Below are positions 1-55,630 of a stretch of DNA of 55,630 bases, piece by piece (positions within the stretch are counted from its first letter, which is position 1; every line of letters starts with the position of its first letter). The notes under the pieces are model-generated. The model was not told the DNA's origin. It saw nothing but the letters and a program-made list of their open reading frames with translations, and searched no databases. Source of the DNA: a virus. The translations under genes and the position numbers were made by a program. Location: positions 1 to 55,630 of IMG/VR virus record IMGVR_UViG_3300025930_000003; one strand, written 5' to 3'.

Positions 1-99
1 GCCTCATAAGCCATAGATTTTATGAAACAGAGCTTATCACTCTATAACTATCTGAACAATAGGACATTTAATCGGGTAGCTGATAACTACTTCCGTCCA
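1..99. repeat. 99-bp direct terminal repeat (circular assembly overlap)
   Basis: Bases 1-99 are identical to 55532-55630. An exact overlap of this size at both ends is what an assembler leaves on a circular or circularly permuted molecule, so the last copy should be trimmed. It could in principle be a true short terminal repeat, but it lies in a structured non-coding stretch and nothing marks it as a packaging end. Confidence 0.9.
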
Positions 100-125
100 C
101 CTTTCTAGACCCTAAACATCAACAA

Positions 126-162
126 TTCTTCGCTTCAGATTATTAAAACCTGAAGCGAAGAA
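126..162 (+). terminator. Strong hairpin after the right-arm operon, probable terminator
   Basis: A perfect 13-bp stem (126-138 with 150-162, arm TTCTTCGCTTCAG) has an 11-base loop and is followed by CTCTTTCT. On the circular map it lies about 145 bases after the stop of the gene ending at 55511 and just before the next plus-strand gene. The T tract is interrupted, so it could be a partial terminator or an RNA-stability hairpin. Confidence 0.6.
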
Positions 163-173
163 CTCTTTCTAAT

Positions 174-374
174 ATGAATGTAGAAACTATAATTAAAGCA
201 GCAATAGAAACATCAAACTACTATTTACTTGTTAAAAAGAATGTCGAAATAGCAGAAGCTTTTGAATTATTTGCAGCAGCGATAGAACAAGAAGTATTTA
301 AAGAAGGTCTAAAACGAGAACAAGATCACAATGATGCTTTAGAAGATAGCCTAGGTTCACATGGACAAGGATAA
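174..374 (+). CDS. Hypothetical protein, 66 aa
   Basis: Small acidic, helical protein with no family I recognise. It is the first gene of the left plus-strand operon, just after the hairpin at 126-162. No Shine-Dalgarno (SD) sequence is visible before its ATG. The next gene starts 2 bases after its stop, so the two are probably co-transcribed. Confidence 0.6.
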   Translation: MNVETIIKAAIETSNYYLLVKKNVEIAEAFELFAAAIEQEVFKEGLKREQDHNDALEDSLGSHGQG

Positions 375-376
375 AT

Positions 377-643
377 ATGAACAGTTCAATAAAACGTAGC
401 CCAGCATTCGATGACAACACAGAGATATGGTTTGGAAAACATAAAGGAACTAGACTTTGTGATGTTCCTGCATCCTATCTACAATGGCTCTATGGTGAAC
501 TAGAGAAAGATGGATATGGAAAGCCTTTTGATGGAGGTAATTTTGAAGCATTGTCTACTACAATGAAAGACAAATACAAGTTATACAATTATATCTTCAA
601 CTCATATGACGCAATTCAGATGGAACTAGGAGAGAAAGAATGA
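377..643 (+). CDS. DUF3820-like small protein, 88 aa
   Basis: The stretch around residues 17-38 (WFGKHKG...VPASYLQWLY) matches the pattern of the DUF3820 family: a small domain with FGK-x-KG, then a VP-x-xYLxWL motif, common in phages and bacteria and of unknown biochemical role. Its stop overlaps the start of the next gene (ATGA), which fits translational coupling in the replication operon. The family call rests on motif memory only. Confidence 0.6.
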   Translation: MNSSIKRSPAFDDNTEIWFGKHKGTRLCDVPASYLQWLYGELEKDGYGKPFDGGNFEALSTTMKDKYKLYNYIFNSYDAIQMELGEKE

Positions 644-807
644 TAATTAAAATCCATATTTTTGTTTTCAAGGATTATGGGATTGCTACTTTTCAATACG
701 GTCCAAATGAAGAAGAAAATAAAAAGGCGATTGAAGTTTTATGTAAAAAATCAGAAACTAATTATCTGTGGGAAATAGATACAGAAAATGTTAAGTCAAC
801 CACCTAA
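640..807 (+). CDS. Hypothetical protein, 55 aa
   Basis: The ATG at 640 overlaps the previous stop (ATGA), and the reading frame runs to TAA at 805-807, 20 bases into the polymerase ORF. The protein starts MIIKIHIFVFKDYG and has an acidic, lysine-rich second half. Family unknown. The coupling overlaps at both ends are the main reason to call it real. Confidence 0.55.
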   Translation: MIIKIHIFVFKDYGIATFQYGPNEEENKKAIEVLCKKSETNYLWEIDTENVKSTT

Positions 808-2266
808 ATTCGACTATATAGGTTTGACAATTATATTGTCAAATCCAAATAGGCATGAGAAAAGAAAGCTCCTAGAGGGTAATGGAGCCTATTACTTCAT
901 GCAAGAATGTTTAAGACCTGAAATAAATGTCTATCAATGTGATGTTAGATTGATAGATGACACAAGAAAATTACTTCCTAATACAAAGGTAGTTCTCTTA
1001 CTAGGCCAGCGAGCTTTTCATCTCTTTACTGGTAGATCAGAAACATTAGATGAAGCTCGCGGAAGTCCATATATAGTAAATGATATGGTAACTATAGCGT
1101 CATTTAATTATCAAGATGCGGTTGATCCAAGAAACTTTGAAGCACAACATAATAAAGAACAAATAGAAGATGAAGAAGAATACCAAGAAGATCGAGATTC
1201 CTTTATCAGTGAAAAATCAAGAAGCCAAACCGCACGAGAAAATTATAGATTCTGGCTTAAATCTGACTGCAAGAAAGCGATCAGAATACTTGAAAATGGT
1301 GGACGTATCCCAGAACCTTCTTTTAGTCCATCGTATCACATTTATCCATCATCTGATATTGTCATTTCACTTCTCAGGGAAGAAAAGAATAAAGACCTCT
1401 ACATAGACATAGAGACAGATATAGACACACTTGACATAAGATGCTTCTCTTTCAACTTCTCAAATTCGGACAATATATACGTAGTTCCAGTTCTAGATAC
1501 AGACTACAAACTCGCCTATGAACAAATTCCTCAAATTTTTAGAGCGTTATCAATCTCATTTAGCAATAATACTACCATTGCTCATAATGGTGCTGTGTTT
1601 GATTTCTTTATTTTCGCCTATAAATATAGCATTGCCATTGGCAAGTCTGTCTTTGACACTCTCATTGCTGCTCATCGTATATATCCTACTATCGAAAAAT
1701 CATTAGGTCATCAAATTTCACTTTGGACATATCTACCTTTCCACAAAAATGAAGGTTCATATTCTTACGCTAATATGTCCCAAGCGGAAGCTCTCTGGAA
1801 GTATTGTGGAAAAGATGTATATACTATGCGTCTAGTTAAAGAAGCACAAATCGCATTCGCTAAAAATGATCCAGGACTTCTAGCTTCTATAAATCAGGCT
1901 ATGAAAAGTATAAGACCATATTTAACAATGAGCCTTCTTGGTATGCACTTTAATGATGAAGAGAGATTAGCTTGGATAGACTCAAGCGATAGATTAGCGA
2001 TGCAATATCAGCGTATTATCCAGATATTAACAGGCCCAAAAGTAGAGATGCTAATTTCCAATAAGAAGTGTGTGAACTATTTTCACAATATGTTAGGCTA
2101 TAAAGTAGTAAAACATACAAAAACTGGTGCTCCATCTTTAGCCGCTGATGCTTTATTGAAGCTAAAGCTAAAACATGAGAACCCGGTCATAGACTTCTTA
2201 ATCAAGTATAGAGAAAAACTGAAAGAGTCAGGAACTCTTAACTTCAAACAATGGATACCAAAATGA
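788..2266 (+). CDS. DNA polymerase A N-terminal half: UDG-like domain plus 3'-5' exonuclease
   Basis: This 492-aa protein corresponds to the front half of a phage family A DNA polymerase. Residues 1-120 resemble a family-4-type uracil-DNA glycosylase (KVVLLLGQRA, then ARGSPY). A DEDDy proofreading exonuclease follows: Exo I DIETD near residue 207, Exo II HNGAVFDF near 265, and Exo III YCGKD near 339, so all metal ligands are present. The end (IDFLIKYREKLKESGTL) matches the thumb helix that leads into the polymerase domain, but the ORF stops there. The palm and fingers are in a separate ORF at 3347-4411, with five small genes between them. The two products probably assemble into one enzyme. 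Exonuclease call strong; UDG call moderate. Confidence 0.88.
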   Translation: MLSQPPKFDYIGLTIILSNPNRHEKRKLLEGNGAYYFMQECLRPEINVYQCDVRLIDDTRKLLPNTKVVLLLGQRAFHLFTGRSETLDEARGSPYIVNDMVTIASFNYQDAVDPRNFEAQHNKEQIEDEEEYQEDRDSFISEKSRSQTARENYRFWLKSDCKKAIRILENGGRIPEPSFSPSYHIYPSSDIVISLLREEKNKDLYIDIETDIDTLDIRCFSFNFSNSDNIYVVPVLDTDYKLAYEQIPQIFRALSISFSNNTTIAHNGAVFDFFIFAYKYSIAIGKSVFDTLIAAHRIYPTIEKSLGHQISLWTYLPFHKNEGSYSYANMSQAEALWKYCGKDVYTMRLVKEAQIAFAKNDPGLLASINQAMKSIRPYLTMSLLGMHFNDEERLAWIDSSDRLAMQYQRIIQILTGPKVEMLISNKKCVNYFHNMLGYKVVKHTKTGAPSLAADALLKLKLKHENPVIDFLIKYREKLKESGTLNFKQWIPK

Positions 2267-2490
2267 AAATAACAGATAAACTCATAAAACAGGTAGCTAA
2301 TGTAGCACACATAGAGATGCAGATTAAGCTGCTAAAAGAAGAACTAGAACCAGCTAAGAAGAAATTAGGTAAAAAGATACCTTATGGTGTTTTTCAGATA
2401 GGAGAGTTTCAAGTAGTAAAAACTAAGATAGATGCTTGCACTATTGCACAGCATGATAGAAAAGCATACGACCAACTGACTATTAAATGA
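2263..2490 (+). CDS. Hypothetical protein, 75 aa, between the polymerase halves
   Basis: I start it at 2263 because that ATG overlaps the polymerase stop (ATGA); an in-frame ATG at 2251 also exists. The first half is a lysine/glutamate-rich helix, probably coiled-coil (IEMQIKLLKEELEPAKKKLG). The second half is short and strand-like. Function unknown. It belongs to the cluster that interrupts the polymerase. Confidence 0.6.
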   Translation: MKITDKLIKQVANVAHIEMQIKLLKEELEPAKKKLGKKIPYGVFQIGEFQVVKTKIDACTIAQHDRKAYDQLTIK

Positions 2491-2690
2491 TCTTAGTTGA
2501 GTCCATAATAGAAAAAGACTCTAAAAGATATATAGAGGTCAGAATCCACACGGCTTGCTGTAAAAGTCTATTTATAGTAGAAGATCAAGGAAAAGAACTA
2601 TTTAATCCAGTAACAAATGAATATCTCCCCAAAGGAATGGTTACAAGCATTAGGCAGGCTGAAAAATTTTATGAACAAAAACAAAGCTAA
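2487..2690 (+). CDS. Hypothetical protein, 67 aa
   Basis: The ATG overlaps the previous stop. The protein has a strand-rich start (MILVESIIEKDSKRYIEV), one CC pair near residue 24, and a helical end. No family recognised. The following gene begins 20 bases before its stop. Confidence 0.55.
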   Translation: MILVESIIEKDSKRYIEVRIHTACCKSLFIVEDQGKELFNPVTNEYLPKGMVTSIRQAEKFYEQKQS

Positions 2691-2892
2691 ATGTTCTGGC
2701 TGTAATAGTGTCCTGTCTAATATGTATCACTATATTCTACATTCAAACAAAGGCAGAAGAGAGCTATATCTCTGTGATGATTGTGTAGGAGCCTGTCTTT
2801 CTAGACTATTGAACGATAACTATGCAGGACTAAATAACTTCGAAACTATATGGAAATACATCAATGAGAAAAAAGAATCAAGAAGAATATGA
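2671..2892 (+). CDS. Small zinc finger resembling the ClpX zinc-binding domain, 73 aa
   Basis: The ATG at 2671 is preferred over the upstream ATG at 2617 because it leaves only a short overlap with the previous gene. The protein has CSGC near residue 9 and CDDC near residue 36, and the second pair is followed by a helix (YLCDDCVGACLSRLL). That spacing and the YxCDxC then hydrophobic-helix pattern resemble the C4 zinc-binding domain found at the N-terminus of ClpX, here standing alone. A generic zinc ribbon is the alternative. Confidence 0.6.
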   Translation: MNKNKAKCSGCNSVLSNMYHYILHSNKGRRELYLCDDCVGACLSRLLNDNYAGLNNFETIWKYINEKKESRRI

Positions 2893-3043
2893 GCTAGAAG
2901 CTCAGTTTCTATATTTGAAGTCTGATCTAAGAATAGTAAGAAACAGACTAGAAATGTTAGAATTTCTCGCCGCGAAACTAGATAAGAAAACTCAGCAAAA
3001 AGTAAAGAGAATAGAAAAGATAGTTAATAGTATCAAAATATGA
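2864..3043 (+). CDS. Hypothetical coiled-coil protein, 59 aa
   Basis: An unlisted small frame, ATG 2864 to TGA 3041-3043. It overlaps the previous gene by 29 bases and the next by 4 (ATGA). It is almost entirely basic and helical with leucine spacing (LRIVRNRLEMLEFLAAKL), so a short coiled coil is likely. No family recognised. Confidence 0.55.
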   Translation: MRKKNQEEYELEAQFLYLKSDLRIVRNRLEMLEFLAAKLDKKTQQKVKRIEKIVNSIKI

Positions 3044-3366
3044 AAACAATAAAAGAAATCCAGGATGAAGTAAAGGATTGGGCTTATCACAATTTTGGAA
3101 ATCATCCATCTCTTCATCCCTTGCTTGGTATAGGTGAAGAAACTGGGGAATTACAACATCATTTTCTTAAAAGAGAACAGAAGATAAGAACAAACGAAGA
3201 TCATGACGAGGAAATAAAAGATGCTCTTGCTGATCTATTTATTTTTATGTGTGATTTTTCTAACTGTGAAGATATAGATTTAGAAGCAGTTATTAATGGG
3301 GTCTGGGATAATGTTAAACAACGTAACTGGAAAACAAACAATATAAATGGTCAAAGTCCACAATAA
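3040..3366 (+). CDS. MazG-like nucleoside triphosphate pyrophosphohydrolase, 108 aa
   Basis: Shows the all-alpha NTP pyrophosphohydrolase pattern: GIGEETGELQHH near residues 30-41 supplies the ExxE metal ligands, and DEEIKDALADLF near 54-66 supplies the second ExxD pair. These enzymes hydrolyse (d)NTPs to monophosphate and pyrophosphate. In phages they tune nucleotide pools or ppGpp levels. It ends 20 bases inside the second polymerase ORF, so it is part of the insertion that splits the polymerase and is probably co-translated with it. Confidence 0.82.
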   Translation: MKTIKEIQDEVKDWAYHNFGNHPSLHPLLGIGEETGELQHHFLKREQKIRTNEDHDEEIKDALADLFIFMCDFSNCEDIDLEAVINGVWDNVKQRNWKTNNINGQSPQ

Positions 3367-4411
3367 GCTATCAGTTCCTAGAGATACATCCCACTGGATT
3401 GTTTCAGGAACTAATACTTTTCGTCTAGCAAGTAAGAAGATTCTCTCTTCTTTAAGAGATACTCCCTTTATTAATTTCGGCGGCAATAGAGCTAACATAG
3501 AGAAATCTATGCGTAGAATATGGTGTGCTGATAAAGGCTATAAACTGCTACAAAGAGATCAAGGTGGTGCAGAAGCATTAATAGTTGCATATCTATGTAA
3601 AGATGGAAACTATAGGGCTTTGTTTCGTAATGGAATAAAGCCCCATACTTTTGTTGCTCTTCATGTATTTAAAGAACAGTTCAAAAAATACTTCGATCCA
3701 GATAAAATCAACATAGCTTGTGACACAAAGATAGATGATCTAAAAAAGTTGGATTTCTGGAAAGCTCTAGATAGGCTAGTAAAATCAAGCGATGAGTGGC
3801 ACCATAATGAACGATACTATTTCATAGGAAAGAAGATAGTTCATGCTTCTTCTTATGGTATGGGAGCTAACAAATATAGAATGTCAGTTCTAGAGGAATC
3901 AGGTGGAACTATTGTCCTATCAAAGATGGATGCGGAACTCCACTTAATGACATTCTTTAAGCTATTTCCAGAAATACATGGTTGGCACGCTAGAATATAT
4001 GAACATGTAAAGAAGTTCAAAGAGCTTAGAAATCTATTCGATTTTCCTTTCGCTTTCACTGGTTATGTAGATGAGTCCAATATTAGAGAAGCTTACGCTT
4101 TTATTCCACAATCAACAGTAGGAACAATCACTAACATAGCAATAACAGAGACACAAGAATACATAGAGAAAGAAAATAAAGATTGGCACATATTGAACAA
4201 TGATCACGATAGCATGGTAGTTGAAGCACCTGATAACGAAACTGATATAAGAGAATGTAATCTAATAATGAAGCAGTTCATAGAGAAAGAGTTCATATCA
4301 CCTGTAGATAAGTGTAAGTTTAAGATGCGGTCTGGATTATCTATAGGTTATAATTGGGCACCATACAAAGAAAAAGAAAACCCAGGAGGTCTAAAAGAAG
4401 TAGAAGAATAA
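3347..4411 (+). CDS. DNA polymerase A C-terminal half: palm and fingers
   Basis: 354 aa carrying the catalytic part of a family A DNA polymerase. The start (HWIVSGTNTFRLASKK) is the usual T-x-T-G-R-L-x-S region. Motif A, with the first catalytic aspartate, is RDQGGAEA near residue 70. The O-helix is GKKIVHASSYGMG near 161-173. Motif C is DHDSMVVE near 286, with HDS where many relatives have HDE. It has no exonuclease domain of its own; that is encoded at 788-2266. I infer that the two proteins form a split polymerase. Confidence 0.88.
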   Translation: MVKVHNKLSVPRDTSHWIVSGTNTFRLASKKILSSLRDTPFINFGGNRANIEKSMRRIWCADKGYKLLQRDQGGAEALIVAYLCKDGNYRALFRNGIKPHTFVALHVFKEQFKKYFDPDKINIACDTKIDDLKKLDFWKALDRLVKSSDEWHHNERYYFIGKKIVHASSYGMGANKYRMSVLEESGGTIVLSKMDAELHLMTFFKLFPEIHGWHARIYEHVKKFKELRNLFDFPFAFTGYVDESNIREAYAFIPQSTVGTITNIAITETQEYIEKENKDWHILNNDHDSMVVEAPDNETDIRECNLIMKQFIEKEFISPVDKCKFKMRSGLSIGYNWAPYKEKENPGGLKEVEE

Positions 4412-4412
4412 A

Positions 4413-5663
4413 ATGCCAACCACCAATCTAGAAAGATGGCGTTATTACTGTGAAACTATACTGTCACCTGCTAGTTATATAGATTGGTGTTTCCACTATC
4501 TAATACTAGCATCTCTTCAAAGACGTGTATGGAGAGGACAAATTGGAGGTAATCCACTTTTCGCGAACCCTTATATAATTCTCACTGGTGAACCTGGGGT
4601 TGGTAAAGGAATCATATTAAAAGAAGTCAGTAAAGTATTACGTTTCCACAAACTAGAGGCTAAAAATGAATATACAGCAGATACAACACCGGCACAATCA
4701 AATGCACTTGGCCAGGGTAGAAAAGAACAAGCGTTATTATTCCCAGTTGGAGCAGACGCATCCACATATGAAGCTCTTGTCAGGGAAATCTCAAGAGCAA
4801 TTAGACCATTCTGGAGAGAAGTTGATGGAAAGAAAAGAGCTTACCTACACTCAAGCCTCTGTTTCTGTCTAGAAGAAATCTCCAGCTTATTTAGAAAACA
4901 CTCAGAAGATTTAGTTCGTTTCCTCTTAGTAACATATGATTGTGGTGATTACCGTTACGAAACAATTTCTAGGGGCACAGATTACATTAAAAATTGTTGC
5001 CTTGCACTTTTGGGGGGAACCACGCCAAAATTTCTTCGACGAGTATTTTCTGACGAACTTCTTAACGAAGGTTTTGCAAGTAGATGCATCTTTGTATTTG
5101 AACTTTGCAATAGATTTGACAGATTAAGGCCGCCAGAATTTAATGAAGATCAAGTCAAGGAACATAAGATAATTCTAGACCATATAAAGAAGCTTTCTAC
5201 TCTATATGGTGAAGTAAAGTTCACTCCAGAAGCATCTGAATATCTAGAACATTGGAACAAGACAGATAAATACAAAAGACCAAATACAAGTCCGAAGCTG
5301 AACTACTATTATGCTAGAAAGCCAGTAACAATGCAAAAGCTAGCTATTGGAATTCATTTTGCGGATTCGGTTACAATGGAAGTAAATCTAGATGAATGTA
5401 TAGAAGCTAGAAAATTGTTAGATAATACAGAGAAAAGGATGCACTTTGCTCTAACGAACGAAAATAAGAATCCTCTAGCAGAAGTAACAGATAGTATCTA
5501 TGACTTTATAGCTAAGAATGGAGGACAAACGAAGAAAGATTTACTTGTTCTTTTCTGGAGCGAACTACCTAATGGAACCGATTCTTTAGATGATGCACTA
5601 AGCTATCTAAATATGGTCAACAAAGTAAAACTGAAAGATAAACAATACATAATACCACAATGA
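4413..5663 (+). CDS. P-loop replication ATPase/helicase, 416 aa
   Basis: A Walker A motif, GEPGVGKG, lies near residue 58 after a helical start that resembles DUF3987-type phage helicase/primase proteins (YIDWCFHYLILASLQRRVW). An acidic strand ending CLEEI near residue 150 is a candidate Walker B. The C-terminus looks like a small winged-helix (TKKDLLVLFWSEL). Its place between polymerase and ThyX fits the replicative helicase or helicase loader. The exact family is uncertain. Confidence 0.7.
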   Translation: MPTTNLERWRYYCETILSPASYIDWCFHYLILASLQRRVWRGQIGGNPLFANPYIILTGEPGVGKGIILKEVSKVLRFHKLEAKNEYTADTTPAQSNALGQGRKEQALLFPVGADASTYEALVREISRAIRPFWREVDGKKRAYLHSSLCFCLEEISSLFRKHSEDLVRFLLVTYDCGDYRYETISRGTDYIKNCCLALLGGTTPKFLRRVFSDELLNEGFASRCIFVFELCNRFDRLRPPEFNEDQVKEHKIILDHIKKLSTLYGEVKFTPEASEYLEHWNKTDKYKRPNTSPKLNYYYARKPVTMQKLAIGIHFADSVTMEVNLDECIEARKLLDNTEKRMHFALTNENKNPLAEVTDSIYDFIAKNGGQTKKDLLVLFWSELPNGTDSLDDALSYLNMVNKVKLKDKQYIIPQ

Positions 5664-6349
5664 AACATCAAATATTAGATCATGGTTATATAGAGTTTAT
5701 AGAAGGTTGGGGTTCTGACGAGAGAATAATAGAAGCTGCTAGAATGTCAACTAATAAAGGCTTCTTAGGTTGGGGAACAGAAGAAAAACCAGGAGATGAG
5801 AAGTTGCTTAAGTATCTCTATGAACATAAACATGCTACTCCTTTTGAGATGGCAGGTATGATTATAGAAGTTCAGGCACCTATATTTGTTTTTAGAGAGT
5901 GGCATAGACATAGAACTCAATCATATAATGAAATGTCCGCTCGTTATACTCCTTTACCAAACCTAAACTATATTCCAGACATTGATAGAATAATGATAAA
6001 TGCGGGAACATCTAATAAACAAGCTGGGACTATAAAAGAATCTGAGGTTCTTACAGAAGAAAAAGGTCAGTCTTTTCAATTAAAAATAGAAGAGATTTAC
6101 AATGAACTAGAAGCTAATTATCAAACATTCCTAAAAATGGGTATTCCAAAAGAATTAGCGCGAATCATTTTACCTGTAGGTCGCTATTCTAGAATGAGAG
6201 CTTCTGCAAACCTAAGAAACTGGCTAGCTTTTCTTACATTAAGAATGGCTAAAGATGCACAATGGGAAATTAGACAGTATGCAGAAGCTGTTGGCGGAAT
6301 AGTAAAAGTATATTTTCCTCGGACTTGGGAATTATTTAACAAAATATGA
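5660..6349 (+). CDS. thyX: Flavin-dependent thymidylate synthase ThyX
   Basis: The ThyX signature RHRTQSYNEMSARY is complete near residues 82-95 and is unique to this family. At 229 aa the length is normal. The enzyme makes dTMP from dUMP using FAD, NADPH and methylene-tetrahydrofolate, and works as a homotetramer. Its start overlaps the helicase stop by 4 bases, and its own stop overlaps the next start. A phage copy supplies dTMP for replication of an AT-rich genome. Confidence 0.96.
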   Translation: MKHQILDHGYIEFIEGWGSDERIIEAARMSTNKGFLGWGTEEKPGDEKLLKYLYEHKHATPFEMAGMIIEVQAPIFVFREWHRHRTQSYNEMSARYTPLPNLNYIPDIDRIMINAGTSNKQAGTIKESEVLTEEKGQSFQLKIEEIYNELEANYQTFLKMGIPKELARIILPVGRYSRMRASANLRNWLAFLTLRMAKDAQWEIRQYAEAVGGIVKVYFPRTWELFNKI

Positions 6350-6831
6350 TCTCTATGACAATAAGCAAACTACAACCTATAATGTCGGACAATATTCTTG
6401 AACTTCAGGAGTGGGTTAGATTCTATGATAGAAATGGACAATATCCAGCTAATATCCTAGAACGATTCGCTATTGGACTCTATCAAGTTTATCAAGGAAT
6501 GGAGTGGAAAGATATAATCAATAAGAACGAAAGCTGGTGTGCTGCTTTTCTACATTTTCTAACTGTGGCAGAAAAGTTAAATCTTCCAGCGGTTGAGAAA
6601 ATTAAGGACAATATGTTAGATATTGGTTTTCTTCTCTTTATTTCTAAAGCACAGCAAGATATTTTCTATAAATATAATGCTGGTAAAACAATGAGAAGTT
6701 CTAGATATAATCCAGAAAGACTAACAGAAAATCTAGTGAAGATTCTCTCTATCTGCTATACTAAAGTTCCAAAGATAGAAAGAGCAGAAGGATTTAATTT
6801 AGCAAGCTCTATAATGATTGGAAAACTATGA
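6346..6831 (+). CDS. Hypothetical protein, 161 aa
   Basis: The ATG overlaps the ThyX stop. An all-helical protein with a tryptophan-rich first half and a basic C-terminal half (SRYNPERLTENLVKIL). I see no ExxE/ExxD pairs that would make it a second pyrophosphohydrolase. Position after thyX suggests nucleotide metabolism or replication, but no family is recognised. Confidence 0.6.
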   Translation: MISMTISKLQPIMSDNILELQEWVRFYDRNGQYPANILERFAIGLYQVYQGMEWKDIINKNESWCAAFLHFLTVAEKLNLPAVEKIKDNMLDIGFLLFISKAQQDIFYKYNAGKTMRSSRYNPERLTENLVKILSICYTKVPKIERAEGFNLASSIMIGKL

Positions 6832-7043
6832 GAAAAATAATATGTGATATATGCGGAAATGAATCAGGAAACTATGATAGAAATATTCATGGCAAATTCA
6901 TTCTGCATAAAAAGCAACCACCATCAGAAGTTTGTGAAATAGCTATTGAAGGAATAGTTATGAAGTATAACTTCTGCACTACAGGAATAGATATATGTAG
7001 AAGCTGTCTAATTGCTGGAATAAAGTCTGCTATCTTAGACTAA
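6828..7043 (+). CDS. Small zinc-ribbon protein, 71 aa
   Basis: CDIC near residue 5 and CRSC near residue 58 form two cysteine pairs typical of a treble-clef or zinc-ribbon knuckle. It is the last gene of the left plus-strand operon. Its TAA overlaps the stop of the convergent giant virion gene by 3 bases, so there is no room for a terminator between them. Confidence 0.65.
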   Translation: MRKIICDICGNESGNYDRNIHGKFILHKKQPPSEVCEIAIEGIVMKYNFCTTGIDICRSCLIAGIKSAILD

Positions 7044-10000
7044 GGAACTGCACTAGACTTTGCTTCATTTACTGCATTCTGCATCAAATAATCTGCTAAT
7101 CTATTCTGTGCAACTTCCTCTCCTTGAGATTTCTCCAGATAAGTAAGGTAGCGAATAAATCTAAGAGGAATAGTATCTGGATTAGGCATAGTCTGGTAGC
7201 TATTCTTCTTTATTTTTCCTAATTCAGCAATCAATCTTTCAGGATCACCGTCTGCTTTCTCAAATGCTTTATCTAAGAGTTTAGGTAATAATTCAACAGC
7301 TTCTCCTACATCTCCAGTCCTCTTAAACTTCTTCATATCATCAGGCCCAAATTGCCTTTGTCCCCAATCAGTTGATAAGTCTCTAATTGGATTGCCCGCG
7401 AGAGTATTATACACTCTAAGGTCGCGGAACTTATTTGCTCTCTCTATTTCATCTTTTCTCTCAGCAGAAACTTGTGCCATAATCATTCTAGAAGTCTGGA
7501 TATTGTCCTCTATAAACTTACCTATTGCATCTCCAACTAATTCTGGAGAAAATCCATTATCGTTAGATGATTTAGCTAGAGAGAAAGCTAAGTCTGCTGT
7601 ATCTGCTGCCGCGTCTAGAAGAATATTATTATACCATTGTGGCTTATTTCTGCCATACATAGTATCCATTACACCTTTTGATATATCACCTAACATTCCA
7701 GCATAACCAGAAGCTGCGGCTAATCCAGTTAATTTATAGAGTGATGCCATCTTTGTATCTTTTCCCTCTTCTTCACTAATAGCCTTTATCTCTTCCAATT
7801 TAGGAGTTTTCTCTTTTCTTCCTGTAATCGCTTCTACTAGTTTCGTAACAGCAGCACCACCAATTAGACCACCAACTGTAGCCATTAAAGCTGGATAAGG
7901 ATTCCCATTCTTTAATGGATTAACTACATGTTTCATGAAGTTGTTTGCTTTTTCTATGTTCCATCTAGCTAGAGATAGAACAGGAGAAAGCTGACCTTTC
8001 ATAGCTATAGAAGGTAATCCTCTAGGATCATAGGTTCCTTGAACAGAATCTACATATCGGGCAGATATTTTGTTAATATCTTCTGGAGTCAGTTCCGCTT
8101 TCTTCCAATCTATGTCTTTTCCAAAGTCATCAAACCACTTCTTTCCTTGTTTTCCTAGTTTGCCATTGTGGAACTGACTATGAAAATCTAAAGTAGTAAA
8201 TCTACCCATTCCAAATGCGGTAGCTCTAGTCATCTGTTCTAGGTAGTTTCTTCCTTGAACATCAGAAAGAATATCTCTTGTTCTCCTAAGAGTAGAAATT
8301 AAATCAGGACTCTCGTTCCATTCAAGGGAGTTCATATTTGTTCTATTTCTGCCTGTTTTGAAGGAGTCAGAGATATTCTGGGACATATTAGAGAAAGCAT
8401 CTATAGCAGATCTAATTGTCTGGATAGGATTTTGCTGATGCTGCATACCTAAAGTGAAGTTGGTAGTAAAATCTTTTATTCCAGTTAAAATACCCATTCT
8501 ACCAGCTCTAACATTTCCACCAAGGGCATTTAAAAATTGCTCTTCTTTTGGATTGATACCTGTAATATCATCATAGACGTTACTAACAGCTTCGTTTCCT
8601 TGATACTTCTTTATGTTCTCTAATAGGCCTTCTTTAGAGCCTATTGCATCATGATAAGCGAACCTTCTAGATACTCGTTCCATGTATCTATTAAGCCTGT
8701 TGAGTAGATTCTTTTCTCTCCATTCTGGAGGAATATTTAGAACTTCTGCCTTATCTATCTGGCTAAATTGCTTGGCTATATTGACCTTCTCTTTAGTAAA
8801 AGATCTAAGATATGCTTTAAGATCTTCTGCGGCCCTTTCTGGTGTTTTACCTTCTACTTTGGTTTGATAGTCTAAAAACTCCTGCTTATATTGTGCTGAT
8901 TTAGCAGAATCTGGCCTTTCTTGTAGTTCACCAATTACTTCATTAGAAGGTGTCTGAGGAAGAAAGTTCTTCTTTAGTCTATTCTTTGGTCCAATTCCTC
9001 TAGCAGTTTTATCAGTATCTACCAACTGCATTGCTTCATTTATCGCGTCCCTTATTTTAACTTCATTTTCTGTCAGATCAATATTTGGTTTCTTATCTTG
9101 AACATTATCAAACCATTGTCTTACATTCTGGAGTTCCTTTGTATCTTGTTTTAGATAGTCTGGAACATTTCTTATGTTGTCTATTAGAGAGCTTAGATTT
9201 GTCTGGTTTCTAATTTTCCTCAGAATACCATTTACGTATTTACCTCTATTTTCTGTTATCTTTTCAAAGAAGTCAGAGAAAGAGTCTTTTATTGATTTGT
9301 CTGGAATCTTATCTATTTCTGGCCTTAAACCAAATAGGTGCATTTCCCAAGGAGTTCTAGAAACTGGTAAAGTAGAAGGATCAATGTCATGTTTCTCTGC
9401 TACCATCTTTAGTTTTTGGGTAGTTTCATCCTCAGAAAATCTAGGCAACTTAGAACCTTCTTCCTCTGAATAGTAGTTACTATATTTTCCTCCAGTAGTA
9501 GAGGGACCATGATAATTTTTAGTAGTTCCCAGAACAGCATCTATAGCGAAAGCGAGTTCAGGATTCTGGTTATAGACTTCTGAACGATATTTAGGCCAAT
9601 TTTTCCAGATAACATCAGGATCATTTATTCCTCTTTCACCAAAATCTTCTAGATCATGTGTCTTAGAGAAGTCTATATCCATCAAATCTTCCCTTGTAAC
9701 TTCCTTCATTCCATCTTCATAGGAAATATGCTTCTTTGAATTTGTATGTTCTGGATATTGTTCTAGAAAGGCTTTCTTAACTTCTTTTGCTGTTTTAGTT
9801 ACATTAATTGAGCCATCTGATTCTCTAAGTAAATCTCTAAGATCATTAATATCAAATGTTCCAGTCCCAACAAAGTCAGATAGAAGCTTCTGATTATCTG
9901 GATCTTCTTGAAATTCAGTCCAATCTTCTTCTAGTTGCTTATCTATAGCTTCACCACTATATTTCTGTTTCCAAGCCTCTTGATATTGTGTTAGACCAGA

Positions 10001-13000
10001 ATCAGTAGAACCTTCTTTTGGATTAAGTCCTTTTATCCATTTCTCATAAGGAACATAATCTACCGCTTCCTTATCTTCAAATTTAGGTAATTTTCCTTCT
10101 TCTTCAGAGAATCTTTTACCAAGATTGGCTTCTCTTAAGTTAGAAGCAAGAGCAGATATTTTCCTTCTAAAATCTTCTGAACCAGCAGCAGGAATATATC
10201 CTCTTTCAACCATCATACCAATCATCTTGTCGCCAATAGGATCTTTTTTAGCAATAGCCTCTATAATCCTTTTGCCATGATACATTGGATCATTGTTAAA
10301 TGGAACTTTAGATTGATACTTAGTATGCAGGCCTTTCAGTATTGGCATCATAAACTTACCAATACCTTCTGCTTCTCTTTCCCAAGCATCATAGGTAGCA
10401 GCATATTCTTTATCAGAAATTTTAGGAAGATTTCCTTCTTCTTCAGAATATTTCCTACCTGACCTAAGTTCTTCAATTATCTTATCATTCAACTTAGTCC
10501 ATTGCTTACCTTCCTTAGATTCATGGTTAATAGCTTTGTATTCAGCCGCGAGCTTATTTAATTCGTCTGAGCCTAATTTATTCTTATATCGACCAAATAT
10601 AGTTTGTGCAGCCTCAGATACAGGAGTTCCTCCTAGTCCCTCATTCAACTCTGCATTTTCTACATCATATGGTTTTGTTACATTATGAATAGCATAAGAC
10701 ATTTCATCCATTACTTCATTTAAGGAATCTTCATTAGGTGTTTCACCCTCTTTAATTAGATACTCATTAGCTAATTTTTCTAATCTTTCATTATACTTTA
10801 TCTCTTCTAGTTTCTTTCCCATTGTATCTTCTACTCTTCTTTGCATCCTAGTAAGATTATGGATTCTGAAGTCACGATCTGAAATCATTTTCTTCCACTC
10901 TTCATGCTCTTTTCTAACCTTATCTAAAGGAGATTCTTCAGATTCAGAAAGCTTAGGAGTTTTAGCTGACAGATTCTTCTGTGCCTCAATCATTCTAGCA
11001 ATAGCACCTTTAAATTTAGCCTTATGTTCTTCTGTGCTTGCATGTCCAGAACCTAAAGAATCCCTAGTCTTATGGTAGGCTTTCTGTGTAGAACGATAGT
11101 CTTTCTTTGCAGAATCTAGTTCCTTTTTTAGATCTGCTAGTTCTTTATCTAGTGGTGAACTTTCATCTTCAGAAAGTTTAGGCTTATCTCGTTCAATAGT
11201 TAAAGAACTTTCTGTTGGATGAACTTCATAAGGAAATTCAACTGTTTTCGCCTCAGTTTCTAGATCTCTAAGTTGCTTTAATTGAGCTTCACTTAAACCA
11301 GACTTAGAAGCTTCTATCCATTTTCCTTTATAGTTTTGTCCAGTTGGACTCTTACCTACAGATTCAATCTTATAGACGTAAGACTTTAAATCAGGCTCAA
11401 TATCTTTATTACCTGTCATTCTAGCCCAATTGTTCTTATCAAATTCATTTATTCCAGCGTAACCTAGTTTCTGATAAATCTCATCTTTCTTTTTCTCAAA
11501 AGCTTCAAAGGCTTCTACTTTTTCTGGTTTAATAACTTTAATTCCAACTTTAGTTCTTACTTCTTTAGATGGTAGTTCTTTATCTAGTGGAGATTGTTCT
11601 GATTCTGCATTTTTATATGGTTTATATTTTCTTTCTGGAGAAGCATTATCATCCGGATATAAATTAGAAACTTTATCAGCAAGTTGCCTTGCTTTCTTAA
11701 AGGCTTTATTATATTCAGGTGAATCAATTCCATGATAAAGATAAGCATTTTCCATCTCTTGATGGGCTTCTTCTAACTTAACAAATAATTCTGCTCTATC
11801 CTGTTCAAAGTCTTTTTTACCTATCTCCCTATCTGTAGATTTACCATATTTATCTAAAGGAGATTCTTCAGATTCTGCATTTTTAGCTTCTGGATGAATA
11901 GCTGGAAAATCTTGTTTTGGTCTATTTTGAGACTCTAGAACAAGAGCATTATATCGCTTAGCTAAAGCTAATCTATTTGATCTTGCTCTTAAGTATTCAG
12001 GAGAATCCTCTCCAAAGATTTTCTTCATCTTCTTCTCCATAAAGACAGAAGCCTTAAAATCCTCATCCATTCTTTTTAAATTATCCCCAAGTTTATTTCT
12101 TTCCTCAATAAACTCTTCCTTTCCCATAGGAGGTTCAAATCCAGCATTTTCTTCTTCTGAGTATTTACCTTCTTCCTCTGAATAAACTTTAGGAGTTCTA
12201 GCTTCCTCTATAGTAGTTTTTTCTTCAGGAGGAGCAGTAACTTTAGGAGTATATCCTTTGCCAAAAGTCTCATGAAAAGGAGCATCATTGATAAGCTTAT
12301 TAGAAAGCAAACGAACAAAATCTTTAGATTCCGCATTACCATATTTAACTTTTACAGCAGACCAGAAGTCTTTTAAGAAAGCTTTAAATTTACCATCTCC
12401 ATCTGTTCTTAATACACGTCGAATAGCATCTTCACCAGTATGTGTAGCATACCATTCTCTTACAGAACCATTCTTTCCTTCCTTTTTCCTTGCTTTAGCC
12501 CATTCCTGATATTCAGTAGATTTCTCTACAGTTCTATCACCCTTTGTGACCATCTTCTTTTCCGCATCGGTTCCATGATTTATTAGATCCTCTCTGAATC
12601 CTTCAAAAATCTCGTGCGGTGTTGTATCAATAGTAGCTTTAGTTGGATGAATTAAAGCAATAGCTGTTTCTAGTCCTTCTCTTGGAAGCATTTCTCCTTT
12701 TGCTTCTACAGTTCCAACTACTTTGCCTTCTTTATCATAGATATTCTTTACTGGAACTTTTTTCTGAACGTCTATATTTCTAGTAATACCAAGGCGTTGA
12801 AACATCTTAAAAAGCCTATTAGTTGGCTTTAAAGTAAGTCCTTCTTTTTCTGCTCCTTTTATTAAAGGATCTTGTCTTTTAGCTGAGATTTCAGAAAGTT
12901 TAGATTCAGGTAAAGTTCCTTCTTCTTCACTATATAATCCACCCTCATTTAAGTCTGTATCTTCTCTTCTAGGATACTTTAGCTTATTTACATCTTCCTC

Positions 13001-14389
13001 TTTGCTTTCTAGCATTTTACTCTCTAGAGGAACATCTTCTTTTACCTGTTGTTGCTTAGCAATCTCATCAGCAACTTTAAGATCTTTCTCAGTCTGAGCT
13101 TGTTTAGCTGCGGCTTCTACTTCTTCAGCAGACAGTGGAACTTTAGCTTGTTCTTCTAGAGGGACTTCAGGTTCAGTAGTTAGCTTCTTCTCTTTAGGAA
13201 CCTTACCTTCTTTATATGATTTACCAAATTTCTCCGCATCAGCTTGAGCTTTCTCTTCTGCTAATCTAATCTGATGTTCTTGTTGATTCTTGTATTCATC
13301 TCTTAAAGCAGCTTTCTCATCCTCAGAAAGATTCTTAAACTCTTTCTCATAATTTAGATCATGATAGTCTGCTACAGCTTCATCTTCTTTATGATATTGT
13401 TCTGCTGTAGCTTCTGCTTCCGCTTTAGCTTTTGCTTCTTCCTCATCTAGTTTTGCTGCAAGCTTCTGCTCTTTTTCAACTCTCTTTTCTTGCTGCTTCA
13501 TTAGCCTAAGAGCTTGAGATTCTGTTTCTTTAGCCGCAGCCTTTTCTTCATATCCAGAAACTACAGGTTCAGTAGAAAGTGGAGATTTAGGTCTAATTGT
13601 AGTATCTGGCTCTTCAACAACTTCAGACTCTACATCTACAGCACCTTTTCTCTGTGCCTCTCTAGCACCCTTAAATTCTGGTTCTCTATAAACATTTGGA
13701 TGGAGTCCAATTTTCTTTGTCCATTGTCTAGGATCACTTAAGAGTCCACCACCTACAGTTTCAAGTCCTAAAATACCAAGAGCTTCTGGGTCACCTTGTA
13801 GGGCTTTAGTCCTAATATCTTTATCTGTTGCTAACCTTAAAGTTGGTTGAATAGCAGCATTTAGAGCTACATTTTTAAGAGCATTCAAATCAGCAGCGGG
13901 AACTGTTCTATAAGGTGTAATAAGTCCAGATAAAGCTCTACCAGCACCAGGTAATGCTTTAACACTAGAACCTAAAGTTGGCAAAGCAGAAGCAATTCCT
14001 CCTACAGTAGTAGCAACTGGGTGTTCTTGAACATCAGTCTCTAGCTGTTGAGATAGTTCTGGAGAAACTTCTTCAATAGCCTTTTTCTGTAACCAATGTG
14101 TTCCTAAAGAAGCAACAAGTCCAGTTCCTAAACCAGCAACTAATGAAGCACCACCAGTAAAAGGAGCTGCGGCAAGAGAACCTGCTACTAATCCAGCAGT
14201 TGTAGGTAATACTCCAGTTCCGAAACTTCTAGCTCCAGCAGCATAAGGATTACTCTTAGGTTTTATTACGCTTGGAGTAGTAGAAACATTAGCAGATTGA
14301 CCTTCTGCTTCATCTACTAAATCATATTCATCAGGATTTAATCCCTGATCTTTTAGCTTCTGTCTAGTTTGGTAGTCGTAGATTGGCAT
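7040..14389 (-). CDS. Giant internal virion / polyvalent protein, 2449 aa
   Basis: One ORF takes 13% of the genome. Residues 1-150 contain glycine/alanine-rich hydrophobic segments; about 230-480 is a charged E/K/A-rich rod. Residues ~480-1640 are short domains separated by a recurring acidic linker, either (Y/F)SEEEG-x-LP or ESEESPLDK. About 590-720 resembles a metallopeptidase domain with HEIFEGF in place of HExxH. The C-terminal third (1640-2449) is helical with a hydrophobic stretch near 2160-2185. The layout resembles large polyvalent proteins that are packaged and ejected with phage DNA. It is the last gene of the virion operon, where podoviruses place internal ejection proteins. Role inferred; the individual domains are not identified. 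Confidence 0.8.
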   Translation of the reverse strand: MPIYDYQTRQKLKDQGLNPDEYDLVDEAEGQSANVSTTPSVIKPKSNPYAAGARSFGTGVLPTTAGLVAGSLAAAPFTGGASLVAGLGTGLVASLGTHWLQKKAIEEVSPELSQQLETDVQEHPVATTVGGIASALPTLGSSVKALPGAGRALSGLITPYRTVPAADLNALKNVALNAAIQPTLRLATDKDIRTKALQGDPEALGILGLETVGGGLLSDPRQWTKKIGLHPNVYREPEFKGAREAQRKGAVDVESEVVEEPDTTIRPKSPLSTEPVVSGYEEKAAAKETESQALRLMKQQEKRVEKEQKLAAKLDEEEAKAKAEAEATAEQYHKEDEAVADYHDLNYEKEFKNLSEDEKAALRDEYKNQQEHQIRLAEEKAQADAEKFGKSYKEGKVPKEKKLTTEPEVPLEEQAKVPLSAEEVEAAAKQAQTEKDLKVADEIAKQQQVKEDVPLESKMLESKEEDVNKLKYPRREDTDLNEGGLYSEEEGTLPESKLSEISAKRQDPLIKGAEKEGLTLKPTNRLFKMFQRLGITRNIDVQKKVPVKNIYDKEGKVVGTVEAKGEMLPREGLETAIALIHPTKATIDTTPHEIFEGFREDLINHGTDAEKKMVTKGDRTVEKSTEYQEWAKARKKEGKNGSVREWYATHTGEDAIRRVLRTDGDGKFKAFLKDFWSAVKVKYGNAESKDFVRLLSNKLINDAPFHETFGKGYTPKVTAPPEEKTTIEEARTPKVYSEEEGKYSEEENAGFEPPMGKEEFIEERNKLGDNLKRMDEDFKASVFMEKKMKKIFGEDSPEYLRARSNRLALAKRYNALVLESQNRPKQDFPAIHPEAKNAESEESPLDKYGKSTDREIGKKDFEQDRAELFVKLEEAHQEMENAYLYHGIDSPEYNKAFKKARQLADKVSNLYPDDNASPERKYKPYKNAESEQSPLDKELPSKEVRTKVGIKVIKPEKVEAFEAFEKKKDEIYQKLGYAGINEFDKNNWARMTGNKDIEPDLKSYVYKIESVGKSPTGQNYKGKWIEASKSGLSEAQLKQLRDLETEAKTVEFPYEVHPTESSLTIERDKPKLSEDESSPLDKELADLKKELDSAKKDYRSTQKAYHKTRDSLGSGHASTEEHKAKFKGAIARMIEAQKNLSAKTPKLSESEESPLDKVRKEHEEWKKMISDRDFRIHNLTRMQRRVEDTMGKKLEEIKYNERLEKLANEYLIKEGETPNEDSLNEVMDEMSYAIHNVTKPYDVENAELNEGLGGTPVSEAAQTIFGRYKNKLGSDELNKLAAEYKAINHESKEGKQWTKLNDKIIEELRSGRKYSEEEGNLPKISDKEYAATYDAWEREAEGIGKFMMPILKGLHTKYQSKVPFNNDPMYHGKRIIEAIAKKDPIGDKMIGMMVERGYIPAAGSEDFRRKISALASNLREANLGKRFSEEEGKLPKFEDKEAVDYVPYEKWIKGLNPKEGSTDSGLTQYQEAWKQKYSGEAIDKQLEEDWTEFQEDPDNQKLLSDFVGTGTFDINDLRDLLRESDGSINVTKTAKEVKKAFLEQYPEHTNSKKHISYEDGMKEVTREDLMDIDFSKTHDLEDFGERGINDPDVIWKNWPKYRSEVYNQNPELAFAIDAVLGTTKNYHGPSTTGGKYSNYYSEEEGSKLPRFSEDETTQKLKMVAEKHDIDPSTLPVSRTPWEMHLFGLRPEIDKIPDKSIKDSFSDFFEKITENRGKYVNGILRKIRNQTNLSSLIDNIRNVPDYLKQDTKELQNVRQWFDNVQDKKPNIDLTENEVKIRDAINEAMQLVDTDKTARGIGPKNRLKKNFLPQTPSNEVIGELQERPDSAKSAQYKQEFLDYQTKVEGKTPERAAEDLKAYLRSFTKEKVNIAKQFSQIDKAEVLNIPPEWREKNLLNRLNRYMERVSRRFAYHDAIGSKEGLLENIKKYQGNEAVSNVYDDITGINPKEEQFLNALGGNVRAGRMGILTGIKDFTTNFTLGMQHQQNPIQTIRSAIDAFSNMSQNISDSFKTGRNRTNMNSLEWNESPDLISTLRRTRDILSDVQGRNYLEQMTRATAFGMGRFTTLDFHSQFHNGKLGKQGKKWFDDFGKDIDWKKAELTPEDINKISARYVDSVQGTYDPRGLPSIAMKGQLSPVLSLARWNIEKANNFMKHVVNPLKNGNPYPALMATVGGLIGGAAVTKLVEAITGRKEKTPKLEEIKAISEEEGKDTKMASLYKLTGLAAASGYAGMLGDISKGVMDTMYGRNKPQWYNNILLDAAADTADLAFSLAKSSNDNGFSPELVGDAIGKFIEDNIQTSRMIMAQVSAERKDEIERANKFRDLRVYNTLAGNPIRDLSTDWGQRQFGPDDMKKFKRTGDVGEAVELLPKLLDKAFEKADGDPERLIAELGKIKKNSYQTMPNPDTIPLRFIRYLTYLEKSQGEEVAQNRLADYLMQNAVNEAKSSAVP

Positions 14390-14390
14390 A

Positions 14391-15569
14391 TTAAGGTTTC
14401 TTTTTTCTTACCCAACCAACTCCAGGAACAAACTGCATATCTGGATTTACAGGGCCAGTAGAAGTAGGAGGAATTTCTCCCATTGGATTAGATAGTCTCT
14501 TTGCTTTAATTCTTTGAATGTCAGTTTCTGCTTGCTCTATTTTAGAGGGGCCAGAATAAAATGGCTTACCTGGATGTGCAATATCAACAATACTTTCTCC
14601 TTGAGAAGCAGGAAATAGTCTCTTTCTTAATTCATCATAATAATTCTGTTCAGCCATCCTAGGAATAATTTGCATTCTTTGTTGTTGTAAAAGAGGCTGT
14701 GCTTCTAGTTCTCCTCTAGCAGCTATATTTTTAAACTGTGATTCTCTTCCAGCAGTATCTAGATCGTTAGCTCTAGTAATATCACTTATATCTAAACCTT
14801 TTCTAGCTGTCTCATAACCTAGCATATTTTCAGCACCAAGTTTCTCCGCTCCAATTTTCTTTGCTGCAATTCTAGGTTCTGTTAGTGTATTACCGAACAT
14901 ATCTACATTTCTCTCTGTAGGAACAATACCTTCACCAGCAACTAAATCAACTCCAGATTCAGTTCTTTTCTTATTTATATCTAAAGGATCAATAGCTTGC
15001 CTTCTAGAAACCTCATTTTTGGTTCTAATAGCACCAAGTTGTTCTTCTTCACCTAGTTTCTGTCTAGTTTTTTCTGGGCCAACAGTTTTAAGATTTTCTA
15101 GTTCTGCATCTGTATCTATTTTATGTTGAGCAATAGATTTCTTTAGATCTAGTGGATCAATATTGAGTCTCTTTTGTAGCTCAGCATCATTAGCTAATGC
15201 ATTAAGAGCTTTTTGTCTCTCTAGAAGTGGCTTACTAAGCGCAGTCTCTCTTTCTACATCAAGAGGAATCTTAGCTTTTGTAGTTCTAAGTTCAGCCTTT
15301 TCTGCTTCTCTTGCTTCTTGTGCTCTAATATTTGCTCTATTAGCTTCTGATTGACCTTGGCCAGTATAATCTCTAGATTTATCTTTAACTCTATATTGTT
15401 GCGGCGGAGTTTCTATAATTCCACCAGCTTGTGTTGGCCCCTCAAATGGAACATTAGGAATTGGTTCAACTTCTCCAGTTCCAGCACCACCTAAAGCACC
15501 TAAAAGGATAGCACCTAGATCAATGTTACCTTTTCCTCTAGTTTGATATTGTCGATTTCTTGGAGGCAT
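14391..15569 (-). CDS. Probable internal virion protein, 392 aa
   Basis: Mostly charged helix, rich in A/E/K/R/Q, with a flexible Gly/Pro-rich start and end. It has internal pseudo-repeats: INIDPLDLKK near residue 136 and AIDPLDINKK near 191. No enzyme motif is seen. The length, composition and position next to the giant protein fit an ejection (internal core) protein or its chaperone. It ends 1 base before the giant ORF start, so the two are surely co-expressed. Confidence 0.65.
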   Translation of the reverse strand: MPPRNRQYQTRGKGNIDLGAILLGALGGAGTGEVEPIPNVPFEGPTQAGGIIETPPQQYRVKDKSRDYTGQGQSEANRANIRAQEAREAEKAELRTTKAKIPLDVERETALSKPLLERQKALNALANDAELQKRLNIDPLDLKKSIAQHKIDTDAELENLKTVGPEKTRQKLGEEEQLGAIRTKNEVSRRQAIDPLDINKKRTESGVDLVAGEGIVPTERNVDMFGNTLTEPRIAAKKIGAEKLGAENMLGYETARKGLDISDITRANDLDTAGRESQFKNIAARGELEAQPLLQQQRMQIIPRMAEQNYYDELRKRLFPASQGESIVDIAHPGKPFYSGPSKIEQAETDIQRIKAKRLSNPMGEIPPTSTGPVNPDMQFVPGVGWVRKKKP

Positions 15570-15573
15570 AGTT

Positions 15574-15936
15574 TTATTTTAGTTCAAAGTCAACCGAAGC
15601 AGATACAGGTTCATATCCAGGAAAGAATTTAGAGAAGTTGATAAAGATAAGTGGCAAATTAGAAACTTCAAATCTATGAAGAAATCCATAGGGAACAGAA
15701 AATGTCCTAAAGCAATGATACCATTTAGGTGTAAAAGATTGTTCTTTCTGATCTTTTTTCTCTCTTCTGAAAAAGGTAGTTTTTCCAAAGATATACATAA
15801 GTTCTATTCTCTCGTTTGGATGCGAATGTTCTTTTATTTTGTATCCTCTAGGACAATACCAAATCTCTACATACCTTCTCTTAAACTTAAAGAGCGGTAT
15901 TCCTATACACTGTTCATATCGGTGCACCAAGCTCAT
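15574..15936 (-). CDS. Cupin-like small protein, 120 aa
   Basis: A strand-rich protein with HSHPNERIELMYIFG near residues 37-51, the usual double-histidine start of a cupin barrel, and a second histidine near residue 87 (GFLHRFEV). It overlaps the previous gene by 23 bases. Cupin-like proteins of this size occur in phage virion clusters; the activity is unknown. Confidence 0.55.
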   Translation of the reverse strand: MSLVHRYEQCIGIPLFKFKRRYVEIWYCPRGYKIKEHSHPNERIELMYIFGKTTFFRREKKDQKEQSFTPKWYHCFRTFSVPYGFLHRFEVSNLPLIFINFSKFFPGYEPVSASVDFELK

Positions 15937-16360
15937 TGTGATGTGTATGATAGCTAATTTCTCTTAATTCCTGGGAAGCTTTCCTTCTAACATCTATTCC
16001 ATGAAGTATTTCTATTACAGCTAAAATAACTTCATTTCCATGTGTCCTTAAAATATCAGCATAATTCCTTTTCCACTCTTCTTTTGATTTTTCCATCAAG
16101 ACTGAATCCATATAAGTGTTAGATGCGGCCTTACATAGAGAATAAAGAATGTGCATATTCTGTAGATAGAAAGGATAGCTATAAACCATAGCTGCTAGCT
16201 CAAAAGTCTTTAGAATAAACTCTGAATCTGTCTTATCCCCATCAATAATATCATCTATAGCATGAACATAAACGCCATATCCAAGTATCCAGATATGTGC
16301 ATCTATATTGTGTCCAATATACTTAGCTATAAACTCTATATATGCTTTTCTGTAGTTCAT
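15914..16360 (-). CDS. Hypothetical helical protein, 148 aa
   Basis: All-helical, with an acidic DDIIDGD segment near residue 36 and many aromatic residues. It lies between two virion-module genes, with its start adjoining the stop of the upstream gene. The DDxxD-like string alone is too weak to call an isoprenoid-synthase fold. Function unknown. Confidence 0.6.
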   Translation of the reverse strand: MNYRKAYIEFIAKYIGHNIDAHIWILGYGVYVHAIDDIIDGDKTDSEFILKTFELAAMVYSYPFYLQNMHILYSLCKAASNTYMDSVLMEKSKEEWKRNYADILRTHGNEVILAVIEILHGIDVRRKASQELREISYHTHHNELGAPI

Positions 16361-17166
16361 TACACGCTAATATCAGGAGATGTCTCATTAATCCTATCTA
16401 GAATATCTCTTCTCTGGCTATTTATATCTTGCTGCTGACCAACTAAACCAGCACTTGTTCCCATTATTCCAGAAGCAGCACCAACAGCTTGGTTTTGTGT
16501 ATCTTTTACTCCTGCAAAATTAGTTAAACCAGTATTTGTTGGGCCTTTACCTAAAGCTATATTAGCTGTATTAAAGGTTCCAGAAGCAGGAGCAAGAAAG
16601 CCAGATGCGGTATTAATTGCTTGACCAAGTGCATCTCTTCTTTTCTGCTGTTCATTACCAAATGAAAGTGCATTAGCTACTGTCCTAGTAGAGCTTGGAG
16701 TAGTAAGATTTCCAGATCGAGCATTTTCTTGTGAAACAAGTCTTTCAGCTTCTGGGTTCGCATCTGACAAGTTAATGGAACCTAACAGTTCACCTAATTT
16801 AGCCGCACCAGCTTCTCTTGTTTTGTAGTATTCTGGATTAACTGATCTATCTAAATCAGATAGATTCCTTACAGTATCTCCACCGGCTCCTTTTAATATA
16901 TCTGCATCTGTTCTAGCTGTTGCTTCTCTAGATATTCTATCGGCTCCAGCACCAGCAGTTGCTAATCTAGGAGCGAACTTTTCATAGAGAGAAGTCAATA
17001 ATTCTTGATACTGTGGTGCTATCTCTTGTTGTGTTGCAAGTTCTGATCTAGCCTGTGGCGCAAGTTGAGCATTAACCGTATTCATGTAAGCTGGCAAGTT
17101 CTGTATTACGTTATTAATAACGTCAGAACTTAAACCAGTGCCACTTTGAGCTTTTGGATCAGCCAT
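16360..17166 (-). CDS. Internal virion protein candidate, 268 aa
   Basis: Low in aromatic residues, rich in A/G/N/Q/S, with a glycine-rich C-terminal third (VGAASGIMGTSAGLVGQQQD). This composition is typical of podovirus ejection proteins of the T7 gp14 kind. It sits in the T7-like order after the tail-tube genes and a GNAT-like gene and before the large internal proteins. Role inferred from order and composition. Confidence 0.65.
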   Translation of the reverse strand: MADPKAQSGTGLSSDVINNVIQNLPAYMNTVNAQLAPQARSELATQQEIAPQYQELLTSLYEKFAPRLATAGAGADRISREATARTDADILKGAGGDTVRNLSDLDRSVNPEYYKTREAGAAKLGELLGSINLSDANPEAERLVSQENARSGNLTTPSSTRTVANALSFGNEQQKRRDALGQAINTASGFLAPASGTFNTANIALGKGPTNTGLTNFAGVKDTQNQAVGAASGIMGTSAGLVGQQQDINSQRRDILDRINETSPDISV

Positions 17167-17167
17167 A

Positions 17168-17476
17168 TTATAATTTTATTTGTTTGAGGTTTCCCCTTCT
17201 ATAAGCTGTTAAAATGTAACCGCTGTATGTTTTCTTAAAGTATTTTATATAATCTCTCAAATGACCCTTTGCTACAATAGCTTTTACGTGTAAAATTCTC
17301 TTATTCTTATCTTCGCTCGCTATACATATTCCAACTAAATCACCCTTTTCGTCTGTTGTATAAATAAGGGACTTATTGTTTATTGCCCTAACTATCTCAT
17401 GACTTATCGCATTTAAATCCCAATCTTTTAGGCAGTAATCTTGAACAAATCGAGCGGCTTCTGAAATAGATACCAT
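17168..17476 (-). CDS. GNAT-like small protein, 102 aa
   Basis: Has the alternating helix-strand layout of a GNAT acetyltransferase core (ISEAARFVQDYC, then LVGICIASED, then LHVKAIVAKGHLRDYI). The acetyl-CoA loop (Q/RxxGxG/A) is not clear. Similar small GNAT-like proteins occur at this place in T7-type phages (gp13 region), where they help virion assembly. Enzyme activity is doubtful. Confidence 0.6.
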   Translation of the reverse strand: MVSISEAARFVQDYCLKDWDLNAISHEIVRAINNKSLIYTTDEKGDLVGICIASEDKNKRILHVKAIVAKGHLRDYIKYFKKTYSGYILTAYRRGNLKQIKL

Positions 17477-17814
17477 TATTCATCTAGGATTTTAGAGGTT
17501 CGCATTTTACCAAGTAGTTCATTATAGCTTGTCTGCAAAGCAATAAAAGCATTCTTCAGTTCAACAAAAGATTCCTTAGTAGGAACTTCTCCTAGAGTAA
17601 CACCATCTACTTGTAAGTTGAAAGTGTCTGAATTGACTAATTCTGTCTCTTCAAATTCCGTAGCAACAACCTGCTTAAAAGTTCCATAGGCAGAAGTAGT
17701 CCCAACAGGAACTCTAATATCTTCAAAGAATTGCTGTAGTGCATCTTTACTCTCCCAAGCAATTGTGTCACTAACAAATTCAGTAAAACTTAAAGTAGCT
17801 CCAGATGGTATCAT
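17476..17814 (-). CDS. Hypothetical virion-module protein, 112 aa
   Basis: Strand-rich first two thirds and a helical C-terminus (ELKNAFIALQTSYNELLGKM), probably a short coiled coil. It overlaps the tail-nozzle gene by 4 bases and ends at the GNAT-like start. It could be a small fibre base or tail adaptor. Confidence 0.6.
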   Translation of the reverse strand: MIPSGATLSFTEFVSDTIAWESKDALQQFFEDIRVPVGTTSAYGTFKQVVATEFEETELVNSDTFNLQVDGVTLGEVPTKESFVELKNAFIALQTSYNELLGKMRTSKILDE

Positions 17815-19451
17815 TTGTTATAAAGGGATGATTGTTGATCTAGACTGGTAGTATTATTTTTCTCATCTACTTGAGTGTGAAGGAGAAGTAACTTAGAGGC
17901 ATTATTCCAAGAAAGCTTTGGAGAAACTTTCCAACCTGTAGTTCCTAATTGTCTAAAGTTGAAATTCACAACATCTGTTGATCTAGTATCAAAGAAAGTA
18001 ACTGGATACATTACAGGATAATAAATACCTTGCCTTGCTTTACCTAATTCCTGGACTACAGATTCACCTTCTTTATTGTTTATTACTTCTGTAGCTGTAG
18101 CAGTAGCAGGAACATCAGGATTATCAAATACCGCTCTAACATTTTGAAGTTTTAGCTCTGAATCTGCTCTAGATATATTGAAAGCTTTTGGCCTAAGAAT
18201 CCCAGTTCTTCTAGTAGAAGATGAGAAAAGTTTAAAAACCTTACTTTCTGTTATAGCATAAAGTGTTGGATTTTCACTTTGATCTGCTACCGCGAACTGT
18301 TTTATAGGATTCTCCAATTCTACAAAACTTGCCCACTTCTGTCTTAATGTATCATAGAGAGCTAGAACATTTCCAAAGTTAGTAAGAACAGAAAAGATAG
18401 CATAGTTATCAAATACGATAGAAGCAGTTAAAGTTGTCTGCTTTATCTTAGCAAATGCTTTCGCGATAAGAATAGAAAAGATGCTATTTCTACCTTCATT
18501 TGTTAGCATAGATACAGCATTAAAAGAACGAAGTCCATCAAAGTCAATGAAAGCGTAATCACCAAGAATATCTATAAAAGATTCCTGATTTATTACACCA
18601 GCATAAATGGGCTTTCTATTTAGAAAGGTCGGCTCTTGAAAAATCACCTTATCAAAGTTAAATTCAATAGGAAATAGATTTCTAGAAGTTCCTACCATTA
18701 ATTCACCAGAATTAAGAGGCCTTAGACAATTTATAGCGTCATAACCTACAGCATAATCTGTAGTATTTGCATCTCCACCTTTATTCCCATGAACATCAAC
18801 ATTAACTACAAAATCCAGAGGTCTGCCTGAAACAGAACGAAGAATTCTTCTTTTGTCTGGTGCGATACCAAAAAGAATTCCATTCATGTAGGCCATTTGC
18901 CTCATTATAGGAACATAAGTTCTATCATCTTGTGTCCATTCAAGATATTTCTTCAATCTAGTAGCTTCTGCTAAAGGAGAAATAAACCAACCTTGAGAAA
19001 GTCCATCTTGAACTACAAGTCCCTCATTTGTTGTAGTTATGAGAGTATTCTTTGTAGTTACATTCGTTGAAGCGGAAGTTCCATCAATTCTATTGGGAAT
19101 ATCTAGAACTCTTACGAAATTAAAAGTGGAAGCGGGAACCGCTTGAGCAAATATATAGTCAACTGATGGATTTACAAAAATATCATCAATTTGTATCCAC
19201 TCTGTATCATCTACTTCTCTATAAAAACAAAGTCCTTGATTGAAGAGAACTAGATATTTATCGAAAGCAAAAAGTCCTTGTTTCTTTCCTACTGGTGCTG
19301 CAATATCTTCTTCATCTTCCTTTATACATTCTAGCGCGGAATCCCTATTTAGTATATTAAATGACAGACCATATTCAGTATCAGACAATTTCGTATCATG
19401 GGAAAAAAGATTCATCCCAGAAGAGAAATCTGTTTGAATAAAGTCTTGCAT
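17811..19451 (-). CDS. Tail nozzle / tail tubular protein B-like, 546 aa
   Basis: The N-terminus (FSSGMNLFSHDTKLSDTEYG) matches the usual opening of podovirus tail-nozzle proteins, and the rest is beta-rich, as expected for a propeller. It directly follows the tail-tubular-A-like gene, which is the conserved gp11-gp12 order of T7-like phages. It should form the tip of the short tail. Family named by pattern and order. Confidence 0.72.
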   Translation of the reverse strand: MQDFIQTDFSSGMNLFSHDTKLSDTEYGLSFNILNRDSALECIKEDEEDIAAPVGKKQGLFAFDKYLVLFNQGLCFYREVDDTEWIQIDDIFVNPSVDYIFAQAVPASTFNFVRVLDIPNRIDGTSASTNVTTKNTLITTTNEGLVVQDGLSQGWFISPLAEATRLKKYLEWTQDDRTYVPIMRQMAYMNGILFGIAPDKRRILRSVSGRPLDFVVNVDVHGNKGGDANTTDYAVGYDAINCLRPLNSGELMVGTSRNLFPIEFNFDKVIFQEPTFLNRKPIYAGVINQESFIDILGDYAFIDFDGLRSFNAVSMLTNEGRNSIFSILIAKAFAKIKQTTLTASIVFDNYAIFSVLTNFGNVLALYDTLRQKWASFVELENPIKQFAVADQSENPTLYAITESKVFKLFSSSTRRTGILRPKAFNISRADSELKLQNVRAVFDNPDVPATATATEVINNKEGESVVQELGKARQGIYYPVMYPVTFFDTRSTDVVNFNFRQLGTTGWKVSPKLSWNNASKLLLLHTQVDEKNNTTSLDQQSSLYNK

Positions 19452-20408
19452 TTAGAATTTAGTTCTAGAATACTTGCTATAACGATCAAAAAGACCTAAG
19501 AGACCATTCCTTTTGAAGTTTATTCTCTTCTGAATAGTCCCTGTCATATCTTCTGTCTTTTTGCTTATTTGTTCACTAGCTTTTACATGCATCAAAGCTG
19601 CTCTTTGTTCTTGTCCAGGAAGATCTTCTGTAAGAAGCTGCTTTGATTTGAGAACAATAACATCATCGTATCCGTCTACAGGAAAAGAATCATCATCTCG
19701 TTCCATTCTAGGAAGTTTTGGCTTATAGAGAACTTCCATTATATAGGAACCATCTGAACAGCAATGCAAATCTGGATAAAGGCTTACATCTACTATAATA
19801 TAACGAGATTCTAGTTGATCTGCATAAATAGTAGCCATCTCATTCCCGTCCGCATCCGTAATTGTTACATTATAGTCTGTTACTTTGCTCTTCTTAATGG
19901 CTGTAAAATCAATAAAGCTATTAATCCATGTTTTACTTGTCTCATCTAGTATGATTCTCTCTACCCATCTATTAGAGTTGGTCGTTTCACCAACAAAAGT
20001 GATAGTTAAGTCACTATCTGCTACTGGATAAGTAATAGTTCCTGGAGCGGAATTGGTTATTTCTGTCTGGAATGGAGAATATCCTTTAATTCTCCAATTT
20101 TTCCACTCATTTCTCCAATCTTCTGCTTGATACCTAGGACGAATATCATGAAGTTCCCAAGCATCATTTCTACAGGTAGAGCGAATAGCTCTTAATTTAC
20201 CAACAAAAGGAGGAAGAGCTAATTCTTTATTGGAGTTTGCTCTTAAATATAGCTCTTTTAGAACAATAGGAAGATCTTTTGTCTCATAAACCTCTGTAGC
20301 AGCTTGATTAATTATATCAACTAATCTAGCTTTTTGTGCAGGATTAGCTTGTGGATTTGTGTCTCCAGTTTCAGAAGCAACGCGAGTAAAAATGTATTTA
20401 AAGCTCAT
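19452..20408 (-). CDS. Head-tail adaptor / tail tubular protein A-like, 318 aa
   Basis: The N-terminal helix (AQKARLVDIINQAATEVYETKDLP) is the pattern seen in podovirus gp11-type adaptors, followed by beta-rich sequence. A basic C-terminal tail (KRINFKRNGLLGLFDRYSKYSRTKF is reached after the helix) ends the protein. It would connect the portal to the tail nozzle. The next gene starts at the following base. Confidence 0.7.
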   Translation of the reverse strand: MSFKYIFTRVASETGDTNPQANPAQKARLVDIINQAATEVYETKDLPIVLKELYLRANSNKELALPPFVGKLRAIRSTCRNDAWELHDIRPRYQAEDWRNEWKNWRIKGYSPFQTEITNSAPGTITYPVADSDLTITFVGETTNSNRWVERIILDETSKTWINSFIDFTAIKKSKVTDYNVTITDADGNEMATIYADQLESRYIIVDVSLYPDLHCCSDGSYIMEVLYKPKLPRMERDDDSFPVDGYDDVIVLKSKQLLTEDLPGQEQRAALMHVKASEQISKKTEDMTGTIQKRINFKRNGLLGLFDRYSKYSRTKF

Positions 20409-21439
20409 TAAGTTTTAATAAGTATGGTTGCTACAGCAGAAGGCTGCATATTTTCATGTGCTTCTGCTGCTGCGGTAGCTGTTTTATTATCAGTAAGATT
20501 TGTTAGTGTTCCGGCAGCTCCTGGAACAAATGTAACCATCAAACTAGAAGTAGCATTAGTATTTCCAGAGGCTTCTCCTTTTCCTAAGCTAATAAGTCCA
20601 TGATTATGTGCTGCGATACCTGATTGTAAAGCAGTAAGAAGAACAGATTCCGCTCCAACATTTGTTAATCCAATATTTCTAAGTGTAAGTCCAGCACCTT
20701 GTCCTGAACCTATTAAAGTTCTTCCCCTGAAGTCTGGTAAATTAAAGGTTGTAGTTCCATTACCAGGACCAAAAGTAACTCCAATTACAGCAAAAAGACC
20801 AGCAAATATAGTTCTATCTACAGCGGTTCCATCACAAAGTAACCAACCTTGATCTACAGAAGTAGAATAAGTAGTTGGTCTTAAAGTTTGCTTTAGATCA
20901 CCAGCAGAAAAGAAAGTCCCAACTACAGTATATAGATCATTTAATGCTGCAATAGTAGCATTTAAGCTAGCAGTTAAAGCTGTTATATCCGTAGTATTTG
21001 TATCTACTCCATCTTGTGCTGCTTCTGCTGCTGTTTGAGCTGTATCTGCTGTATTTTGAGCATTTGTAATTAACGCGGTCTGAGAAGTAGCTAAAGTAAG
21101 GGCATCTCTACCTTGTTTATCAACTAAAGACCAGAAAAGTAAGTCAGCATCTTCATCTACAGATGGATCCCATTTGTAGACTAGAACTTCATCATCTTCA
21201 TCAAAAGGTAATCGTCTCCAAAGATATTTAGTCCACCAAGTAGGAGTAATTCCACTATAATCTCCATTCGGATCTGGAGTAACAGGAGTATCAGCGGCAG
21301 AATCAGTTGTTTCAATTACCATCCCTTTATCTGTAGCTAATCTACCAGCATCTACTAGCTGATTTAACTGGCTTCCAGTTACATCTGTTTGACCAGTTAT
21401 ATCTATACCTTTTACTAAATCTTGTGTGGTTGGGTCCAT
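20408..21439 (-). CDS. Tail fibre with phage tail collar domain, 343 aa
   Basis: A helical A/T/D-rich stalk (residues ~115-165) leads to a phage tail collar domain at about 190-260, with GWLLCDGTAVDR, FGPGNGTTTFNLPDFRGR and a distal AAHNHG. These are the hallmark residues of the collar fold in receptor-binding fibres. The N-terminus may attach to the tail. Likely part of host recognition. Confidence 0.85.
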   Translation of the reverse strand: MDPTTQDLVKGIDITGQTDVTGSQLNQLVDAGRLATDKGMVIETTDSAADTPVTPDPNGDYSGITPTWWTKYLWRRLPFDEDDEVLVYKWDPSVDEDADLLFWSLVDKQGRDALTLATSQTALITNAQNTADTAQTAAEAAQDGVDTNTTDITALTASLNATIAALNDLYTVVGTFFSAGDLKQTLRPTTYSTSVDQGWLLCDGTAVDRTIFAGLFAVIGVTFGPGNGTTTFNLPDFRGRTLIGSGQGAGLTLRNIGLTNVGAESVLLTALQSGIAAHNHGLISLGKGEASGNTNATSSLMVTFVPGAAGTLTNLTDNKTATAAAEAHENMQPSAVATILIKT

Positions 21440-21442
21440 AAA

Positions 21443-22915
21443 TTAATCTGTAGTTACCGTATTTCCATTTCCTATTAAAGTAGCTTTATCAGTGATACCT
21501 TGTCCACTTGGGGGAGCAGATGGAGTTTGACCATTAAGAGAAATAAGACAAGTAGTTACTCCACTAGCAACACATTTAGCTAAAACTGTATTTACAATAG
21601 AAGTAGGTAAAGCACAATTATCTAGAGCTATATTAGTCCCATTTTCAAAGAAAAGGCCGGAAGAGAAAGTAATATTTGCTAAAGCATCACAAGAATCAGT
21701 TTGAAAGTTTCCACCTAGAAAACTAAGCTGTGGAATATTTAGATTCCCAACTAAAGGACAAATAGAACAAATAAAGTTTCCAGTTACTTGAGTAAGTAAT
21801 GGAATATCTAAATCAAGCAAATTGCCACAGCTAGATATATCAAAATAACCTAAAACTGACTCTAGTGACTCTATATTAATTGATACTAATAGTGGACTAG
21901 CAGAAGCAACAAAAGCACCAAATACTCTCTTTAGATTTCTTAAATCTATGCTTGTAATAGCTGAAGAATCGTCAAAATATAGGTCGCTTAAAGATAGAAT
22001 TAAAGTAGAAATATCTAAAGCTCCAGAACCAGAAAAACCGTAGTCTTTTGATATTCCAACTATATTAGAATATGATGAATATTCATCCCCAAGCTTAGCC
22101 CTGTATTTATATTGCCAGAAATCAGCAGCAATAACTGACAAATCATTGTAAGTTAGAACATCACCTTCAATTGTATCAAGTAAAAACCAATCCAAATCAG
22201 ATGTTTTCTTCCAAATTTCATAGAAATCTGGTTCAGACTCTTGGTTTATTACATTGATAGCAATATTATCAGCAGCGGAAGCTAAATCTAGTTCAATTTC
22301 TGGAGTATCTAGACCAAATATCTGGTCTGTATCTAAGCAAGTATTTATTACTGTATAATAATCTCCAGAAGCAGGATCAAAATTTGACATATCAAATGTC
22401 ATATCTTGACAAATAGTATAGCTTGGAGCTAAATCTACCATACCAGTATCACATTTAGAGTCTGGAAGCTTAAACTGTGAAATTCTAAGTGCTGTTCCAC
22501 CACCAACTATTAGTTCATTATTTGTTGACCAGATTTCTAGATAGAAGTTCTTATTTATTGTCTGGCCAGTATAAAGAGGAGCATAAAGTAATCCTTCATT
22601 ATGGTTCCATAGCTTGTATCTAACTATTGTATCAGGACTTGTTTTCCAAGCAACACAAGCTATATAATTTCCATCAGAAGATATATTCTGATCTAAAATT
22701 GAGAAGTTTTTATCAAAAGTAAAATAGTATTTTTGTAGAATTTCTGAGGCACCTTTCCAAGTATTCTCTAAAGTAAAAGTCGGAATAGAAAAGAAGTAAG
22801 GTAATTTAGTAACATAGGTAGATTTCTGCCTTACTTTATTAGGCTCCTGAGCATAAAGTAATCTTTCTTCGTGAAATGGAGGAAGAATAAGTGACATTCT
22901 AGTGTCCAAGCGCAA
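21443..22915 (-). CDS. Probable adhesin / tail-associated protein with leucine-rich-like repeats, 490 aa
   Basis: Residues ~215-290 look like a fibronectin type III module. Residues ~310-430 form irregular repeats spaced about 22-24 residues (SLESVLGYFDISSCGNLLDL, PLLTQVTGNFICSICPLV), like a right-handed solenoid of the receptor-L or leucine-rich type. No signal peptide. It sits between a lipoprotein gene and the collar fibre gene, so a receptor-binding role is likely. Confidence 0.65.
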   Translation of the reverse strand: MRLDTRMSLILPPFHEERLLYAQEPNKVRQKSTYVTKLPYFFSIPTFTLENTWKGASEILQKYYFTFDKNFSILDQNISSDGNYIACVAWKTSPDTIVRYKLWNHNEGLLYAPLYTGQTINKNFYLEIWSTNNELIVGGGTALRISQFKLPDSKCDTGMVDLAPSYTICQDMTFDMSNFDPASGDYYTVINTCLDTDQIFGLDTPEIELDLASAADNIAINVINQESEPDFYEIWKKTSDLDWFLLDTIEGDVLTYNDLSVIAADFWQYKYRAKLGDEYSSYSNIVGISKDYGFSGSGALDISTLILSLSDLYFDDSSAITSIDLRNLKRVFGAFVASASPLLVSINIESLESVLGYFDISSCGNLLDLDIPLLTQVTGNFICSICPLVGNLNIPQLSFLGGNFQTDSCDALANITFSSGLFFENGTNIALDNCALPTSIVNTVLAKCVASGVTTCLISLNGQTPSAPPSGQGITDKATLIGNGNTVTTD

Positions 22916-23327
22916 TTTTCATACCATCACGAATTCCAGTCGCAGCAGCAAAAACGTAAATGTTATTTTCTATATTTATCTTGTCACCCACAGAGGCATC
23001 AAATAGAAAAGTAGCATTCTCAATAGCAATTCGAGCTGTATCGCTTTTTAGTTCTTTAACTGGAAGTTGAGAAATTAGCTCTCTGAGCAAAATTCCAGTA
23101 ATTTTCTTAGTATTTACTAGACTATCTAATGTGCTATAGGAGATTTCAAATTGCATCCTCCAATCTGGATTTTGTTTGAGTGCAATCTGTGTTCCGATAG
23201 AGGCTGCCGCATAAGATAAATTTCTAACATCAGCAGCTTTTTGATCTGGTGTGGAAGTCTTACTAAAAAGTGCACAGTTAGTGAATAAAACTAGCGCGGT
23301 TAGACTGATTGCAATGTTCTTTTTCAT
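22899..23327 (-). CDS. Lipoprotein, 142 aa (possible outer-membrane spanin)
   Basis: A basic start (MKKN), a hydrophobic core and a cysteine at residue 18 in LVLFTNC make a plausible lipoprotein signal, although asparagine at -1 is unusual. The mature part is helical. It follows a two-helix membrane protein by 4-base overlap, which is the usual holin-spanin neighbourhood. It may be the outer-membrane spanin or an exclusion lipoprotein. The lysis role is inferred. Confidence 0.6.
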   Translation of the reverse strand: MKKNIAISLTALVLFTNCALFSKTSTPDQKAADVRNLSYAAASIGTQIALKQNPDWRMQFEISYSTLDSLVNTKKITGILLRELISQLPVKELKSDTARIAIENATFLFDASVGDKINIENNIYVFAAATGIRDGMKIALGH

Positions 23328-23644
23328 GATAGTGATGGTAGTCCTAGGTCTTTTCTTATTTTTTCTACATCTGATTTTGATAGGTGTTCTGTTTCTCCTG
23401 ACTTAACTTTATCTATTTTGAGGTTTGATACTGAATTGTCTACGAAAACCCTTATAATAAGCAGACCAGAAAGTAAGCAAGATAGAAGCGTTCTGAGCCA
23501 CATCCAAAAATTGAAACCATCAAAGTCTAAGAGCTTCTCTGTTTTATCTAAGAAAGTCGTAATAAAGCCAATTAAAAGATAAAGAGAACACCTAAGAACA
23601 ACAGGTTGCCAATACTGTAGAAATGATAAAAATTCTTTAACCAT
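23324..23644 (-). CDS. Two-helix membrane protein, holin candidate, 106 aa
   Basis: Two hydrophobic segments, near residues 14-32 (VVLRCSLYLLIGFITTFL) and 47-67 (MWLRTLLSCLLSGLLIIRVF), are followed by a charged cytoplasmic-type tail. The size and topology fit a class II holin. The adjacent lipoprotein supports a lysis cassette, but no endolysin is recognised nearby. Confidence 0.6.
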   Translation of the reverse strand: MVKEFLSFLQYWQPVVLRCSLYLLIGFITTFLDKTEKLLDFDGFNFWMWLRTLLSCLLSGLLIIRVFVDNSVSNLKIDKVKSGETEHLSKSDVEKIRKDLGLPSLS

Positions 23645-23834
23645 GTCTTTTAATAAAGGATGCTTTGCCTGATGTTTCTAAGTCTGGAGATACATATTTA
23701 CATTCCCAAATAGCAATAACTTCTTCTGCTCCACTTATATATCCAGACATAAACATATCTTCTAGTAGCTTTGTAGCCCTTTCATCATCTATTTGTCTTA
23801 TAGCCTTTATGATTTCCCATGTTTTCACTAGCAT
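23637..23834 (-). CDS. Hypothetical protein, 65 aa
   Basis: Small helical protein with no recognised family. It overlaps the holin candidate by 8 bases and lies 7 bases downstream of the small membrane peptide gene, so it belongs to the same run of lysis-like genes. Confidence 0.5.
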   Translation of the reverse strand: MLVKTWEIIKAIRQIDDERATKLLEDMFMSGYISGAEEVIAIWECKYVSPDLETSGKASFIKRHG

Positions 23835-23841
23835 TCATAAT

Positions 23842-23976
23842 TTATGAAAGTTTCATTATTAGCTTAACAAAAGCTACATAACAAAGAATTAGTCCACAAA
23901 TTGCTATTAAAATGTAGATAAAAATCTTTGCACCTTTACCTACTTTTGATTCTTCTTCTCTATTTTCTTGACTCAT
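23842..23976 (-). CDS. Single-pass membrane peptide, 44 aa
   Basis: A small frame found by eye: ATG at 23976-23974 overlaps the upstream stop (ATGA), TAA at 23842-23844. A charged N-terminus (MSQENREEESKVGKG) is followed by one long hydrophobic helix (IFIYILIAICGLILCYVAF). It may be an antiholin, pinholin or membrane accessory peptide. Confidence 0.55.
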   Translation of the reverse strand: MSQENREEESKVGKGAKIFIYILIAICGLILCYVAFVKLIMKLS

Positions 23977-24857
23977 ATAACAGGCCTTCCTAATATTCCC
24001 ATAGTTCTTTTCCATATGTCATTCAAAAGCAATTGATTTGCTGCACTTATTCCTCTACCTAACATATGTCCTCCCCAAACTTTAGTAGATGGAGCAACAG
24101 GAACAAGAGATTCTTGATTATTTACATCCAAAACACCAACATGAAATCCAGAACTATAAGTAGCTCCAGGAGTTGCAGAAGATCCAATCTGAACTCCACG
24201 CTTGTAAAGTTTGGCATCTGTTGTAGTATTGTATGAACCACAATAAAACCCAGTTCCAGCGGAATCAGCTACACTTATTTGATTTCCAGATATACCAGTG
24301 GAAAAGAAGGTTGTTCCAGTTCCATTAGAAATATATAAATAAATGTAGTCACTTCCATTGTAGACACCCATACCAAAGCCATTTTGATTGGTTCCTGAGC
24401 AAATGTAAGCACCATAAGTGAATGAGTGATTTGTTGCATCCTGATTGTAAATTTGTGTTTGAGTCGTAGCAACAAGCATAAACTCATTTGTTCCATTTCC
24501 TGTTAAACCAACTGTCTCATCAAAATCTGCTTCATCTAGTTGTTGTGGAGAATCTGGAGTTGTTGGGTCAGAATCATTAATCAATGGAGCTTTGATTGCA
24601 TTTAATCCAAGTCCAGTGTAAGTAGTTAAATAGATTATACTAGAACGAAGACCCTGAGAAACTAATGCTTTTAACATAAAGTCATTAGCTACTATTGAAA
24701 CTCCAGAATAATTTCCTGAGCGACTCTTAACTAGAGCCATCCAAGATGCAACCCCTGGATGAAGATTACTAAGACTTACTGCTCCACCACTACAAACGAA
24801 TAATGTAGGAACAAAAATTGAAATGTTCTTTATGAATTTTCTTCTAGCGAGAATCAT
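23973..24857 (-). CDS. Tat-signal secreted protein, lectin-like, 294 aa
   Basis: Starting at 24857, the N-terminus is MILARRKFIKNISIFVPTLF: a twin-arginine RRKFIK motif and a hydrophobic stretch, as in a Tat signal. The mature part is beta-rich and resembles a concanavalin/LamG-like sandwich (FTYGAYICSGTNQNGFGMGV). An ATG at 24872 would add five residues. Export of a folded lectin-like protein from a phage virion cluster is unusual. Its start overlaps the upstream gene by 14 bases. Confidence 0.68.
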   Translation of the reverse strand: MILARRKFIKNISIFVPTLFVCSGGAVSLSNLHPGVASWMALVKSRSGNYSGVSIVANDFMLKALVSQGLRSSIIYLTTYTGLGLNAIKAPLINDSDPTTPDSPQQLDEADFDETVGLTGNGTNEFMLVATTQTQIYNQDATNHSFTYGAYICSGTNQNGFGMGVYNGSDYIYLYISNGTGTTFFSTGISGNQISVADSAGTGFYCGSYNTTTDAKLYKRGVQIGSSATPGATYSSGFHVGVLDVNNQESLVPVAPSTKVWGGHMLGRGISAANQLLLNDIWKRTMGILGRPVI

Positions 24858-26205
24858 AAACTCCATAGTCACTCATAAAAATACCATTCGTAAAAGGTGA
24901 CATAGAAAAAGATACCCAAGATACCGCATTAGCATTTGTAGTCGGTTGAAATTGAGAATTGCCAGGAAATTTAAAAGAACCATTTGTCCAAGTAACGGCA
25001 CTTCCAGCGGTTACCATTTTGAAGTAGACAGTAAATGATGTATTAGATGAACTAGAAGCTGGAATATTAGATGGAGTAACAAAGAAAGTAGTGTTAGTTA
25101 CATTTAGAAAGAAGTTAGTTCCACCTGAACCATCTATAGTTACATTTGTTCCACTAGAATAAGTTAATGCTGTATTTGGAACCCAAACAGAAGCCCCGCT
25201 TGAACCACCTGAAACAGTTACCCAAGAAAAGCCTCCAGAACCATCATTAGTTAAAACACCAGAACCATTAGCTATGTTGGTCACAGCTCCATTAGAACCA
25301 ATTCTTAAAAGTTTATTTGTTCCAAGCGAGGTTAGTGAAAGAGCATTAGTTACAATCAATGTATTGTGATTTCCATTGACTGCATAGAAATTAGAAGTAG
25401 TTAAATTATTTTGAACTGTTACATTTGTTACAAAAAAGTTAGATGAGTAAAGATTATTTACTACGCTAATATTAGTAGTTATAATATTCGATACAGTAAG
25501 AGCATTAACTACAGTCAAGTTTGTCGCAGTTAAGTTATTTATAATTATGTTCTGCGCCAGATTCGTCGTATATCCAAAATTACCTGAACCATCATTGGTC
25601 AACATACCAATACCATTAGGAATAAAAGATTGAGTATTTGTAGTAAGCCAAATAACTAATGCATTATTTGTTCCATTAGCAGGAACTGAACTTATAATTG
25701 CCCAATTTCCAAGACCATTAAGAAATTGATTTGTGCTTCCACTTAATTTTGGAGCAAAACCATGTTTTGAGGTAGATGAATTTCCTGTAGTAATATCAGT
25801 AAAACCTATATCTGTTTCCCAAATAAAGTCAAAAATTGGATAAAGAAAGTCTCCACGAGTTCTAAGAAATAGATTAGTTCCAGCATCATTTATAGTAAGA
25901 ACATCAGTTCCAGAAGTTACATATGCTCCGATTCCAGAAGGATATGTATTAGTTGTAAATCTGTTAGCTACAAGATTGGTAGAAGTAGAGAAAGAATTTG
26001 TAGAGATTCCAACTATATTTGTCCCCTGAACTAAAAGTAGCTTTCCATTGCCTACATTGTTAGTTATAATATTCCTAACAATATTTGTAGCACCTTGTGG
26101 AGAAACAGTGCTAACATTTGTTACAGCAGCATTCAAAGAAAAGGAGGCTAGGATAGCCCCAGCGACTATCCTAGCTCCGAAACAGTGGTAGTATCTATTC
26201 CTCAC
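24844..26205 (-). CDS. Secreted fibre-like protein with N/T-rich repeats, 453 aa
   Basis: The N-terminal ~27 residues form a Sec-type signal (basic start, GARIVAGAILASF, then SLNA-A cleavage site). The body is built of short Asn/Thr/Val repeats (NLTATNLTVVNALTVSN) and two LTNDGSG segments near residues 205 and 322. These look like a beta-helical spike, and the C-terminus is a beta domain. Similar N/T-rich composition is common in Verrucomicrobiota surface proteins. Exported rather than packaged, unless the signal is retained. Confidence 0.68.
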   Translation of the reverse strand: MRNRYYHCFGARIVAGAILASFSLNAAVTNVSTVSPQGATNIVRNIITNNVGNGKLLLVQGTNIVGISTNSFSTSTNLVANRFTTNTYPSGIGAYVTSGTDVLTINDAGTNLFLRTRGDFLYPIFDFIWETDIGFTDITTGNSSTSKHGFAPKLSGSTNQFLNGLGNWAIISSVPANGTNNALVIWLTTNTQSFIPNGIGMLTNDGSGNFGYTTNLAQNIIINNLTATNLTVVNALTVSNIITTNISVVNNLYSSNFFVTNVTVQNNLTTSNFYAVNGNHNTLIVTNALSLTSLGTNKLLRIGSNGAVTNIANGSGVLTNDGSGGFSWVTVSGGSSGASVWVPNTALTYSSGTNVTIDGSGGTNFFLNVTNTTFFVTPSNIPASSSSNTSFTVYFKMVTAGSAVTWTNGSFKFPGNSQFQPTTNANAVSWVSFSMSPFTNGIFMSDYGVYDSR

Positions 26206-26672
26206 GGTTGATGATAAGTAACTACCATTGTTAGACCCCCATTATTATTCGAAACATTAACTCCGCGAGTAAAAACTGTTGGAGTCGAGAAAACAAATGG
26301 TGTAGTATTTGCTCCAATATTTAGAACCAATATAGGAGTAACATCATTTGTTGCAGCGGCAGTAGCTTGTGCCAGAGTATAGAGCAAAGTGTTAGTGTAA
26401 TTGTTTGTAAGACCATTTACACCAACAAATGTCCTAACTTGATTAGTAATAAACGAAGTATAGTTTGTATAGGCACCAACTACATTTGTAGTAGGCCCAT
26501 CCCAAATCCTAACAATCGTATTACTCGTTCCAGTAATTTGTAAGCTTTCCAAAACAATAGCTTCTGGAATAATAGTCCTAAGTCCAGCAGCCATTGAATT
26601 GGTTACATAATTCTGTTGAGCACTAACAGTAAAACAAGCTAGTGCGCCAATTAGAGCAAGAAGTTTTTTCAT
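26202..26672 (-). CDS. Secreted N/T-rich protein, 156 aa
   Basis: A clear Sec signal peptide (MKKLLALIGALACFTVSA then QQ) is preceded by an AGAAAGGAAAT ribosome site. The mature part is beta-rich with many N and T residues. It is the first gene after the major capsid gene and overlaps the following secreted fibre by 4 bases. Function unknown. Confidence 0.68.
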   Translation of the reverse strand: MKKLLALIGALACFTVSAQQNYVTNSMAAGLRTIIPEAIVLESLQITGTSNTIVRIWDGPTTNVVGAYTNYTSFITNQVRTFVGVNGLTNNYTNTLLYTLAQATAAATNDVTPILVLNIGANTTPFVFSTPTVFTRGVNVSNNNGGLTMVVTYHQP

Positions 26673-26701
26673 ATTATTTAATTTCCTTTCTCTATGATGT
26701 T

Positions 26702-27988
26702 TTAAAGACCACGTTTCCTAAGGTGAAGAATAGGAATAATGTTCCTTCGTTGTGTTGCAAGAATACCAAGAGCAATCCTGCAAATGAACCAAAGCCAATC
26801 ACCATAAACATTAGTTTCGTAGATCATGTTTCCTGTGTCTGCATCTACACAAGGAACAAGCTTTTGTTTAGTGATAATAAGCTTACCATTCCAATTCATA
26901 GCTGGGAAGTTATGAGGCGGGCTGTCACCAGTAAAAGCACTTGGCGGTGGCCCAACTTGAATACTTTCATAACCTTGTGCTCCAACTAACCAACTAACAG
27001 TGTAAGGTGAACCATTTTCATCTAATGTTGCATATTGTGGATTTGGAACAGTTTCACCAGCATTTTCAGCACCAGCAGCAACTCGGATTTCTGGAGCAGG
27101 AAATGTGCAATCATTCATGAATCGCAAAGGCAAATCTTCCAGTTTGGAAGTAATCTTTCCAAAGAAGGAACCTTTGAATGATTGATTCACAATATCCAGA
27201 TCACAGTTCTTATGCTGTTGAACATAAGGGTCAAAAGTAAATTGACCATATGTTTCATTGTCTGTAACCAAACAATACTTACCGTCTAGTGGTGCATCTT
27301 CTTTAGGAAGAGCAGAACCAGACCAGAAAGGAATGCGAAGTTCAGTATCCATCTGTGAATAAGCATCATTTAAAACTGTGAGCTTCAAATGTGAGTTAAT
27401 AGTATTCTTATTTGCAAGCAATGTTGCAGTAGTCTTACCATCAACAGCAGGATCGAATGTTCCAGTTCCAAGCCAAGGATTAGTTTGAACTCGAATTGCT
27501 TTATCTCCGTTGGCAAGAAACATGAAAGGAGACATATGAAAGATACGTCCACGAAGGAAAATATCTTCATATCGTTCAACCTTCTCCATAATATCTTTAC
27601 CATTGTCATCCACATGATCCATAAAATCATTGAATGAAGGGTAAAAATTAAGTCCAGGTGACTCAAACTTCTGACCATAGACTTGTGCGCTTGCAGTTCT
27701 TTCAGTTACGTTAATGATATCTTTCTTAAGAGGATTCTTAATAAGATTAGGATTAGCGAACTGACGAAGATGTGGAGAAGGATTGGTAGCTACTCCTTTA
27801 AGAGTATCTCCCATATTCTGTGTCCACTTCCTCTTTTTTGTAAATTTGGCCCAAGTAGTCCAGGTTTTCCTCAATTCAACTTCCATCTTTGCTAGATAGA
27901 AAGGAAGTGTATTATAGAGGTTAATGTCATTTTCAGACCAACCTGAACAAGAGGCCGCATCTATGGCTGGCATCGAGTTTACCGGCAT
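26702..27988 (-). CDS. Major capsid protein, 428 aa
   Basis: Identified from place, size and composition: it follows portal and scaffold genes, has an HK97-like helical N-terminal arm (DINLYNTLPFYLAKMEVELRKTW) followed by mixed alpha/beta sequence, and ends in a hydrophobic strand. It has its own leader of about 140 bases with a sigma-54-type promoter at 28139-28153, which fits the need for high expression. The family was not verified by search. Confidence 0.78.
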   Translation of the reverse strand: MPVNSMPAIDAASCSGWSENDINLYNTLPFYLAKMEVELRKTWTTWAKFTKKRKWTQNMGDTLKGVATNPSPHLRQFANPNLIKNPLKKDIINVTERTASAQVYGQKFESPGLNFYPSFNDFMDHVDDNGKDIMEKVERYEDIFLRGRIFHMSPFMFLANGDKAIRVQTNPWLGTGTFDPAVDGKTTATLLANKNTINSHLKLTVLNDAYSQMDTELRIPFWSGSALPKEDAPLDGKYCLVTDNETYGQFTFDPYVQQHKNCDLDIVNQSFKGSFFGKITSKLEDLPLRFMNDCTFPAPEIRVAAGAENAGETVPNPQYATLDENGSPYTVSWLVGAQGYESIQVGPPPSAFTGDSPPHNFPAMNWNGKLIITKQKLVPCVDADTGNMIYETNVYGDWLWFICRIALGILATQRRNIIPILHLRKRGL

Positions 27989-28138
27989 ATGTTAATCTTT
28001 CTTTTTGAAGTTAATTTACGATGTATAAAATACATTCAGATTTCAGAAAAGGAAACCTGGGAACTTTGCGCCAGCTCATACGCAAATAGAAAGCTGAAAT
28101 GGGGTGCTCAGAAATCCCCTAGAAGCAATACATCTTTA

Positions 28139-28153
28139 GCACAATATGTGCCA
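28139..28153 (-). promoter_or_regulatory. Sigma-54-type promoter before the major capsid gene
   Basis: On the minus strand the sequence reads TTGGCACATATTGTGCTAA: GG and GC separated by exactly 10 bases, as in the -24/-12 consensus TGGCAC-N5-TTGC. Transcription should begin near 28127, about 139 bases before the capsid ATG. Basis: pattern match in an intergenic position. Confidence 0.72.
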
Positions 28154-28177
28154 AGATTCTAAACTAATTAGAAACTA

Positions 28178-28200
28178 CCTTGTATTATTTAAATACAAGG
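28178..28200 (-). other. 9-bp hairpin between scaffold and capsid units
   Basis: CCTTGTATT (28178-28186) pairs with AATACAAGG (28192-28200) around a 5-base loop. It covers the stop codon of the 29-aa peptide and lies just upstream of the capsid promoter. There is no T tract after it on either strand, so it may protect mRNA ends rather than terminate. Confidence 0.4.
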
Positions 28201-28274
28201 CAGATCAAGAACAATAAAACAACTATAGCTATAAAAAGATGTGCGGCAGCATCAACAAACTCATCATCTTTCAT
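28185..28274 (-). CDS. Membrane micro-peptide, 29 aa
   Basis: The ATG at 28274-28272 overlaps the scaffold stop (ATGA) and the frame ends at TAA 28185-28187. An acidic start (MKDDEFVDAAAH) precedes a hydrophobic helix (LFIAIVVLLFLICLVF). The coupling overlap supports translation. It parallels the 44-aa peptide at 23842. Confidence 0.45.
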   Translation of the reverse strand: MKDDEFVDAAAHLFIAIVVLLFLICLVFK

Positions 28275-29347
28275 ACATCCTGTGCTCGTCTATTTTGAAA
28301 GTCAGAATATTTAACTCCACCATTTCCTGCTTTACCAGCTACAAACTCACCTTTTCTAGGTTGAGCATTGTTAGCATCTGTTTTAATACCTTTTAGCTTA
28401 TTGTTTTCATCCTGTAGTTTCTTAACCCTACCAAGTAGAATAGCGTTATTGGCTGCGGTCATAGCAAGCAAAGTGGAGACTGGATTATCTCTGAAAGATG
28501 CGGGCAAAGCATCTAATACTGCTTTCTGAATAGCTTGTGTCGGATGATCTTTAGCTGTATATCCTGGAAAGTATTTCTCTACCGCTCCAGTTACAACTGC
28601 TAGATCAGCTTTATAAGTAGAATCATAGCTGTCAATATAGTTCTTTAGTTTCTTTCCAGCCTCATAAGACTGCTCTCTAGCAAATTGTAGCTGATCTCCA
28701 ATAAATACTTCCGCTTCCGCATTTGATTCTTTAGGCTCAGATAAAACAAGCTTTCCAGTTTTTGGATCCATATCTAAATCTTGCCATTTTTCTCCTCTAG
28801 AAACTTTAGCAGCTTGTGTAGCCCAATGAGATTTAATTCTCTCTGCTAAATTGTAGTCGCTAGATGAAGTCTTATATTCTTTTGTAAGAGTAAAAGCTTC
28901 TGGATGACCAAAGATAGAAGCAGGCTCTTTTCCTTTATTCTGCTTTAGTTGTTCATTTTCTGTCTTAAGAGCTTTATGTTCTAGATAAAGAGGCTTTAGC
29001 TTATTAAAGCTCTCTATAGACATATTCTTAAAGATTGGTCTATCTTCTTCAGGAATATCATCAAGAACTCTTGGAGCGGTCTTTGTTTTAGTTTTTCCTG
29101 GATCAGCTTCAATTTTAGTCTGATCAAATTCTACACCACGATCTTTTAAGAAATCTTGGAAATTTACTTCTTTATCTTCTTTCTTCTCGCGAGTAGTTTC
29201 TAGTTGCTCATGATCTTCACCAGTTTTCTCAATTTCTGTAGAAACTTCTTCAGTCTTTTGTTCTACAGCTTCTCCTGCTGGAGTTTCTGCTCCTTCAAAA
29301 TCTACCTTTGGCTCTACAAACTGATTCTCTGCTGGTTCATCTGGCAT
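28271..29347 (-). CDS. Capsid scaffold-like protein, 358 aa
   Basis: Very acidic, Glu/Lys-rich N-terminal third, central helical region with a coiled-coil stretch (LYLEHKALKTENEQLKQNKG), and a basic C-terminus. This is the usual look of a phage scaffolding protein, and it sits between portal and major capsid genes. It should guide procapsid assembly and leave or be cleaved. Confidence 0.72.
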   Translation of the reverse strand: MPDEPAENQFVEPKVDFEGAETPAGEAVEQKTEEVSTEIEKTGEDHEQLETTREKKEDKEVNFQDFLKDRGVEFDQTKIEADPGKTKTKTAPRVLDDIPEEDRPIFKNMSIESFNKLKPLYLEHKALKTENEQLKQNKGKEPASIFGHPEAFTLTKEYKTSSSDYNLAERIKSHWATQAAKVSRGEKWQDLDMDPKTGKLVLSEPKESNAEAEVFIGDQLQFAREQSYEAGKKLKNYIDSYDSTYKADLAVVTGAVEKYFPGYTAKDHPTQAIQKAVLDALPASFRDNPVSTLLAMTAANNAILLGRVKKLQDENNKLKGIKTDANNAQPRKGEFVAGKAGNGGVKYSDFQNRRAQDV

Positions 29348-29348
29348 A

Positions 29349-29651
29349 TTATATTCCTAGTGTTGATTGTTTATTTTCTGTTATATATTCTATCACCTCT
29401 CTAATACCAATAGAGATATGAAGAAATCTATTTGTTGAATTATCTGAATTTAACCTACTTGAATTACGTGCAGCATTCAAAAGTTCTAATTCTCTCCGCG
29501 CGAGATAAATTAATAGGTTCTGTGTCTTTTCCATCGTTAACCAAGTTTTTAGTTCTTCTTCTGCAATAAGTTTTGCATGTTCATCCTTAGGCTCTGTCTC
29601 TATATCAGCGACGCGGCCAGACATTCTATCATATGCTCTTACAGTGCTCAT
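29349..29651 (-). CDS. Hypothetical protein, 100 aa, between portal and scaffold
   Basis: Helical and charged, with an ELKTWLTMEKTQNLLIYLARRELELLNAAR core, interrupted here only by a short gap in confidence about its ends. It overlaps the portal stop by 4 bases. It may be a small head-completion or portal-associated protein. No family recognised. Confidence 0.6.
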   Translation of the reverse strand: MSTVRAYDRMSGRVADIETEPKDEHAKLIAEEELKTWLTMEKTQNLLIYLARRELELLNAARNSSRLNSDNSTNRFLHISIGIREVIEYITENKQSTLGI

Positions 29652-31531
29652 TTTGATTCCTCTCCAGGTTTAGCTCCTAAGTATTGTTCTACTTGCATTT
29701 TAATCTGATCTAGTTGCTGCAATTGCTGTGGATTGAGAGACTTAATATCTTCTGGTGAAGTAAAAGCCTGTAGAAGAGTAGAGAGTGATGCAACTAGTTG
29801 TTTTCCAACATCACCTTGTTCTAGAATTTTTGTATAGGTTTCTGCTTTATCTGGATAAGAAAGACGAACATATTCCTCTAGAAACTTAGGAGCAAGAGCA
29901 GTTGTCTGAATAACAGGCCAGTCAATCTGCATCTGTTGTATTTTATTCTTCCTTTCAATTACATCTACATCTCCTGCTGGCCTAATTTCATAAGTCTCTG
30001 CAATTACTTCATTATCATTTACTGATTCCATCTCACCAGATTCAATCATTTGCATTTCTACTCCCATTGGTCCAGGAACAGGAGTAGGAATCATTATGGG
30101 AACTTGCTTCTGAAGAAAAGGAATCTTTCCTTGAAGTGCTTGTGATTGGACAATAATCCAAGTAAAAGAAAAAATTGCTCTTAGATCTTCTGAGAAATCA
30201 GCTAAACCAACTGATTCGGTCTGTTGCTCTTCCTTTTCTGCAAGAGATAATTCTTTAGCAGTCTTTCTAGAATCTTTCCTATTAGAGACAGCAAAAGAAG
30301 TTTTTCCAGTAGACTGTGCATTCATCGTGGAAAGATACTGCATAGCTGTTAGAACAGAAACATCAGGATAATCTGTATGGAAGAAGTTAAGTGGTTTAGA
30401 ATATATTCCACCATGAGTAAGTTCTACATCAAGTTGTTTTATATCTGCTGATTCTCCATCATCTGTAGTTGGAGAAGCATATACATTAGCAGCCCTTAAT
30501 AGACCATTAACAAATCCTGATACAATAGCTGTATGTGCTTCTTGCATAGGAGCATCAAGAAAACCTCTACCTACATGATCCGTAATTGTCTCACATTCAT
30601 CATCCTTATATAGATATTGAAATGTAGGATAGAGGTCTACTTCTTTATCTACCCAGATTTTGGGTGGTGACATTCCTCCTTGTCCTGCAGCTATATCAAT
30701 TTGCTGTAGTTCACCACCCGGAGATTGTTGTTCTGCAATACCAATTTTAAGCTTCTCTGGTTCCTTTAACCAATTATCTACATTTGAGTCCCTTGAATAC
30801 CACTCTACATAAACACAATTATTAAATTTATGAAATACCTTATAAATAACTACAGTTTCATCTCTTTTTCGCCGCGCGGTATTTGTTTGAAAGATTTTAT
30901 CAACTTGGGCTGGGTCGAATCCTTTTGCTTTGAAAGATTGGAGTCTTAAAAGAGTAACGTCGTATTTTCGAATTAAGAACTCAGAATCTTGGATATCGGA
31001 ACATTTAATATTGTAGAAAAGTCTATCATGTCCGATATGCTCGAATCCTACATGGAGTGGTTTAGTCTCATCAAATACAACTTCAATAGAATCCCAACCA
31101 TGAAGTGAGGCACCATCTACCATCTTTTTGAATTGCTTATACCAACCTTGATAAGTAAGACCTTTTGTGAAAGCAATCTCAATATTATCTGTCTGAACTT
31201 CTGGATTAGAAACACAGTTGAATATCGCCAATCTATTAGATTGTTTCAGGAATGCCATGAATTCTGGCAATTCACGCATAATATTCGTGTCGATAACTCT
31301 ATTAGGAACAAAAGTTTCATCTTTCTGAATGTCTCCAGCTTGCCTAAGAGACTCAATATCTAGGTCTACATATCGCTCTTTTCTTCGTTTCTCTGTAGCA
31401 TCGCATTCAGCTCTCCAATCATCTATCATCTGATTAATACGAATCTTCGCTTTGGAGTAGTCAAATAGTTCATCATAATCAGGTGGATTAGATTCTGGAT
31501 TTACTATAGCTGGCTGGAGTGTTTCAGGCAT
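29648..31531 (-). CDS. Portal protein, 627 aa
   Basis: The position after terminase and before scaffold, the size, the helical N-terminus and the Q/E-rich C-terminal crown (LNPQQLQQLDQIKMQVEQYL) fit a podovirus portal, the dodecamer through which DNA enters the head. A central VFHKFNNCVYVEWYSRD-type strand region matches the wing. Similar to large head-to-tail connectors of T7/P22-type phages in length. The exact family was not verified. Confidence 0.8.
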   Translation of the reverse strand: MPETLQPAIVNPESNPPDYDELFDYSKAKIRINQMIDDWRAECDATEKRRKERYVDLDIESLRQAGDIQKDETFVPNRVIDTNIMRELPEFMAFLKQSNRLAIFNCVSNPEVQTDNIEIAFTKGLTYQGWYKQFKKMVDGASLHGWDSIEVVFDETKPLHVGFEHIGHDRLFYNIKCSDIQDSEFLIRKYDVTLLRLQSFKAKGFDPAQVDKIFQTNTARRKRDETVVIYKVFHKFNNCVYVEWYSRDSNVDNWLKEPEKLKIGIAEQQSPGGELQQIDIAAGQGGMSPPKIWVDKEVDLYPTFQYLYKDDECETITDHVGRGFLDAPMQEAHTAIVSGFVNGLLRAANVYASPTTDDGESADIKQLDVELTHGGIYSKPLNFFHTDYPDVSVLTAMQYLSTMNAQSTGKTSFAVSNRKDSRKTAKELSLAEKEEQQTESVGLADFSEDLRAIFSFTWIIVQSQALQGKIPFLQKQVPIMIPTPVPGPMGVEMQMIESGEMESVNDNEVIAETYEIRPAGDVDVIERKNKIQQMQIDWPVIQTTALAPKFLEEYVRLSYPDKAETYTKILEQGDVGKQLVASLSTLLQAFTSPEDIKSLNPQQLQQLDQIKMQVEQYLGAKPGEESK

Positions 31532-31534
31532 AAA

Positions 31535-31702
31535 TTATCCTTTCACCTTCTTTAGGTTTGGGTTAGCTTTCTTAGCTTGTGGTGAGGCATTTCTAGTTTT
31601 AGAAGCAAGAATAGCTCCAGCTTCTTCTTTAGAATAACCTTCTTTTTCTATCTGTCCTTGAACAGCTTTGAATCCAGGATGTCGTTTAGTTTGAATGTTC
31701 AT
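31535..31702 (-). CDS. Small conserved phage protein (HPGFKAVQ type), 55 aa
   Basis: A small frame read by eye: ATG 31702-31700 overlapping the upstream TGA, TAA at 31535-31537. It begins MNIQTKRHPGFKAVQGQI and ends in a basic tail with NASPQAKKANPNLKKV. This pattern recurs in small basic proteins found near terminase and portal genes in many phages. Role unknown; possibly DNA-binding or head-associated. Confidence 0.7.
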   Translation of the reverse strand: MNIQTKRHPGFKAVQGQIEKEGYSKEEAGAILASKTRNASPQAKKANPNLKKVKG

Positions 31703-32292
31703 AGATTGAATGGTATAGATATTTCGTGTCCGCCGCGCACTACATATTGTTTTTCCACCACAAATTCAAATAATGTTTTCTCGATTCTTACATCTTCGAT
31801 ACAGTAGTCTATACATTCAGCTATACGATGTTGTTGGTATAGTTTAGGTGCGGTAGCTCCATCTAGTGTTTTCCTCATTCCTATTGTCTCATAAGCTACA
31901 TCATCTAACTTTGTTCCACCATGAGTTCTAGGATTGAATACATCTGGATTAAGTCCTTTAGATTTCCAGATTTCTCTCAAAATATCAAAGTCTTTTGATG
32001 TTCTATTTGGATGAATTTCAGGCTTAGGCCAAGTCGCATTTACCACTTTCCAATCAAATCCTACTGTATTATAGCCAACTACTAAATCATAATATTCTAA
32101 AATTGCAAGACAATCTACTTTAGAGGAATCATCAAATACTCGATAACGGCCTGTAGAATAATCATAGAGGCAAAGACAGCTTATACCCATCTCATCATGT
32201 GATTGCCAACCTTTTGAAAGAGACTCTATTGTTCTCTTAATCTCAAGATCAAAGACCGCAATCTTTTTACCAGCTAGTTCTTCTTTTTTCAT
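31699..32292 (-). CDS. DEDDy 3'-5' exonuclease, 197 aa
   Basis: The RNase H-like exonuclease motifs are complete: FDLEI near residue 14, VGYNTVGFD near 72 and YCIEDVRIE near 167 (YxxxD). This is a stand-alone second exonuclease, separate from the proofreading domain at 788. It lies between terminase and portal, a place where similar exonucleases are found in other phages, perhaps linking DNA trimming to packaging. Confidence 0.78.
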   Translation of the reverse strand: MKKEELAGKKIAVFDLEIKRTIESLSKGWQSHDEMGISCLCLYDYSTGRYRVFDDSSKVDCLAILEYYDLVVGYNTVGFDWKVVNATWPKPEIHPNRTSKDFDILREIWKSKGLNPDVFNPRTHGGTKLDDVAYETIGMRKTLDGATAPKLYQQHRIAECIDYCIEDVRIEKTLFEFVVEKQYVVRGGHEISIPFNL

Positions 32293-32533
32293 ATAGGTCT
32301 TTCTGAATTTCTAATTGAAACCAAAACATTCTAACACCAAAAACATATATTCCTATCAAGCGGCTTGGCTTATGTATTCCAAATGGATATTGATGAAGCG
32401 GATGGAAAGTAAATAAAATTTCAAGTTTCTTTAAAGAAATCTTAAAAAGTAAATAACAAAGTCTCGTCTCTAGTTTATTTTTCTTTCCATCCCATCTGGC
32501 GTAAGATAAATCGTATGGATCAATTAAGTTCAT
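32267..32533 (-). CDS. Hypothetical protein, 88 aa
   Basis: Basic and aromatic, with hydrophobic stretches (LCYLLFKISLKKLEILFTF). It overlaps the terminase stop by 4 bases and the exonuclease start by 26. No family recognised. The composition is odd for a soluble protein, so it might be membrane-associated. Confidence 0.5.
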   Translation of the reverse strand: MNLIDPYDLSYARWDGKKNKLETRLCYLLFKISLKKLEILFTFHPLHQYPFGIHKPSRLIGIYVFGVRMFWFQLEIQKDLYEKRRTSW

Positions 32534-34245
32534 TGGTTCCTCATTATAGCGTTTAATGACATATGTGCTCTATTTCTTTTTCTGTGCATTTTTAAAACTT
32601 GACCATTCCAAACAAAAGCTTCTTCTATTTCTTCAGCAGTCATTTTCTTAGAATCATGTTTAGTATCCTTTATCTCTTCTGTAATGAAAGCATCTAGAAG
32701 ATCAGTAACCTTTATATTGGAAAAGGCTAAAACAGCTGCATCAGCTCTATCAGGTGAAGGCAATCCCTCAGAAAGCATTTCTGGCTTACTCTGCAAACAT
32801 AGTTTATCTATTCCAGCAATAGAATCTTTATATTTCCTAGATGCAAGTTGTGAATAAAGTTTCTCATCATCCAGTAGAATTATTACTCCCTCTTCAACAA
32901 GTCTATTAAACTTAGCCCAAATCTCTGCTCCGCGATTACGATATTGCTTTTTGTTCTTAGGCGCAGACTGGTTTAAAACTCGATTGATAGACCATCCTTT
33001 ACGCCTTAAAATATCAATTACTGCGCGGCCAACTCCACCGTCATCTGCATAAATATAGTCATTTACTTTAGGAACTTTTTGTTCTTCGAAAGATTTCTCT
33101 ATAAAATCTGCTAGCAAAGTAGCATCTTTGATGCGGCAAGTAATCTGCTTTGTTTGTCTGTTACCAATAAAGTAACTTATGCAAGTTTCATCTCCATTAG
33201 TAGACAAAGCTATATCAAGACCAATTCTAGGTTGAGTTCCAAACTCTTTAACCAGTTTCAGACGAATCTTAGTGCGAAGCTTTGCTAATCTTTCTGATCC
33301 AATTACATATTTACCGTCGATAAAAGTAAATAAAGCAAGCCACTTAGATCTAAAATAAGGTGAATACTCACCAAGTTCTTTTAAGTCAGCATCAAATTCC
33401 TCACGTGATTGATGTGGACAATCGAAGAAAGTAACTCTCCTCTTATAAGGCCAATCGTTGAAAGCATTATGAAAATCCCCTAAAGGAGCACCAGGAGTGG
33501 AAACATAGATTAAATAGTTGAATCCAGTGCATCGCTTTAAAGCTCTGAAGATTTCTGGTGCGACAGATTTAGCTTCATTTACTATAATGGCCATTTCCGC
33601 GTTAGGCTCTAATGGGTGATAGCCTTCTGCTTTACCCTCTTCGTCAGTTGCAAATAAGATAATTTCTGATCCAGAAAGGTGACATACTATATGTCTTTTA
33701 TTTACTTTGAGAATAGGAGCACCTAGATTCTGTATGGCCCAGTTGTTTATTTTTTCGCAAAGTCCGCTTATGTATGCTTCTGTTTGATTTGTTAATTGAA
33801 CGCCAGAAGAGGAAGTAATAATCATTCTGCTTCTACGTTTCGTTGTAATAAACCAGACAGCAAAAGGTGCGATTACAAAAGCATCTTTTCCAGATCCATT
33901 TGCGGCACATAGACAATATTTGTATGGATGTTTTGAAGAGCATTTAGCTCTAGAAAGCTGCTCTCCAGTCTCTATCTGCCAAGGATGAAGAGTATCAATT
34001 CCTTCGTTAATATTTTTATCAAAGAAAGCCAAGAGTTCTATACAAGTCTCGAATCCATTTAAAGTAGTCCAATCCTCTTGTATTTTAGTTGGAGCCTCAT
34101 CATTGAAATATTCAGGCTTTGGAGTATTTTCTGTCGCGGCCGACTCTTTAATAGGTTCAGCTTTAGAAAAGAACTTTTCAGTAGAGTCTATAATCTTAGA
34201 AGAAGATTTAGATTCTACAAAGAAATCTGGATTATCCAATAACAT
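32530..34245 (-). CDS. terL: Terminase large subunit, 571 aa
   Basis: Packaging motor with an N-terminal ATPase and C-terminal nuclease. Walker A is AANGSGKD at residues 114-121, with Asp where Ser/Thr is usual. The Walker B strand is AIIVNEA near 219-225. The RNase H-like nuclease begins with IGLDIALS near 341-348 and continues with YADDGGVG near 398. Length is normal. It starts inside the preceding Tat-signal gene. Confidence 0.9.
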   Translation of the reverse strand: MLLDNPDFFVESKSSSKIIDSTEKFFSKAEPIKESAATENTPKPEYFNDEAPTKIQEDWTTLNGFETCIELLAFFDKNINEGIDTLHPWQIETGEQLSRAKCSSKHPYKYCLCAANGSGKDAFVIAPFAVWFITTKRRSRMIITSSSGVQLTNQTEAYISGLCEKINNWAIQNLGAPILKVNKRHIVCHLSGSEIILFATDEEGKAEGYHPLEPNAEMAIIVNEAKSVAPEIFRALKRCTGFNYLIYVSTPGAPLGDFHNAFNDWPYKRRVTFFDCPHQSREEFDADLKELGEYSPYFRSKWLALFTFIDGKYVIGSERLAKLRTKIRLKLVKEFGTQPRIGLDIALSTNGDETCISYFIGNRQTKQITCRIKDATLLADFIEKSFEEQKVPKVNDYIYADDGGVGRAVIDILRRKGWSINRVLNQSAPKNKKQYRNRGAEIWAKFNRLVEEGVIILLDDEKLYSQLASRKYKDSIAGIDKLCLQSKPEMLSEGLPSPDRADAAVLAFSNIKVTDLLDAFITEEIKDTKHDSKKMTAEEIEEAFVWNGQVLKMHRKRNRAHMSLNAIMRNQ

Positions 34246-34516
34246 ATTCTTTTATTACCTCACCAGCCTGAAGAGGAAATATTGCAGGGCCAACAGGTAA
34301 ATCTAATATTCTAAAATCTAATCTTTTAAAAAGAATAGGAACTATATTTCTCTTATTATGTAATACTCCAAATTTAAATTCCATTTCCCATTCAGCATTT
34401 ATCCAATCAGGATTAACAGTAGCTTTCCATATCCTAGAATATGTAGTGCTAGGAGGTAGAATGGTAAATAATCCAATACCTTTTACTAAAGAAGATAGGA
34501 AGTTTCTTCTATTCAT
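34232..34516 (-). CDS. Tat-signal small secreted protein, 94 aa
   Basis: Start set at 34516 because that ATG overlaps the upstream stop (ATGA). This gives MNRRNFLSSLVKGIGLFTIL, a textbook twin-arginine signal (RRNFL plus hydrophobic segment). The mature part is about 65 residues and beta-like. It sits directly before the large terminase gene and overlaps it by 14 bases. Function unknown. Confidence 0.65.
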   Translation of the reverse strand: MNRRNFLSSLVKGIGLFTILPPSTTYSRIWKATVNPDWINAEWEMEFKFGVLHNKRNIVPILFKRLDFRILDLPVGPAIFPLQAGEVIKEYVIG

Positions 34517-34791
34517 AGCTTTCTTAAACATCTCCCACCATTTATATCTTCAACTATAGTAACACCAGGAACAAAGGTTAGAGCTTCTGCAATATTGTCA
34601 CCTTGCTGTGTAGTTACTTGAACAATACAACCAACACCATCTATTTCGTATGCCTTACAGGACTTCATCCAACCTTGTTCTTTAGAAGAAGCTTTACAAA
34701 GAAGTCTAAAGCTATCTCCATTTCCAACAATCTTTACGTCTGAAACATTTTTCTTAACATCTTCTACTGAAGTATTATCTAGTGTTTTCAT
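34513..34791 (-). CDS. Hypothetical protein, 92 aa
   Basis: I use the ATG at 34791 (MKTLDNTS); the frame is also open to a TTG at 34824. Strand-rich with several cysteines (LLCKASSKEQ, KSCKAYEIDGVGC), perhaps disulfide- or metal-binding. It is the first gene after the structured region 34825-35074 and couples to the Tat-signal gene. Confidence 0.55.
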   Translation of the reverse strand: MKTLDNTSVEDVKKNVSDVKIVGNGDSFRLLCKASSKEQGWMKSCKAYEIDGVGCIVQVTTQQGDNIAEALTFVPGVTIVEDINGGRCLRKL

Positions 34792-34853
34792 AATAACTTT
34801 ACATGGAGTGTGCGGATTATACAAGTATTTAAGTAAGTTCTCGAGCGAAAGTA

Positions 34854-34993
34854 TCTACCAGTTCTAAGTCTAGAACAACTAGACGGGTTGATTTAAGATA
34901 TATAATACTAGATTGGAGCAACGAGTAACGGAGTAAAACCAACCTAACATTATAATCTATGTGTATGAGAATTCAACTTGTCAAACTGGTAGA
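34854..34993 (-). ncRNA. Structured intergenic RNA candidate
   Basis: A 10-bp inverted repeat (34854-34863 TCTACCAGTT with 34984-34993) closes a region that holds two more stems: GTCTAG/CTAGAC (34868-34873 with 34979-... is not used; the pair is 34868-34873 with 34879-34884) and GGTTG/CAACC (34886-34890 with 34940-34944). This gives a multi-branch fold. It lies within the minus-strand virion operon, so it would be part of that transcript. The type of RNA is unknown. Confidence 0.4.
34949..34976 (-). promoter_or_regulatory. Sigma-70-like promoter inside the structured region
   Basis: On the minus strand, TTGAAT (34976-34971) and TATAAT (34954-34949) are 16 bases apart. A start near 34942 would give a leader of about 150 bases before the 92-aa gene and terminase. 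It may give early or low-level terminase expression independent of sigma-54. Confidence 0.45.
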
Positions 34994-34999
34994 AATTAA

Positions 35000-35077
35000 T
35001 GATTCCTACTAAGTCACCGCGAGGTTACAGGAATCATCTAACAAACCAATAACCTTTGTCGCTATTAGTAGGAATCA
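35000..35077 (-). other. 13-bp stem hairpin covering the stop codon of the FN3 gene
   Basis: TGATTCCTACTAA (35000-35012) pairs perfectly with 35065-35077; inside are AGGTTA/TAACCT (35022-35027 with 35050-35055). The right arm contains the TGA of the gene at 35075-35473. A second AGGAATCA copy at 35029-35036 could compete for the left arm, so two folds are possible. On the minus strand it is followed by ATTAATTTCT, a weak terminator tail. Confidence 0.5.
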
Positions 35078-35473
35078 AGGTATTCGTAATTTAAAAAATC
35101 CAACATCGTAAAAATTGCTTAGGGTTCCAGAAAATTGAAGGGCTATGATTCTTAGATTCTTAGGCGGCTCAGGAACTTCCACTAAGAGTAGATTTGATAG
35201 ATCAGATTCTATTCCATCTTTCATAGCAGTTACACCAAATTGCCATTGATCCGGGATTATTCCTGAAACAAAGCCAGTAAGATTTGTTCCAGCATTTAGT
35301 CTAATAGTTGAACTGTTTGTCCTTGTAACATTATTTAATACGTTGGTGCTAAAATAGAGAACATAGTTTGTTACTCCTGGAGTAGGAGAACTATTCCAAG
35401 AAATTTGAAATTCTGCCGCAGAAACATTTAAAGTTAGTGCGGCTAAACTAAGTAGTAGTTTTAGGTATTTCAT
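35075..35473 (-). CDS. Secreted fibronectin type III protein, 132 aa
   Basis: A Sec signal (MKYLKLLLSLAALTLNVSA then AE) is followed by one FN3-like domain with the usual opening SWNSSPTPGVTNYVLYF and later GVTAMKDGIESDLSN. FN3 modules in phages often bind carbohydrate or host surfaces, but they rarely carry a signal peptide. It overlaps the upstream DUF5662-like gene by 26 bases. Confidence 0.7.
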   Translation of the reverse strand: MKYLKLLLSLAALTLNVSAAEFQISWNSSPTPGVTNYVLYFSTNVLNNVTRTNSSTIRLNAGTNLTGFVSGIIPDQWQFGVTAMKDGIESDLSNLLLVEVPEPPKNLRIIALQFSGTLSNFYDVGFFKLRIP

Positions 35474-35987
35474 CTTCTTTCTTTTCCCATTTCATCTCTT
35501 TGGCTGTATTCTGTAAAATTCTCATAAGTTGAGATTGCATAGCAAATCGACCTTGATTAAAGGAGATAGATTTCCAAATATCTCCACCATTAGCCATTCT
35601 TTCTGTAGCAGCTTTCCAATCCATAAGCATCTCTAGAATATCAAAGAGAGACATATCTTCTATTCCATTTTTCCAATATTCTGGATGGTGGGAATTGCAA
35701 GCATAATGATGTTCTAAAGTAGGCTGCATTTCCTTTAGACAAGCAAGATATTCTGGAGATCCATAAGTTAGGTTCTTTAGTTTAGGAACACAAGCATCGA
35801 ATCCTTCTTTCTCTGGAGATTCTAGCTTTGACTTGTCGTGAATCCAGGCTCTGTTCATTAGATTTACGCGACAAAGCTCTAAGAGTTCAGATACTCTATT
35901 TATATGATCTATTGTATCTTGCCTGCTATCATATACCGCGCTCTTTTCTTTTACTGGGACTTGAGAAGGATAAGGCTTTAGTGACAT
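35448..35987 (-). CDS. DUF5662-like protein, 179 aa
   Basis: Several conserved histidine/acid clusters appear in the order DHINRV, IHDKSKLESPE, HHYACNSHHPEYW and EMLMDWKAATERM. This matches the DUF5662 pattern of phage proteins, probably a metal-binding helical hydrolase of the HD type. It sits between small and large terminase genes. Substrate unknown. Confidence 0.72.
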   Translation of the reverse strand: MSLKPYPSQVPVKEKSAVYDSRQDTIDHINRVSELLELCRVNLMNRAWIHDKSKLESPEKEGFDACVPKLKNLTYGSPEYLACLKEMQPTLEHHYACNSHHPEYWKNGIEDMSLFDILEMLMDWKAATERMANGGDIWKSISFNQGRFAMQSQLMRILQNTAKEMKWEKKEDEIPKTTT

Positions 35988-36028
35988 ATAGCGAATGAGT
36001 TAAATGGTAGCGCGGGGAGTTTGGTAGC

Positions 36029-36199
36029 TTATTTACCAATCAGTTCTCTCTCACGAAGTAGATTTAATTCTTGAACTAAATTATCAATTCTTTTCTTTAG
36101 TTTCTCATTCTCTTCGATTAAATCTAGCTCTTTCTTAGTGGTCGCTTTTGTGAACTGAGAGAGTTCTAGAAAGAGTCTATCTATTGTTTCTGTATCCAT
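36029..36199 (-). CDS. Short coiled-coil protein, 56 aa
   Basis: A frame read by eye, ATG 36199-36197 to TAA 36029-36031. It begins MDTETIDRLFLELSQFTKAT and continues as a leucine-spaced charged helix (DLIEENEKLKKRIDNLVQEL). No family recognised. Coding is supported by length and the heptad pattern only. Confidence 0.5.
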   Translation of the reverse strand: MDTETIDRLFLELSQFTKATTKKELDLIEENEKLKKRIDNLVQELNLLRERELIGK

Positions 36200-36237
36200 A
36201 ATTTTCTAATTCAACAAACCACAGATTATTCTCTAGG

Positions 36238-36393
36238 TTACGAACTTTTGTTCTTTAGGTATCGAATTAGTAATTGATAAGGCCCAGGTATGTTTGTAAC
36301 AATATAATTAGTAGGCCATTGATTTTTCATCACCTGCCTTTCAAAAAGTATTATTCCGAAGGGTGTTCTTATTGTGTCTAATAATAGCCTCAT
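36238..36393 (-). CDS. Hypothetical protein, 51 aa
   Basis: A frame read by eye, ATG 36393-36391 with a GGAGCGAGAG ribosome-site-like sequence, TAA at 36238-36240. It begins MRLLLDTIRTPFGIILF, basic and hydrophobic. It fills the gap after the terminase small subunit. An internal ATG at codon 22 also follows a purine run. Confidence 0.4.
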   Translation of the reverse strand: MRLLLDTIRTPFGIILFERQVMKNQWPTNYIVTNIPGPYQLLIRYLKNKSS

Positions 36394-36401
36394 CTCTCGC
36401 T

Positions 36402-36421
36402 CCGCTCGTCCCGATGAGCGG
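36402..36421 (-). other. GC-rich hairpin after the small terminase gene
   Basis: CCGCTC (36402-36407) pairs with GAGCGG (36416-36421), a GC-rich stem in an AT-rich genome, two bases after the small terminase stop. No T run follows on the minus strand; the next gene starts 8 bases later. It could reduce read-through or stabilise the upstream mRNA. Confidence 0.4.
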
Positions 36422-36422
36422 T

Positions 36423-36854
36423 TTAGTCAGCTAAATGTTCAATCTCAGCAGGAATATCTATTACTTTAGATTTCCCTTTCTCAATGGCCTTTTTCATATT
36501 CACAAGCTGGTCATTTAGTAAGGTAACATTGACATTTAGATTCTTTACATGTTGAAGATCATGTCGTCCTTTGTTCTCGTTTATGACAAATTTAGCCGCG
36601 CGGAATGCTACGTTTTCGTTTTCAGCAAACACAAGAGAAGTAATTCTCTGCTTTGCCATCTCAAATTCATCTTGTGTGAAAAGAGAAGGATTTTTCTTAA
36701 CTTCGTTTCTGAATTTAACTGAGGAACCCATTAGAACCATTTTAACAGAATGTTCGTCAACAGAAAGAGCCTCAGCAATCTGATCTGGTTGCATATCAGA
36801 TTTGTCGTATAGCTCTTTGATCTGGACGTTTAACATTTCAGGAAGCGGATTCAT
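36423..36854 (-). CDS. Terminase small subunit candidate, 143 aa
   Basis: The N-terminal helix-turn-helix (LYDKSDMQPDQIAEALSVD, then EHSVKMVLMG) and a longer C-terminal helical region match DNA-recognition subunits of phage terminases. It is one of the first genes of the virion operon and is upstream of the large subunit, the usual order. A plain HTH regulator is the alternative. Confidence 0.68.
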   Translation of the reverse strand: MNPLPEMLNVQIKELYDKSDMQPDQIAEALSVDEHSVKMVLMGSSVKFRNEVKKNPSLFTQDEFEMAKQRITSLVFAENENVAFRAAKFVINENKGRHDLQHVKNLNVNVTLLNDQLVNMKKAIEKGKSKVIDIPAEIEHLAD

Positions 36855-36879
36855 TTGTTTATTTAAATAGGAACCGCTT
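36843..36879 (-). promoter_or_regulatory. Hairpin over the small terminase start codon
   Basis: AAGCGG-A-TTC (36843-36852) can pair with GAA-CCGCTT (36871-36879) with one bulged base. The small terminase ATG (36854-36852) and the stop of the 41-aa frame lie at the base and inside the loop. Such a stem could couple terminase translation to the short upstream frame. Confidence 0.35.
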
Positions 36880-37003
36880 AATTTTCTTTTATGGTTGGCG
36901 CTACTTTAGTTTCTTCGTCTGATAGAAGTTGATTTAGTTTAGCACGCTTTAATATTTCTAAAGCAGCTTCCGAAAGTTTCTCTGATAAATCAAACATTTT
37001 CAT
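36878..37003 (-). CDS. Short helical protein or leader peptide, 41 aa
   Basis: ATG 37003-37001 to TAA 36880-36878, a charged helix (MKMFDLSEKLSEAALEILKRA). It is the first frame of the virion operon. Its start falls at the predicted start point of the sigma-54-type promoter at 37015-37029, so the message may be leaderless or start at the second Met (codon 3). Confidence 0.5.
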   Translation of the reverse strand: MKMFDLSEKLSEAALEILKRAKLNQLLSDEETKVAPTIKEN

Positions 37004-37014
37004 GTTTTACTAGA

Positions 37015-37029
37015 GCAATTTCTATGCCA
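37015..37029 (-). promoter_or_regulatory. Sigma-54-type promoter of the virion operon
   Basis: On the minus strand: TTGGCATAGAAATTGCTCT, with GG and GC 10 bases apart. It faces the small terminase and all virion genes. The expected start is near 37003. It is the only promoter-like site seen at the head of the 30-kb virion block. Confidence 0.72.
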
Positions 37030-37356
37030 AAATATTGAAAGAGTTTAGTATTTGGTTCTAATTATATTGGAGGGTCATTTTGTTTTATAAAATTTATGAG
37101 ATAATCAGGGGCCCCAATTTCGGTCATTTCGGACACGACAGAAATGACTGAAATCTCTGTAAGTCGTTGTTCATTAAGGAGTTACGTTGTTGACTAAAAG
37201 GTCAAATTGATTTCTCTTCTGTAAAGCCTTGGTAATGAAGGACTTGTAACTTAGTAAGTGTTTGCTCACTCGCATCTGTCACTCAAATGTATTGCAAATG
37301 CACGATTCCCGATATATTCCTGAAAGTATATCGTTGATTACCAACATGTTACAGCT
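37030..37356. other. Divergent control region, non-coding
   Basis: No convincing gene. It separates the minus-strand virion operon from the plus-strand right arm. It holds GGGGCCCC (37108-37115), a 14-bp hairpin (37117-37154), a 7-bp hairpin CGATATA/TATATCG (37310-37333), and mixed sequence of higher GC than the rest. It is a candidate for origin or regulator binding sites. Confidence 0.5.
37117..37154 (+). other. 14-bp hairpin / dyad in the control region
   Basis: ATTTCGGTCATTTC (37117-37130) is opposed by GAAATGACTGAAAT (37141-37154), with one G-T pair and a 10-base loop GGACACGACA. Each arm also reads as a direct ATTTC..ATTTC repeat. No T tract follows. It suits an operator or replication dyad as well as an RNA hairpin. 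Confidence 0.5.
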
Positions 37357-37371
37357 TGGCATCCCTGGTGC
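37357..37371 (+). promoter_or_regulatory. Sigma-54-type promoter before the isolated gene
   Basis: CTTGGCATCCCTGGTGCTA: GG and GC 10 bases apart, with TGC rather than TTGC at the -12 box. The start would be near 37383, giving a ~170-base leader with small stems (GTGG/CCAC, AGGGA/TCCCT) before the gene at 37552. Confidence 0.58.
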
Positions 37372-37487
37372 TATATAGGAGTTAGTTCTTTGAAATGCGG
37401 GTTGCGCGAGGTGGCTTTCCACTGGATTGCCTAATCGTGAAATGGGTTGTAGTTTAGGGATGATTTCCCTTGTGCCGTAGTGTGCCT

Positions 37488-37496
37488 TGTTATAAT
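37488..37496 (+). promoter_or_regulatory. Extended -10 sigma-70-type promoter
   Basis: TGTTATAAT is a perfect extended -10 (TG-N-TATAAT). A poor -35 (TTGTGC) lies 15 bases upstream, as often happens with extended -10 promoters. The start near 37503 gives a ~49-base leader to the ATG at 37552. It would work with host polymerase immediately after infection. Confidence 0.55.
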
Positions 37497-37551
37497 CAGA
37501 CTCGCTTGTCTGAGCAAGATACTGGCATCGGGGGATATTAGGAGTAAAGTT

Positions 37552-37992
37552 ATGTCAAATACTACAACCGCAGAAGTTGTGAAAGCAGCCGTCAAAGTTG
37601 GCTGGTTTGCTGGTGCATTGTCGGGTTTTCAACGTGTCGTTTTCCGCGATTTGTGTTATGCGGGATTCGATAAGCAGATTGCCCACAAGGTATCAATGGA
37701 CTACGGCAGTCAGCTTGGCAGCGCGATGCGGAATGATGACAACATCAAAACCGCAGTTGGCAAAGCCACAAAAGCTGGTTTGGCCAAAATGTCCGGCGCT
37801 TTTCATGACAAGCTCATCATGCACAATAGCATGGCAGTTTATCGCGTGGTGCAAACCATTAGCGACCTTTATCAAAAGGAAAAACTGTTGAAATCGTACG
37901 AGATCAATCTGGACACCCTGTCTGACAGGTTGCAGGATTATCTCAGCGAGTGCAAAGTGTGGGCATCGGAACAAACTTGGGAAACCAAGTAA
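37552..37992 (+). CDS. Isolated gene of foreign composition, 146 aa
   Basis: I start at 37552, where AGGAG sits 6 bases upstream; the longer frame from 37480 has no ribosome site. The protein is helical, basic and alanine-rich (AEVVKAAVKVGWFAGALSGFQ), with no recognised domain. Codons ending in C or G (GGC, CGC, ATC, AAC) are far commoner than in neighbours. It has its own promoters and a strong terminator, so it is a self-contained transcription unit like a moron gene. The role is unknown; early host takeover or superinfection control are possibilities. Confidence 0.78.
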   Translation: MSNTTTAEVVKAAVKVGWFAGALSGFQRVVFRDLCYAGFDKQIAHKVSMDYGSQLGSAMRNDDNIKTAVGKATKAGLAKMSGAFHDKLIMHNSMAVYRVVQTISDLYQKEKLLKSYEINLDTLSDRLQDYLSECKVWASEQTWETK

Positions 37993-37999
37993 CCCGCCA

Positions 38000-38037
38000 G
38001 TGTGTAGAGATACCCTGTCTCTACACACTCCTTTTTC
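38000..38037 (+). terminator. Intrinsic terminator of the isolated gene
   Basis: An 11-bp perfect stem (GTGTGTAGAGA, 38000-38010, with 38018-38028) and a 7-base loop TACCCTG are followed by TCCTTTTTC. It starts 8 bases after the stop at 37992. This is the clearest rho-independent terminator in the window. Confidence 0.88.
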
Positions 38038-38039
38038 AG

Positions 38040-38345
38040 TCCGTTATTTGAAATCTTATCAATCTGACTTTAGACTCTAAAGAACGAGAGATAAACCTAT
38101 AAAAAGAGCTTAACATATTCCGCACAAGCTAATAGAAAAGATAGCCCACAAGAGTATCAAATCTAGTGCAAAGGAAATGCCTCAAGCGATTATCCCTTAT
38201 AATTAGGAGTATCGCACATAAGAGATTAGGATAGCAACCTAGAATAAATACCAAGAGAATTGCAAAGGATGAAAGGAAAATAAAGTAATCCTGAGCGAAT
38301 CTCTCTTTCAGATATGAAACATTCATGTTTGAATAAGGAGATTCA
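38040..38345. other. Non-coding leader of the small-gene region
   Basis: No convincing plus-strand gene. It contains one CCGCACAAG motif at 38120-38128 and near-matches CCCACAAG (38145) and CGCACATAAG (38205). A minus-strand frame here is hydrophobic but lacks a ribosome site. An AAGGAG site follows for the next gene. Confidence 0.5.
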
Positions 38346-38651
38346 ATGCCATACATAAAATGCGCTAATAAAAAGTGTGATAATCATGCACAACATAAAG
38401 GATTGTGCACTCCATGTTTTAGAGAATCCCAGAATATTAACATTCCAGTCTCTAAACATGAACAGACAAGAAGAGAAAATGCTCGTCTAATGAAGTTCTG
38501 GGATGCGAACAAGAAAGCACCACAATTTGAGCAGATTTCAAAGAGAGCTAGCAAGAAAGGAATAAGCGGATTCCACAAGGGACTATATATGTCTCAAAGA
38601 GGAATAAGCAAGTTTGGTGATCTCCAACAAGATGTGCCTTTTCCTGAATAA
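38346..38651 (+). CDS. Small zinc-binding protein, 101 aa
   Basis: A good AAGGAG ribosome site precedes the ATG. The N-terminus has CANKKC, H and CTPC within residues 6-28, a plausible zinc knuckle, followed by a basic, disordered-looking tail. It may bind nucleic acid. It stands alone between a long leader and the promoter at 38662. Confidence 0.7.
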   Translation: MPYIKCANKKCDNHAQHKGLCTPCFRESQNINIPVSKHEQTRRENARLMKFWDANKKAPQFEQISKRASKKGISGFHKGLYMSQRGISKFGDLQQDVPFPE

Positions 38652-38661
38652 TTAAAAAGAA

Positions 38662-38676
38662 TGGCATAAAAAATGC
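38662..38676 (+). promoter_or_regulatory. Sigma-54-type promoter before the small-gene block
   Basis: AATGGCATAAAAAATGCTTC: GG and GC 10 bases apart, with ATGC at the -12 box. It starts 11 bases after the stop of the zinc-binding gene. Transcription would start near 38688 and run into the many small genes. Confidence 0.6.
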
Positions 38677-38726
38677 TTCAGAAAAGGACGTGGGCAATTC
38701 AATTAACATTCAACTTATTTAACACT

Positions 38727-38786
38727 ATGATTATTCTATTCTTTGTAGCAATACTTTTTTGGTTAGCTCTTGATTATAAGGAGTAA
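38727..38786 (+). CDS. Possible 19-aa membrane peptide
   Basis: ATG to TAA gives MIILFFVAILFWLALDYKE, one hydrophobic helix with a charged end. There is no ribosome site, so this may be chance in AT-rich sequence. It is the only frame between the promoter at 38662 and the next gene. Confidence 0.22.
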   Translation: MIILFFVAILFWLALDYKE

Positions 38787-38833
38787 ATTTGTTGCTCTTT
38801 ATTTTAATCTTTGTGCCTTCAAATCAACTAGAT

Positions 38834-38880
38834 ATGTTTTTTATTATACTTATATATATAATAATATAATAAAATATTAA
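38834..38880. other. Very AT-rich tract
   Basis: A run of nearly pure A and T (only one C, at 38849, and one G at 38836), including TATATATATA. Such tracts can be DNA-unwinding elements of origins or flexible promoter-upstream DNA. No iterons were seen beside it. Confidence 0.45.
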
Positions 38881-38938
38881 GGTATTTAGAGAAAGAAAAA
38901 TTCACTCCTTCCAGTATAACTAAGCATTTAAAAACTCT

Positions 38939-39337
38939 ATGTCAATGAAAGAAGTATCGCTAGAAGATATAAAACAAGCGATGAAGCGACGCGAGGCTGA
39001 GCGACTAGCTAATCCTCTTCCTAAACAATTTATTCCTAGACCAGATAAAAAGATCAAAAAGGAGCCATCTCATAACATTTACGACATTGGTCTACAGGCG
39101 TTTATCCGTCTCTATTGCTTTCGTAACGTAGAATGTTTCTCCATTAAACATCTTAAAGTTCTTCCTGACGATGACCTTAACAATCTCTATAAGAGAGTTA
39201 ACTATTGGACCAAATGTGGCTTTATTGAAAAATTTGATGAATCTACCTACGTAGTTACAGAATCAGCCAAAGCGAAACTAGAAGCTATTTTCGATCTTTT
39301 AAACAAACATCAACATGGTAAAGGAATTGAAGAATGA
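38939..39337 (+). CDS. Possible winged-helix protein, 132 aa
   Basis: A basic, disordered first third (IPRPDKKIKKEP) leads to a helical domain that resembles a winged helix (FSIKHLKVLPDDDLNNLYKR, then VNYWTKCGFIEK, then STYVVTESA). That layout would suit DNA binding and regulation. The ATG at 38945 is a possible alternative start. Confidence 0.6.
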   Translation: MSMKEVSLEDIKQAMKRREAERLANPLPKQFIPRPDKKIKKEPSHNIYDIGLQAFIRLYCFRNVECFSIKHLKVLPDDDLNNLYKRVNYWTKCGFIEKFDESTYVVTESAKAKLEAIFDLLNKHQHGKGIEE

Positions 39338-39552
39338 AAGAAAAAGAACTTCGCGGAAGAATTGCTAGACTTAAAACTCAAGGTATCACAGGAGAATATG
39401 AAGTGTTTGTTCGCACAAGAAATAAGCTAGGACAAGTAATAATCTCTCGTATCTTTGAAGTCAAATGTGACCACATAAGCAGAGAATTTACCATCGAGAC
39501 AATCGAAACAGAATATAGCAATCTACCAGAAGATGAACTTACAACAAGCTAA
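39334..39552 (+). CDS. Hypothetical protein, 72 aa
   Basis: Coupled by ATGA overlap to the previous gene. Basic, strand-rich core (YEVFVRTRNKLGQVIISRIFEV) and an acidic end. A TCGCACAAG motif lies inside it at 39411, read as VRTR. Confidence 0.55.
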   Translation: MKEKELRGRIARLKTQGITGEYEVFVRTRNKLGQVIISRIFEVKCDHISREFTIETIETEYSNLPEDELTTS

Positions 39553-39775
39553 ATCATTTCTCTCTTCATGCCATAGAATAGTAATTGAAGAAGATGACGG
39601 AAATTTAGATATTTATTGGTGCCGCACAATCAATTTAGGCTATTGCGCACATGGATACTTCAACAATCACACAATAGAACAAGTAGATATTGGAGACAAT
39701 AGATTTTACTTCAATGATGCAAAAGAACTGAAAGATTGCTTCAAAACATCTCAGACACTTACACCAGAAATATGA
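39533..39775 (+). CDS. Hypothetical protein, 80 aa
   Basis: An AGAAG purine run before the ATG and a 20-base overlap with the previous gene. Mixed alpha/beta, with IYWCRTINLGYCAHG in the middle. Contains CCGCACAAT at 39622. Confidence 0.55.
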   Translation: MNLQQAKSFLSSCHRIVIEEDDGNLDIYWCRTINLGYCAHGYFNNHTIEQVDIGDNRFYFNDAKELKDCFKTSQTLTPEI

Positions 39776-39999
39776 AAACATTAGATAATCCAAATGAATG
39801 CTACTATCAAGCCGCACAAGAGCTTTATAGAAGAGCACATGAAAGATACGGTGCTACCTATAATTTTGGTGGGCCAGGATACGAAGATAGAATGAAATAT
39901 TGGGAGAACAAAGCATTAGAGTATTTGACTCTATCACATGAATGTCTTAGAGGCAATAAAGAGGCTATATTGAAATTACTCGCTGAACTTGGTTGTTAG
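39772..39999 (+). CDS. Hypothetical protein, 75 aa
   Basis: Start at 39772, where ATGA overlaps the previous stop. Helical and tyrosine-rich (YYQAAQELYRRAHERYGATY, then YWENKALEYL). CCGCACAAG at 39812 is read as AAQE. Confidence 0.55.
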   Translation: MKTLDNPNECYYQAAQELYRRAHERYGATYNFGGPGYEDRMKYWENKALEYLTLSHECLRGNKEAILKLLAELGC

Positions 40000-40028
40000 T
40001 CGCACAAGAACTTAACACAACAAACAAT

Positions 40029-40208
40029 ATGAGAAAAATAATTGTTAGCGAAATGAAAGACTTTAGATTCTGCATAGAGTGGTATGAAGATGATGTTTGT
40101 GTTGGCGGAGCATTTAGCACAAAACCAGACTTAATAGAAGAGGATATAAATTTTCTTCTCCATAGAAGTAGACGAGATTACAGAAAACCAGATGAAAACA
40201 TTAAATGA
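40029..40208 (+). CDS. Hypothetical protein, 59 aa
   Basis: The ATG at 40029 follows an AC-rich leader (AACACAACAAACAAT) and a TCGCACAAG motif at 40000. Strands then helix (IVSEMKDFRFCIEWYEDDV). No family recognised. Confidence 0.5.
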   Translation: MRKIIVSEMKDFRFCIEWYEDDVCVGGAFSTKPDLIEEDINFLLHRSRRDYRKPDENIK

Positions 40209-40338
40209 TTTTCTCCGCGCATTACTTTTTATCGAACTCGACGCAATTGATAGAGCAATTTCACAGATGAAAAACAAGAAGCGGGCTAAAATGATTAGAA
40301 GAGCATTTAAAAAACAATGGAAATTTAGCCTAAGATAA
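40192..40338 (+). CDS. Small basic helical protein, 48 aa
   Basis: A frame read by eye, overlapping the previous gene by 17 bases. MKTLNDFLRALLFIELDAID then a strongly basic tail (KNKKRAKMIRRAFKKQW). It could bind nucleic acid. Confidence 0.5.
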   Translation: MKTLNDFLRALLFIELDAIDRAISQMKNKKRAKMIRRAFKKQWKFSLR

Positions 40339-40342
40339 TTTC

Positions 40343-40361
40343 CGCACAAATCAATTGTGCG
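40343..40361 (+). other. Hairpin built from two inverted CGCACAA motifs
   Basis: CGCACAA (40343-40349) and TTGTGCG (40355-40361) form a 7-bp stem with a 5-base loop. It lies just before the AAAGGAAAC ribosome site of the next gene. It is the one place where the dispersed motif also appears inverted. Confidence 0.5.
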
Positions 40362-40378
40362 AAAAAGAAAGGAAACAT

Positions 40379-40732
40379 ATGACTGAAAGAAAAATGGCAA
40401 AAGAGATAGCAGATATTCTATCTAACGAACAAGTAACAAAATACGGTGGAACCATTAAGATAACTGGCGCGGAGTCAGTTAAAGAGACCGCACAAGAACT
40501 TTCTTCTCCAACTGTTGAAAAACCACAAGAGCCTAAATATAAGGTTCTTTTCGAATATGACGAACAAGCAGGCAAATGGGAAGTCTATTGTTATGGTGCG
40601 AAAGATGAATATGAAGCACTAGATATGTTTTGTGCGGTTGTTGTTACAGCTAGAAGTGCGATTCCTAGCCAGAACTACAACAAAGCAATCCTAGAGAATG
40701 GCCGATATAAGATAAGTGTAGGTGTTTTATGA
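40379..40732 (+). CDS. Hypothetical protein, 117 aa
   Basis: Start at 40379, seven bases after AAAGGA. A helical first third (MAKEIADILSNEQV) and a strand-rich second part (YKVLFEYDEQAGKWEVYCYG). CCGCACAAG at 40488 is read as TAQE. Function unknown. Confidence 0.6.
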   Translation: MTERKMAKEIADILSNEQVTKYGGTIKITGAESVKETAQELSSPTVEKPQEPKYKVLFEYDEQAGKWEVYCYGAKDEYEALDMFCAVVVTARSAIPSQNYNKAILENGRYKISVGVL

Positions 40733-40881
40733 CATTATATGATCTTAAGTTAGAAGAGAAGTATCTTCTAGATAGATTTGTTCGCACAAGTCCGGACAAC
40801 TTAGAAACAATAAATAGAATCTGGAAAAGACTCAGAAAAGTAAAAGAACTAATCGAAGAGAAAATGAAAGTAGCCAAATGA
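40729..40881 (+). CDS. Hypothetical helical protein, 50 aa
   Basis: A frame read by eye with ATGA overlaps at both ends. Charged helices (MTLYDLKLEEKYLLDRFVRT, then IWKRLRKVKELIEEKM). TCGCACAAG at 40782 is read as VRTS. Confidence 0.52.
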   Translation: MTLYDLKLEEKYLLDRFVRTSPDNLETINRIWKRLRKVKELIEEKMKVAK

Positions 40882-41060
40882 AAACATGGAATCTATCGGA
40901 GAATGGAATCTTAACACTAGAAGAGAATAATGCAGCTATGATTGTGTCTATTGTTCTCTCTAACGAGCAGAAAGCTAAAATACATAAGGAAGTTGATTTA
41001 GCACTAAGAAGAGAGATTGCAAGACAAAGAGAGACATTTAATACTGTCCTTAAACATTGA
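40878..41060 (+). CDS. Hypothetical protein, 60 aa
   Basis: Coupled to the previous gene. The first half is strand-like (WNLSENGILTLEENNAAMIV), the second a basic helix. It is followed by the motif variant CCACACAAG at 41061. Confidence 0.52.
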   Translation: MKTWNLSENGILTLEENNAAMIVSIVLSNEQKAKIHKEVDLALRREIARQRETFNTVLKH

Positions 41061-41072
41061 CCACACAAGAAC

Positions 41073-41285
41073 ATGAAAAAGAAACTACCAATCTATATTG
41101 TTTGGATTCTATTCAATAATAGATATACTTACTTTTCCGCACACTCCTGTTTGAAGGAAGCGACTTCATTCTCAAATAAGTTCCTAAATAGAGATATTCT
41201 ATCTAAAGTTACAGAACATTGGCTAGAACTGGAAAATATTCTTGAGACAACAGATGGAGATTTAATCAAGAATCTAAATCTATGA
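41073..41285 (+). CDS. Hypothetical protein, 70 aa
   Basis: Starts 12 bases after the previous stop, right after a motif variant. Strand-rich start (LPIYIVWILFNNRYTYF) then a helix. Overlaps the next gene by 4 bases. Confidence 0.5.
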   Translation: MKKKLPIYIVWILFNNRYTYFSAHSCLKEATSFSNKFLNRDILSKVTEHWLELENILETTDGDLIKNLNL

Positions 41286-41473
41286 AAAAGAAATACATGA
41301 TAGTTATGTTTGATACTGAAACAGGTTTAGTTAAACATCCAGAAGAAATATGGGATAACTATAGACATGTTAGTGCTAGCTTTAAAGACTTATATTCTTC
41401 AGAAGAGTCCGCACTAGAACATGCAACTGAACATGGATTAAGCTATTTCTCTATTATTCCGGTCTACTATTAA
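41282..41473 (+). CDS. Hypothetical protein, 63 aa
   Basis: ATGA overlap with the previous gene. Begins MKKKYMIVMFDTETGLVKHP and ends in a tyrosine-containing strand (GLSYFSIIPVYY). The DTET string alone does not make an exonuclease at this length. Confidence 0.5.
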   Translation: MKKKYMIVMFDTETGLVKHPEEIWDNYRHVSASFKDLYSSEESALEHATEHGLSYFSIIPVYY

Positions 41474-41536
41474 CCGCACAAAGAGACTATTCCGCACAAG
41501 AGCTTTCTTGCACAAAAAGAACAACAAAACAAACAT

Positions 41537-41713
41537 ATGAAAAAACATCACGAAGACCTAAAAAGTCTAGTTAAAACTGGACAAATAACAGCAAAAGAAG
41601 CTCTAGATAGATTAATTTCTAGAGCTAAAGATAGCAAACAAGCATCTGAATCAATGACCGCCAGATGGTTAAGAGCTAGAATTTTGACTCACGCAGACAA
41701 CTATAGAACATAG
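41537..41713 (+). CDS. Hypothetical helical protein, 58 aa
   Basis: Read by eye. The 63-base leader holds two CCGCACAA motifs (41474, 41492), TTGCACAAA (41509) and a CAA-rich stretch before the ATG. Basic helices (VKTGQITAKEALDRLISRAK). No family recognised. Confidence 0.5.
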   Translation: MKKHHEDLKSLVKTGQITAKEALDRLISRAKDSKQASESMTARWLRARILTHADNYRT

Positions 41714-41726
41714 AAAGGAGGTAAAT

Positions 41727-41870
41727 ATGATTCGCCGTATTACATCATTCGGTTATATCTGGTTTAAAGAAGGCAAGCAAGTTGCTTGTCAAGTTGGACA
41801 CAATTGGAATGGAGAGACTCTCTCCATTCAAGAGAAGCGTATTCTTAGGAAACTAGCAAGTAAGAGCTAA
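41727..41870 (+). CDS. Hypothetical protein, 47 aa
   Basis: Has the best ribosome site in the window (AAAGGAGGTAAAT before the ATG), so it is surely translated. Begins MIRRITSFGYIWFKEGKQV and ends in a basic helix. Codons are less AT-biased than those of neighbours. Confidence 0.62.
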   Translation: MIRRITSFGYIWFKEGKQVACQVGHNWNGETLSIQEKRILRKLASKS

Positions 41871-41951
41871 AATGTCTGGAGCGGTAACTTCTTACAAACT
41901 ACCGCTTCAGCAATTTTAACTCATACCGCACAAGTCAACTATAGAAACATT

Positions 41952-42134
41952 ATGTATAGATTCATTCTTCAATACATTATAGTATCTAGAGAATATGGTT
42001 TCAGACCATATTTTTATGCACTTACTTTCTGTAATAGAATCTCTCTAGAGAATTATAAACAAGATAACACAGTAGCTTTCTATCAATATGATTTAACAGC
42101 GGAAGAGATCGGTCAATTACTAGGAGGAAACTAA
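41952..42134 (+). CDS. Hypothetical protein, 60 aa, paralogue of the next gene
   Basis: Preceded by CCGCACAAG at 41926. It starts MYRFILQY and ends LTAEEIGQLLGGN. The next gene starts MYNFIHKY and ends MTTEEVGQYLGGN, so the two are a tandem duplication that diverged in the middle. Confidence 0.58.
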   Translation: MYRFILQYIIVSREYGFRPYFYALTFCNRISLENYKQDNTVAFYQYDLTAEEIGQLLGGN

Positions 42135-42135
42135 T

Positions 42136-42279
42136 ATGTATAACTTCATTCACAAATATAAAGATCAAGTATTTCTATCTTGGCAAGATGATCTATGGGA
42201 ATGTTGGATTGATGTGCTTTCAGAATGTGGTGAATGGATGACAACAGAAGAAGTAGGACAATACCTTGGAGGAAACTAA
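42136..42279 (+). CDS. Hypothetical protein, 47 aa, paralogue of the previous gene
   Basis: Read by eye. The GGAGG ribosome site is formed by the last codons (LGGN) of the gene before it. Tryptophan- and acid-rich middle (LSWQDDLWECWIDVL). Its own LGGN codons supply GGAGG to the next gene. Confidence 0.6.
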   Translation: MYNFIHKYKDQVFLSWQDDLWECWIDVLSECGEWMTTEEVGQYLGGN

Positions 42280-42281
42280 AA

Positions 42282-42542
42282 ATGATAAGCAAAGAACTAG
42301 AGATGGCTATAGTTGTTCGCTATAGGGAAATAACACCAAAAGAACAAGCAGAAGAGCTTTTTGACTTCGCACAAAAGCTTACTGAAATAATATCTTCTCA
42401 CGCAACAGAGAAGAAATATTCATCTGCTTCTATGGTTACTTTAATGTATCTTGTTAGCGAAACATTTCATGAACAAGCTAGAGAAAAGATAGAGAAGAAC
42501 GCGGTAGAACTATACAAGAAAATACTAGAAGGAAACAAATGA
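42282..42542 (+). CDS. Hypothetical helical protein, 86 aa
   Basis: Start at 42282, just after GGAGGAAACTAAAA; the longer upstream frame overlaps the previous gene. All helical (PKEQAEELFDFAQKLTEII). It resembles the next gene in layout and in a (S/T)xE..I/V.L...S..F pattern, suggesting another tandem pair. Confidence 0.58.
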   Translation: MISKELEMAIVVRYREITPKEQAEELFDFAQKLTEIISSHATEKKYSSASMVTLMYLVSETFHEQAREKIEKNAVELYKKILEGNK

Positions 42543-42769
42543 TAACAGAAGCACATAAACTACAATCCGCACAAATCTTTCTTACTCTTCCAAAAGAGAG
42601 ACAAGATTTAATAGACAACTTCTACAATAAGTTGGGCAAAGAGATACTAGACTTTGTTAGGGAGAACAAGTTAGTAACAGCAGAAATAATTGTTCTTCTA
42701 GATACTTTATCAAGCAAATTTTACGAAGCTCTAGAAGATGATTATAAAGAACATATAAAGAAAAGTTAG
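42539..42769 (+). CDS. Hypothetical helical protein, 76 aa
   Basis: ATGA overlap with the previous gene, whose AGAAGGAAAC codons give a ribosome site. Helical and acidic (TAEIIVLLDTLSSKFYEALE). Contains CCGCACAAA at 42567. Ends 20 bases before a sigma-54-type promoter. Confidence 0.58.
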   Translation: MITEAHKLQSAQIFLTLPKERQDLIDNFYNKLGKEILDFVRENKLVTAEIIVLLDTLSSKFYEALEDDYKEHIKKS

Positions 42770-42788
42770 AGTAAAGATAAAGACCACT

Positions 42789-42803
42789 TGGCACAGTTCT
42801 TGC
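42789..42803 (+). promoter_or_regulatory. Sigma-54-type promoter, best match
   Basis: CTTGGCACAGTTCTTGCTTA matches the -24/-12 consensus at every conserved base (TGGCAC, N5, TTGCTT). The start is expected near 42815. It drives a single gene (42959-43588) that ends in a terminator. The sequence TCAATTTGCA at 42817-42826 is also found just downstream of the promoter at 50777. Confidence 0.85.
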
Positions 42804-42868
42804 TTACATGGGTCTATCAATTTGCACTTCAAATATTAAAAAGAATGATTTAATTTCCAAAAGGAAAA

Positions 42869-42914
42869 CAGAACCAGTTAAAATTCTCCGCGCGAACATT
42901 TTTAATTGGTTCTG
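42869..42914 (+). promoter_or_regulatory. Long hairpin in the mRNA leader
   Basis: CAGAACCAGTTAAAA (42869-42883) pairs with 42900-42914 in a 15-bp stem with one G-T pair; the 16-base loop holds CCGCGCG. A CAA-rich single-stranded stretch follows. It lies about 45 bases before the ATG at 42959, so it may protect the 5' end or bind a regulator. Confidence 0.6.
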
Positions 42915-42958
42915 CAACAAAACAAACAAGTAGTTCGCGTAGAAAAGAAAGAAATCCT

Positions 42959-43588
42959 ATGAAGGAATTCGAAGTCAAAGTAAAGAAAGAGATAGAGATA
43001 GAGAAGGAGGTTGACGGTAAGAAAGTTAAGGAGAAAGAGACAGTTGAAACTCCTGTCGCGATTGCGCCTATTAAGGTGCAGAAAGGAAAAGGTAGGGGTT
43101 CAGAATATCTAGCTCCTAAGAACGTCAGCACATTAACATTGAAAGATTTGCTTGCAATGTTTAGTGAAGCAGATCTCGTCAATAAGTTGTTCCGTCCTAA
43201 ATTCAAGCAGTTTTGTGCTACCATCTCGGCGGAAGCCGGGTATGAAGCAGGAAAAAGAACTGCAAGTGATGTGAAAGCGGCTAAAAAGGAAGGAAAAATC
43301 ATCCAAGAATGTGGAATCCAAGATGAGGAGAAATTCTACGACGCATTTAGTCGTATGTTTTCCTCTCTTTCTGCTAGAGGTGAAACTGTTGCTGGATTAA
43401 GCAGACAACAGAATGAACTTCTTGCAGAATTTGGTGATCTGGATGAAAATGCTCCAGACTTCGCAGTTCGTTCTGCTGCGATCTTCAGGGAAATCAAGAA
43501 GATCCGTGAAGCACTTGCTGAAAAGAACACTGAATCAGAAGGTGATGATTCAGAAGAAGAAGGAAAACCAGAAGCGGTTGCTGCTTAA
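42959..43588 (+). CDS. Probable abundant regulatory or DNA-binding protein, 209 aa
   Basis: The N-terminal ~40 residues are Lys/Glu/Val-rich (FEVKVKKEIEIEKEVDGKK), the middle is mixed, the C-terminus helical with an acidic tail (ESEGDDSEEEGKPEAVAA) like those of single-strand DNA-binding proteins. No family recognised. It has its own sigma-54-type promoter, structured leader and terminator, and less AT-biased codons, all of which suggest high expression. Confidence 0.72.
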   Translation: MKEFEVKVKKEIEIEKEVDGKKVKEKETVETPVAIAPIKVQKGKGRGSEYLAPKNVSTLTLKDLLAMFSEADLVNKLFRPKFKQFCATISAEAGYEAGKRTASDVKAAKKEGKIIQECGIQDEEKFYDAFSRMFSSLSARGETVAGLSRQQNELLAEFGDLDENAPDFAVRSAAIFREIKKIREALAEKNTESEGDDSEEEGKPEAVAA

Positions 43589-43604
43589 ACATCAGCAAAA
43601 CATT

Positions 43605-43642
43605 GAAAGGGAAGTAATTAATTTTACTTCCCTTTCTTTTTC
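43605..43642 (+). terminator. Intrinsic terminator
   Basis: A 13-bp stem (GAAAGGGAAGTAA, 43605-43617, with 43624-43636) and 6-base loop are followed by TTTTTCC. It is 17 bases after the stop at 43588 and closes the sigma-54-driven unit. Confidence 0.82.
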
Positions 43643-43655
43643 CTTATTTAAATTT

Positions 43656-43838
43656 ATGTGTATAATATTAGATTTAACACAACAAGTAAGTATTAAAGAC
43701 GGATCAGTAGTAGATCAAGTTAATGTGCGAATTGAAGGCAATTTACAAACATTAACTAAAGATCAAATTGATCTTATAGAAGAAAAGTTAGATTGGGCAA
43801 TAGATATATTAGGTTTAAATAATATAAATAAAAGATAA
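43656..43838 (+). CDS. Hypothetical protein, 60 aa
   Basis: Start at 43656, after the terminator; the longer frame that begins at 43413 is only antiframe to the previous gene. Begins MCIILDLTQQVSIKDGSVVD, strands then an acidic helix (DQIDLIEEKLDWAIDIL). No clear ribosome site. Confidence 0.55.
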   Translation: MCIILDLTQQVSIKDGSVVDQVNVRIEGNLQTLTKDQIDLIEEKLDWAIDILGLNNINKR

Positions 43839-43839
43839 T

Positions 43840-44286
43840 ATGCCGCACAAGAACTCAGAAAGTATTGGAAAATCATTACATTCTGATGGATTACCGCACA
43901 AAGAAATAGAACATAAGGAAATAGATCCAGAAGGTCTAAAACAAGGACTTGGTAGAATAACTAGAGCTAGACCTTTAACCGAAGAAGAGAAAACTTCTCT
44001 AAAGATAAAGAAACAAATTCTAGATATGGGAAAATCTTTTACCCTAAAAAGTAATTCAACTCCTTTTAGTCCAGCACCAGACAAACCAATTGTTGTTATA
44101 AAAGAAATGCAAGACATTACCGCACCAGAAACTGTAGAGATACAGATAAGATCTGATGCTAAAACAATCTGGATAAACATTGACGGAATCTGTAGACTAA
44201 GAGCTTGCCGAATTAAGAACTTAGTCCTAATTGACGAACATTCTAAAAGAACCATAGTATATCCTACAAATGAAACTAGCACTTGA
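43840..44286 (+). CDS. Hypothetical protein, 148 aa
   Basis: The CCGCACAAG motif starts one base after the ATG (read P-H-K), and a second copy lies at 43894. The first half is basic and disordered (GLGRITRARPLTEEEKTSLK). The second half is a small beta domain (TVEIQIRSDAKTIWINIDGI). Overlaps the next gene by 17 bases. Confidence 0.58.
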   Translation: MPHKNSESIGKSLHSDGLPHKEIEHKEIDPEGLKQGLGRITRARPLTEEEKTSLKIKKQILDMGKSFTLKSNSTPFSPAPDKPIVVIKEMQDITAPETVEIQIRSDAKTIWINIDGICRLRACRIKNLVLIDEHSKRTIVYPTNETST

Positions 44287-44617
44287 AAAATTAGAAAAAT
44301 GGGCAGAATCATTACCAGATGACAAGGTAATTGATTTCTTAGATAATAATAATTGTGTTATCTGTCAATTCATAAGAGATACAACAGGAATGGCCGCATC
44401 TGCTAGTGCTACTAATTTCTATGTATATCCTAGTGGTATTTCTCGTGAAGGAGAAGTTATATCTCGAAGAATAGAGCCAGAAATTATTGAAATATTAATT
44501 AAAGCAAGAAATCCTAGTATTGGTGAATATTCAAATGATATAACAAAAGAAAGACTATTAAACGCAATTAGGAAGGTAAAAAATGAATTTACCACAACTA
44601 ACTCTTCCGCTTCTTGA
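44270..44617 (+). CDS. Hypothetical protein, 115 aa
   Basis: Helical start (LEKLEKWAESLPDDKVIDFL), a CVIC pair near residue 29, then a mixed second half. It overlaps its neighbours by 17 and 35 bases. Function unknown. Confidence 0.58.
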   Translation: MKLALEKLEKWAESLPDDKVIDFLDNNNCVICQFIRDTTGMAASASATNFYVYPSGISREGEVISRRIEPEIIEILIKARNPSIGEYSNDITKERLLNAIRKVKNEFTTTNSSAS

Positions 44618-45053
44618 TAAGTTTCTCTCACTTAGCATAGGATATAGAGACTATCTAGAAATAGATGATGAGGGAATTCTTAGTCTAGTTTCTATTATTG
44701 ACAACGAAGAGCAACTTTATCATGTAGAAGGAAAGAAAGTCTACAAGAAAAAAGCTTGGCTAAAAGATCTAGATAGACTCGCTCGTTCTAGAAGAGAACA
44801 TGAAGAACTAATGACAATAAAAGATGCCCGCGTTAGAAAATTAAAGGAGCTACAAATTAGACTTTCAGAAGAATTTGGTGTAGATAAGGACAATGAGATA
44901 ATAATTAAGATGGCTCTCAATATAATTAGGCGCGGCAAAGAGAAAACTGCTAATATGTTAGGGGTTGATATAGATAATGTTCCTACTATGCCAAGCAGCT
45001 ACTATATTCTTGACTATCCAACTACTGATGGAACAATGGAGATTAAACTATGA
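44583..45053 (+). CDS. Hypothetical protein, 156 aa
   Basis: GGAAGG lies 5 bases upstream of the ATG. The middle is a long charged helix (YKKKAWLKDLDRLARSRREH), possibly coiled-coil. The C-terminus is strand-like. No family recognised. Confidence 0.58.
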   Translation: MNLPQLTLPLLDKFLSLSIGYRDYLEIDDEGILSLVSIIDNEEQLYHVEGKKVYKKKAWLKDLDRLARSRREHEELMTIKDARVRKLKELQIRLSEEFGVDKDNEIIIKMALNIIRRGKEKTANMLGVDIDNVPTMPSSYYILDYPTTDGTMEIKL

Positions 45054-45328
45054 AAAGAGATTGCGGAAATGGAGAATTAGTTCCAGTCAAATATGAAGTT
45101 GTCTATTGTGTTGGCGAACATAGCGATGATGAAATTGTGCTAGAACGTAGAACATTTAATGAAGCTAAAGAAGTTTTTCAATCAAAACTTCCAGAGATAC
45201 AAGCTACTCGTTGTAGTAATCTTAGACTATATGCTCTAGATAAACAGGGATATGCTAATTGTATTATATCTTATACACATTGTAAAAATGGAGAAAAAAC
45301 AATAAATGACCGCACAAATGAATTATGA
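45050..45328 (+). CDS. Hypothetical protein, 92 aa
   Basis: ATGA overlap with the previous gene. Strand-rich (VKYEVVYCVGEHSDDEIVL) then mixed. The last copy of the dispersed motif, CCGCACAAA at 45310, is in its C-terminus (read D-R-T-N). Confidence 0.58.
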   Translation: MKRDCGNGELVPVKYEVVYCVGEHSDDEIVLERRTFNEAKEVFQSKLPEIQATRCSNLRLYALDKQGYANCIISYTHCKNGEKTINDRTNEL

Positions 45329-45498
45329 TAGTAAAAATAACAGTAACTGGTAAAATAGTTTCTGACGAACCTATTGAAGCTCAATTAGAACTACCACCTA
45401 ACTGGAATCCAAACATAAAAGAGGTTTTCATAGTTAAAGGAGCAATATCTAGATTAGTAGACGAACTAAGTGAACATTTCCCTAAAATAAGTGGATAG
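45325..45498 (+). CDS. Hypothetical protein, 57 aa
   Basis: Read by eye, ATGA overlap with the previous gene. Begins MIVKITVTGKIVSDEPIEAQ, a strand-rich protein with a short C-terminal helix. It ends 6 bases before the helicase start. Confidence 0.55.
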   Translation: MIVKITVTGKIVSDEPIEAQLELPPNWNPNIKEVFIVKGAISRLVDELSEHFPKISG

Positions 45499-45504
45499 AC
45501 TATT

Positions 45505-47757
45505 ATGTCAAGAAAAGCTAAAGTAAAAGTAATTACTCTAGAAGATGAGATAAAGAAACTTATTCCTTGTCTTAATCAAGCGAAGTCTAGGTTCTCCTTT
45601 CACAAAGAGGAAAGAACCTATGGCTTTCTCGCACTAAACTTTGGTATAACAATAAAAGATCCAGTTTTAAAGAACAGACCAATAGTCTTTGAAGATATCA
45701 ATTTGTTTCATAGTCAGTTAATAGTTAGATTAAAGGATAAATATGACATCAGAAAATACATCGGTGATAGAAAAGTTGAAGTGCTTGAGGGAAGTAGTGA
45801 GCCACAAGGAGAAATGGGGGGAAATATTGGAATTATCCCCAGCGGAGAAAGAAGCGATACTCCAGAAGCACATGACAGCGAGAATGTTAGTAGAGAAGTA
45901 TCTAGGATTGAAAAGAAAGATGAAGAAGTCAAAGAGATTGATAGCTTCACACTTGAAGAAAGAAATAAAGAAACGGAATCGCACTTTGATTCGATATTTG
46001 TTGCTAAGTGGCCAGATCAGAAAGCTAACTTACTGAAGCAAAAAGATGGTTGTGAGCAACTAGAGACTGCCCGCAAACTTTTTAATGAGATCTGGTATAA
46101 TCTTAAACCAGGTTTCTTGTTAAATGCTCAAACTGGAGCAGGAAAAACTTACATAGTCGGTTCCGTAATAAAGAATCTACTAAATCATGGACTATTAGAG
46201 AAGGCTAGATGTATTAGTCCAATACCGATTGCTTACATTACTAAAACTTCTATTGTAGAACAGACAGAGAATGATGTTCTAAAAGAGGCTTTCAATCTAG
46301 ATGTTGTCAACACAGTTCATGTTTTCAACATAGAGACTCTTCGATCTAAGTTTGGTAAGTTGTTCGTAAAGGAACGAATTAACGTAGTCAATGGACAAGA
46401 GACTATAGAATATGAATGGAATCCTAACATTGTTCCATGTCTCTTTATCTGGGACGAATGTCAGATTCTAGCTAGAGAAGAATCTATTCAGTCCAAGATA
46501 GCACAAGCAGTTAGCAGGGTGAAGAATAAAACTATTATTCAAATCTTTATGTCAGCTACTCCATTTTCCCGCGTTTACGAAGCTAGATGTTTCGCTGTAG
46601 CTACTCATACTACATTCTTTTTCGGTATGGGAGAAGTAGAACTTACTGATAGAAACTGGAAACAGTTCTCTCATCAAATTGCTGCGCCATCAGATCCAAT
46701 GGATTATTGTGAAGCAGCTATTAAGAGATTTGTAGAAAAAATGGATCCTTATATTCTACGAATTAAGAACATAAGGCCAAAACATAGAGCCTTCAATGGT
46801 GTAAGCAAGATATTCTTCAGAACAGACGAAGAGAGGCTTGAATATGAGACAGCTTGGGAACGATATCAAAAAGAGAAAGCGAAGATAGAAGAAGAGTCTC
46901 TTAGGACAGGAGAAGGTTCCTATTTCCAGCTTTTAGCACAATTGACTATTATGAGAAAAGCTGCTGAAAAATGCAGACGTTATCATCTAGCAGAATTTAT
47001 GCACAAAAGTTGGTTAGCTGGTAAAGCTCCTGTATGCGTTGTCGCTTTCAAAGGAACAATTACTGGAGCATATAGAATTCTAGTAGAAGATTATGGTTGG
47101 TGCCGCGACGATGTTTCAATCATTTGGGGTGGTTCAGTAGAGTCAATGAATCTGAAGAAGAAAGTAGGATTGAAGATCAAGAACAATAAAGCTTTCCAGG
47201 AAGCAATGAAGGAAGCGGACATTGATTTACAAGAACTTGGTTTCGATCTAGAGAATCTAGAAGTTAAGACAGAAGAGCAGATAGCTTTTGAGAAGCTACA
47301 TAATCTTCTCACACAAGATCCAGAGTCAAGAGAGAAAGAGAGAATAAGATTCCAGAAGCAGAAATCCAGAGGATTATTCTTAACCTTTAAATCTGGTGGA
47401 GTAGGACTTTCTGCACACCATCAATATCCTGAAGCAAAACAGAGAGAAACACTATTAACTCCTGTCTATTCAGAAAAGGAACTTGTTCAAGGTTTAGGAC
47501 GTTGTCCTAGAATTACTTCTTTAACAGACACATATCAATTCATGTGCTACTATGTAGGAACAATTGAGGAAGCGGTTGCACAAAGAGTTGTTATGAAGTT
47601 GAAGAATCTTAAGCATGTAGTTAAGATGAAAGAGGCTTGGGAAGATATATTTACAGGGAAGAAAGTTCAACTCAAGCAAGATGATGAAGAAACTATGGAT
47701 ATGGTAGATGAATTTGAAGGTGGTAACTCAATGCTAGAATATGTGGAGGAAAAATAA
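45505..47757 (+). CDS. SF2 helicase / DNA translocase, 750 aa
   Basis: Two RecA-like domains. Walker A AQTGAGKT lies near residue 208, motif II WDECQ near 315, motif III MSATP near 349 and motif VI QGLGRCPR near 661. An N-terminal ~190 residues of unknown fold and a charged insert near 570-600 are extra. SF2 helicases of this kind remodel forks or recombination intermediates, or help transcription. It heads the right-arm DNA metabolism block. Confidence 0.85.
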   Translation: MSRKAKVKVITLEDEIKKLIPCLNQAKSRFSFHKEERTYGFLALNFGITIKDPVLKNRPIVFEDINLFHSQLIVRLKDKYDIRKYIGDRKVEVLEGSSEPQGEMGGNIGIIPSGERSDTPEAHDSENVSREVSRIEKKDEEVKEIDSFTLEERNKETESHFDSIFVAKWPDQKANLLKQKDGCEQLETARKLFNEIWYNLKPGFLLNAQTGAGKTYIVGSVIKNLLNHGLLEKARCISPIPIAYITKTSIVEQTENDVLKEAFNLDVVNTVHVFNIETLRSKFGKLFVKERINVVNGQETIEYEWNPNIVPCLFIWDECQILAREESIQSKIAQAVSRVKNKTIIQIFMSATPFSRVYEARCFAVATHTTFFFGMGEVELTDRNWKQFSHQIAAPSDPMDYCEAAIKRFVEKMDPYILRIKNIRPKHRAFNGVSKIFFRTDEERLEYETAWERYQKEKAKIEEESLRTGEGSYFQLLAQLTIMRKAAEKCRRYHLAEFMHKSWLAGKAPVCVVAFKGTITGAYRILVEDYGWCRDDVSIIWGGSVESMNLKKKVGLKIKNNKAFQEAMKEADIDLQELGFDLENLEVKTEEQIAFEKLHNLLTQDPESREKERIRFQKQKSRGLFLTFKSGGVGLSAHHQYPEAKQRETLLTPVYSEKELVQGLGRCPRITSLTDTYQFMCYYVGTIEEAVAQRVVMKLKNLKHVVKMKEAWEDIFTGKKVQLKQDDEETMDMVDEFEGGNSMLEYVEEK

Positions 47758-47758
47758 T

Positions 47759-48229
47759 ATGGCAAAAGTATTAGATAATAAAGAAGTTCTTGATAAAATC
47801 TTATCTAGAATTGTTCCACATCTTAATGGATGTTGGATATATCATGGAACTTTTGATGAATATGGTTATGCTAGAATAAGACATAGATATAAATATTGGA
47901 GAGTTTCTAGATTAATATACAAACTAACCTTTCCTAAACTATATAAAGAAGAATTAAATACTTTACATAAATGTGACAATCCAGCATGTGTTAATCCAGA
48001 ACATTTATTTCAAGGAACTCAGGCTGATAATATAGAAGATATGATAAGTAAAGGCAGACATAGTATAGAGGGTAGAGCTAAAGCATTTTTAACTGAAGAC
48101 CAAGTTAGAGAAATCAGAAGTTTAATTAAACAAGGAGTAAAGCAAATAGATATAGCGAAAAGATTTGATGTAACAGACTCAATTATTTCAAATATAAATA
48201 AGAATAGAATTCATAGAAATGTTATATGA
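47759..48229 (+). CDS. HNH endonuclease with C-terminal HTH, 156 aa
   Basis: Start at 47759, with GAGGAA upstream. The HNH core is LHKCDNPACVNPEHLFQGT near residues 69-87, with N and H ligands present. A helix-turn-helix follows near 125-150 (GVKQIDIAKRFDVTDSIISN). This is the pattern of free-standing HNH homing endonucleases, and its place between helicase and ligase fits such an insertion. A role in DNA processing is the alternative. Confidence 0.85.
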   Translation: MAKVLDNKEVLDKILSRIVPHLNGCWIYHGTFDEYGYARIRHRYKYWRVSRLIYKLTFPKLYKEELNTLHKCDNPACVNPEHLFQGTQADNIEDMISKGRHSIEGRAKAFLTEDQVREIRSLIKQGVKQIDIAKRFDVTDSIISNINKNRIHRNVI

Positions 48230-49122
48230 TAACTCAATTTCGTCCAATGTTAGCATACGGTCTTTGTGAGGAAGATTTAAAAAGCTTGAAGTTCCCATTG
48301 ATTCTACAACCTAAGCTTGATGGCGTGCGCTGTTGTATTGTAGAAGGTAAAGCACTATCAAGAAAGCTAAAAAGAATTCCTAATAGATATATTAGAACTA
48401 AACTGGAAGCCTTTAAAAATAAACCACCAGTTTTAATAGATGGTGAGTTGGTTATTCAAGGTAAAACATTTAACGAAATACAATCAGCCATAATGAGTGA
48501 GGATGGAGAACCTAACTTTAGATATATAATCTTTGATGCACTTAATGAATGGAGTAATGAATCTTATATACATAGAAAGCAATTTCTAGATTATAGTCTA
48601 GAATACACAAACAACCTATTCTTTGTTAGTGATGTAACTTTAGATCAGTATGAAAAGCTAGATGAGTGGGAACAATATATTCTAAAAGATGGACATGAAG
48701 GTATCATTTTAAGAGATCCTTTCTCACCATATAAGTTCGGTCGTTCCACTCTAAGAGAACAATCACTTCTAAAATTCAAACGCTTTAACGATTCTGAAGC
48801 GGTAATCATTAGCTCTAATGAACTAATGACAAACTCTAACATACTAGAAACTGACGAACTAGGATATGCTAAACGATCTAGTGCCGCAGCTAACTTAATA
48901 AGAACTTGTCAGCTTGGTAGCTGGACTGTGAAAGACATTAACATTAATTCCAGATTCTATAATGTAGAGTTTAACGTAGGAAGTGGATTTACTTTAGAGC
49001 AAAGAATAAAGTTCTGGAATACAAAACAAGATGGGAAAATAATAACCTATAAGTATCAGGCACATGGAAGTAAAGATAAACCTAGGAGTCCAATTTGGTT
49101 AGGGTTTAGAAAGGATATATGA
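48226..49122 (+). CDS. ATP-dependent DNA ligase, 298 aa
   Basis: The adenylation motif KLDGVR lies near residue 29, with the lysine that takes the AMP. Motif III-like strand (FRYIIFDAL) is near 100, motif IV (HEGIILRDP) near 157 and motif V (LLKFKRF) near 181. The C-terminal OB domain ends with SPIWLGFRKD. At 298 aa it is a small phage-type ligase that seals nicks in replication and repair. Confidence 0.92.
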   Translation: MITQFRPMLAYGLCEEDLKSLKFPLILQPKLDGVRCCIVEGKALSRKLKRIPNRYIRTKLEAFKNKPPVLIDGELVIQGKTFNEIQSAIMSEDGEPNFRYIIFDALNEWSNESYIHRKQFLDYSLEYTNNLFFVSDVTLDQYEKLDEWEQYILKDGHEGIILRDPFSPYKFGRSTLREQSLLKFKRFNDSEAVIISSNELMTNSNILETDELGYAKRSSAAANLIRTCQLGSWTVKDININSRFYNVEFNVGSGFTLEQRIKFWNTKQDGKIITYKYQAHGSKDKPRSPIWLGFRKDI

Positions 49123-49343
49123 GTGAACTAACAACATGCAATTATTGTAATTTAAGGTGGATAAAAGATAGAGCGAAAAAAGAGAAAAAGAAAGTAACAA
49201 AGCTTCCAACTTCTCAAGGACTTGGTGGATTTGAGATCTTTGTTCATCCAAAAGAGATAGATATAAAGAAACTTTCCAAGAAAGAAAGAACTAAATACTT
49301 CAGCTCTTGGATGTGGGAAATAACAGATCATTGTGTTTGCTAA
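49119..49343 (+). CDS. Hypothetical cysteine-rich protein, 74 aa
   Basis: ATGA overlap with the ligase. CNYC near residue 7 and CVC at the very end could bind zinc together. Between them is a strongly basic stretch ([15 protein letters not shown]). It immediately precedes the sigma-54 activator. Confidence 0.55.
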
Positions 49344-49350
49344 AAATAAT

Positions 49351-50202
49351 ATGATATACGGAAAAGAGAACTACAAGATGAACAATAACAATGCAGAGTT
49401 GCAGAAAAAGCTTCTAAGAGCAGAAGAACTTCTTAGAAATACAGGAAATGATTCCTATATAAGAGAACTTAAAGAGCAACTTGGTAAGTCGAATACAGAA
49501 CAGTGGCTTAGCAAGTTTGTCACAAAGTCCAATTCGATGACGAAATTGAAGGAGCAAGTTAGAAAGCTAACTCCAATAGATGATCCAGTATTAATATTTG
49601 GTGAAACAGGAACAGGAAAAGAACTATTAGCTCATGCACTTCAAGGAGATAGAAAAGGAGCTTTCGTAGCAATTAATTGTGCTGGATTACCTGCACAGCT
49701 AATGGAAAGTGAACTATTTGGTCATGAGAAAGGATCTTTTACTGGAGCGGTAACTGAAAAGATTGGTCTAATGGAGGAAGCACAAAATGGAACTATATTT
49801 CTAGATGAAATAGGTGATCTTGCAATAGAGATGCAAGCGAAACTTCTAAGAGCAATTCAGGAGAAATCCATTAGAAGAGTTGGAGCGAAAGAAGAAATCG
49901 CCATTAATTGTAGAATTGTTTCTGCAACACATAGAAATCTAGAGGAATGGGTAGAAAAAGATAAGTTTAGAGAGGACTTATTCTACCGCATTAGCACTTT
50001 TGTCTTGAAGCCTACACCGCTTAGGACTAGGTCAGCAGATTTACCTCTAATACTCGCCTATCTTGATAGAGATGAATGCGAGATAGAAGATTATAATGAG
50101 TTCGCAAAGAAGATTGATATAGAAAAACTAAAAGGTAATGTTCGTTCGCTTCAGCAAATCTATCGTAGATTTGTAGTTCTTGGACTTGAACCACATGAAT
50201 AA
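49351..50202 (+). CDS. Sigma-54-dependent transcription activator, AAA+ domain only, 283 aa
   Basis: The AAA+ domain of an NtrC-family activator is nearly complete: Walker A GETGTGKE near residue 83, the sigma-54-contacting loop GSFTGA near 128, Walker [10 protein letters not shown] near 148, sensor/arginine finger [10 protein letters not shown] near 206, and the LKGNVRSLQ segment near 260. It ends there, so the Fis-type DNA-binding domain is absent; the first ~60 residues are a short helical lead with no receiver domain. ATP hydrolysis by such hexamers opens host sigma-54 RNA polymerase complexes. Starts at 49333 or 49378 are also possible. Together with six matching promoters it forms the likely switch to middle and late transcription. 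Confidence 0.93.
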
Positions 50203-50205
50203 AAT

Positions 50206-50418
50206 ATGATAAGACTAACAATAGAAATAAATTCAAATCCAGGTATAATTCCTGGATATATTAACTGTAAGAAAGAATCAAGGAAAGCTACAATAATAGA
50301 AGAGGATCTTGAATCTAGAATAAAAGATCTTTGTGAAGCTTTTCTAGCTAGATTTGGTGATCCTCTTGAAAAGGCAAAGAATATGGGACTAATAAAGGAA
50401 ACTAAACAAATCAAATGA
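50206..50418 (+). CDS. Hypothetical protein, 70 aa
   Basis: Starts 3 bases after the activator stop. Strand-like start (IRLTIEINSNPGIIPGY) and a basic/acidic helix (LESRIKDLCEAFLARFG). It could be a partner of the activator, but only position suggests this. Confidence 0.55.
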   Translation: MIRLTIEINSNPGIIPGYINCKKESRKATIIEEDLESRIKDLCEAFLARFGDPLEKAKNMGLIKETKQIK

Positions 50419-50609
50419 ATGCACTATTGCTAGGCCCCTATACAACTGGAGACGAAGCATGTTTTGCTTACCATATCTTTATGAACAAGTGTCATAAAGC
50501 TAACTTAGTAATTCCATCAGAACTTAATTTGACAGAAGAGAAGAAGAAAGAGATAGAAGGAAATATAGATAAGCTAATAGAGAAAGAGAAAAGAACGAAA
50601 TGGAACTGA
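50415..50609 (+). CDS. Hypothetical protein, 64 aa
   Basis: ATGA overlap with the previous gene. Short strands then a lysine/glutamate-rich helix (LTEEKKKEIEGNIDKLIEKE). No family recognised. Confidence 0.55.
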   Translation: MNALLLGPYTTGDEACFAYHIFMNKCHKANLVIPSELNLTEEKKKEIEGNIDKLIEKEKRTKWN

Positions 50610-50610
50610 T

Positions 50611-50769
50611 ATGACTGACGAAAGATACCACGATATAATGAACAACGATCTAGAGCTAACTCAAGAAGAATTTAATGAAGGATGGCATTTCTGTTTTGAG
50701 TGGGATGGACTACTTCGTAATAACAAGGAAGAAGATTTCAAATGCACCTGTTTAGAGGATAAAAGTTAA
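50611..50769 (+). CDS. Hypothetical acidic protein, 52 aa
   Basis: Read by eye, ATG 50611 to TAA 50767-50769. Acidic, aromatic core (FNEGWHFCFEWDGLL) and a CTC near the end. It ends 7 bases before a sigma-54-type promoter. Confidence 0.52.
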   Translation: MTDERYHDIMNNDLELTQEEFNEGWHFCFEWDGLLRNNKEEDFKCTCLEDKS

Positions 50770-50776
50770 AATAGAA

Positions 50777-50791
50777 TGGCATACTTCTTGC
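50777..50791 (+). promoter_or_regulatory. Sigma-54-type promoter
   Basis: AATGGCATACTTCTTGCTTAG: GG and GC 10 bases apart, with TTGCTT at the -12 box. The start is expected near 50803, where TCAATTTGCA (50804-50813) repeats the sequence found just downstream of the promoter at 42789. It drives the gene at 50849 and perhaps the rest of the arm. Confidence 0.8.
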
Positions 50792-50848
50792 TTAGTTCCC
50801 ATGTCAATTTGCATTTTTTCTCTTTTAGTATAGTAAAATTATATTCTT

Positions 50849-51526
50849 ATGGATCCGTCACAAACACCAGACAATGAAGATAAATTAGCAGGAGCTACAA
50901 AAGAGCAGCTTTTAGAAATGGTGAAGGGATTCAAAGAGATGATGACTGTCCCTTCTGTAAGAGATAGAATTTCTGGCGGCAATAAGATAGAAAGAAAGAT
51001 AGATAAAGGAGGATATTTCAACGAAAAAGAAGCTAAAGGAATGATTCCTATTCTAGATGGAATCGCAGAAGATAAACAAACTAGAGAATTTCGATATGAC
51101 GATTATCCTTTCTGGGCACCTAACACAATATGGGCCAAGATAAATCAGTCTATTAAATATCTAGTAGAAGTTCTAGATGTAGAAGGTAAATACAATGATA
51201 TAAGACATTGTATAAGAATCTCCAAAGGAGACACAGGTGTTTTACTTCAGTGGGTTAATAACCCAATTCTTCAACAAGGTGGATGGATTGTTCATAAGAC
51301 AGCAGATACTCCTACTGTAGTTATAGAGAACTACAAGACCAGAGTATTGAAGTTTATGGAAGAATCTAATCCAGAAGATATGCTAGATATAAAGGAAAAT
51401 CTAAATCTAACACCAGACGAGATACAATATTTCAAAGGTCTATTTGAGGCTTCACCAGTTTTCATGGCTTACGTATCAACCAACAGGATAAAAATAGTCC
51501 ACACGAAAGAAAAATCAGATGAATAA
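50849..51526 (+). CDS. Hypothetical protein, 225 aa, under a sigma-54-type promoter
   Basis: A helical N-terminus (KLAGATKEQLLEMVKGFKEM) leads to a mixed domain with several W and Y residues (YDDYPFWAPNTIWAKINQSI) and a C-terminal helical/strand part. No family recognised. It starts 45 bases into the predicted transcript. It overlaps the next gene by 8 bases, so transcription probably continues. Confidence 0.62.
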   Translation: MDPSQTPDNEDKLAGATKEQLLEMVKGFKEMMTVPSVRDRISGGNKIERKIDKGGYFNEKEAKGMIPILDGIAEDKQTREFRYDDYPFWAPNTIWAKINQSIKYLVEVLDVEGKYNDIRHCIRISKGDTGVLLQWVNNPILQQGGWIVHKTADTPTVVIENYKTRVLKFMEESNPEDMLDIKENLNLTPDEIQYFKGLFEASPVFMAYVSTNRIKIVHTKEKSDE

Positions 51527-51809
51527 AACACAAACATTAAAGTATTGGCGCATAGCTGACGACAAAAAATCCCTAATTCTGTTACCAAGCAAAGTAGGTC
51601 TGGAGATAATTAAGACCGCATTAGACAAACAAGCCTTTACTGAGACAGTAGAAACTATAGGTAAGTCAAGTCTAATCGCTCTGAAAGTTGAGTTCACTTC
51701 TGAGTGGAAGTATGTAGAGTATAAGGTAGGTATCTCAAACTTAGTAAGTCTCTATATCTTCTTCCACGATGAGTCCAAGTTCTACCTAACATTCGCTTAT
51801 GAAGTTTGA
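51519..51809 (+). CDS. Hypothetical protein, 96 aa
   Basis: Strand-rich (LKYWRIADDKKSLILLPSK, then LIALKVEFTSEWKYVEYKVG) with an aromatic C-terminus. No family recognised. Coupled to neighbours on both sides. Confidence 0.55.
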   Translation: MNKTQTLKYWRIADDKKSLILLPSKVGLEIIKTALDKQAFTETVETIGKSSLIALKVEFTSEWKYVEYKVGISNLVSLYIFFHDESKFYLTFAYEV

Positions 51810-51811
51810 TT

Positions 51812-51988
51812 ATGTTAATAATGAAATGCGATAATTGTCATCTGGAATTTGAACCTAAAGCTACTTTTGATATAAAAGTAGAATCCAGAAGTAAAGAATT
51901 TCCAGATAGAACTGTATTTTGTCTAGAATTGTGCGAAGAGTGTGCTAATAAAGTAATTCTAGATTTGAAAAATTACTGTTCAATATGA
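51812..51988 (+). CDS. Small zinc-finger protein, 58 aa
   Basis: I use the ATG at 51812; an ATG at 51821 and a TTG at 51806 are also in frame. CDNC near residue 6 and CEEC near residue 39 form two knuckles (LCEECANKVILDL). Probably a zinc ribbon. Confidence 0.55.
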   Translation: MLIMKCDNCHLEFEPKATFDIKVESRSKEFPDRTVFCLELCEECANKVILDLKNYCSI

Positions 51989-52218
51989 CTCTAGAACAGT
52001 TACTAAATAATACACCAGAAAATCTAGAGAAGCTGGGAGATAAGGAACTGAATGAAATACTTCTTCCTTATTTCCCAACTACTAGACCTGAGGCAGCTAA
52101 AATAAAAGAGGCTTCTAGAATTGTTGGACACAAATCAAAGCAGGCTGATCTTGAGTTTAACATAAAGTTCAAGAAAGCTCAAGTACTAGCGAAATCATTT
52201 GGAATTGATCTGAAATGA
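51985..52218 (+). CDS. Hypothetical helical protein, 77 aa
   Basis: ATGA overlap with the previous gene. Helical (MTLEQLLNNTPENLEKLGDK, then a basic helix KQADLEFNIKFKKAQVLAK). No family recognised. Confidence 0.55.
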   Translation: MTLEQLLNNTPENLEKLGDKELNEILLPYFPTTRPEAAKIKEASRIVGHKSKQADLEFNIKFKKAQVLAKSFGIDLK

Positions 52219-52394
52219 ATAATCTAGAAGAAGCACATAAAGATTTCGTAGGGTATATTGAAGATATAATAGCTAAAAGAGAGCTAACAAAAGAAGAGAA
52301 GGCAGCTATTAAAATAAAACTTCAATACTGGCATAAGATAGAAAACCTTTCCTACAAAGAACAGACTTTCGCAGAAAAGTTCTTTCATCTATGA
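52215..52394 (+). CDS. Hypothetical helical protein, 59 aa
   Basis: Read by eye with ATGA overlaps at both ends. Begins MNNLEEAHKDFVGYIEDIIA and continues as charged helices. It immediately precedes the recombination nuclease. Confidence 0.55.
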   Translation: MNNLEEAHKDFVGYIEDIIAKRELTKEEKAAIKIKLQYWHKIENLSYKEQTFAEKFFHL

Positions 52395-53350
52395 ATAAAA
52401 CACTAGTAGTTCTAGATAGTTCCGCATTCAGCAATTCTGCTTGTATGCTAAATTTGTTTAGAACAGTTGTCCAAGGTTACACAAGCAAGCTGCAAAATAA
52501 TGATGTGGAATTCGGAACTGCATTTCATAAGTTTAGGAAAATCTTTAGAGATAAGGGTGAAAATGGATTAGCCGAAGGCATCAAAGAAGCTAAAGATTAC
52601 TTCGTTAATACTCCGATGATTATAAAGTCCAATAAGACCTACCTAACATCTACTTTTCTAATGCGAGTCTGTCTAGAGTATGCGGAGAAATATAATAAGA
52701 GTCTTTTCAACGTGATTAGAATAGAAAAAGCTATAGGAGAATATGAGGCACTCCTAGAACTAAGGTTCGCTTTCCCATATTATGTAGACGATGAAATGGA
52801 AATCTTAATGGCAGGAACGATAGATGAACTAGGAAAGCACAATAATGGAATAGTATGTATCTGTGATGCGAAAACTACTAGCATGTGGAAAATAAGAGAC
52901 TATTTCAATTCCTATGAACTTAAATGTCAGCTAAGATTTTATAAGTGGGCTTTGCTTAAATATGCTACTATGTATCCAAATAGCTTCATAGCTGATCTAT
53001 GCAAGAATGAAATAGGTTGCTTTATTGATGGTATCTTCTACAAAGGAGCAGAAGGAGATATAGAATACAAGTGGTCTGATGTTATGCTCTTTCAAGATGA
53101 TCCTGGTATGGTTCTGATGGACACTTTGATCTACTCTAAAGTAAGTAGACTAATAACTGCAATCAAAAATTGGAGAAGGGAGAGAATGACTCCTCTCCGC
53201 GAAGGAATATTAATCAATGCCTGTGAGAATCCATTTGGCCCCTGTAGATATTCTAAAGTATGTTCAGCAGTAGATAATACAACTAGAGATGTTATGCTAG
53301 AATACAATTTCATACAGCGTCCATACAATCCGATGAATCATGGTGAGTAG
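52391..53350 (+). CDS. PD-(D/E)XK nuclease, RecB/Cas4-like, 319 aa
   Basis: GTAFHKF near residue 43 resembles motif I of RecB-type nucleases, GTIDEL near 141 holds the first acid and ICDAKTT near 157 gives the D-x-K pair; CQLRFYKWAL near 180 is the QxxxY helix. A C-terminal cysteine group (CENPFGPCRYSKVC, near 277-290) with an earlier Cys could bind an Fe-S cluster as in Cas4. It is adjacent to a RecA-like ATPase, the usual phage recombination pair. Confidence 0.85.
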   Translation: MNKTLVVLDSSAFSNSACMLNLFRTVVQGYTSKLQNNDVEFGTAFHKFRKIFRDKGENGLAEGIKEAKDYFVNTPMIIKSNKTYLTSTFLMRVCLEYAEKYNKSLFNVIRIEKAIGEYEALLELRFAFPYYVDDEMEILMAGTIDELGKHNNGIVCICDAKTTSMWKIRDYFNSYELKCQLRFYKWALLKYATMYPNSFIADLCKNEIGCFIDGIFYKGAEGDIEYKWSDVMLFQDDPGMVLMDTLIYSKVSRLITAIKNWRRERMTPLREGILINACENPFGPCRYSKVCSAVDNTTRDVMLEYNFIQRPYNPMNHGE

Positions 53351-53355
53351 ATATT

Positions 53356-54135
53356 ATGCACATACCAACAGTAGCACAAAACTTAAAGACTCAGAAGTTT
53401 CCACAAATTCGTCTTGGACTACAAGGTGCTCCTTGCACTGGTAAAACTACATCCGCATTAACATTTCCTAACATAACAGTAATAGACTGTGACAATGGCC
53501 TTACTAGATTCTCTGGCTGTGATGTAGCTTATGTTCCAATCTATGATGCTGAATGGGTAGAGAAATATGGTTATCCACCTAAGAAAACAGGGGCACAGCC
53601 TAATAGAAGGGATGCGGTATTGAAATTTCTTAGAGAAGAGGCACTAAAAATGACAAGTGAACAGACACTTTTTCTCGATAGCTGGACTTCGCTTCAGACA
53701 TTCTTTGATCAACAGCAAGAACTAGAGCCTAAGTTGACTAAAGAGGGAAAGATAGACGATTTCGATTTTTGGGCTAAGAAGATAGAATATAGTGAGAAGT
53801 TGATGGTCTATCTATGTTCACTCAAATGTCATGTAGTTGTATCTTTCCATGAAATGTCCATTAGAGATCCTAAATCAGGTCAGCTTCTAGAAAAACTTGC
53901 TCCTTTAATGCAGGGTAAGTTTCTTGCACAGATTAAGAAGTGGTTTACAGATTTCTTTAGGATGGTTGTAGAGGAAGAGCAAGATAAGACAGGAAAAGTA
54001 GTCAAATCTAATTACTATTGGCAAGTCTGTTCTGATAACCAGTTCGACAGCAAAACAAGACTATCTTTTCCTGAGGGAACATTTAAAGTGAAGCCAGATT
54101 TTAGTGTGTTTAGTCAGTATGAAAGGAAAGTATGA
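53356..54135 (+). CDS. RecA-like recombination ATPase, Sak4 type, 259 aa
   Basis: Walker A GAPCTGKTT near residues 23-31 is followed by a Walker-B-like strand (TLFLDSWTS near 98) and a conserved VVSFHE near 155. This short RecA core without extra domains is the pattern of phage Sak4-type single-strand annealing ATPases. They work with a single-strand binding protein and a RecB-like nuclease, and candidates for both are adjacent. Confidence 0.82.
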   Translation: MHIPTVAQNLKTQKFPQIRLGLQGAPCTGKTTSALTFPNITVIDCDNGLTRFSGCDVAYVPIYDAEWVEKYGYPPKKTGAQPNRRDAVLKFLREEALKMTSEQTLFLDSWTSLQTFFDQQQELEPKLTKEGKIDDFDFWAKKIEYSEKLMVYLCSLKCHVVVSFHEMSIRDPKSGQLLEKLAPLMQGKFLAQIKKWFTDFFRMVVEEEQDKTGKVVKSNYYWQVCSDNQFDSKTRLSFPEGTFKVKPDFSVFSQYERKV

Positions 54136-54401
54136 TAACTAGAAAGCCAGATTATAAAGTATCTGCTTTGAATAAAAGAACAGAATGTAAGGGGCCAATT
54201 GGAGCAGCTTGGATAAATGAAGATAAGACTATTTCTGTGATTCTGGATGAATTTATTTCTCTAGCACAAGATGGTCATTTACTTATTACTTTGTTTCCTG
54301 CCGAATTCAAATCTAAAAGAAAGAAAAACTCATACAATAGTTATACAGAAAACCCGCCAGTTGAAGAACCAGTAGAAGAAATACATGACAGACCATTCTA
54401 A
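54132..54401 (+). CDS. Hypothetical protein, 89 aa
   Basis: ATGA overlap with the ATPase gene. KGPIGAAWINEDKTISVILD followed by HLLITLFP is a pattern seen in small phage proteins beside recombination genes. A basic then acidic tail follows. Function unknown. Confidence 0.6.
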   Translation: MITRKPDYKVSALNKRTECKGPIGAAWINEDKTISVILDEFISLAQDGHLLITLFPAEFKSKRKKNSYNSYTENPPVEEPVEEIHDRPF

Positions 54402-54404
54402 AAT

Positions 54405-54539
54405 ATGAAACTAGAAATAGAAGTAGATGAGATTGCTGTAGTTTGTATAATTATTACAGCTATAGTAACTATAATTTTCGCAGCTTCTTGCGAGAAAGAA
54501 AAAATAAAACATCCAGAGTATTGGAACCAATCAAGATGA
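54405..54539 (+). CDS. Single-pass membrane protein, 44 aa
   Basis: Read by eye, ATG 54405, ATGA overlap with the HIRAN gene. One hydrophobic helix (VVCIIITAIVTIIFAASC) with a cysteine at its end that might be a lipid anchor. Role unknown. Confidence 0.48.
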   Translation: MKLEIEVDEIAVVCIIITAIVTIIFAASCEKEKIKHPEYWNQSR

Positions 54540-54913
54540 ACAACATACTATCATTCTACATCGCTGGTCTATCTTTTAGGCCAGAAAAAGATCAAGAAGT
54601 AATCAAAACTGGGCTAGCATTGCTTTTAGAAGCGGAACCAGATAATCCTTATGACAACAATGCTATTAAGTTGGTTACTTTTGACGATCCAAGAATCCAT
54701 GTAGGATATGTTCCTAAGAAGCAGACGAAAGAACTCCATCCATATAGAATAGCTGAGATACCAGTTTTCACTGTGGTAGCAAATCATATTCCTGAGATGC
54801 CATCACACAAGAGAGTTCTAGTTACAGTTAAGTCAGAGCAAGAACTACCAAGATTTATTCCTGAAGAGAAGGAATTCAAAAATTTCCTCTGTCAAAAAGC
54901 GATAGAGGAATAA
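54536..54913 (+). CDS. HIRAN-domain protein, 125 aa
   Basis: Start at 54536 from the ATGA overlap. The HIRAN pattern is clear: FYIAGLSFR near residue 6, then EAEPDNPYDNNAIKL near 32 and HVGYVPK near 57. HIRAN domains bind DNA 3' ends or stalled forks and usually occur in helicases; this one stands alone. It fits the repair and recombination block. Confidence 0.85.
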   Translation: MNNILSFYIAGLSFRPEKDQEVIKTGLALLLEAEPDNPYDNNAIKLVTFDDPRIHVGYVPKKQTKELHPYRIAEIPVFTVVANHIPEMPSHKRVLVTVKSEQELPRFIPEEKEFKNFLCQKAIEE

Positions 54914-54947
54914 CAAAACAAAAACAACAAAACAAAAACAAAAACAT
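54914..54947 (+). promoter_or_regulatory. CAA-rich unstructured mRNA leader
   Basis: Thirty-four bases consisting almost only of A and C, made of (A)n-CAA units (CAAAACAAAAACAACAAAAC), precede the ATG at 54948 with no Shine-Dalgarno sequence. Shorter stretches occur before 40029, 41537 and 42959. Such unstructured leaders can raise ribosome access. Confidence 0.6.
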
Positions 54948-55511
54948 ATGGCATTACTAAAACAATCGAAGGAAGCAGTGCTTGCAGTGCCCCCGGCCTT
55001 CAAAGATCGTTGTGTAGTTCGTTGCACAGATCACAAGTTTGGGCCAAATAGCAATGATGCTCCAATGATTACGTGCAATTGGGAACTCTGTGGTATTCCT
55101 AATGCAACAGGTGGAGTAGAAACCAAGATGGAAAGGGCTGGAAAACTCTATCAGCTTGCTGGTTTGAGAATCAAGCCTATTTACTTCACTCTAACCCAGA
55201 AGGCAATTGATAGCTTCTTTGCTGAGTTCTGGTGCAAAGCAAATAAGGAAAAAGAGTTCCTTGGTATCGACACAGAGAATCCAGATTGTGACTTTCTGGA
55301 TTCTCTCTGTATGGAAGCAATCGTAAGTGGCTTTACTCAAGAAGAAAGAAAGCAACTTACAGATGAAGAGAAAGAAGCACTCAAGGCTGAAGGAAAACAA
55401 CCCATTGGTGAACCAATTACAGATGGTGATGGTGAACCCATTGTCAAGACTGTATTGAACGTAACCATGTGGCTTAAGAAGTTTGAAGGTGAAGTCCCTA
55501 CGCCTTTCTAA
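54948..55511 (+). CDS. Probable abundant ssDNA-binding-type protein, 187 aa
   Basis: Beta-rich first half (RCVVRCTDHKFGPNSNDAPM), helical middle with an acidic insert, and a strand-like end (VLNVTMWLKKFEGEVPTPF). It has an unusually codon-balanced sequence and a CAA-rich leader, which suggest high expression. Its place after the nuclease, Sak4-like ATPase and HIRAN genes fits the single-strand binding protein of the module, but no family was recognised. Confidence 0.6.
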   Translation: MALLKQSKEAVLAVPPAFKDRCVVRCTDHKFGPNSNDAPMITCNWELCGIPNATGGVETKMERAGKLYQLAGLRIKPIYFTLTQKAIDSFFAEFWCKANKEKEFLGIDTENPDCDFLDSLCMEAIVSGFTQEERKQLTDEEKEALKAEGKQPIGEPITDGDGEPIVKTVLNVTMWLKKFEGEVPTPF

Positions 55512-55531
55512 GTAGTTTATGGACGGTATGT
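55512..55531 (+). other. Junction spacer with inverted repeat
   Basis: TGGACGG at 55520-55526 is complementary to CCGTCCA at 93-99 (and 55624-55630), flanking most of the terminal-repeat sequence. Inside, ATAAGC and GCTTAT can also pair. The junction region may therefore fold as a ~110-base RNA before the hairpin at 126-162. Confidence 0.45.
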
Positions 55532-55630
55532 GCCTCATAAGCCATAGATTTTATGAAACAGAGCTTATCACTCTATAACTATCTGAACAATAGGACATTT
55601 AATCGGGTAGCTGATAACTACTTCCGTCCA
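55532..55630. repeat. Second copy of the 99-bp terminal repeat
   Basis: Exact copy of bases 1-99. Joining the ends puts the non-coding stretch 55512-55531 plus 1-173 between the last plus-strand gene and the first one. Confidence 0.9.

Follow-up and report, generated by a model that had tools for sequence, protein, structure and literature searches.

The virus sequence analysed here (the window: the whole stretch of 55,630 bases, an IMG/VR virus record classed as linear) carries its family A DNA polymerase in two pieces, on open reading frames (ORFs) of 492 and 354 amino acids that lie on the same strand with 1,080 nucleotides and five small genes between them. The break, which an earlier note had reported, is confirmed as genuine, with ORF calls and matches to PHROG_17 agreeing on pieces at 788–2266 and 3347–4411, and artefact, intron and decay are ruled out as its source. 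From conserved catalytic residues, purifying selection and fold models, we infer (at a probability of roughly 85%) that the window encodes one replicative polymerase as two polypeptides that join after translation into a single active, proofreading enzyme. In such an enzyme the N chain would supply the UDG-like domain, the exonuclease and the thumb, and the C chain the palm, the fingers and both catalytic aspartates. The features of the locus are as follows.

788–2266, + strand: N-terminal polymerase chain, with a UDG-fold-like N domain (about residues 1–190), a 3'-5' exonuclease (about 196–360) and most of the thumb (ORF call, Pfam, PHROG)
1406–1414, + strand: Exo I, D207 and E209 (DIET), invariant in 40 aligned rows
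1601–1603, + strand: Exo II aspartate, D272 (residue alignment)
1814–1816, + strand: Exo III aspartate, D343 (residue alignment)
2251–2490, + strand: cargo ORF, 79 amino acids, function not assigned, with a homologue in the relative L007 (ORF call, comparison)
2487–2690, + strand: cargo ORF, 67 amino acids, L007 homologue with dN/dS 0.15 (comparison)
2617–2892, + strand: cargo ORF, 91 amino acids, paired CxxC motifs seen by eye, L007 homologue (ORF call, comparison)
2864–3043, + strand: cargo ORF, 59 amino acids (ORF call)
3040–3366, + strand: cargo ORF, 108 amino acids, MazG/PRA-PH-like pyrophosphohydrolase (Pfam, PHROG)
3347–4411, + strand: C-terminal polymerase chain, palm and fingers with every polymerase motif (ORF call, Pfam, AlphaFold2, Foldseek)
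3422–3424, + strand: arginine of T-x-T-x-R-L, R26 (residue alignment)
3557–3559, + strand: motif A catalytic aspartate, D71 (residue alignment)
3830–3856, + strand: motif B, K162 ... H166 (the E. coli 762 position) ... Y170 (alignment)
4205–4210, + strand: motif C His-Asp, H287 and D288 (residue alignment)
4413–5663, + strand: DUF3987 AAA protein, called "primase" in the annotation of relatives and adjoining the polymerase throughout the lineage (Pfam, PHROG, relatives)

Domain matches, catalytic residues and the polymerase fold together place the protein in family A (Pol I type) with a 3'-5' exonuclease. The profile of PHROG_17 (phage DNA polymerase) is divided between the two pieces, its positions 566–942 matching in the ORF at 788–2266 and 969–1239 in that at 3347–4411. 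Pfam finds DNA_pol_A in the C half (5e-14) and DNA_pol_A_exo1 in the N half (5e-5, 0.1 bit below its cut-off); the UDG domain is degenerate in the window, and Pfam recognises it only in more distant relatives. The catalytic motifs do survive on both sides of the break, as the earlier note held, with D207, E209, D272 and D343 of the exonuclease and R26, D71, Y170, H287 and D288 of the polymerase identical in all 40 aligned rows, 29 of them split and 11 continuous; yet the motifs of the window are divergent, motif A reading DQGGAE and motif C HDS, and the position of E. coli Pol I Phe762 is occupied by His. An AlphaFold2 model of the C half (pLDDT 87.4, pTM 0.83) matched Pol I large fragments in Foldseek, and its first 45 residues, mostly below 60, are the part that adjoins the N half in the continuous enzyme.

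In uncultivated marine relatives the same enzyme is a single ORF of about 787 residues, on which both window ORFs align end to end, residue 486 of the N half and residue 4 of the C half falling about five codons apart. The window's break (site 1) corresponds to residues 461–468 of one such continuous relative, L012, and in a structure model of that protein (pLDDT 85.3, pTM 0.83) it occupies the loop between a thumb helix (435–452) and the strands preceding T-x-T-x-R-L; a break described earlier as lying in the thumb ahead of T-x-T-G-R-L can now be placed, from this alignment and model, exactly at the thumb/palm junction. A second break site found in the lineage (site 2) is, in the same model, a turn ahead of the strand that bears motif A. 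The locus has the marks of a gene in pieces: its parts are intact and complementary, they are continuous in relatives, and purifying selection acts on both.

A scan of viral contigs with the window C half as a lone protein gave no match. An alignment of the window polymerase with those of Caulobacter phage Kuura and Vibrio phage vB_VspS_VS-ABTNL-3 (ABTNL-3) was then used as an IMG/VR query and returned 80 loci, and a further IMG/VR scan, built on split members, added 80, part of them repeats. A script that placed both halves at each locus called 68 split and 18 without an N half on the part of the contig covered, and found both parts in one ORF at another 68, which supplies the comparison with continuous polymerases that had been proposed as a check. 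Two of the split calls (L085 and L107) proved to have no more than a break of frame close to the N terminus and were treated as continuous; an apparent loss of the N half in L009 and L101 was likewise discarded, the missing half being found at the opposite end of the contig, as would fit a circular or circularly permuted genome. With identical sequences removed, 53 distinct loci, the window included, are split at site 1 and two (L112 and L141) at another site. Independent metagenomes share the same break, which excludes a sequencing mosaic. The nearest relative, on contigs from two metagenomes, is 68–74% identical to the window, and C halves across the split clade are 38–68% identical to it; named phages are very distant (22–29%), and tblastn with the N half found no match in named phages or plasmids. 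Among 84,980 cellular genomes scanned, the one close relative was a 23.6-kb contig binned as a Methanoregulaceae archaeon, which is probably a misbinned virus, and we therefore claim no host.

The gap in the window is almost wholly coding, its five ATG ORFs overlapping head to tail, and the last of them, the MazG-like ORF, runs 20 nt into the start of the C-half ORF; downstream of the split polymerase are a ThyX gene and the DUF3987 gene. The MazG-like assignment, made earlier from the sequence alone, is upheld by PHROG_715 (MazG-like, 1.6e-6), the Pfam match being weak (19.6 of 22 bits). Pfam and PHROG searches of this gap found no nuclease gene, and hence no homing endonuclease of the mobE type. 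Other site-1 loci carry from 0 to about 2 kb in the same place, with cargo unrelated between lineages: small genes, DNA ligase, DUF7831, MazG-like, GroES-like and methyltransferase-like genes and HNH nucleases, and in the slot of further loci SEC-C, PRA-PH and PF12843 proteins. The nearest relative has six genes in the slot, three of them homologous to window cargo, and a large group (L114–L158) has a DNA ligase there, in some cases accompanied by a 180-residue protein matching a 'ferredoxin' PHROG and a 55-residue ORF. The window's own ligase sits elsewhere, at 48226–49122, beside an HNH gene of its own (47741–48229).

Whatever the cargo, 46 of 51 loci have the C-half start at −20 to +4 nt from the stop of the final cargo gene. 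We had expected the slot to be unlike every other gene junction, and dropped this idea because the control junction, which separates the C half from the DUF3987 (primase) gene, also gathers small genes, to a lesser degree. The difference is one of degree: of 24 representatives, 22 have a filled slot and 10 a filled control junction, and the median length is 437 nt for the slot versus 3.5 nt for the control (p 6e-5, with related loci treated as independent). Sequence comparison shows the gap to be a slot through which small genes turn over.

Introns are well known in phage DNA polymerase genes, and if the gap were a split intein or a self-splicing intron of group I or II, a continuous enzyme would be restored. 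An intron was weighed for a similar gap by the authors who described phage MEP401 (PMC10580990). For the window we regard any such element as exceedingly improbable: neither the window nor any of ten relatives has an Rfam match at the gathering score, which leaves no group I or II intron core, and at E values up to 10 the gap returned just chance matches of snoRNA type. Elsewhere in the clade the gap shrinks to 138 nt (L104), 199 nt (L097) or, in L110 and L096, nothing, the N-half stop and C-half start overlapping there as ATGA; such gaps are too small for an intron, and the two loci without cargo refute one for the lineage. An intron core should moreover be shared, whereas the cargo is unrelated between relatives, and in the window it is five overlapping ORFs that fill the 1,080 nt; the lost (or present) intron once suggested is accordingly discarded. 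The Pfam search gave no intein match, and the halves align to the continuous protein up to their ends; since the end of the N half and the beginning of the C half both match the continuous protein, no intein is present. Split genes are frequently pseudogenes, and with a window that is possibly incomplete one might suppose that the genome is replicated by another polymerase, with one or both of the halves left as decaying remnants. This too is very unlikely. By the Nei–Gojobori method dN/dS ranges overall from 0.05 to 0.16, being 0.155 in each half between the window and L007 (where dS is near saturation), 0.05 and 0.105 for the halves of L043 and L047 (where dS is just 0.12–0.14) and 0.05–0.11 in the remaining pairs. 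The catalytic residues are invariant, both halves are kept across a clade as divergent as this one, and neither a second family A polymerase nor a family B polymerase occurs within the 55,630 bases. The earlier statement that neither half shows decay stands, and each half, kept under purifying selection, is translated from its own gene, the two being neighbours in one operon. With continuous relatives, selection and invariant residues to support it, function as two chains is the best reading of the locus.

A maximum-likelihood tree of 41 rows, with the halves concatenated, places 25 site-1 split rows and three site-2 rows in one group beside the continuous rows, with moderate support (bootstrap 86, SH-aLRT 89). 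Outside this group lies L109, which is split at site 1 and clusters with the continuous L083 (97/87), and a single origin for all site-1 splits was abandoned on that account; an AU test rejects holding all splits together (p 0.008), on branches that are long. Most splits thus probably go back to one old origin, with a second at the same site in L109. The comparisons show that the ancestral gene was one ORF, and that its break, in a surface loop where thumb meets palm, predates the diversification of the clade. In the three site-2 loci (L112, L141 and L164) site 1 is joined, and the break falls immediately ahead of motif A, where a short insertion begins that is unbroken in some sister lineages. 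They are nested in the split group (100/100), and a tree that keeps them outside it is worse by 257 log-likelihood units. The simplest history of their branch is a break, a rejoining and then a second break; L112 has Met-Met exactly where sister C halves begin, suggestive of the remnant of a fused start codon.

How the first break came about is a matter of graded likelihood. The earlier proposal that a mobile nuclease delivered the cassette finds support in relatives, HNH endonuclease genes lying in the same slot of L036, L102 and L093, and none in the window's own insert, where such a gene is lacking. On this reading, an analogy to which we give less weight than to the two-chain enzyme, a mobile or homing gene may have inserted into the thumb/palm loop and so broken the gene, and recombination, on similarly lesser grounds, may later have swapped or removed the cargo. 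It is possible, if on the unlikely side, that a frameshift instead made an ATGA stop/start overlap and that small genes entered the new junction afterwards: L110 and L096 show exactly this form, and the small genes at the C-half/primase junction imply that cargo entry needs no special element; both loci without cargo are, however, nested among cargo-bearing ones and may be cargo losses, and the slot is filled more often than the next junction. More doubtful is a history in which the three site-2 loci never lost the join at site 1, and site 1 was broken many times independently elsewhere, for example by a site-targeting nuclease. L109 does resemble an independent second break at the same site, as the AU test bears out; the nesting of the trio and the likelihood cost of moving it tell against such parallel breaks, as do the many events needed and the Met-Met of L112, and in the sampled tree no intact-site members were seen at the base of several split branches. 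Returning to a single old break followed by rejoining, one branch would have had its halves fused and its gene broken anew just ahead of motif A. Whether the replicase goes through cycles of this kind (break, cargo exchange, rejoining and a break elsewhere, with the thumb/palm loop and the loop just ahead of motif A used repeatedly, the gene serving other genes of the replication operon as a landing slot, and the split kept up over time where it might have been a passing accident) is in our estimate an even call.

Split family A polymerases have themselves been published. Zhao-type OM43 (Methylophilales) phages MEP401 and MEP402, of the Zobellviridae, encode one as a pair of ORFs that flank a small gene, and the same split is found in most related metagenomic genomes (PMC10580990). 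What they share with the window is a divided family A replicase whose pieces are set apart by small-gene content of unassigned function; the break, however, which we place just before motif A, is not in the thumb/palm loop, the gap holds one gene of 77 residues, and a helicase-primase precedes the polymerase. ABTNL-3 (MF497422) and Kuura (OQ067476) have the same UDG–exonuclease–polymerase order followed by DUF3987, in two pieces with small genes between, and differ in the position of the break, which falls between NLQN and motif A in ABTNL-3 and within the exonuclease domain in Kuura; the annotation shown in the two records carries no remark on the split. Microcystis phage Mel-JY34 and phage ctMlz233 share the window's domain order and downstream DUF3987 gene, but on a single ORF and with a UDG domain that Pfam recognises. 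The split gene 43 of Aeromonas phages 25 and 44RR likewise yields a two-chain replicase, with a seg nuclease or a spacer between, and gp43A and gp43B of phage 25 co-purify and are active (PMC2988022); that enzyme belongs to family B, with an unrelated fold and another break site. In phage Aeh1 the homing nuclease gene mobE splits an essential enzyme, as nrdA-a and nrdA-b, that is fully functional as separate chains (PMC2988022), a different enzyme with one identified nuclease insertion in contrast to the multi-gene slot of the window lineage. What is new here is the break at the thumb/palm site and its age across the clade, the slot with its changing content, and the fusion with re-splitting; among open-licence papers we found none on a thumb/palm break, on this clade or on a moving break.

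The locus is a warning for annotation, as searches built around a single ORF overlook such polymerases or give them a wrong name, and metagenomic polymerase surveys that use C halves alone miscount domain content. The break sites are ready positions for an engineered split polymerase of Pol I type. For the biology of these viruses, the lineage presents the same essential enzyme in four natural states: as an intact chain, split around cargo, split with no cargo, and split at a new place after rejoining. Such a series allows tests of how a replicase copes with being cut, of the loops at which a cut is tolerated, and of whether the division is useful or neutral.

The break before motif A is carried by three related viral loci (L112, L141 and L164) whose family A DNA polymerase is joined at the thumb/palm site, and there the C halves begin immediately ahead of the motif:

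L112 6119-7144, polymerase C half
L141 6283-7284, polymerase C half
L164 6304-7302, polymerase C half

About 30 additional residues precede motif A in all three, the break lying at their start, and two further loci, L102 and L105, hold them unbroken at the same position. The polymerases of two distant relatives, the Caulobacter phage Kuura (OQ067476) and the Vibrio phage vB_VspS_VS-ABTNL-3 (MF497422), are each in two pieces as well, broken at sites other than the window's:

L002 2649-6053, two-piece polymerase of Kuura
L005 1469-4603, two-piece polymerase of ABTNL-3

In the annotation of these two polymerases, one piece is labelled 'hypothetical' or the pieces are given as separate genes.

Viral polymerases are commonly classed by the residue at position 762, as Phe, Tyr or Leu types. 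The window's C half has His (H166, 3842-3844) at the equivalent of E. coli Pol I Phe762, as do more than 90% of aligned relatives, split and continuous alike.

A gene for a small PF12843 protein is present on either side of the polymerase break, depending on the locus, and in L149 a GroES-like gene, its Pfam score barely over the cut-off, sits between the halves:

window 377-643, PF12843 protein, 5' of the N half
L102 5513-5734, PF12843 protein, within the slot between polymerase halves
L009 1747-2040, PF12843-like protein (likeness judged by eye), ahead of the C half
L149 5696-6001, GroES-like (Cpn10) gene

Elsewhere in the window lie three other features:

124-164, minus strand, hairpin of 18 pairs followed by T-rich sequence, directly ahead of the first ORF
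7040-14389, minus strand (opposite the polymerase), giant ORF of 2,449 residues
49333-50202, sigma-54 activator AAA domain (strong Pfam match, 5.9e-63)

The hairpin is possibly a terminator or a module boundary. A giant reverse-strand gene also occurs near the pair formed by the polymerase and the DUF3987 gene, called primase in relatives, in those relatives that share this pair. The presence of a sigma-54 activator domain in a phage-like record suggests a phage-encoded enhancer-binding protein.

Follow-up and report, generated by a model that had tools for sequence, protein, structure and literature searches.

What is the role of one short sequence word that recurs, in the same orientation, across a block of small genes in a phage genome? 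The source record of 55,630 bases, analyzed here at its full length ("the window"), is that of a tailed phage. Its minus-strand genes at 7-37 kb, with a tail collar protein among their products, were taken as virion genes, and the replication genes on the plus strand encode a polymerase in two pieces, a primase, a helicase, a ligase, an exonuclease, and a Sak4-like protein. The DNA polymerase is split over two open frames (788-2266 and 3347-4411) with small genes between them, and homologues to both parts are present in relatives. The block in question is placed between the virion genes and the replication genes at 38-45.5 kb, with the helicase and replication genes directly downstream on the same strand.

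38000..45500, plus strand: small-gene block of about 26 small genes, mostly orphans, containing all plus-strand copies of the word

The gene map is our own reading of the open frames, in which the start assigned to gene 43840 is not certain. Just upstream of the block, a terminator-like 14-bp hairpin followed by a T-run (37999-38029) closes gene 37552-37992. Tiny host-takeover genes come in blocks in phages, and their joint control is mostly unknown.

The initial annotation had reported about 18 copies of the word, all on the plus strand, and this count was reproduced: CCGCACAAG with at most one mismatch occurs 18 times on the plus strand and once on the minus strand of positions 38,000-45,500. 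On both strands of the whole window, 29 such matches were found compared to 3.05 in dinucleotide shuffles (largest value, 7), which bears out the suspected enrichment of the 9-mer. The tight form of the word is YCGCACAA, with the next base mostly a purine (R). Its exact copies on the plus strand number 16, all within 38.0-45.5 kb and none elsewhere on that strand, and the minus strand of the whole window has three copies (40355, 40630, and 51929), two of which are in the block. The plus-strand copies in the block, exact and near, are as follows.

38120..38128, plus strand: exact copy CCGCACAAG, in the leader region; the first small gene starts 226 nt downstream
39411..39419, plus strand: exact core TCGCACAAG, inside gene 39334-39552, frame 2
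39622..39630, plus strand: exact core CCGCACAAT, inside gene 39533-39775, frame 2
39812..39820, plus strand: exact copy CCGCACAAG, inside gene 39772-39999, frame 1
40000..40008, plus strand: exact core TCGCACAAG, adjoining the stop codon of gene 39772-39999; next start 29 nt on
40342..40350, plus strand: exact core CCGCACAAA, 3 nt past a stop codon; next start 37 nt on
40488..40496, plus strand: exact copy CCGCACAAG, inside gene 40379-40732, frame 1
40782..40790, plus strand: exact core TCGCACAAG, inside gene 40729-40881, frame 2
41061..41069, plus strand: near copy CCACACAAG, adjoining a stop codon; next start 12 nt on
41137..41145, plus strand: near copy CCGCACACT, inside conserved gene 41073-41285
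41409..41417, plus strand: near copy CCGCACTAG, inside gene 41282-41473
41474..41482, plus strand: exact core CCGCACAAA, adjoining a stop codon
41492..41500, plus strand: exact copy CCGCACAAG; next start 45 nt on
41926..41934, plus strand: exact copy CCGCACAAG, intergenic; next start 26 nt on
42367..42375, plus strand: exact core TCGCACAAA, inside gene 42282-42542, frame 1
42567..42575, plus strand: exact core CCGCACAAA, inside gene 42539-42769, frame 1
43843..43851, plus strand: exact copy CCGCACAAG, spanning codons 2-4 in gene 43840-44286 (start choice uncertain), 4 nt past the previous stop
43894..43902, plus strand: exact core CCGCACAAA, inside gene 43840-44286, frame 0
44120..44128, plus strand: near copy CCGCACCAG, inside gene 43840-44286
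45310..45318, plus strand: exact core CCGCACAAA, at the end of gene 45050-45328; next start 15 nt on; final copy before the helicase gene

Against these 16 exact copies, an order-2 model built from motif-masked sequence predicts 0.34 occurrences of the 7-base core CGCACAA in the block. On the sense strand of the replication genes there were no copies (0.46 expected), and on that of the virion genes there was one (0.61 expected). The outcomes that had been named as speaking against a special word, i.e., no excess, equal use of both strands, and equal frequency in the virion genes, were thus not observed. Ten exact copies lie inside genes and are spread over frames 0, 1, and 2, confirming for these copies that all three frames are used, and their number compares with 0.40 after synonymous-codon shuffling (maximum of 4 in 1,000 runs). 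Together, the use of all frames and the shuffles rule out a coding explanation and give good support to the earlier view that the protein is not the reason for the repeats. In the short gaps between genes, 6 copies were observed and 0.03 expected. Since one-letter variants of CGCACAA were near background in number in the block and, in an alignment of the copies, conserved positions ended at 8-9 with unconserved flanks, a decaying repeat or mobile element is ruled out and a seam is not indicated; what selection keeps here is an oriented, exact word. When about 200 phage loci, collected via this phage's own searches and not a random sample, were put through the same screen, this was the strongest dispersed, frame-independent, one-strand word. 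Searching for words of this kind offers a sequence-only route to such regulons in uncultured phages.

The placement of the copies follows gene borders. Six of the 16 exact copies are intergenic, in 13.6% of the block (p = 0.015), and four exact copies (p = 1.4e-4) plus one near copy start 0-4 nt past a stop codon. For copies inside genes, the relative position averages 0.31 (p = 0.004-0.007), i.e., they lie in the first third of the gene. The distances between copy and start codon range from -63 to +109, and 15 of 16 copies fall within -65 to +110 of a start codon, a range picked post hoc with the data already seen. The initial annotation had placed many copies 10-40 bases before a start codon, which was overstated, as only four exact copies (-15, -26, -29, and -37) and one near copy (-12) are located there; the starts just after stop codons and the preference for the first third of the gene are the stronger signals.

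Relatives were sought via the helicase, the 42959 protein, both polymerase halves, and a portal-like protein, and only two records, L007 (helicase 64% identical) and L237 (polymerase 74%), were found to be near; a search of genome_contigs with two proteins gave no match. In L007, the nearest relative found to contain this block, five block genes have a homologue, and these five carry none of the 10 in-gene exact copies, all of which lie in orphan genes (p = 0.024). YCGCACAA is matched once in the record of L007, on the minus strand, and not at all in that of L237; in L237, a homologue of block gene 44583-45053 was not detectable. Nine further relatives showed no comparable word. A different word in relatives was also considered and rejected, as the CGTAGCCG match in the related phage L030 is a tandem coding repeat and the others are coding or tandem. 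A pair search of IMG/VR for the same word in other phages gave, among the matches listed, only tandem or single-frame coding repeats, and among the papers listed as naming CCGCACAAG, none was on phages. With no such pattern in L007, L237, or the nine further relatives, it therefore belongs to this phage or to an unsampled group, and conservation is no test of its function.

The word is very probably a control tag for small optional genes. As to its mode of action, we tentatively favor, at somewhat less than an even chance, a word on the sense strand that controls expendable early genes and is most likely read in mRNA. This reading is preferred because of the sense-only orientation, the restriction to one gene set, the location in the 5' parts of cistrons, and the absence from the helicase and replication genes. 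YCGCACAAR would mark the transcripts of expendable early genes as a selected, strand-specific control word. Its reader would be a sequence-specific factor on the sense strand, most likely on mRNA, such as a phage or host endoribonuclease or an RNA-binding protein, and would act on each tagged cistron in its 5' part; tagged messages might then be switched off or processed, while the co-directional replication genes would be spared. What the sequence shows is selection for an exact, oriented word; early expression of the block, action of the reader on RNA, and shut-off as the result are inferred. The repeated gain of an exact word in unrelated genes suggests that something reads all copies, and this gives a handle for finding the reader. 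In its full form, one word would tag each expendable early message and one RNA-acting factor would switch off or process the whole accessory set while replication genes stay on, making up a post-transcriptional regulon whose word evolved many times independently in unrelated genes; this is conceivable, if rather doubtful.

A precedent for a word that is cut in early mRNAs is provided by T4 RegB, whose sites are found in the sense strand of genes of the early type, in the gaps between genes and in some cases within them (PMC3014915). The copies here are similarly placed on the sense strand, between genes and in 5' parts of a presumably early block. In contrast, RegB sites read GGAG with an A-rich tail and are often the Shine-Dalgarno sequence itself, whereas the word described here is unrelated to GGAG, and a RegB homologue was not recognised among the proteins scanned. 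Nor was any RegB-like, MazF-like, or RNA-binding protein recognised among them, and no Rfam families were found at gathering thresholds. Random implants of the word are predicted to be just as accessible in the mRNA as the real copies, which counts against the mRNA reading, and the copy at 40342 is locked in a hairpin (40343-40361; 7 bp, perfect), of which it forms the 5' arm, a structure that is awkward for a reader of single-stranded RNA. The block itself encodes one candidate reader.

38939..39337, plus strand: gene whose product may be a winged-helix protein (low-confidence model), with a weak L007 homologue

Base pairing of the word with other RNAs was also considered. A Shine-Dalgarno substitute was rejected, as pairing with the anti-Shine-Dalgarno sequence is the same in genes with and without a copy, and so was rRNA pairing, as neither the 16S nor the 23S rRNA of E. 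coli contains the complement. The nine-letter word itself is identical, in the same sense, to nine letters of 16S rRNA that are universally conserved (nt 931-939 in E. coli), which is probably a coincidence since the flanking letters vary. With respect to an antisense RNA within the phage, the complement at 51929 sits in a 60-codon open frame, with nothing RNA-like by eye.

Among the alternatives, the one that survives best acts on DNA. The copies could be oriented DNA-binding sites through which a phage regulator stops or dampens transcription within the early operon, in the manner of the mycobacteriophage L5 stoperators, which we consider possible and on the unlikely side. L5 sites are asymmetric, occupy short intergenic spaces, are oriented along the direction of transcription, and cease to function upon reversal (PMC9283540, PMC6550527), and the copies here have a similar distribution. 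A short asymmetric word in many copies, a single orientation with respect to transcription (16 plus and 2 minus in the block), and word differences from phage to phage are likewise shared with the stoperators of L5 and cluster A mycobacteriophages (PMC9283540, PMC6550527). A polar DNA-level reading accounts for the orientation as well as the mRNA reading does, and the block carries the gene for the possible winged-helix protein. However, L5 stoperators have a 13-bp consensus, are spread over the structural and non-structural parts of the whole genome, and serve a known immunity repressor of a temperate phage, whereas the word here has 8-9 conserved positions without flank conservation, and its plus-strand copies are confined to one block (38.1-45.3 kb). 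The proteins scanned yielded no recognisable integrase or repressor, only the winged-helix model of low confidence. In addition, the helicase gene immediately downstream would also be affected by a polar block at 45310. Of the roles proposed by the initial annotation, RNA processing sites and binding sites for a phage protein are left as the two best readings, between which sequence alone cannot decide.

Recognition sites of a phage nicking enzyme, which would leave the virion DNA with single-strand interruptions at defined places, as found in phages tf, T5, and phiKMV, are an unlikely explanation. In phage tf, a 9-base word, TACT/RTGMC, occurs at 14 sites, all of them on one strand, with three further one-letter variants only (PMC3517423), and the exactness and strand bias of the word described here match this pattern. 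An endonuclease gene is also present.

47741..48229, plus strand: HNH endonuclease with C-terminal HTH, a candidate nicking enzyme, not found in the nearest relative

The tf sites, however, extend from 4.5 to 80% of the genome, whereas the copies here all lie in 13% of it, clustered in small accessory genes with a preference for gene borders. Nicks as such leave no trace in a sequence.

Two further kinds of phage repeats were compared. The start-associated sequences of cluster K mycobacteriophages are phage-specific and asymmetric and occur in one orientation in the non-structural half of the genome only (PMC3203893), all of which they have in common with the word. Unlike them, it has no Shine-Dalgarno part (they contain AGGAG, 3-7 bp before start codons), no fixed spacing to the start, and no link to genes with a weak Shine-Dalgarno sequence. 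The 17-bp repeats of cluster O mycobacteriophages resemble it in number and position, with about 30 copies between genes, near gene 5' ends, and inside genes (PMC4351075), but they are palindromes without orientation and occur in the whole genome. Phage-specific oriented words are thus already known as stoperators, start-associated sequences, and nick sites; since the word lacks, for every one of these, one or more of the defining features tested, we regard it as a new variant and not as a member of any.

Seams or recombination sites left by the acquisition of gene cassettes, which the initial annotation had also suggested, fit poorly and are very unlikely. The copies do accompany genes without homologues in L007, and five of the 20 exact or near copies begin at a gene's end. 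On the other hand, 10 of the 16 exact copies are inside open genes, in several frames, and not at junctions; a conserved site structure is lacking, with dissimilar flanks and one-letter variants near background, and a cassette carrying a copy is common to none of the phages compared. A DNA-uptake, Chi-like, or host-derived genome signature is extremely improbable, as such signatures are short, exact, and over-represented like the word, but uptake words occur on both strands and genome-wide and Chi-like words genome-wide, whereas this word is missing from the remaining 48 kb of the plus strand.

Other features of this phage and its relatives concern transcription and repeats. An AAA+ protein of the sigma-54 activator type is encoded at 49333-50202 on the plus strand (Pfam Sigma54_activat, E = 6e-63), with a GSFTGA motif and no obvious DNA-binding domain. 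Matching predicted -24/-12 promoters, TGGCAC-N5-TTGCW, are located at several gene starts, at 42789-42804 and 50777-50792 on the plus strand and at 37014-37029 and 28138-28153 on the minus strand. Relatives retain both the activator and the promoters, a promoter often being placed directly behind the activator gene, and a phage-run sigma-54 switch across the phage family would merit a separate study. The structure model of the strongly conserved 42959 protein was too poor for use. In the leader of its gene (42959-43588), downstream of a sigma-54 promoter, both phages have a CGCGCGAAC...GTTCGCG inverted repeat (42770-42958 in the window and 7740-7808 in L007), and the gene is followed by a strong terminator (43605-43636).

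In related phages, low-complexity genes of GCTGCTTATGCT-like repeats were observed (L030, 1-310; L011, 2250-2340; and L023, 1490-1650). L030 also has a G-S-G-Y hexanucleotide repeat gene at 4800-5060 and a tmRNA gene at 657-950 whose predicted tag peptide is unusually long. An unrelated phage, L201, carries six repeats of about 45 bp at 473, 855, 1440, 1652, 3215, and 3599 (ttgctgttt..TTATAGCA..tggtcaac), which are mostly intergenic, lie on one strand, and are possibly phage promoters.
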